A stretch of 33,511 nt of DNA from a virus: the IMG/VR virus record IMGVR_UViG_3300017987_000237, positions 1 through 33,511 of that record. The stretch is one strand, 5' to 3'. Below are positions 1-33,511 of this stretch, one piece after another (the first letter of the stretch is position 1; every line of letters begins with the position of its first letter). The position numbers and the translations under genes were made by a program. Below the pieces are notes generated by a model. The model searched no databases and was not told the origin of the DNA. It was given only the letters and a program-made list of their open reading frames with translations.

Positions 1-3000
1 CCTCGGCGATCAGTCCGATGTGTTTGCCGGGGTGTAGCTCGTTGGTGATCTTCAGCTTCACTTCTCCGCAGTCCACGTCGTTCATTCCGCCCTTGTCGTT
101 CCTCCACGGCTTCTTCTTCACGATCTCGCGCTCGACCTTGCGGCTCCGGTACTGGACCGGGCGGAGCTGGAAGATGCGCTCCGTTTCCGGCATGTCCACG
201 ATCTTATCCTTGTACCTGCGGCTCGACGTGGAGCGGTACACCTGATACCCTGTGCTGTCGATATAGACGTTGGCCGCACTCGCCGTCGTGTTCGTTGAGA
301 TGGCCTGTGAGTGGAGGTCGAGAGCGTTGTCGATGAACAACCCTGCAACCCACGACCCGGTACTGTACGTTTCGAGCATAATGCGTGATGCAGAGGTGTT
401 TACATAGTCGGCCCTAATTCGCCAATCAGAGGAGTCCTGGTCACTCTCGTCGCCAAGCAATTGAATAATGCCATCACTTCCCTCACCACCCCTTACAGTA
501 AGGGTAGTGTCTGCACTACTCGTATTTTTAATAAAAACACCACTCCCATCATAAACATCCACAAATAGAGCGTAGCTTTGAGAGTGTGAAATTGTAGAAC
601 CACCATACGCGATATTAAGACCACCATCGCTATGTAGGCACATCACCTCTGAGGGAGTAGCTGTGTTGTGGCTCACACAGAACGCGAGGCCATGGCTCGT
701 GTTGTAGGTGCTCAGATTGATGTCATATATGGCCGCAGTGACCCCCGGAAGGTCGCCACTCGTCTCTGTGCTATACCACTCCACACCGCCACGGAACTCA
801 CCAACCGTTGCAGTGCCAGACCCATAGTCGCTCACCGTGTCATAGAGGCGGACGGTCGGGAGCAGTTCTGTGCCGTCTTGCGGGTTGTCCTTGATTCCGC
901 CAGTCCCTCGCACCTCGACACGGTTGCGATTGTCTGTTGCGTCAGACTCAAGGTGGACGAGATACCCGTGGTAATTGGTATCCTCATACATCCCGAGAAT
1001 CGAACCCATCGAGTCGCCGGCAACGAAGCGCCACTTCGTGGTCCCCGCAAGTTTGAAGTAGATCTGTGCCTCGCCCACACCCCCTGCGTCAAGATTTAGG
1101 TTGGCATCACCATCGCCCGAGTCGTTGTTGTCGATCACGATCTCAGCCTGCGTGCCGTTGTCCTGCATCCGGAAGGTGGTGTCACCATCTACAACGGTGA
1201 GGTCGCCCGTCAGCGTCAGCGTACCGCTGTCTGGTGTGACCGCGTCGTGTGTGAGAGTCTCTGCCTGGTGGTTGTGGGCTTCCGCATGATGGGCGTCTGA
1301 GTATGCCGCGTGGGATTGGTACAGCGACCAGTGAGCGCCAACGTCTACTCCGTCAACGGAGCCGCCGACAATGATGTTCCCGGTCACGTATGCGTGACCG
1401 CTCTGGTCGACCTGAAACATGGCGCTCGGCCCTGACGGCTCCCAGACCGTGAACCGACCGTTGCTCCCGTCCAGGCCCACATAGATGTTCTGTCCCTGGG
1501 TTGCGAACTCCATGGCGATGTCGTAGGCAACGCCGTTCCCCTGTACCACCTTGAGGGCGGAGTATCTGTTCGTGGTGTCTCCGGCTTCGACTGACAGCAC
1601 AGTCGCTTCGCCCACGTCGGTGAACGATCCGATCCCGACCACGTTCAGGTCGCCAGTGATCAGCAGGTCGCCGCTGTCCGGGGTGATGCCGTCTGCTTCC
1701 AGTGTTTCCGCGTTGTGCACGTGGGCATTATAGGCGGCGACATGAGCGTCGTAGCCCGTCTTGAACGCGGCAACGTCCACACCGTCAACCGTCCCGGACA
1801 CCGTGATGTTGCCAGTGACGCCAAGCGCCTGAGTGTTCACGTCTCCGGCGAAGGTGGCCGACAGGTCGTAAGCCAGTTCGAGCGTCTGAGTCATCGCCGC
1901 CGTGACTGTTCCCGAGTCGTGCACGAAGAAAACCATGCCGACCTGATCTGTGTCCGCTGAACCCTGCTTCGTCACGATTGCACAACGGATCCAGTCGCTT
2001 CCCGGAGCTCCGAACGCAAGCGACGGGCCGTAGTTCCCTGACCCCGCTCCTGCCGAGTTGTCAAGCAGAACGAGGGTGTTTTTGAGGTGGTCCGCATATC
2101 CTGATGCCCACGCCGTGTTACTGTCCAGCAGGCAACCGCTTGTCCCGGTTACTTTCAGAGGGCGGTCGGGGGCCGTGCCGATTCCCACTTGCACAAACTG
2201 CACAGTGGCGGTTGTGTCAACGTCCTGATCCATCCCGTCGATGTAGCCCCATGTCGTCGCGTCCAGATCCGCGAGATAGCCCCACTGTGTCGCGGTTGGT
2301 GTGACCCCGCCCACGGTCAGGTCTGCACTCACGGTCACGTCGTTAAAGGTCACATCACTGGTGGTCGTCAGCCCTTGGTCGAGCGCTCCAAGGTATACCC
2401 ACTGAGCGGAGCCGATGGTAGTGCCGTGCATGATGAGTGAGCCGGTGCCTGGGCTGATCCACATGTTGCTACCGTTGTGGTAGATGTAGCCACCGGACGG
2501 ATCCCATGCGATATAGTTACCGTCGTCCATGAACAGGTCCACGGACATGTTCAGTGCGTAGTCGCCGTATCCGTCGGCCGTGAACCACAAGCCGATGTCC
2601 GTCCCGTCCGGGCTGATGTACTCCGACCCGAGGTCAATATTTCCCGACACCTCGAGGCCATCGAACGTCGGAGTGGCCGTCGTGGCCACGCTCTGGTTCA
2701 TCGCCGACGCGTACCCATGCTGTGTGGCGGTCAGATGGTAATACTGGTTGGTGGTGCCGCCCTGCTTCGAGGTTGTGTCATTGTGCGCGACCGTCACCGG
2801 GCCAGTGATGTTGTTCGCGTGTACCTCGTCGAGATACGCCTTGCCGTCTGCCGTGATGTAATACTCACTACCCTTGATAACGATTCGTCGAGACACGCCG
2901 CCTTGCTCGTTCGCGCTGTTGATGTCCGCCGGGTGTTCCTCTGACCGACGATGCTGGTTCTCAAGCACGGTCACGCGCTCCGACAACTCTACGAATGCTT

Positions 3001-3022
3001 TCTGCAACGTAAAGGATGGCAT
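1..3022 (-). CDS. Tail fibre/host-specificity protein with C-terminal peptidase S74 chaperone domain (partial, runs off left edge)
   Basis: The reading frame starts at ATG 3022, three bases after the upstream Tal-like gene stops, and stays open for 1007 codons to the window edge. The N-terminus has a short heptad-like stretch. It is followed by many Gly/Asp/Thr-rich beta repeats of the type found in trimeric fibres (GDLNVVG, TGNITVSGTVDGVDV). At about residue 925 the sequence TSSRRYKDKI appears, then RPVQYRS and, at the very edge, KHIGLIAE. These are the start and core signatures of the peptidase S74 intramolecular chaperone, which helps trimerise fibres and then cleaves itself off at a serine. 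The catalytic region is only partly in view. Role inferred: distal adhesin that contacts the host surface. Two internal repeats carry His-x-His motifs. Confidence 0.85.
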   Translation of the reverse strand, partial: MPSFTLQKAFVELSERVTVLENQHRRSEEHPADINSANEQGGVSRRIVIKGSEYYITADGKAYLDEVHANNITGPVTVAHNDTTSKQGGTTNQYYHLTATQHGYASAMNQSVATTATPTFDGLEVSGNIDLGSEYISPDGTDIGLWFTADGYGDYALNMSVDLFMDDGNYIAWDPSGGYIYHNGSNMWISPGTGSLIMHGTTIGSAQWVYLGALDQGLTTTSDVTFNDVTVSADLTVGGVTPTATQWGYLADLDATTWGYIDGMDQDVDTTATVQFVQVGIGTAPDRPLKVTGTSGCLLDSNTAWASGYADHLKNTLVLLDNSAGAGSGNYGPSLAFGAPGSDWIRCAIVTKQGSADTDQVGMVFFVHDSGTVTAAMTQTLELAYDLSATFAGDVNTQALGVTGNITVSGTVDGVDVAAFKTGYDAHVAAYNAHVHNAETLEADGITPDSGDLLITGDLNVVGIGSFTDVGEATVLSVEAGDTTNRYSALKVVQGNGVAYDIAMEFATQGQNIYVGLDGSNGRFTVWEPSGPSAMFQVDQSGHAYVTGNIIVGGSVDGVDVGAHWSLYQSHAAYSDAHHAEAHNHQAETLTHDAVTPDSGTLTLTGDLTVVDGDTTFRMQDNGTQAEIVIDNNDSGDGDANLNLDAGGVGEAQIYFKLAGTTKWRFVAGDSMGSILGMYEDTNYHGYLVHLESDATDNRNRVEVRGTGGIKDNPQDGTELLPTVRLYDTVSDYGSGTATVGEFRGGVEWYSTETSGDLPGVTAAIYDINLSTYNTSHGLAFCVSHNTATPSEVMCLHSDGGLNIAYGGSTISHSQSYALFVDVYDGSGVFIKNTSSADTTLTVRGGEGSDGIIQLLGDESDQDSSDWRIRADYVNTSASRIMLETYSTGSWVAGLFIDNALDLHSQAISTNTTASAANVYIDSTGYQVYRSTSSRRYKDKIVDMPETERIFQLRPVQYRSRKVEREIVKKKPWRNDKGGMNDVDCGEVKLKITNELHPGKHIGLIAE
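1198..1389 (-). repeat. Fibre repeat unit B, His-rich copy with HNH
   Basis: Second copy of the module described for unit A: TGNIIVGGSVDGVDV, then a linker with HHAEAHNH, then ETLTHDAVTPDSG and LTGDLTVV. The linker is longer and more His-rich than in unit A. In trimeric fibres such as T4 gp37, HxH motifs coordinate iron in the three-fold axis. A similar role here is inference. Confidence 0.6.
1646..1819 (-). repeat. Fibre repeat unit A with His-x-His motif
   Basis: Encodes a TGN(I)TVSGTVDGVDV start, a His-containing linker with HVH, and an ETL..D.(I/V)TPDSG.L.(I/T)TGDL end. The same order recurs in unit B about 430 bases further along the gene, so the fibre contains an internal duplication. 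Boundaries are approximate. Confidence 0.6.
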
Positions 3023-3024
3023 GG

Positions 3025-4794
3025 TTAGTCCTCGATGTTCGATACCGTGTGTGTTGTGCGTTCGGGACGGAACACGTCGTACCTGACGCCCCGCACTCTG
3101 AGCGATACTTTGTCTATGCCGAGTTCGTCGTCCTGAACCTCAACCGTGTCCCCGAGAGAGATTTCGTCGTCTGCGTACCGCTCAGGGTCGACCCGGTAGA
3201 GGTCGTGGAATGACACCTGATACTCAACCTGTGGATCCTTGACGAGCTGCAGAGCGTCATAAGTAACGTCCCACAGTGATTTGCGAGAGTCGTTCGCGGT
3301 GAACCCGTAGCTCAGAACACCTTCGGTGATTTGAACGGCGTCCACGTAGAACGTAGCTGCTCCCCCGTCCGCGAGCACCTTGATAGTCAGCGTTGCGCCG
3401 GCTGATAGTTCCTGAATCTCGTACCTGCTCCAGCCAGTATCAGACTTGCTTGACTCCCATGTGCTTGTGCCATCCGAGAGCTGCAGCTTGACGGTACCCG
3501 ACGAAACGTACACCCACGCGATAGCCGTGTAGTATCGCCCGGATGTTGCGGAAACCTGCTGACTGACTCCCTGTGCATCGCCACTTGCAGTGACCTTCTG
3601 ACTCGACGCTCCGTAGTTCACGTAGTCGGCAGTGGTCTCCTCGGCGACGGTAGGTGCTCCCTCCTTCGTCCAGTTGCCGCACAGCCCGGCTGCATAGGTA
3701 CCGTCGAGGGCAGGGGTCTCAACCAGATTGAGAGCCTCGAAGTAACGGGCGTCCCTGTGTACTCCTTCCACCGTTCCGTATGACGAGATCGAAGAACCTG
3801 CTCTGATGTAGGCGACTTCGTTGTCGCTCGCATCCGTGATAACGAATTTGTCGCCCTGAGAGACGCTCAGGCTATCGTCAATGGTGAGCGTGTCGCCGGC
3901 CGGCGTGGTAGAGTCGCCCTTTGCAGAATCGGTGATCGTGAAGCTGTTCCCTGCCTCGCTTCCGGTGATGAACTTCACCTTGTAGGTATTCCACGAGTCG
4001 TCTTCTGCGACAACCTTGAACCCCTCCTGATACCCGCCGGCCTCCCGGCCGACAGTGAGAACGCCTGTGCCGGAGTCGTAGCCGTAGACGATATGCCGAG
4101 CACCGGCAATGGTGAGTACCGGGGAGCCGCCGCCGATTCCATACATCTTGTTGACGACGTTGCGTGAATACCGCGTATGCTGCATTGATTTCGCGTTCCT
4201 GTCAGACCGTACCAGCACGTTGTTCGACGACCCGAGAGAAGAACGCAGCTCGATTGTACCGGCTGCTTCGTCGACATCGTACTCGGCGCCGGCCGCCTCA
4301 CATATCCGCTGGAGACCACTCATCACGGTTTCGTACTCCACCGTCAGATTGCTCATTCCGTTGAGCCCGGTAGTGCCCCCGCTTGACCAGTTCGTAGAGT
4401 AGGCTAGGAGCGCCGTGAGCGCATCGGAAGGCTCATAGTTGTAGAGAGATAGCCGCCCGTCAATTATCTCGCTGTTGAGGTCGAGAAGGGCCACGTGCTC
4501 GCCGTGTGCGGTGTAGACCGGAACCCCACCCTTCCGGGCCTTCACGAGACGGGAAATGCGGAACGTATCGTAGGTGCCGTCGATCCAGATGATACGCATT
4601 CGCCCGTCCTGCTCGATAAGCGACGATTTGTCCTCCCGGTCGTCGGTCTGGGGGACGGGGTAGGTGAGCACCATTGACCACTCGCTATTGACCTGACGGC
4701 TGACCGTAGCTTCGCACTCGTATTCGTCGAGGAGCCCGGTCGCGTCACCCGTCCGCGAGAACAGCTGGATAGTAGGCTTTGCGCGTGTGCTCAC
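3025..4794 (-). CDS. Tail-associated protein (Tal-like baseplate hub) with inserted carbohydrate-binding-like module
   Basis: 589 aa, GTG start overlapping the Dit stop codon (GTGA). The N-terminal ~200 residues (IQLFSRTG, then AHGEHVALLDLNSEI) resemble the gp27/gp44-like ring domain that opens Tal proteins of siphophages. It forms the trimer that closes the tail tube below Dit. The C-terminal ~80 residues (ISLGDTVEVQDDELGI) resemble the end of the same fold. Between them is an insert of roughly 150 residues rich in Tyr, Trp and Thr that looks like a jelly-roll carbohydrate-binding module (YYTAIAWVYVSSG, TFYVDAVQITEG). I see no lytic enzyme domain, unlike many Tal proteins. Its place after Dit and before the fibre supports the call. 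Confidence 0.7.
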   Translation of the reverse strand: MSTRAKPTIQLFSRTGDATGLLDEYECEATVSRQVNSEWSMVLTYPVPQTDDREDKSSLIEQDGRMRIIWIDGTYDTFRISRLVKARKGGVPVYTAHGEHVALLDLNSEIIDGRLSLYNYEPSDALTALLAYSTNWSSGGTTGLNGMSNLTVEYETVMSGLQRICEAAGAEYDVDEAAGTIELRSSLGSSNNVLVRSDRNAKSMQHTRYSRNVVNKMYGIGGGSPVLTIAGARHIVYGYDSGTGVLTVGREAGGYQEGFKVVAEDDSWNTYKVKFITGSEAGNSFTITDSAKGDSTTPAGDTLTIDDSLSVSQGDKFVITDASDNEVAYIRAGSSISSYGTVEGVHRDARYFEALNLVETPALDGTYAAGLCGNWTKEGAPTVAEETTADYVNYGASSQKVTASGDAQGVSQQVSATSGRYYTAIAWVYVSSGTVKLQLSDGTSTWESSKSDTGWSRYEIQELSAGATLTIKVLADGGAATFYVDAVQITEGVLSYGFTANDSRKSLWDVTYDALQLVKDPQVEYQVSFHDLYRVDPERYADDEISLGDTVEVQDDELGIDKVSLRVRGVRYDVFRPERTTHTVSNIED

Positions 4795-6641
4795 AGATAC
4801 CGCTCCCTATAGCTGATGATGGCCTTGAGGAATCCTGCGCTCGTACCTCCTGCCGCTGTCCCTGCACCAAACCGCGTATCCATGAGACGCAGGCAGTTGT
4901 TGCTCGGGGTGAGCATGAGGCGGTCGGTGTCCACGTTCCCCATGTCGTTTTCCGTCGTGTTTTCCGACCAGTCGTGCAGCTTGGCAGTGAGGCGGTCGAA
5001 GTCGAGCAACAGTCTGTCCCCCTCTTCCAGTGTCCCGGTGTACTCGCACTTCTTGACGTTGATAGGCACGAAGCTGTTGTACTCCGAGTCGACAACGGTT
5101 TCTTCTTCAACCATGATGTTCTTCACCAGAATAATGCCGCCACACGTCGCCGCCTGACCGAACCGGAAGCACATGAGCTGTGCTGCCTTCGGTGCTGTTA
5201 CCTTCTCCTGATGTGTCGCCCAAGCGGTCGTTGTCCCGGTGAACGATACCGCCAGCTCCGTATTGAGCGGCAGGTATTCATTCTCACCGAACGACGCAAA
5301 CCCGGTGGTGAGCTGACCCGTTCCAGTGTACTCAATGCACAAGTAGTCGAACGACACCTTGTATATCTTGCCGCCTGTCACGAAGAATTTGCGCCCGTAG
5401 TGAGTGGCGCTACCGCCTGTCGGAACGCTGAACGCAAAACACCTGTCAGCCCCTCCGAGTGGGTCAGTCATGATTGACACGTTGGAGCTGGACGGGAACG
5501 CTACCGACACGTCTTCGCCGTTCTTGAACGAGTGGATATTGAGGCCGTTGTGCAACCACAGATCCGGGTTCTCCGGCTCGATATAGTCGTCGTTGCTTGG
5601 GTCGGTGATGTAGGGGAAGGGCCAGAAATCGTCGTCGTCGTACTCATCTTCGGTGATCTCGTAGATGGCACACCCGTCGATGTACATGACCGAATCCGTG
5701 CCGTCGTTCTCTATCTTGAACGCAATGGCACTGAGGCCCGACATATCCGATGGCCCGACTTTCTTGAAAGCATACGCGATGGTGACGCCGCTCTCTCGCG
5801 TGAAGTTGGCTTCGAGGTTGCTCGCCCCGGTCATGTCGACAACCAGCTTCGCCTTGTCGCTGGTAGCATCCCGGCAGAACCCACAGAAGACGTACCACTT
5901 GGCTGTGTCGATTTCGGATGTCACGTCAATCTTGGCTGAGAACGTCCCGCCGGCTGTTCGGTTGACAGCGACAGCGTTGGTTCCGTACAACTCCTTCGAG
6001 GTGTTGTCTGCCCCGGTCGCATTCGCATACGTCCACAGTGTGTTGTCCTCGTTCGCGTCGCCTGCCTTGGCTTCCAGAATGTTCGGGAGCACCCTCGGCC
6101 ACAGAGTGATGTGGAGCGGTGTAGGCACGTTCCCGGCGTAGTCGATGAGCTTGTTCTGCAGGACACTCAGCGTGACAGTCTCCGTGGTGGTCGTCGTCTT
6201 CTGAGCGTATGGCACGACACATCGAAGGCGGAGACGGAAATTCGCCAGCCGGGCGGTACTCCACTTCCGGTCAATGGTATTGACGCTTAGTTCACCCTGA
6301 TACTTGCATTCCCAATATCGGGTACTCTGGTTCTGGAAGATCACCTGAAACGATCGACCGTCGTCGCGGAGTCGAAGCCACTCTCGCAGCTCGTCGAGAT
6401 TGGACAACAGTTGGGCGTTTGTGTCGGCTATGATTGAGCCACTGAGCGTAATGCTCCGCGCCTCGTATCTGTCCGAGTAATCGTCGTCTCCATGCCGACC
6501 CGCTATCTCCACACGCCGGCGACGTGCACGCGGCATGGGGTTCTGAACGTCGAGCACCGACATACCAAATGTGTGCATGTCGGTTCCGTCGATTTCTACG
6601 GCGCTGGCGAATCCTGATAGAGCCTGTGGTGTGGTTGCCAT
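4791..6641 (-). CDS. Distal tail protein (Dit), enlarged, with two jelly-roll modules
   Basis: 616 aa. Residues 1-150 look like the Dit N-terminal core (ITLSGSI, LDELREWL, then RLRLRCVVPYAQ), which forms the hexameric ring under the tail tube. Residues ~515-616 look like the Dit C-terminal half (YTGTLEEGDRLLLD, ending AIISYRERYL). About 360 residues are inserted between them. They contain two beta-rich blocks: one ending MYIDGCAIYEI, and one running from ITDPSND through KVSFDYLCIEY to LVKNIMVEE. Their spacing and closing strands resemble carbohydrate-binding modules of so-called evolved Dit proteins. Ordinary Dit proteins are about 250 aa. The ATG has a GGGAG ribosome binding site. Likely role: tail-tip ring that also binds host cell-wall sugars. 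Confidence 0.75.
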   Translation of the reverse strand: MATTPQALSGFASAVEIDGTDMHTFGMSVLDVQNPMPRARRRRVEIAGRHGDDDYSDRYEARSITLSGSIIADTNAQLLSNLDELREWLRLRDDGRSFQVIFQNQSTRYWECKYQGELSVNTIDRKWSTARLANFRLRLRCVVPYAQKTTTTTETVTLSVLQNKLIDYAGNVPTPLHITLWPRVLPNILEAKAGDANEDNTLWTYANATGADNTSKELYGTNAVAVNRTAGGTFSAKIDVTSEIDTAKWYVFCGFCRDATSDKAKLVVDMTGASNLEANFTRESGVTIAYAFKKVGPSDMSGLSAIAFKIENDGTDSVMYIDGCAIYEITEDEYDDDDFWPFPYITDPSNDDYIEPENPDLWLHNGLNIHSFKNGEDVSVAFPSSSNVSIMTDPLGGADRCFAFSVPTGGSATHYGRKFFVTGGKIYKVSFDYLCIEYTGTGQLTTGFASFGENEYLPLNTELAVSFTGTTTAWATHQEKVTAPKAAQLMCFRFGQAATCGGIILVKNIMVEEETVVDSEYNSFVPINVKKCEYTGTLEEGDRLLLDFDRLTAKLHDWSENTTENDMGNVDTDRLMLTPSNNCLRLMDTRFGAGTAAGGTSAGFLKAIISYRERYL

Positions 6642-6643
6642 TT

Positions 6644-9600
6644 CTACACTCCCTTAGACCTGAAGTAGTCGACAAGAGCCTCCCCTGCAGCCGCCCCGAC
6701 CACTTCCGCAGATCCCGTCTCACCTGAGACGTTGATATTGAGATCCAGCTGCCCGGAGCCAATCGAAAGCGAAGCCATGACCTCGTTGATTTTGTCGAGC
6801 GGAATGACAGCCTCGGGGACTCCTCCCTCGCCAACCATCGCCATCGTCGGAGACGATATGATACCACCCTGCGCCAGTTGAGGGTAGCCGCCTGCATCGT
6901 TTGACGCACCGGCTGCTTGGATTGCTGCAATCTCCCCTTCTGTCATGCCCCACGTCAGACCCTCGGTGTTCGCAAAGTCGAGGTAGTCGAGGTTCCCTAT
7001 GCGGCCCGCGTACCAGTTCATCCATTTGGCTTTCCAGCTCGGGTGCATATTGTTCTCGCGCATGTACGCATCCAAAGCCAGACGAACGTCGCGCCATTTG
7101 TCGCGGTCACTCTCCGCTGCGTTGAACGCCGCTTCAACTGACGATATTGGATAGTCCCACTCATACCGTGTTTCTGGATCCCACCCCGCCGCGATGGCAC
7201 GGTTGTAGTAGGTCGCGTAGTCTTCGGCAGTCATTTCGTTTCGAAACTTCTTGACATATTTCATAAGCTCGACATCGAGCCACTCTCGTGAGTGCTGCCC
7301 CTGCTCCTGTTGTGCTTCGAGAGCCGCACGAGCCCCGGCGAAAGTCCGGGCCACATCGGGGTCAAGAGCACCGCTTAGGGTCTGCGTCAGAACAGTGTTG
7401 ATCTCGCCAAACTGACCGCCAAGGTCTGCAATCGTCCACGCAGCCGAACCGACGGCCATTGAATTACCGAACGTGCTATCTCCACCCGTTCCTTGGCCTG
7501 TTACCAACTTCCAGAAATCCATTCCCTCATTTGCCACGTTTGAACCGCCGAGAGCCATCCTCAACGACTGCCAGATGTTGTATCCACGGTCACCCAACGC
7601 CTGAGCCGCAGAGCTGCTTGACCCCGCTGCGACAGCGGCCGATATTTCCTCCTGAGACGCTCCCATAATGTTGACGAGATCCGCAACCTGCAGCTGACCG
7701 GCACCACTCAACCCTGTGCTTCTTAGGGCGTCCTGCATGCCTTGTACCGTTTCGCCTTGGAGACCAACTAGTTCGTCGGGGGTCTTTCCGACAAACTCTT
7801 CCTCACCGAGTAGGCGTGCAAATCGTCTCGCCGCGTCGCCGGCTTCTTCCGCAAGCTCTTTCTGTCTCTTCACCGCGTCGTCCAGAGACGAGTTCTCGCC
7901 GAAGGCGTCGTCAACGTAGCTCCACAGCGTGTCGAAGATCCAGTCGAAGTAGCTGCCGATTCCTTCGCCGCTCATGAGCGACGTGAGGAGATTGCCAATG
8001 CCCTCTATGGCTTCGGCCCCCTGCTGTCCTAGCTCTTCCCAATCGTCAGTCAGCACACCGATCCCGTCTGACATCGACTCAACCAAATCGCCTATGGCGT
8101 ACTCACCATCCTCAGTCGCCTGATACCACACATTGACCATTCTTTCGGCGGCAAGATTGAACTCGGTCGTCTCTACTTTCGCCTTGAGAATCAGACCAAC
8201 TTCCTTGCTGACGGCGGTTGTCCACTCGTTCTTGATGTTGATCGACGCGGCCTTGTACCGATCCTCGATAGCCTTTACTTCCTCCTCGTTTTCGTCAGCC
8301 ATTTCGAGGGCATGGTCGCGCTCTGTTTTCAATAGAGACAGCTTGAATTCGTACTCGGCCCGGGCCATTTCCTTGCGCGTTTCCGACGCCTTAATAGCAG
8401 CGACAAGCCGCTGGTTGGCGCTGATATTTTCCGATTTTGCTACCTTGTCGTATGCTTCTACTCGTTCCTTGAGTGTGGCTTTCCTGAGTGAGTGAATGTC
8501 GGTGATTGTGTCTTTTTCCAGATCGTAGATCCGCTTAGTGCGGCGCTCCTCTTCGCGTGCGGCTTCCTTCTCTTCGCGCCGGCGCTGTTTCGCCAGTTCC
8601 TTGCGACGTTCCTCGTCCTCGGCCGCTTTCTTGATGTCACGCTCCGCAGCTGCCGCTCGTTCCTTTTGACGTTTGGCCTCTTCCTCCTCCGCTGCTGCGT
8701 CCTCGGCTTTCTTCTTCCGACGATTATCTTCGGTGTTCACGAGATCGTGAAGCACTACCAGCCGCTTGTTGATGGCGTTGATATTGATGGATGCAAGCTC
8801 GCGCTCTGCCTCGGAACCCTCCTTGAGTACACGCAGGTACTCCTTGCGCTTGGCCGTCAGCTCCTCGATCCATTTCGTGGCCTGACCGTAGCTCGCATCG
8901 GCGTCGGTCATGCGCCGCCGGCCGGGTGTCTCGTTCTCCAGTCTCTCCATCCAGTAACCGACATTCTCGAATGCATCGAGTACCGCAGTGAGCGGCTTGA
9001 GGATCATGGTATTGGCGATCGCCATGCCGGTAGTCGAGAACCACTGCCCAACCCGAGACCACCGCACCTGCAGGTCTTGTGCCATCTTGGCTGCAGCCTC
9101 GTCGGCCGCGCCTACCTTGTCCTCCATTTCCTCCATGATGTCGGCGAACTTAGACGCTCCGTTCCCGGTGAGCACCAGAGCCCCGGTGAGAGCACGCACA
9201 TTCGGGAACAGCTTGGCGAGAGCCTCCTCACTTCCGCCGGTCTTAACACGCAGCTCCTCCATGTATTCGGTGAAGCTGCCGGCCGCGGCAATACCCTTGC
9301 TTCCGAGTTCAATGTTGAGTGCTGCCGCGACTTCCTGAGCCTCTTTGGTGGGCTTCACCAGATTGGCAAACATGGCCCGTAGGGAGGTGCCAGCGACAGC
9401 CGCGTCCATACCAGTGAGGGTGAGGGTAGCCAACGCACCATTCATCTCATCGAAGGTCGCGCCGACCGCAGCCGCCATTGGGGCAACCTTACCGATAACC
9501 GGGCTGAGGTCGTCCATGGTGAGAACACCGCGCTTGATAGCGACGAAGAGGCTGTCCGTGATTTCCTTGAGTTGGCCCGACTCATACCCGAATGCGTTGT

Positions 9601-10066
9601 AGGCCGCGACCATAGCCTCGACCGACGTGGTGGTGTCAGTAGCACCAGCCATGGCAGCACGCGACGCCTCCTCCAGAAACATGAGGCTGTCCTTCGCATC
9701 AATGCCGGCGGATATGGTCTGGTAGAGAGCGCGAGCGAGGCCGCCTGACGTGTCGCCGTACTTCTTGGCGAGACTGACAACCCCGTCACCGAGCCGCTGC
9801 ATATTGACCTGCGACGTGTCAACGAGCGTCGATACCTGCGCCATTTCGTGATCGAGTTCGAGCTGACTCTGCGTCAGTTCCTTGGTGACGTTCGTCACGG
9901 TGCGGAGCGCCTGAACGATACTCCCGGCACCAACCAACCCGGCGGCAGTAGCCATAGCCTGTTTGCCGAACGAGTCTAGCCCGGTGGTGCCACGAGAAAT
10001 CGCACCCGAGAACTGACCATCGTTGAGTTCTAGCCGCCCACTGATTACACCTAGTTCGTCAGCCAT
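6644..10066 (-). CDS. Tail tape measure protein
   Basis: 1140 aa, the longest complete gene here, directly after the tail assembly chaperones. Residues ~70-350 resemble the TP901-type tape measure core (TVVDTS-like start, then GLARALYQTISAG, ALATLTLTGMDAAVAGTSLRAMFANL). Residues ~420-630 are a highly charged coiled coil with long runs of Glu, Lys and Arg. The C-terminus has the tape-measure signature GGIISSPTMAMVGEGG followed by PEAVIPLDK. The protein fills the tail tube and sets its length. By the usual rule of about 0.15 nm per residue the tail would be roughly 170 nm, which is an estimate. No lysozyme or peptidase domain is visible. The start overlaps the preceding chaperone frame by 8 bases. 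Confidence 0.95.
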   Translation of the reverse strand: MADELGVISGRLELNDGQFSGAISRGTTGLDSFGKQAMATAAGLVGAGSIVQALRTVTNVTKELTQSQLELDHEMAQVSTLVDTSQVNMQRLGDGVVSLAKKYGDTSGGLARALYQTISAGIDAKDSLMFLEEASRAAMAGATDTTTSVEAMVAAYNAFGYESGQLKEITDSLFVAIKRGVLTMDDLSPVIGKVAPMAAAVGATFDEMNGALATLTLTGMDAAVAGTSLRAMFANLVKPTKEAQEVAAALNIELGSKGIAAAGSFTEYMEELRVKTGGSEEALAKLFPNVRALTGALVLTGNGASKFADIMEEMEDKVGAADEAAAKMAQDLQVRWSRVGQWFSTTGMAIANTMILKPLTAVLDAFENVGYWMERLENETPGRRRMTDADASYGQATKWIEELTAKRKEYLRVLKEGSEAERELASININAINKRLVVLHDLVNTEDNRRKKKAEDAAAEEEEAKRQKERAAAAERDIKKAAEDEERRKELAKQRRREEKEAAREEERRTKRIYDLEKDTITDIHSLRKATLKERVEAYDKVAKSENISANQRLVAAIKASETRKEMARAEYEFKLSLLKTERDHALEMADENEEEVKAIEDRYKAASINIKNEWTTAVSKEVGLILKAKVETTEFNLAAERMVNVWYQATEDGEYAIGDLVESMSDGIGVLTDDWEELGQQGAEAIEGIGNLLTSLMSGEGIGSYFDWIFDTLWSYVDDAFGENSSLDDAVKRQKELAEEAGDAARRFARLLGEEEFVGKTPDELVGLQGETVQGMQDALRSTGLSGAGQLQVADLVNIMGASQEEISAAVAAGSSSSAAQALGDRGYNIWQSLRMALGGSNVANEGMDFWKLVTGQGTGGDSTFGNSMAVGSAAWTIADLGGQFGEINTVLTQTLSGALDPDVARTFAGARAALEAQQEQGQHSREWLDVELMKYVKKFRNEMTAEDYATYYNRAIAAGWDPETRYEWDYPISSVEAAFNAAESDRDKWRDVRLALDAYMRENNMHPSWKAKWMNWYAGRIGNLDYLDFANTEGLTWGMTEGEIAAIQAAGASNDAGGYPQLAQGGIISSPTMAMVGEGGVPEAVIPLDKINEVMASLSIGSGQLDLNINVSGETGSAEVVGAAAGEALVDYFRSKGV

Positions 10067-10334
10067 CGTTTTCCACCTTGAGGAATCCCCCGAGTTTGTC
10101 GGGGGTGACGAAATTCACATTCTCACCCTTTGGTCTGTTGTCCCGGTGCCACTTGTTGATGCTTTGCACGATCCATGCGTATTGAATCATCCACACGTCG
10201 AATGCAGGCATCAGCCGAACTTGTTCGGGAAGAAACCCAAGGGAGAGGAACCTCTCGTACATCTCCGCCTCACTCCAAGCTATTCGTCGTTCGACTCGTT
10301 CACTGACGTTTTCATCGCTTCGAGCGAGGCCCAC
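10059..10334 (-). CDS. Tail assembly chaperone T extension, made as a -1 frameshift fusion
   Basis: This 91-codon frame is in the -1 frame relative to the upstream chaperone gene and has no good ribosome binding site; its first possible start is a GTG inside the upstream gene. A slippery heptamer just before it (10337-10343) would join it to residue 136 of the upstream protein, giving a fusion of about 228 aa. This is the arrangement of lambda G/GT and most siphophages: the short and the fused forms coat and guide the tape measure during tail assembly. The sequence contains FLPEQVRLMPAFDVWMI, an aromatic-rich stretch typical of the T part. It overlaps the tape measure start. Confidence 0.85.
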   Translation of the reverse strand: MGLARSDENVSERVERRIAWSEAEMYERFLSLGFLPEQVRLMPAFDVWMIQYAWIVQSINKWHRDNRPKGENVNFVTPDKLGGFLKVENDG

Positions 10335-10744
10335 AAGTTTTTTAGGCTTGCGAAGTTGTGTCTTACCAAGTAGGCAAGGATCTCCGCCGCCTCGTTGACC
10401 TGCATCGTCGCAATGATCTCGGGTGTGAACCGCTTGTATGTGAGAGCCGCAAAGAGGTCTTGTACCACGCCGTGATTTCGTTGCAGCAGCAGTCGAGGAA
10501 CGATTTCGCCAATGGCTTTCTCGACGGCCTTGCTGGTCTTGTCCTGATAGGTGGCAAAGCTACGCGCCTTCTCGATGAAAGCAAAGGACGCCTGTTTGTC
10601 CTCAGCCATGACCCGCGCTATGACGTTCAGCACGTCGGGAGCGTCCTTGTAGAAAAGACGCGGCACCTCGACTCGAGTCTTGTCTGGCCCTACCTCGAAA
10701 ACGAAATCTTCCTTTACGTATGCGCGGAACGGTTCTGCGCTCAT
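10280..10744 (-). CDS. Tail assembly chaperone G
   Basis: 154 aa, ATG overlapping the glycosyltransferase stop (ATGA), so probably translationally coupled. It is a largely helical soluble protein with no catalytic motif, lying just before the tape measure gene. The end of the gene carries an A AAA AAC slippery site and overlaps a -1 frame. Position, size and frameshift signal together identify it as the G-type chaperone; the sequence alone (EVPRLFYKDAPDVLNVIARV) would not be enough. Not expected to remain in the mature virion. Confidence 0.85.
   Translation of the reverse strand: MSAEPFRAYVKEDFVFEVGPDKTRVEVPRLFYKDAPDVLNVIARVMAEDKQASFAFIEKARSFATYQDKTSKAVEKAIGEIVPRLLLQRNHGVVQDLFAALTYKRFTPEIIATMQVNEAAEILAYLVRHNFASLKNLWASLEAMKTSVNESNDE
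10337..10343 (-). promoter_or_regulatory. Programmed -1 ribosomal frameshift site (A AAA AAC)
   Basis: In the G chaperone frame the codons read CTA AAA AAC TTG, which places a canonical X XXY YYZ heptamer (A AAA AAC) in the right phase. After a -1 slip the next codons are CTT GTG GGC CTC and run straight into the T extension. Nine bases downstream the mRNA can form a short hairpin (TCGCT, loop CGA, AGCGA), a typical stimulator. The expected product is 136 residues of G plus 92 residues of T. Confidence 0.85.
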
Positions 10745-12009
10745 TGCCCCTTCTCCTTGGATAGTTCCCTACTCAGATTCTCAAAGTCACTTCTCATTCG
10801 CTCAAGTGTCCAGAACCGCGATACCTGCTCGTGAGCCATGAAGCCGACATCCTCAGCCGCAGCGCGATTCTTGTAGCACCACTCCATCCGGTTTTTCAGA
10901 TCCTCCACGTCGACAAATGCGTCGTGGCCGGGGTTTTCCTGAAACAGAGTGAGTACCTTGCGACCCGGCTTGTGATATAAGCCGGTCACGCGCTGGAGAG
11001 TCGCACATAGGTTGCGCAACCGTGCACCAACGGACTTCCAGAACGGAATTCTCGGGGGCGCTATCCCCGGAGGCATTAGCTTCACGACTCGCCGGCCGTC
11101 CGCCACGAATGACAGGAGTTTGGGCAAGAATCGGAACTGACGGAAGAGACCGCCAGCGTTGAACGCAATCCCACCAATCCCGATGGCGAGAAACAGATGA
11201 TTCCAGTGAACCGGGCTCCGCTTCAACGTGTATTTGAGCGGGATGCAGTACGGGCGCTGAACATACGGCATGCTCCAGTCGGTCACGAGAACCGGCTTCC
11301 CCATCGCCATTTGCTCAAGCGGAATCAGCCCGAAGCCTTCGCCATGTGTGGGGTTCAGGCAGCAATCCACTTCTCTGTAGAGGTCGATGAGTGCACCTCT
11401 CGACATATCCTTCTGGATGTACCGGACACCGAGAGTCGTTTCGAGATTCGGAATCTCCAACTCGGAATGCTCGTTTGGCCGCACCTTGACGACCAGCTTC
11501 GCGTCCGGCCCGAGCCGATCCTCAGTACGCAGCTCCTTGAACGCTCGCACCGCTATGTCGTAGCCCTTCCGCCCGTTGGGGTCGACGGCAACACCCTGCC
11601 ACATGAACACGTATTCGTCGGTACTTTTCGTCTTCGGCACCTTCTTGATACGCTCGTCGTCGTACCCGAGTGATAGTACGTGCACCGGGGCCGTGACTCC
11701 CGACTTTTCGAACGCCCAACGGCACCACTCGGACGGCACGACAACGACATCCGCGTGGTTGTTCAGGAACCGCACCCACCTCGACGGAACACGGTCGCTC
11801 TCGTACATGGTGTAGACCATGAGCGGCAGTCCGTCGGATTTCAGCTCTCGCGGTTTGTGGTACCACGGTAGGTTGCAATACACTCGGTAGTCGGCACCTT
11901 CGGGGGAGTCCGTCAGATGCTCACCGAGGGCCTTCTTGAACAAGGCCACGGCATGGTTGTAGCCAACCCAATCTATCTGCCCTGCTGAATCGGGAAAGTA
12001 CAGACGCAT
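10741..12009 (-). CDS. GT-B fold glycosyltransferase (GT4-like) inside the tail operon
   Basis: 422 aa. The C-terminal Rossmann half carries THGEGFGLIPLEQMAMG at residues 221-237, with the E-x7-E motif (E224, E232) of retaining GT4 enzymes, preceded by KLVVKVRPN and followed by PVLVTD. The N-terminal half has VVVVPSEWCRWAF, usual for the acceptor domain. The last part of the fold (VDVEDLKNRMEWCYKN) is present. It is separated from the active-site region by an unusual ~105-residue insert (about 252-358) that is basic and has a hydrophobic stretch near 271-287. It lies between the tail tube gene and the tail chaperones and is coupled to the latter by an ATGA overlap. Glycosylation of tail or capsid protein is the simplest inferred role; the sugar donor is unknown. 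Confidence 0.85.
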   Translation of the reverse strand: MRLYFPDSAGQIDWVGYNHAVALFKKALGEHLTDSPEGADYRVYCNLPWYHKPRELKSDGLPLMVYTMYESDRVPSRWVRFLNNHADVVVVPSEWCRWAFEKSGVTAPVHVLSLGYDDERIKKVPKTKSTDEYVFMWQGVAVDPNGRKGYDIAVRAFKELRTEDRLGPDAKLVVKVRPNEHSELEIPNLETTLGVRYIQKDMSRGALIDLYREVDCCLNPTHGEGFGLIPLEQMAMGKPVLVTDWSMPYVQRPYCIPLKYTLKRSPVHWNHLFLAIGIGGIAFNAGGLFRQFRFLPKLLSFVADGRRVVKLMPPGIAPPRIPFWKSVGARLRNLCATLQRVTGLYHKPGRKVLTLFQENPGHDAFVDVEDLKNRMEWCYKNRAAAEDVGFMAHEQVSRFWTLERMRSDFENLSRELSKEKGQ

Positions 12010-12026
12010 GCCGTTGCCCCTTCTGC

Positions 12027-12554
12027 TTATTCCTTCGTCGTGTCGACGATTGAACCGAAGCTGCCGTCGCTATCGAGCAGACACTCGAAAGAGACGGGAA
12101 CCGTCGTCTTGACACCACGGTTGAGGGTGGTCTGTGAGGAACCGACACGAACCGCCTTCTCGATTGTGAAGGTACGGAATTTCGTGCGGTCGGTCGCCGA
12201 CATCCCCTGAAATATCAGACCCACTTCGCGCATCCTCTGCGCCGGGGTGAGATCCAGAGTCTTCGACGATTCGCCGGAAAGCACAGACGAAGAGTGGAGA
12301 CCCCACGCGATGGCGAGATTCTCCAAAGTGGCTTCCTCGAACTCGGTCGAGATACGGAAGCGCACTCCCGTAATCTCAGAATCTACCGGCCCGAGTGCCC
12401 ACTCCGATTCTACCCACGCTTCGGTCTGTGACCACTCCACACGGACGCCCCCCTGATATGCGCCGATGTCAACGCCGTCAACCGTGACCTGTCCCGACCC
12501 CTGTAGGATCTGACTGACCGTCACATTGACATTGTCGTTTACTGCACCAGCCAT
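12027..12554 (-). CDS. Major tail (tube) protein
   Basis: 175 aa beta-rich protein in the standard position between the tail terminator and the tail chaperones. The N-terminus (VTVDGVDIGAYQGGVRVEWS) resembles tail tube subunits that state a domain as 'gamma-position, identity, reference values'. The rest alternates short strands (GVRFRISTEFEEATLENLAIAWG), as in the tube-protein family shared with type VI secretion Hcp. It would form stacked hexameric rings around the tape measure. Only a glycosyltransferase gene separates it from the chaperones, which is not the usual arrangement. Identity rests on position and fold-like pattern. Confidence 0.75.
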   Translation of the reverse strand: MAGAVNDNVNVTVSQILQGSGQVTVDGVDIGAYQGGVRVEWSQTEAWVESEWALGPVDSEITGVRFRISTEFEEATLENLAIAWGLHSSSVLSGESSKTLDLTPAQRMREVGLIFQGMSATDRTKFRTFTIEKAVRVGSSQTTLNRGVKTTVPVSFECLLDSDGSFGSIVDTTKE

Positions 12555-12569
12555 ACGGGTACTCCTTGG

Positions 12570-13013
12570 TTAGCCGTTCATTCCTGCTTCGACACGGAAC
12601 CGTGCGACACCAACCGACTCTCGCGGGTGGGCGAGATCCACGAACGCCGGGATGATGCCGAGGCAGAGCAACGGCATACCCGCGCCACCTGTGATACTCA
12701 GAAACTCCTCGCTCAAGGCATTAACGCTTTGCTTGACGATGCGCTCCGAACGCTGGTCGATCTGGCCGTTGTCGAGGAGCCGACACCGGGCGGTGGCGCG
12801 GCACTCTCCAACGTACAGGTTTCTATCGGTCAGCGACATCGGGAGCAACGTCACCACTATGTACGGTAGGTCGTCCTGTTTGTCGTTCGGACAGCGCCCT
12901 ACATAGACTTTGGTCGTGCTGTCGAGGTGTTGGGAGTTCTGGAGCGTCGTATCAGCGTCTAGGAGCGCCTTTACCGCTTCCAACACATCGTCAGGGTTGA
13001 GAGTATGTACCAT
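12570..13013 (-). CDS. Tail terminator / tail completion protein
   Basis: 147 aa with a good ribosome binding site (AAGGAT) before ATG 13013. The start (NPDDVLEAVKALLDAD) followed by a small alpha/beta body (LPYIVVTLLPMSLTDRNLY) is what is seen in the family that caps the growing tail tube and joins it to the neck (lambda gpU, DUF3168-like). It sits between the neck gp10-like gene and the tail tube gene, the expected place. Sequence similarity to the family is only general, so position carries much of the weight. Confidence 0.65.
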   Translation of the reverse strand: MVHTLNPDDVLEAVKALLDADTTLQNSQHLDSTTKVYVGRCPNDKQDDLPYIVVTLLPMSLTDRNLYVGECRATARCRLLDNGQIDQRSERIVKQSVNALSEEFLSITGGAGMPLLCLGIIPAFVDLAHPRESVGVARFRVEAGMNG

Positions 13014-13016
13014 GGT

Positions 13017-13475
13017 CTATCCTTGCACAGCCGCTCTCATACGGCTTATGAACAGGTCCCGGACGCGGCCAAGCATAGCCGACCACGCACCGCCTATGAC
13101 GAAATGTCCTTCCGTGAACTCGACGTACACCGCGTACTCCATACCCGCGAACACGACAACCGAGATGGTGTTCCCTTTGCCACTGACCGGGGCATGGTAC
13201 GTGGTCTGTTTCACTGACTTCCCGCTTTCGTCCTCTTTCGTCTCCGAAGTGGATGTCACGTCTGCGGCTTTACCGCGGAACGCTGGCAGATACCCTATGC
13301 TGTTGCGGAGGTTCCCGGTGCGGTCGGTGAAGCCTGACGGGTCGGTCTTCGCCATGGTCACGATATCTGAGGCAATGCTATTCAGCACACGCATGGCAAG
13401 CTCCTGCTTTGCCTGCCCGACGGCTGTCAGGCGTGCCTTCATCGCGGCCACGTCTGCCTGATTCAGTTTAAGCAT
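13017..13475 (-). CDS. HK97 gp10-like neck / tail completion protein
   Basis: 152 aa. It has the hallmarks of the HK97 gp10 family: a helical N-terminus, then DRTGNLRNSIGY around residue 50, and near the C-terminus YAVYVEFTEG followed by an Arg-rich helix. These proteins bridge the head connector and the tail terminator. The gene overlaps the upstream beta-helix gene by 8 bases and lies just before the tail terminator gene. Confidence 0.75.
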   Translation of the reverse strand: MLKLNQADVAAMKARLTAVGQAKQELAMRVLNSIASDIVTMAKTDPSGFTDRTGNLRNSIGYLPAFRGKAADVTSTSETKEDESGKSVKQTTYHAPVSGKGNTISVVVFAGMEYAVYVEFTEGHFVIGGAWSAMLGRVRDLFISRMRAAVQG

Positions 13476-15306
13476 CCTCGACCTTCCGCACGACGATCTC
13501 CTGATGGTCGTCGTAGGTTTCCTCGTACTGGACCACGAACTCGCCCTCGTTGTTGATTGCCCTGATGCCGTACTCGATACCCGACATCTTCTCAGCCGGG
13601 AACAGACGGTACTCCAGAGCCCGACTACCGCGCCCCTCCTGCTCTGAGCGGCTGGCGCTCTGCAGGTCCTTCCGGCAATAGACGTCCTGATACAACCGGG
13701 TGTACGTTATGCTCCTGCTCGACCCGGAGGCCAGCGAGTAGAAGCTCCACTCGTTGTCGTCCGTGGGAGCGGTCATGGTGGAGCTGGCGTAGGTCACAGC
13801 ATCCGTGAGCGTGTCCTGAGAACCGCCATCTGTGACCAACTTCACGTCGTAGGCCCCTGCGACCTGAGCCGGGGCTGAGAACTGCACATACGTGTCCGTC
13901 CAGGCGGTCGCGGTCATTGCTACCAGAGTCCCGTCGGCGTCTTCCAGATAGACCTCTCCGGTCCCTTGGTCGTCGCCTGCGTTCCGGCAGTGAACCGTCA
14001 CCGTGGTCCCACCGTCAACGCTGACCGAGGTAGGCTGTACCCGCGCAATAGCGACGGGAGTCACCGCTCCGATCAGCACAGCGTTCGGAGCGGTGTGGGT
14101 GTTCCCATTGGCGTCGGTCACAACCACGTCCTGATTTGTTCCGGCTTCGAGGCCGACCGGAACTGCTACCTGAATTTCCGACACATCCTGAGAGCCGATA
14201 GTGGCAGAGATTCCGCCGACTGTCACGGTGCTGGCCCCGTCGAACATTCCTGTGATGGTCAGGGTGTCGCCTGCGTTCGCCTCTGCCGGGGAAACGTCCG
14301 AGATACGCGGGTCAATCACTGCCGGGATACCCATGTGTAGCCAGTTGGCGACCGACTCGCGGACACCGAGATTGACCAGCATTTCCATGCGTTCCGCGTT
14401 AACGAAGTCGTCTGCGTCGAAGTCCTCATATCCATCAGTGACAAGATCAACAATGGTGCTGAAGTAGTCGTTCGGCGCGTTCGTCTGATACTGTGCGTCA
14501 TTCCCGTACAGGCTCAACCCAAGTACTTCAAACCCGTATGTCGAGCCTGATTCAAGGGCCGCAGTGTTGTTCGTGGCCTTGCACCCGATGAGGAAGCAAT
14601 AACCACCCGAGTACCCGTACTGGTTGTTGTCGGAGACGCAGTGAATCAGGCGACCGTGGCTGGTGCCATTGTCGTATCCAGAGTTCCCGTTCCTGAAGAA
14701 AGCGCACCCATAGAAAATCGTGATATACGAGGAATAGCAGCCATCAAGAGCGTTGTCATAGAAATTGCAGAACACCCACAGCCCGTAGGTACACGCCCTC
14801 TGAACCCCATACTTGCGATTGTCGTGGAAGTCGCAACACACGTACAGGCCAGCGGTCGAGTTGTTAGGAGTCTCGACCAGTCCGTGGTAGGCGTTGTCCA
14901 TCTCACAATTGAACATCCTGAAATGGTCCCCGCTATCCTCCAGCTTCATAGCGTAGCCAGAACCCGAGGTATTCGTAAACCGGATATTCTCGAATGATAT
15001 GTGTTGAATGTCAACTTCGACTATGTTAATTGCCGCTCCGCCAGCATCCAGAACCAGCCGCGACATATCAGCCACACCAGCCGCGTTGCACCCGATAATC
15101 CGAATCTTGGACAGGTACGTCCCGGCGATAGTATCAACACGAAGAGGAGCCGTGACCGTGATCGCTCCGCCCCCGCTCTTTCGAATGTAGAGAGGGCCGG
15201 TTTCTTTTGTCACGGTGTCAAAGGCTGTCTGGACGTCCTCGATTGCGTCGGTCCAGCTTCCGCCGTTGTTCGCACCGCTTGCGTCGGGGTCGCAGTAAAG
15301 GGCCAT
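13468..15306 (-). CDS. Parallel beta-helix protein with two IPT/TIG-like domains, in the neck module
   Basis: 612 aa. Residues ~60-275 form short repeating turns rich in Asn, Asp, Gly, Tyr and Cys (FENIRFTN, FNCEMDN, VCCDFHDN, VFCNFYDN, YGCAFFRNG, IHCVSDNN, LIGCKATNN), the pattern of a right-handed parallel beta-helix like pectate lyases and phage tailspikes. Residues ~335-412 and ~420-507 are two IPT/TIG-like immunoglobulin folds (ISDVSPAEANAGDTLTITG; VQPTSVSVDGGTTVTV). The last ~95 residues are a separate alpha/beta domain. No catalytic site is evident. The gene lies inside the head-tail connector genes. A neck or head surface appendage is inferred; a structural neck function plus binding is also possible. 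Confidence 0.7.
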   Translation of the reverse strand: MALYCDPDASGANNGGSWTDAIEDVQTAFDTVTKETGPLYIRKSGGGAITVTAPLRVDTIAGTYLSKIRIIGCNAAGVADMSRLVLDAGGAAINIVEVDIQHISFENIRFTNTSGSGYAMKLEDSGDHFRMFNCEMDNAYHGLVETPNNSTAGLYVCCDFHDNRKYGVQRACTYGLWVFCNFYDNALDGCYSSYITIFYGCAFFRNGNSGYDNGTSHGRLIHCVSDNNQYGYSGGYCFLIGCKATNNTAALESGSTYGFEVLGLSLYGNDAQYQTNAPNDYFSTIVDLVTDGYEDFDADDFVNAERMEMLVNLGVRESVANWLHMGIPAVIDPRISDVSPAEANAGDTLTITGMFDGASTVTVGGISATIGSQDVSEIQVAVPVGLEAGTNQDVVVTDANGNTHTAPNAVLIGAVTPVAIARVQPTSVSVDGGTTVTVHCRNAGDDQGTGEVYLEDADGTLVAMTATAWTDTYVQFSAPAQVAGAYDVKLVTDGGSQDTLTDAVTYASSTMTAPTDDNEWSFYSLASGSSRSITYTRLYQDVYCRKDLQSASRSEQEGRGSRALEYRLFPAEKMSGIEYGIRAINNEGEFVVQYEETYDDHQEIVVRKVEDA

Positions 15307-15307
15307 G

Positions 15308-15688
15308 CTACTTCACCTTCTCCATGTCGGGGATGTCCACAACAGTCTTCGCTTCCAGCTTCAGATCCGCTTTCACAACCTTCTCGACAGTGGCTTCGCC
15401 GTACTCCTTCTGGAGCCGCTTGATTTCGTAGCTCATTTCCTCTTCGGGGTCAATCGTCTTACCCGGTATGGGCAAGTGATTCCCGAGCTGAGGGCAGTCC
15501 TCGAACGTCGCTTCCGGCCATTCCTCAACTCTGGCGACGTTGCAATGAATAAAGTGAACCTTGCGCCCGAAACACTTGAGCCGGGTGTGCGGGGCTTCCT
15601 GCGCCACATTGCAAAACCGGAGGACGTCGCCGTCCTTCAGTTGGGCGCAGTCCTTCCGGTTGAAATTCACGCTCACGTATTCTGCCAT
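15308..15688 (-). CDS. Hypothetical connector-region protein
   Basis: 126 aa with ATG at 15688 preceded by GAGG. The N-terminal half carries five cysteines (C14, C26, C39, C49, C65) and a beta-like pattern with HCNVARVEEWPEATF. The C-terminal third is charged and probably helical. I do not recognise the family. Its place between the connector-like gene and the beta-helix gene, with 2-base gaps on both sides, suggests a small virion or assembly protein of the neck. The cysteine number is high for a virion protein and is shared by several other small proteins of this phage. Confidence 0.6.
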   Translation of the reverse strand: MAEYVSVNFNRKDCAQLKDGDVLRFCNVAQEAPHTRLKCFGRKVHFIHCNVARVEEWPEATFEDCPQLGNHLPIPGKTIDPEEEMSYEIKRLQKEYGEATVEKVVKADLKLEAKTVVDIPDMEKVK

Positions 15689-15690
15689 AG

Positions 15691-16053
15691 CTACCTCAGT
15701 CCAATGTCTTTGCGGGAGAAGTGAGCCGGGGAGAATGTACCCTGAGAACCGCCTGTGTATTTCTTGAGCAGCATCGAGACGGTTGCAGGAAGGTCGTCGA
15801 TCGTAAAGTCCTTACTGACACGCCCCTGCGTCGACGACTTGAGTGACGTGGGGTTGTCCGCCAGCCAATCGAAAAGGGCTACCACCGCGCTGTTGTAGGC
15901 GTCGCCGTACCCGTCCTGCGTGGTGTCGAGGTCGAGGTTCGTGAGAATGCTCTCGGCCGTCTGCTGGAAAAGCAGAATCTTGTCGTCAGACCACGACTTG
16001 ACGGCAGGGACGCTCGTATAGTCTTTCAGCTCCGTGGCGGTGTAAGTAGCCAT
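15691..16053 (-). CDS. Head-tail connector protein (gp6-like adaptor)
   Basis: 120 aa, mostly helical. The start TATELKDYTSVPAVKSW followed by a helix DDKILLFQQTAESILTNL matches the usual opening of the small adaptor proteins (HK97 gp6 / SPP1 gp15 type), which form a ring below the portal. Later residues VALFDWLADNPTSLKSST and MLLKKYTGG also fit. It is encoded between the capsid gene and the neck genes, the usual site. It is well separated in sequence from known families, so the call is moderate. Confidence 0.65.
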   Translation of the reverse strand: MATYTATELKDYTSVPAVKSWSDDKILLFQQTAESILTNLDLDTTQDGYGDAYNSAVVALFDWLADNPTSLKSSTQGRVSKDFTIDDLPATVSMLLKKYTGGSQGTFSPAHFSRKDIGLR

Positions 16054-16058
16054 GATGC

Positions 16059-16463
16059 CTATCCTTTCAGGTGCTCGACGATTGCTTCGGCTGCGTCGGC
16101 CAGCCTCTCAAGTGCCTGCTGTTTCCGGTACTCGACGAGAAGACGGATGCCCTCACGGTCGTATGCCCCGGCCATCCTCGTGATGTGAAGCTCAACAGGG
16201 TCGTTTCCCTGATAGTCCGCCGGCTCCTGTGAGGGGAACACCTTGAACCCCCTACACCGCCGGCACATGATCTTGCCCTTCCACGTTTTGCTGAGTGGAC
16301 GTTGCCCACCGAAATCCGGCTTCTCACAGGTGCACAGCTCGACATCCGGTTCTTCAACTACAGTTGTCTCGCCGCTTCCTGCGGTCTCCGCTTCCTGCTG
16401 TAGTGCATCGACCTGCTGCTCGGTGTCCTGCTGCTCTTCGCTCTTTGCTTTGCCTCTCGCCAT
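16059..16463 (-). CDS. Hypothetical protein with CxC...CxxC motif downstream of the capsid gene
   Basis: 134 aa from ATG 16463, chosen because AAGGAG lies eight bases upstream; a longer version starting at 16481 would run into the terminator hairpin. The first ~40 residues are Glu/Gln-rich and probably disordered. C44-x-C46 and C67-xx-C70 could bind a metal (CTCEKP, MCRRCRGF). The C-terminus is helical. It is the first gene after the capsid terminator, so its expression would depend on read-through or on a promoter I cannot see. Function unknown; virion connector or assembly role inferred from place only. Confidence 0.65.
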   Translation of the reverse strand: MARGKAKSEEQQDTEQQVDALQQEAETAGSGETTVVEEPDVELCTCEKPDFGGQRPLSKTWKGKIMCRRCRGFKVFPSQEPADYQGNDPVELHITRMAGAYDREGIRLLVEYRKQQALERLADAAEAIVEHLKG

Positions 16464-16479
16464 TGTCTCTCTCCTTTGC

Positions 16480-16510
16480 AAAAGGGCGCGGAGCGTAACA
16501 CCCCGCGCCC
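16480..16510 (-). terminator. Intrinsic terminator after the major capsid gene
   Basis: On the minus-strand transcript GGGCGCGG pairs with CCGCGCCC, and the stem can extend inward by four more pairs (GGUG with CGCU, including wobbles) to a UUA loop. It is followed directly by UUUU. The hairpin lies 33 bases past the capsid stop codon. It would raise capsid mRNA over the downstream connector and tail genes by partial termination. Confidence 0.8.
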
Positions 16511-16543
16511 CTCCATTATGTCTATGTCACGATGTCGCTACGC

Positions 16544-17668
16544 TCAGACGAATGTCGGGTCTGCGTAGGTTGTGTCGCCGGTGTACAGCACTGCGCCGGC
16601 ATCGCGGTTGTTCACGTGACCACTCAGGTAACGCCGGTACTGCGCGTTGTGCCCGATGATCGGGTTCTCGTTCGTCGGAGACGCCATGATGAGACCCTTG
16701 AACTGCGGGTGCTCACGCCATCCGATGGGAGCGAACGGGCTGTTGTCACCGAGGTACGCGGTTGCCAGAATGTAGTCGTCGGGAATGTCCGGCGTCTGCA
16801 TCACAATGGCTTCCTTGAACGTACCCACCGCCTGAGCAGTGCGACCGAAATGCTTCTTCGCGTTGATGAGAGCCTGCGCGATTCCGCTCTGCTCGTAGGC
16901 AGGGTTCACCGCACCGATGAGAGCAGCATAGCCCTCAATCTGGCGGAAACCACTGAGATCCCGAAGGTCGCTCATGGACTCGCCGCCCTGACGCGCCCAG
17001 AGTATGATCTGCGCATCGCCCATTCCCTCATGCTCCAGAATGGTTGTGATGAGCGCCGTCACCTCTGCTGCGGTCGGAGCATCGCCGGTTGACACTGCTG
17101 TGTAGTGGTTGTGGTCGCCGTCGAACGTGATCTGACCGTTCGAACGCGGCGTGTCCTGAGACGCTTCGTCGTTCCAGAAGGCCTTCGGGGTTGCAGCCTT
17201 GGCGGTGAGACAGTCGACGGTGCTGTCGGGAGTGCTCTTGAGCATGCTCTCGAAGAACTGCCGACGAATCTTCGCCTTGTCTGCGCGGAACACCGAGTTC
17301 TGATACTCGATGATCTGCTTGCTGGTCATCTGGACGATAACCTCCATGGTCATCTTGTTACCCGAACCGAAACGGTGGAGCGGCTGAGGTGTGTTCCAGC
17401 TCTCCATGTCCGGCCCCATCGGCGGAACCTCATGCTCCGAGATTTCCGCGAATGAGTTGTCGGCGAACAGACGCTTGACGTTTGCCGCCTTGTCTTCGTG
17501 TTTGTAAGCGAGCAGCCGTGACAGCACTTCCACGTCGGCGTTGTATATCGACAAGGCCGGGAACACCTGCTGTTCCAGAAGATCCTTGAGGTACACATCG
17601 TCGTCCGTTTTCAGCTGCAGGAACTCGTTACTGAACACGCCCTGTACGAAATCGTACTTTTCTGCCAT
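16544..17668 (-). CDS. Major capsid protein
   Basis: 374 aa, within the size range of HK97-fold capsid subunits. It follows scaffold and head-fibre genes and precedes a strong terminator and the connector genes. Features compatible with the family are a helical N-arm (VFPALSIYNADVEVLSRLL), a long middle with IIEYQNSVFRADKAKIRRQFFESML, and a C-terminal region with GHNAQYRRYLSGHVN. A potential loop with DGDHNHYTAVSTGDAPT lies mid-protein. I cannot assign a named subfamily. Position and the terminator, which implies high expression, carry the call. Confidence 0.8.
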   Translation of the reverse strand: MAEKYDFVQGVFSNEFLQLKTDDDVYLKDLLEQQVFPALSIYNADVEVLSRLLAYKHEDKAANVKRLFADNSFAEISEHEVPPMGPDMESWNTPQPLHRFGSGNKMTMEVIVQMTSKQIIEYQNSVFRADKAKIRRQFFESMLKSTPDSTVDCLTAKAATPKAFWNDEASQDTPRSNGQITFDGDHNHYTAVSTGDAPTAAEVTALITTILEHEGMGDAQIILWARQGGESMSDLRDLSGFRQIEGYAALIGAVNPAYEQSGIAQALINAKKHFGRTAQAVGTFKEAIVMQTPDIPDDYILATAYLGDNSPFAPIGWREHPQFKGLIMASPTNENPIIGHNAQYRRYLSGHVNNRDAGAVLYTGDTTYADPTFV

Positions 17669-17671
17669 TGA

Positions 17672-17896
17672 TTACGTGTCCTTTCCGTCGTGAGAATCGG
17701 TATCTTCCTCGACCGGAGAACTCAAGAGAAAGGTCAGTGCTTGGATGCCACCTTTGATACCGTACTCTGTGGCTTCCAAGTTCTTCAGCGCATTTCGAAG
17801 CGTGACCTGCTTCTTCTGGTTCTGCGCCAAATCGCTTTCCAGACGGCTCTTGTAGTCCTCCAGCCGCTTTGTTTCTACAGATGTGCTTTCGCTCAT
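17672..17896 (-). CDS. Small coiled-coil protein between head-fibre and capsid genes
   Basis: 74 aa. Residues 9-45 form a clear heptad pattern (RLEDYKSRLESDLAQNQKK), followed by YGIKGGIQALTFLLS and an acidic tail. It lies 3 bases before the capsid gene. It may be a minor capsid-assembly or decoration protein. I do not recognise a family. The preceding ribosome binding site (GAAAGAG) is only fair. Confidence 0.6.
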   Translation of the reverse strand: MSESTSVETKRLEDYKSRLESDLAQNQKKQVTLRNALKNLEATEYGIKGGIQALTFLLSSPVEEDTDSHDGKDT

Positions 17897-17933
17897 TGCT
17901 CTTTCTTTCTTGTCCTTGTCGGCGGACTACCGA

Positions 17934-19121
17934 TTACGACGTGGCGATCAGTCCAAGGGCTTCGAGCTCGTCCAGAAGTGTGTTGAACGGAGCCTTCTGG
18001 TCGGTTGCGCTTGTGTCGGTCATGTCCGCGATGTGCGCCTGCTGCACAACTGGAGTCGCACCGAAGAACCCGAGTTTCTGATTAGCCGCAGTGCCAATCA
18101 TGGAGCCAGTGCTCGTGTTGAGCACGATGTCAACGCTGTCTGCCAGTGTCACGAGACCGGAAGCGAAACGAATGACCTCACCCGGCGTAGCCGAACCGTC
18201 AGGCGTACACAGGATCACGATACGACCGGGCATGTCGTTTGTTGCACCCGGCGTCCCGTTCACCTCACCGACGATAGCCGCTGCCGTGTCGAAGGTGGTG
18301 CCGTTGCTACCCTTGAAGTTGATGCCCCCAAGGTCGTCATTGTCCTGCACGATTGCCGCAGCACGCGCCTTTTTGAAGCTGATGGTTGAGTCAACAGCAT
18401 CTTCTGTGACGCTGGTGATAGCCATGTCTGCGGCAGTGAACTCAGCAACCGTTGCCACAGCCTCAGCACCGTCAGGGGAAATCTTGACAGATATCTTTCC
18501 GGGCATGTCGCCATCACCCGGGGTTCCACCGACCTCGGCGAGGATCTGAGCTGCCTCGGCATAGGAATCGCCGTCGTAGCCCTTGAAGCTGATCATACCG
18601 AGATCGTCACCGCTCTGCACGACCGCAGCGGCACGAATCTTCTTCATGGTGAGCACTGCGCTCGTAGCGTCTGCATCGTCCTCGAACATTTCGATGTCGT
18701 TGAACGACATGTCTCCGCCAACATCCATCCCGCCGGCGTTGGCTCCGCCAATGTCGAAGCGGATGATCGAGGCGCTGCGTGCGAACCCGACAACCTGCTG
18801 GATTGTCGCGGTGGGTGCGGTCGTGGTAGCTTCACCAGCGGTCGCACTGAGGTAGACCTTCGCGCCGACGGTCATACCCGAGTAACCACGGATGTCTGCC
18901 ACCTTGACCGGGCTCACCATCTGGTACTGGAGAGCTGTCTGGACGATAACACCCTGCGCATCTTTGCGAGTGGTGTCACCAACTGCGACAGAATCCGCTT
19001 TCTGCCACTGCCCGTTGGAATCCATGTAGACAAGGTCTCCAACAGCCAGCGCGACTCCGGCCTTCCCTGACGGAAGAATATTCGACGCTTCCGTGCTGTA
19101 TCGGTCGGTGTAGTACGGCAT
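17934..19121 (-). CDS. Head decoration / head fibre protein with duplicated fibre repeats
   Basis: 395 aa. Residues 1-125 resemble a small capsid decoration protein (AVGDLVYMDSNGQWQKADS, then GAKVYLSATAGEA). Residues 160-219 and 250-309 are two copies of one unit with a spacing of exactly 90 residues (KK.RAAA.VQ..DDLG.I.FKG). Such units are common in trimeric phage fibres. The C-terminus contains KLGFFGATPVVQQ and ADMTDTSATDQ, wording typical of head fibre ends. The order scaffold, this gene, capsid gene fits a capsid decoration protein. Likely role: a fibre standing on the capsid surface. Confidence 0.8.
   Translation of the reverse strand: MPYYTDRYSTEASNILPSGKAGVALAVGDLVYMDSNGQWQKADSVAVGDTTRKDAQGVIVQTALQYQMVSPVKVADIRGYSGMTVGAKVYLSATAGEATTTAPTATIQQVVGFARSASIIRFDIGGANAGGMDVGGDMSFNDIEMFEDDADATSAVLTMKKIRAAAVVQSGDDLGMISFKGYDGDSYAEAAQILAEVGGTPGDGDMPGKISVKISPDGAEAVATVAEFTAADMAITSVTEDAVDSTISFKKARAAAIVQDNDDLGGINFKGSNGTTFDTAAAIVGEVNGTPGATNDMPGRIVILCTPDGSATPGEVIRFASGLVTLADSVDIVLNTSTGSMIGTAANQKLGFFGATPVVQQAHIADMTDTSATDQKAPFNTLLDELEALGLIATS
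18195..18374 (-). repeat. Head-fibre repeat, copy 2
   Basis: Codes residues 250-309, the second copy of the unit. The two copies differ at many residues, so the duplication is not recent. Confidence 0.8.
18465..18644 (-). repeat. Head-fibre repeat, copy 1
   Basis: Codes residues 160-219 of the head fibre protein, the first of two copies offset by 270 bases. Shared pattern: KK(I/A)RAAA(V/I)VQ, DDLG, FKG, AA.I..EV.GTPG, MPG.I and PDG. Confidence 0.8.
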
Positions 19122-19154
19122 TGTTGTTCCCTTTCGTGAATATTGCTACGGCTG

Positions 19155-19910
19155 TTACAGTTCGGAGAAACCAGCTTCGCGCAGCCGCTCGCGAACTTCA
19201 TCCGGTTTCTCGCTCTTTTTGGGTTTCTTCCCCGGAGTGCGATTCCGGAACTTGTCTTCGGGGAACTGAGGTTCGTTGTTCCCGCTCTCGCCCGTGAACA
19301 GGAAATCGTTGTCCTCCTTGAACCCCTTGACAAGATCGCTGACATCATCCAGCTCGTATTCGAATGAGTCCTCGTCCTTCCATTCGAACTCGACATCTTC
19401 GAGATCGAACAGTTTGAGAGCCTTTTTCATCCGAGCGGATCTCTTGCTCTCATCCACACCGTCAAGGATGCCGGCTGCAATAAGCCCGGTTGTGACAGCG
19501 TTGCGGATGGCGTTGGTCTTCACCTTTTCACGAGCGGCGGTGAGGGCCGTTTGTGCCTTCTCCAGTTTGGTGTTGGCGTCGGTGAGCAGTTCCTCCGTCT
19601 TGCCGGCTTCCTTCTTCTTCTCGGCTTCACGTTTGGTCTGCCCATCCGTGATTTCCTTGAGTTTTCTGCGTGCCTCGTCGCGCTCCTCGCGAGCCTTGTT
19701 CCGCTGGCCTGCCAACTTGCTGACCCGCTTCTTCATGCCGGCGGTGAGGTTGTCGTCGTCGTCCTCGTCCTCGTCCTCCTCGTCGTCACCGGCCCCGGCC
19801 TCCTTGGTCGGCAGGATACCCAACGTGAGGTGCGCAGAAATCTGTTCCTCGCTCAGCTCGATTCCAAGCTCTTTACCCTTCGCTTCAATCTCTTCTCTCT
19901 TGACTGCCAT
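19155..19910 (-). CDS. Capsid scaffolding protein
   Basis: 251 aa with GGAGG upstream of ATG 19910. The composition is typical for a scaffold: an acidic run of Asp/Glu at about residues 42-53, a long charged coiled coil at 60-132 (KLAGQRNKAREERDEARRKL), and a C-terminus with basic and acidic clusters (GKKPKKSEKPDEVRERL) that could contact capsid protein. It lies before the capsid genes, after portal and MuF. No protease is seen nearby. It would shape the procapsid and leave it before packaging. Confidence 0.85.
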   Translation of the reverse strand: MAVKREEIEAKGKELGIELSEEQISAHLTLGILPTKEAGAGDDEEDEDEDDDDNLTAGMKKRVSKLAGQRNKAREERDEARRKLKEITDGQTKREAEKKKEAGKTEELLTDANTKLEKAQTALTAAREKVKTNAIRNAVTTGLIAAGILDGVDESKRSARMKKALKLFDLEDVEFEWKDEDSFEYELDDVSDLVKGFKEDNDFLFTGESGNNEPQFPEDKFRNRTPGKKPKKSEKPDEVRERLREAGFSEL

Positions 19911-19925
19911 TCTGTTCCTCCGTTG

Positions 19926-20078
19926 TTACGGGCACGACCCGGTTGCGTTCTGAGGCTCTGAGTCCTCGATGGTTTCTGGAGCGTATACCTCGACTCCGTT
20001 TATGAATAGTCTCGGCTCGGGTTCAGTTTGGATGAGCCCTGCCGGGTGCTCAATCGTCGTTAGTATTGGGTATTCCAA
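19926..20078 (-). CDS. Small hypothetical protein, TTG start (50 aa)
   Basis: A 50-codon frame starting with TTG 20078, preceded by GGAGG with six bases between, and ending TAA just before the scaffold ribosome binding site. The first 29 bases overlap the end of the upstream gene in another frame. The predicted peptide (LIQTEPEPRLFINGVEVYAPE) has a compact beta-like character, and it fills what would otherwise be a ~140-base gap. Family unknown. A rare start codon and short length keep confidence moderate. Confidence 0.5.
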   Translation of the reverse strand: MEYPILTTIEHPAGLIQTEPEPRLFINGVEVYAPETIEDSEPQNATGSCP

Positions 20079-20271
20079 CGACGTCCTCCGGTGTCACTTC
20101 TTCCCTCTGGATCCAACGCCGACTGACACGAGACACCTTCACGCCTTTGGGGCCGATGTCGAATTCGTACTTCCCCGGTGCAAGGTTCTGCAGGATGATG
20201 GTTGCCTGTGATACGGTGAACTCATCCTGTGAGAATGCCCCGAGCTTCTTGCCTCCTACTCCTCCTGCCAT
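20050..20271 (-). CDS. Small hypothetical protein in the head module
   Basis: 73 aa from ATG 20271, chosen because AAGGAG lies eight bases upstream. A Gly-rich start is followed by a likely beta domain (QATIILQNLAPGKYEFDI) and a charged acidic tail. It sits between the MuF-like and scaffold genes. I do not recognise the family. Its tail overlaps the TTG-start frame that follows. Confidence 0.6.
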   Translation of the reverse strand: MAGGVGGKKLGAFSQDEFTVSQATIILQNLAPGKYEFDIGPKGVKVSRVSRRWIQREEVTPEDVVGIPNTNDD

Positions 20272-20300
20272 GTGTGGTCTCCTTGCTCGAATGGCTCTGG

Positions 20301-21335
20301 CTATGCTGCTTTTGGATACGCCTTCTTGACGAGATCCTGAGTGTTCTGATAGACCTTCCACGCGGCGTTAAGCATTCCCGGTGTAACGCCTTTCTTCGAC
20401 GACAGCGGAGCGAGAATCGACTCCCTCGCATGAAGTCTGACCGCCGGTTCCGGTTTTGGCATACTCCACTGGTTCGCCGGCCGAAGAACGTCCGTGAAAT
20501 AGCACTTCCCGCCCGGATGGTCAATCGGTATTGCTGCCGACGGATAGACGCCCGGCCCCATACCGTAAAGGTCGGAATCCGCCCACACGTCGCAGATGTC
20601 AAGTATTGGGTGTGACGCAGACAGGTGCCACTTGAGACCGTAGGTGACAGGACTGCGGCCGTTGAGCAACGCCATCGACTCGCGGTATGCGTTGTTGATT
20701 TCGGTCGCTGCCAGACGCAGAGCGTTGTAGTGGATGGTTCCGCGCCCGGTGACTGACTTGGTGGCGTGGGTTGTCCACGTGGTGCCCGGCTGCAGGCTCG
20801 GATCGTACAGGTAGCGCCGCAGCTCACGGCTCATTTTAACGGCACTCTGGCCCCTCGCGATTCCCTTGGTGATGATTTGGTTGACCCCTCGACGAGAGGT
20901 CCTATCCAGCCGCCATATGCGCTGTGAGAAGCTGCGACCGTCCGGGTAGATCCGGTGAATCTCGTTCGCCACCGCGTCGATGGGCACCGTGGAGAATGCG
21001 CCCTGCATGGCGCGGATGATAGCGGGGTCTCCGGCGTACCTGCTCGCCAGCTCCTTGTAGAGCCCCGTAACTTGGCTTGAGGCGTACCGCATGCCGAATC
21101 GGGTGTTGCTGTTGATGTCGAGTGCCATCTGGTGTAGGATGCCCTCTATCTCGGCTTTGCGCCCGAGGTAGTAAGCGTGTGTGAGCGTCCCCGGCGATTT
21201 GAGGGCCAGAATGTCGGCGATCTCGTTGTAGGCGGCTTGGAGAGCTTCGCGGATATATCGCTGCGTCCGAACCTGCGCGATATTCGTCGCAGTCCGCGCA
21301 TCGATAAGCCGAGTAAGATACTCCCGCTGGTTCAT
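20301..21335 (-). CDS. MuF-like minor head protein
   Basis: 344 aa, overlapping the portal stop codon (ATGA). The N-terminal ~190 residues are helical. Residues 205-222 (ALRLAATEINNAYRES) and the following H242, C248, H273 and C278 (SHPILDICD, DHPGGKCYF) match the signature of the Mu gpF / SPP1 gp7 family, where a conserved set of His and Cys follows an RTE-type helix. These minor head proteins sit inside the head at the portal and help DNA ejection. No toxin domain is fused at the C-terminus, as happens in some relatives. Confidence 0.85.
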   Translation of the reverse strand: MNQREYLTRLIDARTATNIAQVRTQRYIREALQAAYNEIADILALKSPGTLTHAYYLGRKAEIEGILHQMALDINSNTRFGMRYASSQVTGLYKELASRYAGDPAIIRAMQGAFSTVPIDAVANEIHRIYPDGRSFSQRIWRLDRTSRRGVNQIITKGIARGQSAVKMSRELRRYLYDPSLQPGTTWTTHATKSVTGRGTIHYNALRLAATEINNAYRESMALLNGRSPVTYGLKWHLSASHPILDICDVWADSDLYGMGPGVYPSAAIPIDHPGGKCYFTDVLRPANQWSMPKPEPAVRLHARESILAPLSSKKGVTPGMLNAAWKVYQNTQDLVKKAYPKAA

Positions 21336-22936
21336 TCGTCGTCGCCCTCGCCCGTATCCTCACGCCTTCCGGCGTTGAACATTTCGCGTTCCATTTTGAG
21401 CTGGTCTTCGGCTGCTTTCTTGGCAGCATCCTTGATGGCCTGAATGTCGATATCCATTCCCTCCTCCTTGGCAATCCGCAGCATTTCGTCAATGCCAAAG
21501 AGGTCTTTGATGATCAGGTATTCTTTGAGCTTCGTCTCGCGGTCTGCCGGGACAATTTCACCGAACACCATATCGACATCGTAGAGCGTACCGGCGAACA
21601 CTGCTTTCTGCTCCGGGGTTCCCTCCATGAGATAGAACTGCTGCACCATCCAGAACAGCTCTGTGTATGCGACCCGGCGCTGCTCGCGCATCGGCTTCAC
21701 CTTGTCGATGAGCGGCTGCATCATGATTCGCAGCGCGATACCGCTTGGAAGGTCGCTGCCCTTCATCATGCCGGCTCCGACTTCGGTTATGCCGGTGTTT
21801 CGAATCAGCTTCTCGTTGAGGTAGTCTTTTGTGTCCAGCAATGCCTTCTGCATCGTGGAGGTGTCGAGGACATGCAGCCGGCCGTCTTTGCCGAGCACAT
21901 ACAGGCTTCCGGGCTGAATCTCCACCGCGACATATTCCCCGGTGGTTGAGTCACGCGGGATGCTGATGCTGTCCCCGGATACGAAACACGTCACGCCGCC
22001 GAGCTTGGTGCTGTTCTTCGACAGGTCGGTGTCCGTGTTTATGATGCTGTCGATGTTGTGGAGGTGGTGCGTGAGATTCGAGAGCCCGTACATTTCGCCC
22101 TGCAGGCGGAAGTTGGGAACGTGCACGACCGGCATGAAAGCGATACCGAGATCCACCCACGTTTCCGACTCGTCGTATGTGAGGTCGCTTTCTTCCAGCT
22201 CCTCGATGGTCTTGGTGTCCTGAGTCGAGGACGAGTAGTAGGCACTCTGGCGATAGCACCGCGTGTCGTTTTCTCCGAACCTGCGCAGCTCGTAGACGTC
22301 GCGGTAAATCAGAAATGAGTCGTCTTCGTCGGTTTCTTCTTCCCACGCGAACATGACCCGGCTGAGAACTTTGCCGCCGCCCTCCTCCCATGAGTCTTCG
22401 TATATCTCGCCGCTTGGGAAGTAGAAGCCGGGGTCGTATGTGGTGATGGCCGGCTCGTGGTCTTCGCCTCTCCACCCCACGACGTATACGCAGTCCCCGA
22501 GGTAGCTGCACTTGGTCTCGTTCTCATCGACTGCTGCTGAGATGTTCTGGCTGTCCCACCAATCCTGCAGCACAGCTTCGCGCCGGGCCAGTATTTCGGC
22601 TTCCTGCTCGTTGTCCTTGAGCACACGCGGGAGCGGAATACTGAGACGAACACGCTCGCCAAGCACCTTATCCTTGAGCTTGTTGCACAGCCATGCAGCG
22701 TCACCCATTTCGAGAATGTCGTCGTTGTCCCCGTCGTCTCCGCTCTCAGGCGACTTCCGATAATCCCGGCTGTAGTTCATGTAGAACGCAGCGAGAATCT
22801 CGTATGCCTGCAACCGGCGCTGGTGTGCTTCCGGCACCCACGAGTAACTGCGGTAGGGATGGCTGAACGCCGTGACTTCCTCTTTGAAATTAAGGACGGC
22901 TGCGTAGATGTCGTACTGCTTAGTGGGTTGCGACAT
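21332..22936 (-). CDS. Portal protein
   Basis: 534 aa, large and acidic, directly downstream of the terminase region and coupled to the MuF gene. Features fitting portal proteins: an N-terminal helix set, a wing/stem region near 120-155 (DWWDSQNISAAVDENE), a crown-type helix LKEYLIIKDLFGIDEMLRIAKEEG near the C-terminus, and GITEVGAGMMKGSDLPSGIALRIMM, a helix-loop-helix usual for portals. It forms the 12-subunit ring through which DNA enters. The start lacks a strong ribosome binding site and is 5 bases after the previous stop. Confidence 0.85.
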   Translation of the reverse strand: MSQPTKQYDIYAAVLNFKEEVTAFSHPYRSYSWVPEAHQRRLQAYEILAAFYMNYSRDYRKSPESGDDGDNDDILEMGDAAWLCNKLKDKVLGERVRLSIPLPRVLKDNEQEAEILARREAVLQDWWDSQNISAAVDENETKCSYLGDCVYVVGWRGEDHEPAITTYDPGFYFPSGEIYEDSWEEGGGKVLSRVMFAWEEETDEDDSFLIYRDVYELRRFGENDTRCYRQSAYYSSSTQDTKTIEELEESDLTYDESETWVDLGIAFMPVVHVPNFRLQGEMYGLSNLTHHLHNIDSIINTDTDLSKNSTKLGGVTCFVSGDSISIPRDSTTGEYVAVEIQPGSLYVLGKDGRLHVLDTSTMQKALLDTKDYLNEKLIRNTGITEVGAGMMKGSDLPSGIALRIMMQPLIDKVKPMREQRRVAYTELFWMVQQFYLMEGTPEQKAVFAGTLYDVDMVFGEIVPADRETKLKEYLIIKDLFGIDEMLRIAKEEGMDIDIQAIKDAAKKAAEDQLKMEREMFNAGRREDTGEGDDE

Positions 22937-22941
22937 GGGGC

Positions 22942-23133
22942 TCAGTCACCGTTGGGGTCTGCGGGTGCGACGCCGTCCTCTTCCTTGGTCTCTTCTTTGC
23001 CGCCTGTGCGCTTGGCAGGCTTCGACTTCTTCTGTTCCGCCGGCCAGCACTTGGGACACTCCTCGCGTTGGCGTTTGTATACGTTGACGTGCTTCCCGTG
23101 ACACACCGGGCAGTTTGGATTCGGTGCTCTCAT
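22942..23133 (-). CDS. Small zinc-ribbon-like protein
   Basis: 62 aa from ATG 23133, chosen for AGGAG eight bases upstream. The first half has CPVC and CPKC pairs (C8, C11, C25, C28 approx.) that could form a zinc ribbon. The second half is Lys/Glu-rich and acidic at the end. It lies between the small basic gene and portal. I do not know the family; in this place a role in packaging or head assembly is only a guess. Confidence 0.65.
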   Translation of the reverse strand: MRAPNPNCPVCHGKHVNVYKRQREECPKCWPAEQKKSKPAKRTGGKEETKEEDGVAPADPNGD

Positions 23134-23144
23134 GGCGGTTCTCC

Positions 23145-23294
23145 TGTTCGGTTGTGAAGGGCCGGGACGGCCAATGCCCCGGCCCCGCAAGCAAAGGAGG
23201 TGGATCGTGACAGCACGAAGGCCATCGCTACACACAGTATAGCGTGCGCGAGGCTGCTCACATACACAGCATGTAGCGTTTTTTCCTGTGGGGT
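23145..23294 (-). other. Non-coding stretch with a GC-rich hairpin and an anti-Shine-Dalgarno-like sequence
   Basis: This ~150-base gap has no supported gene. On the minus strand it holds an inverted repeat CGCTA-N9-TAGCG (23226-23244) that includes TATACT, a possible -10 element with no good -35. It also holds ACCTCCTTT (complement of 23193-23201), equal to the core of the 16S rRNA 3' end. A GGGCCGGG/CCCGGCCC stem (23159-23185) with an 11-base loop follows. The next gene's AGGAG lies at 23141-23146. Confidence 0.4.
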
Positions 23295-23456
23295 CTACCG
23301 TCGGGCGTAGCGGCGGGTAGCGGATCGGCGCTGGTAGTCGAGTAGCTCCTGCTTGAGCAAAAGCCGTCTCTCCATAGCGTCGATGGGGCCTCCCTCGGGT
23401 TTCTTGCGGCTTTTCTTACCGCCGCGAGAACGGTCGGCTCGTTCGAATTTGGCCAC
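23295..23456 (-). CDS. Small very basic protein (53 aa) overlapping the end of the large terminase gene
   Basis: GTG 23456 is preceded by AGGAG with seven bases between, and the frame runs 53 codons to TAG. It overlaps the terminase gene's last 41 bases. The peptide is strongly basic (about a third Lys and Arg: RSRGGKKSRKKPEGG, then RRYARR at the end) with a short helix MERRLLLKQELLDYQRR. It could bind DNA or RNA, or contact terminase or portal. No family recognised. Without it the gap to the next gene would be about 280 bases. Confidence 0.6.
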   Translation of the reverse strand: MAKFERADRSRGGKKSRKKPEGGPIDAMERRLLLKQELLDYQRRSATRRYARR

Positions 23457-24765
23457 TGGTCAGCTCCTGTTGCGCATTTTCCGTGTGGACATGGTACCGG
23501 AGTGCGTCGCACGCATGGTCTTTGTCCTTTACCGGCTTGTCTTTGTCGGCCCACATATAGCCGGGAATCTCCTCTTGTAGACACGTGGGCGCGTTGATTT
23601 CTTCGAGGAGCGGGTCGCTGTCCATGAGTCCATACCAGAAGCCCTCGCGCTCGCTCCAATCGTTGTTGAAAATGTACAGCATCGGCAGGCCGTCGTCGCC
23701 GTCGAGAAACAGCTCTGCCACATCCTGAATGCCTGAGAGCACGGTTTTGTTTGCTGGCTCCGTCTTCCTCCAGTCCTGCTCGAACTGCGCACGGTTCTCA
23801 GCGTCGTGGTCAGCGACTATCTCCTCCAGCTGCTCGTTGCACTTCTCGGTGACGCCGCGCACCACCGGGATAACGTCACGCACGAGTCGGTGCGTCATGT
23901 AGAACTGTCTGTAAACGTACCGCTTCCCGGTGCCGGGGTCAATGGCTATCCACAGCATCACGAATGGATCCACGTACCCGAAGTCCACAGCCGCGTACTT
24001 GGGCCAGTTGGCGGGGATGGGGAACGGCTCTATTAGATGCTTCTCGGGTTCGTACTGATCCCATACCATACCCTCGAACGCTGTCCACTTTGAGAGCACG
24101 TACCGCTCGTAGTAGCGCGTTCCTTTCCACTTGTCGAGCCGCTTGAAATACGACGCCGGGTTGTGGAAGTTCTCGTAGCTGGTCGCCGCGAAGTATCGGT
24201 AGTCCGGGTCGCGCTCCTTGTCGCTTTTCTTCTCGTTGATGGGGAATAGCGTGTGCTGGTAGCTTCCGGGCGCACCGGGGTTGGTGGAGTAGAGCTGGAA
24301 GGGAACCTCAAGATGCTGGCCTCTGAGGCGGCTTTCCATCATTTTCAGCTCGTCTTCTTCGAACTCGATACTCTCGTCTACCAGATTCACGTCGAACCAG
24401 TATGAGCCCTTGCCCTGAATGTTGTCCATCCCGAGCCAATCCAGACGACTCCCGTTCTTCATGATTGTGAGCATGCTGCTGCGGTTGTAGTAGCCGAGGT
24501 ACTCCGTGGGGCACGCCTGCTCGATGAACAGTCGGTGAGTGGTACCGCGTAGGCTCACCATCGTTTTTCGCCATACGCCTATCTCGATTCCGGGGACGGC
24601 ACACGCCAGATTGAACGCCAGCTCCGCGAGGTATCGTGACTTCCCGCAGCCGAAGCCACCGCAGTACATGAGGTTGGGTATCTGCTCCCGGAGCACAGTG
24701 TTTAAGGCTGCCTGAGTGGGCAGCCATTCGCATTTGTACTTCCCGTCTATGACAGTGCGGCTCAT
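23416..24765 (-). CDS. terL: Terminase large subunit (packaging ATPase and nuclease)
   Basis: 449 aa, ATG overlapping the Lar-like stop. Walker A GGFGCGKS lies at 36-43, Walker B LVDE at 128-131, and coupling motif STN at 160-162. The C-terminal RNase H-like nuclease has D261 (AVDFG), a second acidic motif VADHDAENR at 317-325, and an acidic D near 416-420 (KDKDHACDALRY). All catalytic elements appear intact. It packs DNA through the portal and cuts concatemers. The packaging mode (cos or headful) cannot be decided from this sequence. Confidence 0.95.
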   Translation of the reverse strand: MSRTVIDGKYKCEWLPTQAALNTVLREQIPNLMYCGGFGCGKSRYLAELAFNLACAVPGIEIGVWRKTMVSLRGTTHRLFIEQACPTEYLGYYNRSSMLTIMKNGSRLDWLGMDNIQGKGSYWFDVNLVDESIEFEEDELKMMESRLRGQHLEVPFQLYSTNPGAPGSYQHTLFPINEKKSDKERDPDYRYFAATSYENFHNPASYFKRLDKWKGTRYYERYVLSKWTAFEGMVWDQYEPEKHLIEPFPIPANWPKYAAVDFGYVDPFVMLWIAIDPGTGKRYVYRQFYMTHRLVRDVIPVVRGVTEKCNEQLEEIVADHDAENRAQFEQDWRKTEPANKTVLSGIQDVAELFLDGDDGLPMLYIFNNDWSEREGFWYGLMDSDPLLEEINAPTCLQEEIPGYMWADKDKPVKDKDHACDALRYHVHTENAQQELTSGQIRTSRPFSRR

Positions 24766-25136
24766 TGTCGTTTCCGGGGGCAGTTCTGTTCACGGCAAGG
24801 GTGAATGTATCTGCTCTCTGTGGTCGGCACGCACATTGGCTCCGGGTAGTCCGGGTGTCGCTTGTGGAGAACGCAATGTTTGGAGAACATATCGAATGAC
24901 TCGCCGGGGTTGTCCGGCACGAAAGTAACGGTTGCCCTTCCCTGCTGAACCGGCGCTCTCGCGTTCCACGCCAAGATCGCCAGCTCACGGCTCGACAGCA
25001 TCGGGCCGGTTGCGTAGCAGCTGTGACACCACACTCCCCATTTGCCAACGCCCTTGTGCTCCGTGATATACGTCTCGGCTCCACCACAGAACGGACAGGG
25101 GTTCGCGTCGATTTTCGTACCGGGTTCGTATGGCAT
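24762..25136 (-). CDS. Lar-like restriction alleviation / zinc-finger protein
   Basis: 124 aa from ATG 25136, just after the radical SAM gene and preceded by GGGAG. Residues 13-60 show the Lar family pattern: NPCPFCGG (C14, C17), WCHSCYATGP (C37, C40), then LAILAWNAR. Rac prophage Lar protects DNA by stimulating host modification. The second half (61-124) is not part of classical Lar and carries four more Cys (C88, C102, C114, C119), possibly a second metal site. Function in anti-restriction is inferred; similar small proteins are common in phages without proof of role. Confidence 0.7.
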   Translation of the reverse strand: MPYEPGTKIDANPCPFCGGAETYITEHKGVGKWGVWCHSCYATGPMLSSRELAILAWNARAPVQQGRATVTFVPDNPGESFDMFSKHCVLHKRHPDYPEPMCVPTTESRYIHPCREQNCPRKRQ

Positions 25137-25138
25137 GA

Positions 25139-25888
25139 CTACTCCCTTGCTGCTTCCGCGAGGTCGTCTTTGATTTTGTACGCGACTCCATGACGGATAC
25201 AGCGGTTCGTCGCCCGGAGCAGGTAGTCGGCCCAATCCACCTTCCGCTCGATCGCGCCGTGATGGTTCAGCTTCCCGAGCCTGAACTCGTCGGTATACTC
25301 CGCGGCGTAGTCGATGCATTCGAGTGACTCCTCGGGATCTATGACCGGCTCGATGCTCACCCACGTAGGTATGCCGAGCGACTTCGCCTTCGAGAGAGCA
25401 GCCACCCGGTCGGATGGGCGCGAGGCTCCCGGTTCCCATTTCTGGTACATGGTCGGATGCATGTGCGTGAGCGTAACGCCGAATCTGCAGTTGGGGCGCT
25501 GGAGTAAAGGCATGTCCGCCATTGCCGCGAGGGTGTCGCCCTTGGTGAGAACCGCGACGCCGATCTCGTGGTCACGCATGAGCATGAGCGCCTGTGTGGT
25601 CACTCGGTCAAGCATGGAGTGGTAATGGGTAGGGTAGGGGTCGCAACCGAAGCAGAAGAGTACCTGCCGTGTGTCGTGCCGCAGCTGGCGGCAGTCTTGA
25701 GCCAGCCGGCCAATGATGTCCTTCCGGGCGACGGCAGGCTGCTTGAACGCCTCGGGTTTCTTGTGCATGGCACCGGGGACATAGCAGTAGGTGCATGCGT
25801 GTGGACAGGTCTCGTAGAGGTTGACCGCCAGCTCCGCGTATTCACGCGCCCGGCCCTTCGGTTCGTATACCACAGACAGTCTCGACAT
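25139..25888 (-). CDS. Radical SAM enzyme (SPL/DUF5131-like)
   Basis: 249 aa from ATG 25888, chosen for AAGGAGG upstream. Residues 28-35 give CPHACTYC, the C-x3-C-x2-C triad that binds the 4Fe-4S cluster of radical SAM enzymes. A FGCDPYP motif near 90, GVAVLTKGDT, and GIPTWVSIEPVIDPEES follow, as in the spore-photoproduct-lyase-like and phage Gp37/Gp68-like groups. Such enzymes start reactions with a 5'-deoxyadenosyl radical. The substrate is not known; DNA repair or nucleic-acid base modification are reasonable guesses. The gene lies in the accessory block between the terminase genes. Confidence 0.85.
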   Translation of the reverse strand: MSRLSVVYEPKGRAREYAELAVNLYETCPHACTYCYVPGAMHKKPEAFKQPAVARKDIIGRLAQDCRQLRHDTRQVLFCFGCDPYPTHYHSMLDRVTTQALMLMRDHEIGVAVLTKGDTLAAMADMPLLQRPNCRFGVTLTHMHPTMYQKWEPGASRPSDRVAALSKAKSLGIPTWVSIEPVIDPEESLECIDYAAEYTDEFRLGKLNHHGAIERKVDWADYLLRATNRCIRHGVAYKIKDDLAEAARE

Positions 25889-25889
25889 C

Positions 25890-26129
25890 CTACTCCTCCT
25901 TCGATTCTTGTTCAACCCATTGGACAATCTGACCGTATTGAGCGAACCAGTTTCCGCCCCCCCAATCGCAGCTCATGGTGCCGGCCATGTTCGGCTTGTC
26001 GCGGGTGCAGAAGATGCGCACCGAGTCGAAGCGTTTTCGCAGCTCCACCACGTGGGCCTTGAGCGTCTCCATGTCGGTTTCTTGTTCGCTCTTGCTGTTG
26101 AGCAGTTCTTCGATCTCGTGGTCGTCCAT
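25890..26129 (-). CDS. Small hypothetical protein
   Basis: 79 aa; the start ATG 26129 overlaps the preceding stop (TAATG). An acidic N-terminal helix (DDHEIEELLNSKSEQETD) leads to a heptad-like stretch and then a Trp-rich end (GGGNWFAQYGQIVQWVEQ). No family recognised. It immediately precedes the radical SAM gene and carries that gene's ribosome binding site. Confidence 0.6.
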   Translation of the reverse strand: MDDHEIEELLNSKSEQETDMETLKAHVVELRKRFDSVRIFCTRDKPNMAGTMSCDWGGGNWFAQYGQIVQWVEQESKEE

Positions 26130-26326
26130 TACGCTACTCGCTTGGCTACGTATTTGCCATCCGGCGACTTGCCTCTCCAGATGGTGAGTGTGCCGCCCTC
26201 TCGACGGCGTATCCGTGAGGCTTCTCTGCACAGCGCAGCGGCTTCCTTGCGCGAGAGCTTGGTGACGTACTCCCCCACCTGCATGCGCCGGGCGATGAAG
26301 GCCGGTTGCCAGTTACCGATTGACAT
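26129..26326 (-). CDS. Small basic hypothetical protein
   Basis: 65 aa from ATG 26326 (not the ATG six bases earlier) because GGAG then lies seven bases upstream. It is Arg/Lys-rich with a helix LSRKEAAALCREASRIRRREG and a short beta end (TLTIWRGKSPDGKYVA). Could bind nucleic acid. Family unknown. Overlaps the nuclease gene by 14 bases. Confidence 0.6.
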   Translation of the reverse strand: MSIGNWQPAFIARRMQVGEYVTKLSRKEAAALCREASRIRRREGGTLTIWRGKSPDGKYVAKRVA

Positions 26327-26969
26327 ACGCATTCTCCATTCGCTGCAGCCGTTCCTTTTCGTGTTTGATTCGGAATGACCAGTATCGATACATCATCGAC
26401 GTGGCTATGGTCTGGAGCTGCTTGGCCGTCGCCTTTTCCTTGTGGAGCAGCTTGGCTGGTTTGACGTTCTTCACGTGCCCGAGCCAGTTCGAAACCTGCA
26501 ACGCGGGTGAGATAGTAACGAGCCCGGCGTAGTCAGGAACTTCGTCTGTACCAACCATGCCATCGGGCACGACATAGAAAAACCGGGCGGGACGCTTGCA
26601 CCGTCGAAACCAGATACCGTCCTCGCAATACAACGAGTCGCCGTAGTGTTCGAGATCCCACTTGCGCGGAACAACTTCGGTGCGATCCCGGTAGCGATAG
26701 CGATACCGCACACCGCCACTCCTCAGTGCTTCGTGCTTCTCTGTCTTCTTGGCGTCCGCGAGAAAGTCGGAGCGAGTGACCTTGATTTCGTACTCGCAGA
26801 TGTAGCCGCTCGATGTGAGAGCCAGCATATCGGCTTCCCAACCGAACAGGCAACAGTTGGGTGCGACGGGGTGATACTTTCTGGTAGCCAAGTCCTGATA
26901 GAGAGCGTCCTGCATCAGCTTCTCGTCGTATGGGACTGTCCAGCGGTCGGTGTTGCGGACGACTGCCAT
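26313..26969 (-). CDS. MmcB-like PD-(D/E)XK nuclease
   Basis: 218 aa. The core WEADMLALTSSGYI followed by EYEIKVTRSDFLADAK (E45, D47, E61-x-K63) is the PD-(D/E)XK nuclease signature in the form used by MmcB-like DNA repair proteins and phage relatives. The His/Lys after it (KKTEKH) also fits. A distinctive run of alternating Arg and Tyr follows (RYRYRYRDR). The C-terminal ~80 residues are helical and basic. It may process phage or host DNA in repair, or degrade host DNA. Overlap with both neighbours suggests one operon. Confidence 0.75.
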   Translation of the reverse strand: MAVVRNTDRWTVPYDEKLMQDALYQDLATRKYHPVAPNCCLFGWEADMLALTSSGYICEYEIKVTRSDFLADAKKTEKHEALRSGGVRYRYRYRDRTEVVPRKWDLEHYGDSLYCEDGIWFRRCKRPARFFYVVPDGMVGTDEVPDYAGLVTISPALQVSNWLGHVKNVKPAKLLHKEKATAKQLQTIATSMMYRYWSFRIKHEKERLQRMENAYVNR

Positions 26970-27202
26970 TACTTTCTCTCAATCAATTCGCGGTGGTAGG
27001 GGTTGGTGCCTTTCTGACCGCTCAGGTGCCACATGCCGCAGTAGGGACAGTGATACGGGTAGAGCCTCTGCGGCTTCTCGTTGCGCTTCTTGAACTGACG
27101 CCGGCTTGCGAGATACCGACCGTACTTCGTAGCCGACGCCTTGCTTCGAAACCGCCGCTTACGCGTGCAGGTGTATTGCCGAGCGGAGAACGTGAGCAGC
27201 AC
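26969..27202 (-). CDS. Small basic CxxC-type zinc-finger protein
   Basis: 77 aa starting at GTG 27202, immediately after the previous gene and overlapping the nuclease start (TAATG). The N-terminal half is very basic (RKRRFRSKASATKYGRYL). Near residue 51 there is HCPYCGMWHLSG, a Cys-xx-Cys-x-x-x-His pattern common in small phage proteins that bind zinc. A nucleic-acid-binding role is plausible. No precise family known. Confidence 0.65.
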   Translation of the reverse strand: MLLTFSARQYTCTRKRRFRSKASATKYGRYLASRRQFKKRNEKPQRLYPYHCPYCGMWHLSGQKGTNPYHRELIERK

Positions 27203-27203
27203 G

Positions 27204-27377
27204 CTACTTCTTCGCCAGTCTCAAGAACTGCGTTCCGAGGATGGCCCAACAGATGGCTGAGATTTCGTGCACCACCGTTGCGCCTGCGGTCTCGTGAGCC
27301 ATGCCCAAGGCTATGACTCCGTACAACAGAACACCTACCCCGATGAACGCTGAAACAGTTCTCAGTATCGCTTCCAT
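27204..27377 (-). CDS. Small membrane protein with two predicted helices
   Basis: 57 aa from ATG 27377. Residues ~8-25 (AFIGVGVLLYGVIALGM) and ~34-51 (ISAICWAILGTQFL) are hydrophobic enough to cross the membrane, with HETAG between them and LAKK at the end. It is the only clear membrane protein in the window. No partner such as an endolysin lies nearby, so a holin role is not supported. A superinfection or host-interaction role is equally possible. Ribosome binding site weak (GTGGGGTAG). Confidence 0.55.
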   Translation of the reverse strand: MEAILRTVSAFIGVGVLLYGVIALGMAHETAGATVVHEISAICWAILGTQFLRLAKK

Positions 27378-27411
27378 GACTACCCCACTTGATAGTTGAC
27401 GGTGAACAGTA

Positions 27412-27567
27412 TCAGAACTTCCGACGACCGTGTTTGTAAGGACGGCCGGCGTTGTACCACATCTTCTTGTCAATGGCTTCGGGAATCCTGAGACCGTGAC
27501 GCTCTGCCATGTCGCTGTAGAGCATCACGTAGAATAGGTCTTCGATTGTCCACCAAAACTCACGCAT
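27412..27567 (-). CDS. Very small hypothetical protein (51 aa)
   Basis: Start ATG 27567 chosen for TGGAG five bases upstream. The aromatic N-terminal helix REFWWTIEDLFYVMLYSDMAERHG is followed by a basic tail ending HGRRKF. Family unknown. Preceded by a 58-base-loop inverted repeat. Confidence 0.55.
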   Translation of the reverse strand: MREFWWTIEDLFYVMLYSDMAERHGLRIPEAIDKKMWYNAGRPYKHGRRKF

Positions 27568-27583
27568 ATTCACTCCAGAAAGG

Positions 27584-27663
27584 GCCGCTCCCGGTACAGT
27601 AATCGAGGCCCTTAAACTCAATCACAACCCACAAGGTTCCACCCTCGGGGAGCCGGGAGCGGC
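27584..27663 (-). repeat. 11-bp perfect inverted repeat flanking a 58-base spacer
   Basis: GCCGCTCCCGG at 27584-27594 and its exact complement at 27653-27663 frame the intergenic region between two small genes. On the minus transcript the arms could form a GC-rich stem over a 58-base loop. There is no U-tract, so it is not a normal intrinsic terminator. It may be a structured RNA element, a processing site or a recombination relic. Confidence 0.55.
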
Positions 27664-27669
27664 TTGAGA

Positions 27670-27879
27670 TTACAGCTCTCCGACGACCAACAGCTCGTCT
27701 TTGTAGAAGTGGTCATCTGTCACCGTGTCGTATCCCGGCGTCATGATTTCTACATCGACCTCATATTGCGTTGCCGATCTGGTCGACTTAACGACACCAA
27801 TCAGCCCGTTGCACTCAGCTCCGAAGTCTCCGAGCACATCGTCGGTTGGCAGGACTGCTACGACATCACCCTTTTTCAC
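27670..27879 (-). CDS. Small beta-barrel-like hypothetical protein
   Basis: 69 aa from GTG 27879 with AGGAGG upstream inside the end of the small terminase gene (14-base overlap). The pattern KKGDVVAVLPTDD, GLIGVVKSTRSATQYEVDVEI, ELLVVGEL resembles small SH3/KOW-like barrels found in phages, which often interact with nucleic acid or act as regulatory factors. The family is not certain. Confidence 0.6.
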   Translation of the reverse strand: MKKGDVVAVLPTDDVLGDFGAECNGLIGVVKSTRSATQYEVDVEIMTPGYDTVTDDHFYKDELLVVGEL

Positions 27880-28438
27880 GGTTCTCCTCCTCTGCGGGTT
27901 TGGTGCGAGCTGCCGGCGGTTCGAAGTCCAGCGAGACCGGAATCTGTTCGCTCGTGTCGATAGGACGCTTGACCTTCGCTGGTACCGCCCACTTGGCAGC
28001 TGCCCGGTTGTCGAGATAGTATTCGATTGCTGCTACCGACGGGAGAACGCGCTTCGTATGCTCCCGCTTCGATACTACTGCTTTCCCGTCGGCTGTGACT
28101 CTCCGGCTGGTTGTGACCTCCTTGTAGCTGTAGCCGAGACACGCCTTGAGGAGCGCACTCTCGACCTTCTTGGTGGCAATGGCAGCGGCAGCAGATTCCT
28201 TCCCACGTGCGATATGGGGTAGAAATTGCTCCTTATGGTTCTTGAAGCAGCTATACGAAATGCCGAGCAAATCGGCGATTTCCCTATGTGAGCACCCGGC
28301 TGCTGCGGCCTCACGTACCTTGGCGAAGTGTTGTTCTTTTGGAGTAAATGACGGCCTGCCACGCTTGGCCTTGGGGGCCTGCTTGGGTTTCTTTTTCGCA
28401 GGGGCGGATTTCTTCGACTTCGCGGGTTGCTTCGCCAC
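27866..28438 (-). CDS. terS: Terminase small subunit
   Basis: 190 aa from GTG 28438 with GGAG five bases upstream. The first ~30 residues are a Lys/Ala/Pro-rich tail. Residues 41-68 form a helix-turn-helix (VREAAAAGCSHREIADLLGIS). The following GKESAAAAIATKKVESALLKACLGYSYKEVTT and a tail with AIEYYLDNRAAAKWA match phage small terminases of the Terminase_2/HTH type, which recognise the packaging site and recruit the large subunit. Unusually it is separated from the large subunit by about 3.1 kb of other genes. A 100-base gap precedes it. Confidence 0.75.
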   Translation of the reverse strand: MAKQPAKSKKSAPAKKKPKQAPKAKRGRPSFTPKEQHFAKVREAAAAGCSHREIADLLGISYSCFKNHKEQFLPHIARGKESAAAAIATKKVESALLKACLGYSYKEVTTSRRVTADGKAVVSKREHTKRVLPSVAAIEYYLDNRAAAKWAVPAKVKRPIDTSEQIPVSLDFEPPAARTKPAEEENREKG

Positions 28439-28439
28439 G

Positions 28440-28540
28440 TGTTCTCCACCGGCCTACTCGCTGTCGGTAAGGGGAGGTGCCGGGCCATCCCCTCGCGGTT
28501 TTCAGACATCATGTCACCTCTCGCTCAAGCTCAGGTGCTC
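28440..28540 (-). other. 100-base gap between methyltransferase and small terminase genes
   Basis: It has GAGAGGTGAC before ATG 28512, like a ribosome binding site, but that frame overlaps the whole terminase gene in another frame and its product is Pro/Arg-rich and gene-shadow-like, so I do not call it. No hairpin with a U-tract is seen. A promoter or packaging site for the terminase could lie here, but none is evident. Confidence 0.3.
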
Positions 28541-29074
28541 TCAGTGCCTCTTCAGTCCCCACATGTACAGGTCGTGGTGGGCGTCGTTCACTTCCCAACC
28601 GAAACGACGGAACGAAGCACAGAACCCCTCCAGAGAGAGTATATCATTCGGGGTTCTGTTCTCGTAGTATCCGGGTGTGGGGCTCATATTCCCGCCCTCG
28701 GTTGTTGGGGTACCGTGTTCCGCTCTCCCGGTGGTCGCGCATGTGAGAAGGAAGAACCCGCCGGGCTTGAGCAGGTACACCATGTTATCAACAGTCGCGC
28801 CCCAATGCGGATCGTGCTCCAGAGTCTCGCAACTGATTACAACGTCGTACCTTATGTCGTCTCCGGGGTCGAATTCGTCTCCCCTGCACACAATATCCAC
28901 ACCCGGCCCCTCTGATACGTCGACTCCGGTATACTCAGCATCGGGTGAGAAGGCGCTGCGCACGGTGCCGTTGATGTCGAGGCTTCCTATCTCAAGCACA
29001 CGCTCTGCCCCGGAGAAGTGCGCCGGCATGAATTCACGGACTCTCGCAAGGAACTCAATCTGTTCCAGATGCAT
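28541..29074 (-). CDS. Class I SAM-dependent methyltransferase
   Basis: 177 aa from ATG 29074, chosen for GGAGG six bases upstream; the longer frame starts inside the ParB gene. Motif I VLEIGSLDI at 27-35, acidic motif YTGVDVS around D52, and YDVVISCETLEHD at 76-88 followed by LLKPGGFFLLTC form the class I methyltransferase (Methyltransf_11) core. It lacks DPPY/NPPY catalytic motifs, so it is not an obvious DNA amino-methylase; a small molecule, a sugar or a modified base may be the target. It is at the end of the ParB/methyltransferase trio. Confidence 0.8.
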   Translation of the reverse strand: MHLEQIEFLARVREFMPAHFSGAERVLEIGSLDINGTVRSAFSPDAEYTGVDVSEGPGVDIVCRGDEFDPGDDIRYDVVISCETLEHDPHWGATVDNMVYLLKPGGFFLLTCATTGRAEHGTPTTEGGNMSPTPGYYENRTPNDILSLEGFCASFRRFGWEVNDAHHDLYMWGLKRH

Positions 29075-29816
29075 CCTCAGCCTCCGATTCTGCATCCTGA
29101 GCTGCGTAGTGCGCGGTGACTATCTCGCACATCCGTAGCAGAATGCTATTGACGTTTCGTATCCCGCCCTTGGTGCTGGTGAGGCGCATGGCCTTGATGA
29201 ACGGCTCGAATGCTTCGATGGACGCGAGACAGTTCTTCTCGGCTTCCATGAACTCGAACGTCCGCTCTACCTTGTCCATGTTCGCGGGGAGGAACACAAA
29301 CTGCATCACCTTGAAGTCATACTGCAGGTTGATGTGGTCGAGCTTGGCGCTTTCCAGTGAGGTGTATACCCCGAGGCTCTCCGGGTCGATTCCGGTCTCC
29401 GCCTGCAGCTTGAGGTTGTCGATTTCCTCGAACAGCTCCCGGAGCAGATTCTTGTCGTCCTCTCCGCGTATGGCGTTGTGGGCGAGCTGCTTGGTGACTA
29501 CCTGAGCCTTGGTCAGCTGATTGGTCTCTACCAGCGCGAAGATATGAGTCTTGTCTGCCATCCGTGACGCTCTGACCCGGTGATGGCCGCTGATGATTTC
29601 GAGCTGTTCCTTCTTGGCGTTGAACATGCAGAAGGGCAGCTGCTCCAGCCGGCCGTCGCGCTTGATGGTCTTCATGAGCAGATCGAAATGCTTCTTGCTC
29701 ATGACGTTGGCGTTGCGATCCTGCTCGCGCAGGCTGTCGATATTGACCCGCCACAACTCGAGTCCGTTCTCCAGTTCTGCTACCTTCTCATAGTCCTTCT
29801 CACTTGGCTTCGCCAC
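29055..29816 (-). CDS. ParB-like protein (ParB N-terminal / sulfiredoxin domain)
   Basis: 253 aa from GTG 29816 with GGAGG upstream, overlapping the previous gene's end by 17 bases. Residues ~20-110 show the ParB/Srx domain with the box GHHRVRAS at 77-84, preceded by LLMKTIKRDGRLEQLP. The C-terminal part is helical with LRMCEIVTAHYA and an acidic tail; I see no partition partner (ParA) or parS clue. Phage proteins of this kind occur beside DNA methylases and act as nucleases or CTP/nucleotide enzymes in modification. Here it lies between two methyltransferase-like genes. Confidence 0.85.
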   Translation of the reverse strand: MAKPSEKDYEKVAELENGLELWRVNIDSLREQDRNANVMSKKHFDLLMKTIKRDGRLEQLPFCMFNAKKEQLEIISGHHRVRASRMADKTHIFALVETNQLTKAQVVTKQLAHNAIRGEDDKNLLRELFEEIDNLKLQAETGIDPESLGVYTSLESAKLDHINLQYDFKVMQFVFLPANMDKVERTFEFMEAEKNCLASIEAFEPFIKAMRLTSTKGGIRNVNSILLRMCEIVTAHYAAQDAESEAEDASGTD

Positions 29817-31221
29817 TCTTGGCCTCCACTTCGGCTATGTACTCCTTCACGCAGTCAGAGTACGTTTTGTCGCGGAACGGAGCTTCGTACATGAGACGAT
29901 ACATGCCGTTGGGAAGCCGCTCTCGCAGGGTGATGTCGAGTATCCCGGTGTTCAGACGTACCTTCCGGTATAGGCTGAGACACGCGGTCTTGAGTCCGTT
30001 GAGCTGGTAGAGCTTGTTCTTGCGCATTTGCGGGAGCGCCATGAGCCGATCCTTCGTCTCCTTGGTGCAAAGGCAGTTCATGAGCAGCCGCACGAGGTTG
30101 GTGTATTTGGGGTGCCAGACACCGAAACCGAAGTTCTCGAATATCATGTCGGTCTTGAGCAAGAACAGATCCATAAGGTGAAATCCGCAGGTGGCGAACA
30201 GCTTACCGTCGATGAACCACAGCGTATACAGCTCGGCGTTCGTGTTCCCGAGACGGTGCGCCCACAGGGAGCGGTAGTAATGAGCGTGCTCCGCCTTGGT
30301 GTGAATCCATGTCACTTCGCTGTCCGGTCGAATCACGTCGCTCTTGCTGAAAATCGGCACATCCAACGGCTTCATTTCCAGCTCCTTACGCGATATGATG
30401 CGCTTGAGCCGCTTGGGAATTTCCGCCGGCCGGTTGCAGATGATGTGCTCGTGCTTCTCGACGGACTTCTCGATGAGACACACTACGGATTTCGTCATGT
30501 GGGGCTTGGGTTCGGCTACCAGATACCAGAGGTGAAGCGGGGCGCTTCCGCGAAACTGCGATTGTAGCAGCGAATCGTATTCGGCTTTCCAGTTGAACTC
30601 CTCGACTTGAGCCGACGCCCACGGTATCACGTCGCGGAACGAGAACATTTTCTGGTAGCCCTTCGAGTACACCGGGGGATTGAAATACACGGCGGCTTCC
30701 GGGTCTTCGTGGCAGCGGTACAGCTCGTCGCGGAGATCGGCAACCTTGTATCTCATGGTCTTCAATTCCTTGCGGAGAGCCTCGATGCGTGCCGTGATAC
30801 TCCTCTTGTACTTCCGTGGTTGTTCCAGTAGGGCGTTGATGTAGTCGGCCTCATACTGCATGTCTTCGCGCAGCTGCAGAGCTTTCATGAGAATGAACAG
30901 CTCCTCGATGCCGCGCACCTTCGTCTTTTTGCAAATCCGATCCCAATACTCGTGCTCGATGGTGAGCCCGAGGCTGTCCAGCGGTTCGCCTTTGATGGCT
31001 GCAACGAGCGCGGTGGTGTAGGTGCTGACGTCACTCGCGTAGATATTGCCGGCCGGCCATCCGGCCTTCACTGCTATCTGTGGGATCGTGAGATTGCCGA
31101 CGCACGGTACGATGAGACGCTTATACTTGCCGGTCTCTCTGAGGTGCTTGAATGTGGCGAGAAGGAAGGGCCGGAATGGCGCGGGGGTCGCCCCGAGGAA
31201 GATTGTCGATAGACCTTGCAT
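29800..31221 (-). CDS. Putative DNA-modification protein: methyltransferase-like N-terminus, possible Mom/GNAT-like C-terminus
   Basis: 473 aa from ATG 31221, AGGAG eight bases upstream. Residues 35-78 look like a Rossmann methyltransferase start (RLIVPCVGNLTIPQIAVKAG, then YASDVSTYTTA, as in D12-type enzymes), and YFNPPVYSKG at 179-188 supplies an NPPY-type catalytic box. Residues ~310-450 have a different look: HAHYYRSLW, then ELYTLWFIDGKLFATCGF, then KYTNLVRLLMNCLCT. This resembles a GNAT acetyltransferase and, loosely, Mom, which makes an acylated adenine in phage Mu. The MTase-like part is the surer of the two. It overlaps ParB. Role inferred: protects phage DNA from restriction. Confidence 0.6.
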   Translation of the reverse strand: MQGLSTIFLGATPAPFRPFLLATFKHLRETGKYKRLIVPCVGNLTIPQIAVKAGWPAGNIYASDVSTYTTALVAAIKGEPLDSLGLTIEHEYWDRICKKTKVRGIEELFILMKALQLREDMQYEADYINALLEQPRKYKRSITARIEALRKELKTMRYKVADLRDELYRCHEDPEAAVYFNPPVYSKGYQKMFSFRDVIPWASAQVEEFNWKAEYDSLLQSQFRGSAPLHLWYLVAEPKPHMTKSVVCLIEKSVEKHEHIICNRPAEIPKRLKRIISRKELEMKPLDVPIFSKSDVIRPDSEVTWIHTKAEHAHYYRSLWAHRLGNTNAELYTLWFIDGKLFATCGFHLMDLFLLKTDMIFENFGFGVWHPKYTNLVRLLMNCLCTKETKDRLMALPQMRKNKLYQLNGLKTACLSLYRKVRLNTGILDITLRERLPNGMYRLMYEAPFRDKTYSDCVKEYIAEVEAKSGEAK

Positions 31222-31235
31222 GGCTCTCGCTCCTG

Positions 31236-31270
31236 AAAAAGAGAAAGCCGCTGGCAGGATGCCAACGGCT
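31236..31270 (-). terminator. Intrinsic terminator after the tRNA gene
   Basis: On the minus transcript an 11-bp stem (AGCCGUUGGCA with UGCCAGCGGCU, one wobble) and a UCC loop is followed by UUCUCUUUUU. It begins six bases after the CCA end of the tRNA and ends just before the ribosome binding site of the next gene. It likely ends most transcripts coming from the right-hand genes, so the modification cassette needs read-through or its own promoter. Confidence 0.85.
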
Positions 31271-31276
31271 CTGATA

Positions 31277-31366
31277 TGGGTGCCGGGAAGGGAGTCGAAC
31301 CCAAGTCTCCGCGCTGAGAACGCGGTATCCTATGTCCCCGAGGGGACGCCACTAGACGACCCGGCA
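31277..31366 (-). tRNA. tRNA-Glu-like gene (anticodon CTC) with a hairpin inserted in the D-loop
   Basis: Minus strand, 90 nt, with encoded CCA. The acceptor arms TGCCGGG/CCCGGCA pair in all seven positions, discriminator C. The anticodon stem CCGCG/CGCGG is perfect, with loop TTCTCAG giving anticodon CTC (31316-31318), reading GAG. The T-loop TTCGACT is canonical, but the T-stem has only three G-C pairs plus two U-U mismatches, and the variable loop is four bases. The D-loop holds the GG pair (TAGTGG) and, exactly before AGGA, an extra 14-nt self-complementary sequence GTCCCCTCGGGGAC (31334-31347). Removing it restores a normal D-arm. The gene starts three bases after the DUF488 stop codon and is followed by a terminator. 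Whether it is functional is open. Confidence 0.75.
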
Positions 31367-31369
31367 GCG

Positions 31370-31960
31370 TTACGCGAATTTTCTTTCTACCAGCTCAACA
31401 TACCTCATGTGGCGTTCGGGTGCAATGGCTCCTGCTGTGAGGGCCTCCCGAATCTGCCGTATGATGGACATGATCTCACCTCGCGGGGCGAAGATGGAAT
31501 GTATAGGGTGCTCAAGCAATCGCTCGTAGCAACGCTGGAGCTTGTCTTGCGGAGACGCAAACTCTTGGGGTTTGGAGTAGGTCACCGGAGCTGCCTTGCT
31601 GGCACGCTTGGTGCGGGGACGGCCCTTGTCGAGTTCGGTGCAGTCGAATCCTGCATCGCGCAGCCACTCGGCGACGTAGTGCCGATGGCAGGGTTTTCCT
31701 GCGCCCTCGAAGCAAAGCATGATCACGCCCGGCCCCAACTCGGAAACCACGACCGTCGGATCCAGCTTGTCGAGAACCTGCTCCACGTATGCCTGCTTCC
31801 AGCCCTCGGTGGTGAGTTCGTTCTTCCTGCCTTGTCGCAGCAACTCGCTCGACGGCGCCAGCTTCTTGTAGACCTGACCCTTGAACCAGTGTGGGGGACG
31901 CCGGCAAATCGCTACCGCGTTCGGGTCCCCTCCGTGCTTGGCGAAATTGCTCGTGTTCAT
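31370..31960 (-). CDS. DUF488 family protein
   Basis: 196 aa, ATG overlapping the RHH stop (ATGA). Residues 32-110 match DUF488: KKLAPSSELL near 32, then a helix, then VIMLCFEGAGKPCHRHYVAEWL (79-100), the Cys-His box that defines the family. The biochemical role of DUF488 proteins is not firmly known. The C-terminal ~85 residues (120-196) are a helical extension not needed for the family (APRGEIMSIIRQIREAL). Overlap with an RHH gene and the position three bases before the tRNA suggest a single transcript. Confidence 0.75.
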   Translation of the reverse strand: MNTSNFAKHGGDPNAVAICRRPPHWFKGQVYKKLAPSSELLRQGRKNELTTEGWKQAYVEQVLDKLDPTVVVSELGPGVIMLCFEGAGKPCHRHYVAEWLRDAGFDCTELDKGRPRTKRASKAAPVTYSKPQEFASPQDKLQRCYERLLEHPIHSIFAPRGEIMSIIRQIREALTAGAIAPERHMRYVELVERKFA

Positions 31961-32133
31961 ACGACGGGCTCTGTCTCCTCCAGAGATTCGACGATCCTCC
32001 GGACGGCCTTGTTGACTACGCTGTTTTGCCGGACAGAATGCCGCTCACACTGAGCGTCGAGACGTTCCTTCACGTCGGCGTCAATGTCGACCGAAAGGCG
32101 TTTCTGTTTGGGCTCTGCTGCTTGCCTTGCCAT
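31957..32133 (-). CDS. Ribbon-helix-helix (Arc/CopG-like) regulator
   Basis: 58 aa from ATG 32133, chosen for AAGGAG eight bases upstream rather than the ATG eight codons earlier. A basic start leads to KRLSVDIDADVKERLDAQCERHSV then VVNKAVRRIVESLEE, the strand-helix-helix pattern of RHH dimers, with alternating residues (RLSVDID) for the beta-strand that reads DNA. Likely a repressor of this block. The nearby 6-bp palindrome upstream may be its operator. No toxin partner is obvious. Confidence 0.75.
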   Translation of the reverse strand: MARQAAEPKQKRLSVDIDADVKERLDAQCERHSVRQNSVVNKAVRRIVESLEETEPVV

Positions 32134-32176
32134 TGTTGGCGCTCCTTGTTGTTGCATGAGTAAGATAATACATACT

Positions 32177-32192
32177 GGTTGCTACCGCAACC
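32177..32192. promoter_or_regulatory. Palindrome GGTTGC-N4-GCAACC upstream of the RHH gene (possible operator)
   Basis: A 6-bp inverted repeat with a four-base centre lies 44 bases upstream of the RHH start in a 69-base gap. RHH proteins often bind such symmetric sites near their own gene. On the minus transcript it is followed by an A/T-rich TATTAT that could be a -10 box. No U-tract, so not a typical terminator. Confidence 0.4.
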
Positions 32193-32202
32193 CCCTACCT
32201 GC

Positions 32203-32391
32203 TTACGGCTCCCTCGGGTCTGAAACAGCTCCGCACGCAATAGGGTCATGCCAGTGATGGCAGTTGTCCACGTTGTCGCACTCCTCGCATGGCTCCGGCA
32301 TGCTCCGGCTGGCTTCTTCGTCGGCGCGGATGGTGTGGATGCAGGGGAGCCGTCCCCGGTACGAATGCAGCTTCCGACGTGGTATGCTCAT
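32203..32391 (-). CDS. Small Cys/His-rich protein
   Basis: 62 aa from ATG 32391, chosen for the AAGGGAAG upstream. Cys/His residues cluster in its second half: C35, C38, C44, H45, H46, H48, C53 (CEECDNVDNCHHWHDP), so a metal site is likely. The N-terminus is basic. Family unknown. It lies between a larger zinc-type protein and the RHH gene. Confidence 0.6.
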   Translation of the reverse strand: MSIPRRKLHSYRGRLPCIHTIRADEEASRSMPEPCEECDNVDNCHHWHDPIACGAVSDPREP

Positions 32392-32435
32392 TGTGACTTC
32401 CCTTCGGCTATGTTGACCGCAGGCGAATGCATGGC

Positions 32436-32921
32436 TTATCCCTCCACCTGTTCGAGTACGATGTCGATTGCGTTGGCGACGCTCTCCCAATGCTCCTGAG
32501 CGCGTTTCGAGGTACGAATCAGGCTGACGTCTATCGACTTCCGGGCCAGCTTGACCACCGAGAGAAGGGCAATCATGTTCGACTGCTCCTTCTCGCCTAC
32601 CCCGTCGAGTGAGACGAATTTCGACATCCGGGCGAGAGACATGATCTCATATGCCTCCTTGTAGATGCAGCCCTCGTCGTGCAAATCCTCTCCCCACTCC
32701 TTCTTGGAGCAGAACGGACAGCGTTTGTCGTCGTCCGAAGCGATGAGCGCCCGAACGAGATTCATAGTGCGGGGCATGATACTGGTCGCGCTGAGGATAC
32801 CCCGGAGATCCTCGGGCTTCATCCTGCTTGGGACGATGCCCGTTACCGGCTTGCCGTCCGCGTCCACGACAATGCGATCCTGATACTTCCACGGTGCTCT
32901 GCTGCGGTCTGACTTTGACAT
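32436..32921 (-). CDS. Hypothetical protein with CPFC...H...C metal motif
   Basis: 161 aa from ATG 32921, with AGGAGG five bases upstream; a longer start would lie inside the previous gene. The middle has CPFC (C68, C71), H81 and C85, a common zinc motif of phage proteins. The C-terminal ~70 residues are helical (MIALLSVVKLARKSIDVSLI, then EHWESVANAIDIVLEQ). I cannot name the family; nucleic-acid binding is possible. It follows the duplicated-domain protein by about 8 bases. Confidence 0.65.
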   Translation of the reverse strand: MSKSDRSRAPWKYQDRIVVDADGKPVTGIVPSRMKPEDLRGILSATSIMPRTMNLVRALIASDDDKRCPFCSKKEWGEDLHDEGCIYKEAYEIMSLARMSKFVSLDGVGEKEQSNMIALLSVVKLARKSIDVSLIRTSKRAQEHWESVANAIDIVLEQVEG

Positions 32922-32929
32922 GACTCCTC

Positions 32930-33415
32930 CTAGTTTCCGTCTTCTTCGTTGGTGGTGGCGAGTGAATCGTATGCGGCTCCTACCACGGCCCAAAGGATTC
33001 TGCGGCCGCGCCTCGCGTTGTCTTCGGACTTGTACCTCAGCATCACGTGACTGTGCTTCTCGTCTGCGGTGTCGAGGGTGATCGATATGGCGTGCGTCCG
33101 GTCGTCGATCGGATTGGACAGCTCGAATACGCTACCGATGGAGACCACTCTGGCCGGGTCGAACATCGCGAGATCGTGCGTGTACATATTCGGCATTGCC
33201 TCGCGCATCATCGCATAGAGTGCGCCCCGCGCCTTCCGGGCTGCTTCGAGTGAGTAGTAGCGGCAGTAGGTTGCTCCGAGCGACGTGACGATCTTGAACA
33301 TGTGGGTGTTGAGGTCGGCTCGTTTCTCCTTCGGTATCACCCACAAGGGACTGACGTAGACGATGTGGCTCACGTTGATCGCGTCGTTTCTCGTGCTGAA
33401 AATTGAGCTATGCAT
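32930..33415 (-). CDS. Hypothetical protein with two similar halves
   Basis: 161 aa from ATG 33415, chosen for AAGGAG seven bases upstream. Two ~60-residue halves share a pattern: beta strands (DAINVSHIVYVSP / ARVVSIGSVFELS), then later Y-Y-S-L-E-A-A-R / Y-K-S-E-D-N-A-R, then an Arg-rich helix ending AMM / AVV. This looks like an internal duplication of a small alpha/beta domain. No known family or catalytic motif. It follows a gene that runs off the right edge. Confidence 0.65.
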   Translation of the reverse strand: MHSSIFSTRNDAINVSHIVYVSPLWVIPKEKRADLNTHMFKIVTSLGATYCRYYSLEAARKARGALYAMMREAMPNMYTHDLAMFDPARVVSIGSVFELSNPIDDRTHAISITLDTADEKHSHVMLRYKSEDNARRGRRILWAVVGAAYDSLATTNEEDGN

Positions 33416-33426
33416 TTTCGTTCTCC

Positions 33427-33511
33427 TTAGTCGCGCGAGAGAGCGTCGTAGGTTTCCCACGACTCTGTACGGTCATGGAGTGGGATAGGATAGGTGCCGG
33501 GAAAACGAGAG
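33427..33511 (-). CDS. C-terminal end of an unknown gene (partial, right edge)
   Basis: 28 in-frame codons end with TAA at 33427, which overlaps the next gene's ribosome binding site. The peptide reads FPGTYPIPLHDRTESWETYDALS. The frame has no stop up to the edge, and the close spacing to the following gene supports a real reading frame. Nothing can be said about function. Confidence 0.5.
   Translation of the reverse strand, partial: SRFPGTYPIPLHDRTESWETYDALSRD

What the first reader, a model, noticed from the sequence alone, without database searches (positions are those of the whole stretch)
10741..12009. Glycosyltransferase gene embedded between tail tube and tail chaperone genes
Seen: E224/E232 motif and a complete GT-B outline; coupled to the tail chaperone by ATGA. 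Known: some phages, notably of actinobacteria, glycosylate capsid or tail proteins with a GT4-type enzyme placed in the structural operon, possibly to hide virions from antibodies. Also unusual: a basic insert of about 105 residues with a hydrophobic patch in the C-terminal half. Inference: tail tube or capsid is glycosylated and the insert may bind the virion substrate or membrane.
Basis: partly seen in the sequence, partly recalled or inferred. Interest (0 to 1): 0.55.

Follow-up and report, generated by a model that had tools for sequence, protein, structure and literature searches.

The report
Tail-operon sugar transferase with candidate target
Six related but uncultured viruses of microbes carry a sugar-attaching enzyme gene wedged among the genes for the tail tube and its assembly chaperone, and the neighbouring tube protein has a serine-rich loop that looks like the place where the sugars go; that can be tested with mass spectrometry.

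Summary
Window 10741-12009 (minus strand) encodes a 422-aa GT-B/GT4-type glycosyltransferase (E224 and E232 invariant in 6 of 6 homologues). It lies between a major tail (tube) protein and a tail assembly chaperone, the latter identified by an A_AAA_AAY -1 slippery site kept in 6 of 6 viruses.

Five further viral contigs carry full-length relatives (36-53% identical), each directly after the tube gene; in one a Methyltransf_24 gene separates GT and chaperone. The insert is real (about 88 residues, absent from two Streptomyces-phage GTs) and basic in 6 of 6; its hydrophobic patch is not conserved.

New lead: the adjacent tube protein has a 14-residue loop with 6-9 serines in all six; its five invariant residues are all Ser, in mixed TCN/AGY codons. 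Sixteen tube relatives from isolated phages have 0-4 Ser there, but total Ser+Thr overlaps, and one phage with a GT elsewhere has no Ser.

Best reading: O-glycosylation of the tail tube at this loop (about 0.5; about 0.7 for some virion protein). Virion glycosylation is known; position, insert and predicted acceptor make this a new variant. No glycan, donor or activity was shown.

The parts
10741..12009 (-). GT4-type (GT-B) glycosyltransferase, 422 aa
   Evidence: PF00534 3e-12, PF13692 9e-12, phrog_2170 4.8e-26; model Z 26.5 to 3oy2; full-length relatives in 5 other viral contigs
11314..11340 (-). EX7E motif, E224 to E232, donor-site signature of retaining GT-B enzymes
   Evidence: both Glu invariant in 6 of 6; the meaning of the motif is recalled
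10933..11196 (-). lineage-specific basic insert, residues 272-359, in the C-terminal half
   Evidence: gap at this place in both Stigma GTs; net charge +7 to +19 over residues 263-357 and equivalents in 6 of 6; no meaningful Pfam or PDB sequence match; modelled at low confidence except the helix around 321-340
12027..12554 (-). major tail (tail tube) protein, 175 aa
   Evidence: phrog_2175 1.1e-17 and phrog_476 'major tail protein' 0.0052; relatives annotated major tail protein in Streptomyces phages
12258..12299 (-). Ser-rich loop of the tail tube protein (residues 86-99), proposed acceptor
   Evidence: S89, S90, S93, S96 and S97 invariant in 6 of 6; no 14-mer of any of the six proteins is richer in S/T; mixed TCN/AGY codons
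10280..10744 (-). tail assembly chaperone, first ORF, 154 aa; start overlaps the GT stop (ATGA)
   Evidence: position before the tape measure gene; no family hit; slippery site conserved
10337..10343 (-). slippery heptamer A_AAA_AAC for -1 frameshifting into the ORF that ends at 10059
   Evidence: in phase, -1 extension of 92 aa; A6C or A6T equivalent in all six (place)
6644..10066 (-). tape measure protein, 1140 aa
   Evidence: PF10145 3.2e-30 and 19 PHROG families, 17 of them named tape measure

Best explanation
The gene encodes a retaining GT4-type glycosyltransferase made together with the tail parts, which attaches one or a few sugars to the hydroxyls of a serine-rich loop on the major tail protein, in the host cytoplasm before or while the tail tube assembles. 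Shown by sequence: GT-B-type enzyme with intact EX7E motif; fixed place directly after the tube gene in six divergent viruses; tight or overlapping gene junctions; a Ser-rich tube loop in which the only invariant residues are serines; a lineage-specific basic insert. Inferred: that the enzyme is active and retaining, that the acceptor is the tube loop, that the basic insert (net +7 to +19) docks the acidic tube subunit (net -1 to -9), and that a host nucleotide sugar is the donor. In one relative a Methyltransf_24 gene between GT and chaperone could methylate the sugar. The glycan would coat the tail surface.
For: Directly after the tube gene in 6 of 6 records, with gaps of -1 to 47 nt from tube to GT and -8 to +1 nt from GT to the next gene. 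GT and tube identities correlate, r = 0.95 over 15 pairs: long residence, not a recent moron. The tube loop has 6, 6, 6, 6, 9 and 9 Ser in 14 residues, and no 14-mer of these proteins is richer in S/T; 5 of 5 invariant loop positions are Ser (post hoc hypergeometric P 1.2e-4). Four of the five invariant Ser use both TCN and AGY codons across the six, and the 9-Ser runs mix them, so this is not a codon repeat (read by eye from the codons). OscarSo, Wyvern and Isperia, without a detected PF00534 or phrog_2170 gene, have 0 Ser and 1-3 Thr in 17 loop residues. Methyltransf_24 (8.9e-19) sits between GT and chaperone in L004. Each of the six records shows one PF00534 match only, this gene.
Against: No activity, donor or glycan is shown. 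Total Ser+Thr does not separate the groups cleanly: eight Streptomyces phages with a related GT elsewhere have 5-9 of 14, and one of them, Karimac, has no Ser at all; Zuko and KimJongPhill, with at most weak GT hits, have 5 of 12; three Rhodococcus phages with a GT have 5/24, 5/24 and 7/32. The groups are phylogenetically clustered and the loop was chosen after seeing it. The loop could be a flexible linker; its exposure is unknown because the tube model failed (pLDDT 41.5). A passage on mycobacteriophages places the glycans at C-termini, not in an internal loop. The charge match of insert and tube is weak evidence: all 16 control tube proteins, most from phages without this insert as far as known, are acidic too.
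Confidence: 0.5

Rival explanations
1. The GT glycosylates another virion protein (capsid, or the TIG/tail-fibre-like proteins in the window) and lies in the tail operon only for late expression; the Ser-rich tube loop is an unrelated flexible linker.
For: In mycobacteriophages capsid as well as tail tube are reported glycosylated (passages). The window encodes candidate surface proteins: TIG-domain protein 13468-15306, tail-fibre-like 17934-19121.
Against: The GT lies directly after the tube gene in 6 of 6 and beside the chaperone in 5 of 6, not beside the capsid gene in the window. The Ser invariance in the tube loop would then be a coincidence.
Confidence: 0.22
2. The GT modifies a host lipid, teichoic-acid or cell-wall precursor (superinfection exclusion or receptor masking); the basic insert binds acidic membrane lipid.
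For: Weak NCBIfam similarity to glycolipid synthases (IagA/BgsA in 6 of 6, best 9.7e-6; every row for the window is far below its cut-off). The insert is basic, with a predicted helix whose hydrophobic moment exceeds shuffles in window and L001 (P 0.048 and 0.024).
Against: Hydrophobic patch seen only in the window; helix moment not clearly above shuffles in the other four (P 0.078-0.342). The place inside the tail module would be unexplained. Late expression is unhelpful for excluding superinfection (inference).
Confidence: 0.15
3. The GT glucosylates hydroxymethylated phage DNA; the basic insert binds DNA.
For: Phage GTs that modify DNA with glycans are known (a passage and a title in a reference list). 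The insert is strongly basic.
Against: A thymidylate synthase/hydroxymethylase family gene (PF00303) was found in 0 of 6 records, while 9 of 14 control genomes rang. TET/JBP (PF12851) was found in 0 of 6, but no control rang, so that is inconclusive. All six may be fragments. Late tail-operon placement does not fit replication-linked modification (inference).
Confidence: 0.05
4. Cargo gene parked in the operon with no virion role, or an inactive enzyme.
For: No experiment exists; phage morons are common (recalled).
Against: Both Glu of EX7E and full-length frames in 6 of 6, at identities down to 36%, always after the tube gene.
Confidence: 0.05

Closest known systems
Virion-glycosylating glycosyltransferases of mycobacteriophages (Che8 and others; Freeman et al. 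2023, paper not held; known here through passages in PMC11256854, PMC12619734, PMC11600133)
   Same: Phage-encoded GTs linked to glycans on capsid and tail tube; in three cluster O phages an O-methyltransferase gene lies beside the GTs (passage), as Methyltransf_24 does in L004.
   Different: There the GT genes lie near the 3' end of the genome (Maravista) or as three tandem genes (cluster O), and glycans are reported at C-termini. Here a single GT sits directly after the tube gene, has a basic insert, and an internal Ser loop is the candidate. No mycobacteriophage appears by organism name among 114 phage records matched by tblastn at 1e-5.
phrog_2170 glycosyltransferases of Streptomyces and Rhodococcus phages (Stanwilliamsviridae such as Stigma, Coruscant)
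   Same: Nearest isolated-phage relatives (best hits about 30% identity over residues 7-265). Phages of this group also carry related major tail proteins; all 11 Streptomyces and Rhodococcus tube-bearing records other than Zuko and KimJongPhill that were checked have a strong phrog_2170 gene.
   Different: 327-332 aa in Stigma, no insert; genes away from the tail operon in those looked at (e.g. Coruscant GT match at 20.6-21.5 kb, tube gene at 34.5 kb). Second Glu of EX7E is Gln in both Stigma GTs.
3oy2, glycosyltransferase B736L of chlorella virus NY-2A
   Same: Best solved-structure match by VIA-align (Z 26.5, 319 residues, 16% identity), GT-B fold.
   Different: 392 residues in the aligned chain; virus of a eukaryotic alga; a shared fold does not show a shared acceptor.
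TarM and SdgB (GT-B enzymes of staphylococci)
   Same: GT-B fold (7ec1, 7qh9; 7qd7, 4x7r); SdgB acts on Ser-Asp repeats (recalled).
   Different: Their extra domain lies elsewhere in the chain (recalled); no sequence match of the insert to any PDB chain.

Membership tests
GT4-type GT-B glycosyltransferase (PF00534 / PF13692) | Match above the curated family cut-off | tested here: met
   46.8 bits against 26.4 and 45.9 against 27; all six records over the PF00534 cut-off
GT4-type GT-B glycosyltransferase (PF00534 / PF13692) | EX7E motif | tested here: met
   E224 and E232 invariant in 6 of 6
GT4-type GT-B glycosyltransferase (PF00534 / PF13692) | Two-Rossmann GT-B fold over the whole chain | tested here: met
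   Z 26.5, model residues 1-418; model pTM 0.74 from 5 sequences
GT4-type GT-B glycosyltransferase (PF00534 / PF13692) | Retaining transfer from a nucleotide sugar | not testable with these tools
   needs enzyme assay
Virion-glycosylating phage GT (Che8 kind) | Glycan on a virion protein that depends on the gene | not testable with these tools
   needs mass spectrometry and gene deletion
Virion-glycosylating phage GT (Che8 kind) | Sequence kinship to the tested mycobacteriophage GTs | tested here: inconclusive
   no Mycobacterium phage by first name among 114 records at 1e-5; the Che8 enzymes were not fetched and compared directly
Virion-glycosylating phage GT (Che8 kind) | Ser/Thr-rich exposed acceptor stretch on capsid or tube | tested here: inconclusive
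   Ser-rich tube loop in 6 of 6; exposure unknown, tube model pLDDT 41.5
Phage DNA glycosyltransferase | Hydroxymethyl-base pathway genes (PF00303 hydroxymethylase or TET/JBP) in the same genome | tested here: inconclusive
   0 of 6 for PF00303; 0 of 6 for PF12851 with silent control; records may be fragments
Tail assembly chaperone (G/GT kind), for gene 10280-10744 | -1 frameshift site near the 3' end with an overlapping second ORF, before the tape measure gene | tested here: met
   in-phase A_AAA_AAY in 6 of 6; extension 83-96 aa in five, frame runs off the record in L001; tape measure in the window
Anti-phage defence (PF20706 'GT4-conflict', PADLOC) | Match to a defence-system model | tested here: inconclusive
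   PF20706 8.9e-11 (41.8 bits, cut-off 26), weaker than the generic GT4 models PF00534 and PF13692; PADLOC 0 of 6

The most novel reading that the evidence does not exclude
A dedicated tail-tube glycosyltransferase: an enzyme made with the tail proteins that decorates a Ser-rich loop on every tube subunit before assembly, recruited through its own basic insert, so that the whole tail shaft is sugar-coated; enzyme and acceptor loop have stayed together as a pair through deep divergence of this virus lineage.
Probability: 0.42. Interest if true: 0.65.

Novelty: new variant of a known kind. Interest (0 to 1): 0.5.

Why it matters
Phage GT genes are common but their acceptors are rarely known (recalled). 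Here genome position points to one structural protein and sequence conservation to one short loop, so the acceptor question becomes a single mass-spectrometry test. If true, it extends virion glycosylation to an uncultured tailed-virus lineage with a distinct enzyme architecture, and offers an enzyme and acceptor pair for studying how tail glycans affect assembly, stability or recognition.

Tried and rejected
Tail tube structure prediction: pLDDT 41.5, unusable, so the loop's exposure could not be shown; no fold search was run with it. Sequence search of the tube alignments against the PDB: one alignment gave three chains of unrelated proteins (best E 0.04), the other none. PADLOC: nothing in 6 of 6. 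Membrane insertion through the hydrophobic patch: rejected, as not conserved. Slippage-prone Ser repeat: rejected, codons are mixed.

Genome contigs: the one scan found only two partial GT relatives, in a Conexibacter chromosome and a Verrucomicrobia MAG; they were not used further. Further viral scans with L004, L003 and L006 GTs, a six-sequence tube alignment, and L006 and L002 tube proteins returned only contigs already known; the scan is pattern-based, so absence of tube relatives without a GT is not shown. Among isolated phages, tblastn at E 0.1 with the L003 tube found nothing and with the L006 tube only OscarSo, in two records.

Controls for the loop are a hand-picked 16 of the listed hits: the five phages other than duplicates (OscarSo, Wyvern, Isperia, Zuko, KimJongPhill, with NiceHouse as a sixth) and ten chosen, whose full lists (89 and 134 records) were not shown. 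Alignment A1 lost the first Met of the window protein and was replaced by A2 and A4. The structure model was made from five sequences, before L006 was added. Literature: searches, of open-licence papers only, listed no title or abstract start that reports this GT position or a Ser-rich tube-loop acceptor; full texts were not read, only passages of three papers. Freeman et al. 2023 is not held.

Full report
What is there. The window is a virus record of 33,511 bases and may be a fragment. ORF 10741-12009 on the minus strand (422 aa) is a glycosyltransferase: PF00534 3e-12, PF13692 9e-12, phrog_2170 4.8e-26. A model from five homologues (pLDDT 78.5, pTM 0.74) has the GT-B fold over its whole length (best 3oy2, Z 26.5, 319 residues). 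E224 and E232 are invariant in 6 of 6.

Neighbourhood. On the minus strand the order is tail-terminator-like gene (12570-13013, weak hit 0.0051), tube protein (12027-12554), GT, chaperone (10280-10744), tape measure (6644-10066). The tube protein hits phrog_2175 'protein with Ig domain' (1.1e-17); relatives found by tblastn (E 0.01) in 89 phage records, all Streptomyces phages, are in part annotated 'major tail protein'. The chaperone has no family hit, but an in-phase A_AAA_AAC lies 20 codons before its stop and gives a 92-aa -1 extension. An A6C or A6T equivalent is present in 6 of 6 viruses, with extensions of 83-96 aa in five and a frame that runs off the record in L001. Gene junctions are tight: tube to GT -1 to 47 nt, GT to next gene -8 to +1 nt (for L006 the listed TTG start was used).

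Relatives. Two scans of the viral contigs found five contigs with full-length relatives: L001 53%, L002 47%, L003 46%, L006 39%, L004 36% identity. With the window, 6 of 6 have a 174-177-aa tube protein immediately before the GT. In 5 of 6 the chaperone follows directly. In L004 a Methyltransf_24 gene (PF13578, 8.9e-19) intervenes, and the gene with the slippery site comes next. A large ORF follows the chaperone in L002, L003 and L004 (967, 1020 and 1147 aa; its family was not tested there), while the L001 and L006 loci end before that point. GT and tube identities correlate across 15 pairs (r = 0.95); this shows long shared descent, not interaction. Each of the six records has one PF00534 match, this gene.

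The slot without a GT. In 14 of 16 isolated-phage regions fetched around related tube genes, an annotated tail assembly chaperone follows the tube gene directly. BillNye has a hypothetical protein there and Byblos is unannotated. So the GT is an addition to a standard order.

The insert. Aligned with the two Stigma GTs, the six proteins have an extra stretch at window residues 272-359 (88 residues). Over residues 263-357 and equivalents the net charge is +7 to +19 in 6 of 6, with mean pairwise identity 0.27, against 0.49-0.50 in the N-terminal and catalytic parts and 0.35 in the C-terminal part. Within 263-357 only S265, G280, N284, P296 and N333 are invariant. The hydrophobic patch is peculiar to the window (Kyte-Doolittle-19 1.58 against 0.32-0.77). 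The insert was modelled with low confidence (ten-residue means 50-64) except around residues 321-340 (82-83), and has no meaningful sequence match in Pfam or PDB.

A candidate acceptor. Following the stretch ENLAIAWG, the tube protein has a 14-residue loop (window residues 86-99) with 6, 6, 6, 6, 9 and 9 Ser (S+T 7, 7, 8, 7, 10, 10) in window, L001, L002, L003, L004 and L006. No 14-mer of these proteins is richer in S/T. Of 31 invariant positions 7 are Ser, and all 5 invariant positions in the loop are Ser (post hoc hypergeometric P 1.2e-4). Ser codons mix TCN and AGY, so the runs are kept at protein level. 'Loop' is an inference from sequence; the tube model failed.

Controls, including results against. 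Sixteen tube relatives from isolated phages were read and their whole records searched for PF00534 and phrog_2170. No GT detected: OscarSo 2/17, Wyvern 1/17, Isperia 3/17 S+T, 0 Ser each. At most weak hits (PF00534 19.2 and 21.7 bits, below cut-off; phrog_2170 none and 0.0023): Zuko 5/12, KimJongPhill 5/12, 1 Ser each. GT elsewhere in the genome (phrog_2170 E below 1e-50, 11 phages): eight Streptomyces phages 5-9 of 14 (Coruscant 8, Braelyn 6, Stigma 9, Wakanda 8, BillNye 8, Byblos 7, Evy 7, Karimac 5), and Rhodococcus NiceHouse 5/24, Trina 5/24, Francesca 7/32. Karimac has a GT but no Ser in the loop. Ser count separates the GT-adjacent six (6-9) from the other 16 (0-4), but total S+T overlaps, the samples are related, and the loop was picked after it was seen. 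It is a lead with partial support, not proof.

Function. Best reading: O-glycosylation of the tube loop by an enzyme made with the tail proteins, the basic insert helping to hold the acidic tube subunit (net -1 to -9 in the six, though all 16 control tube proteins are acidic too). The methyltransferase in L004 could cap the sugar; an O-methyltransferase beside GTs is also described in cluster O mycobacteriophages (passage in PMC11600133). Rivals are another virion protein (0.22), host lipid or wall precursor (0.15), phage DNA (0.05; PF00303 found in 0 of 6; TET test inconclusive), and no function (0.05).

Known and new. Glycans on capsid and tail tube of mycobacteriophages are reported (passages in PMC12619734, PMC11256854, PMC11600133; the primary paper is not held). 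New here, as far as the searches show, are the fixed position beside the tube gene, the basic insert, and a predicted acceptor loop. The host of these viruses is unknown; GC of the six sequences held runs from 38 to 58%.

Noticed in passing
L004:7245-7790: Methyltransf_24 gene inserted between the GT and the tail chaperone, overlapping the GT stop (ATGA); perhaps sugar O-methylation. L003's record has a Methyltransf_24 match far from the GT, L002's one below cut-off.
   Followed up: partly
window 13468-15306; L004:2190-5390: The window has a 612-aa protein with two TIG-domain stretches just upstream of the HK97-gp10-like gene. L004 has, directly upstream of the tube gene, a 1066-aa protein with a neck-passage-like/GDSL region and a C-terminal tail-terminator-like match.
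   Followed up: partly
window 29800-31221: Fusion of a DAM-like phage domain (PF22555, 1.7e-33) with a phage GNAT-like domain (PF22559, 3.3e-12).
   Followed up: no
window 24762-25439: Lar-like restriction alleviation domain (PF14354, 1.4e-11) in the ORF directly upstream of the terminase large subunit gene.
   Followed up: no
window 28541-29095: Another methyltransferase (Methyltransf_23, 1.1e-8), away from the GT.
   Followed up: no
window 17934-19121: Tail-fibre-like protein (phrog_18345, 1.5e-31) between the major head gene and the scaffold-like gene, an odd place for a tail fibre.
   Followed up: no
L016:4919-6897: Two tandem GTs of Streptomyces phage Stigma have Gln in place of the second Glu of the EX7E motif.
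   Followed up: no
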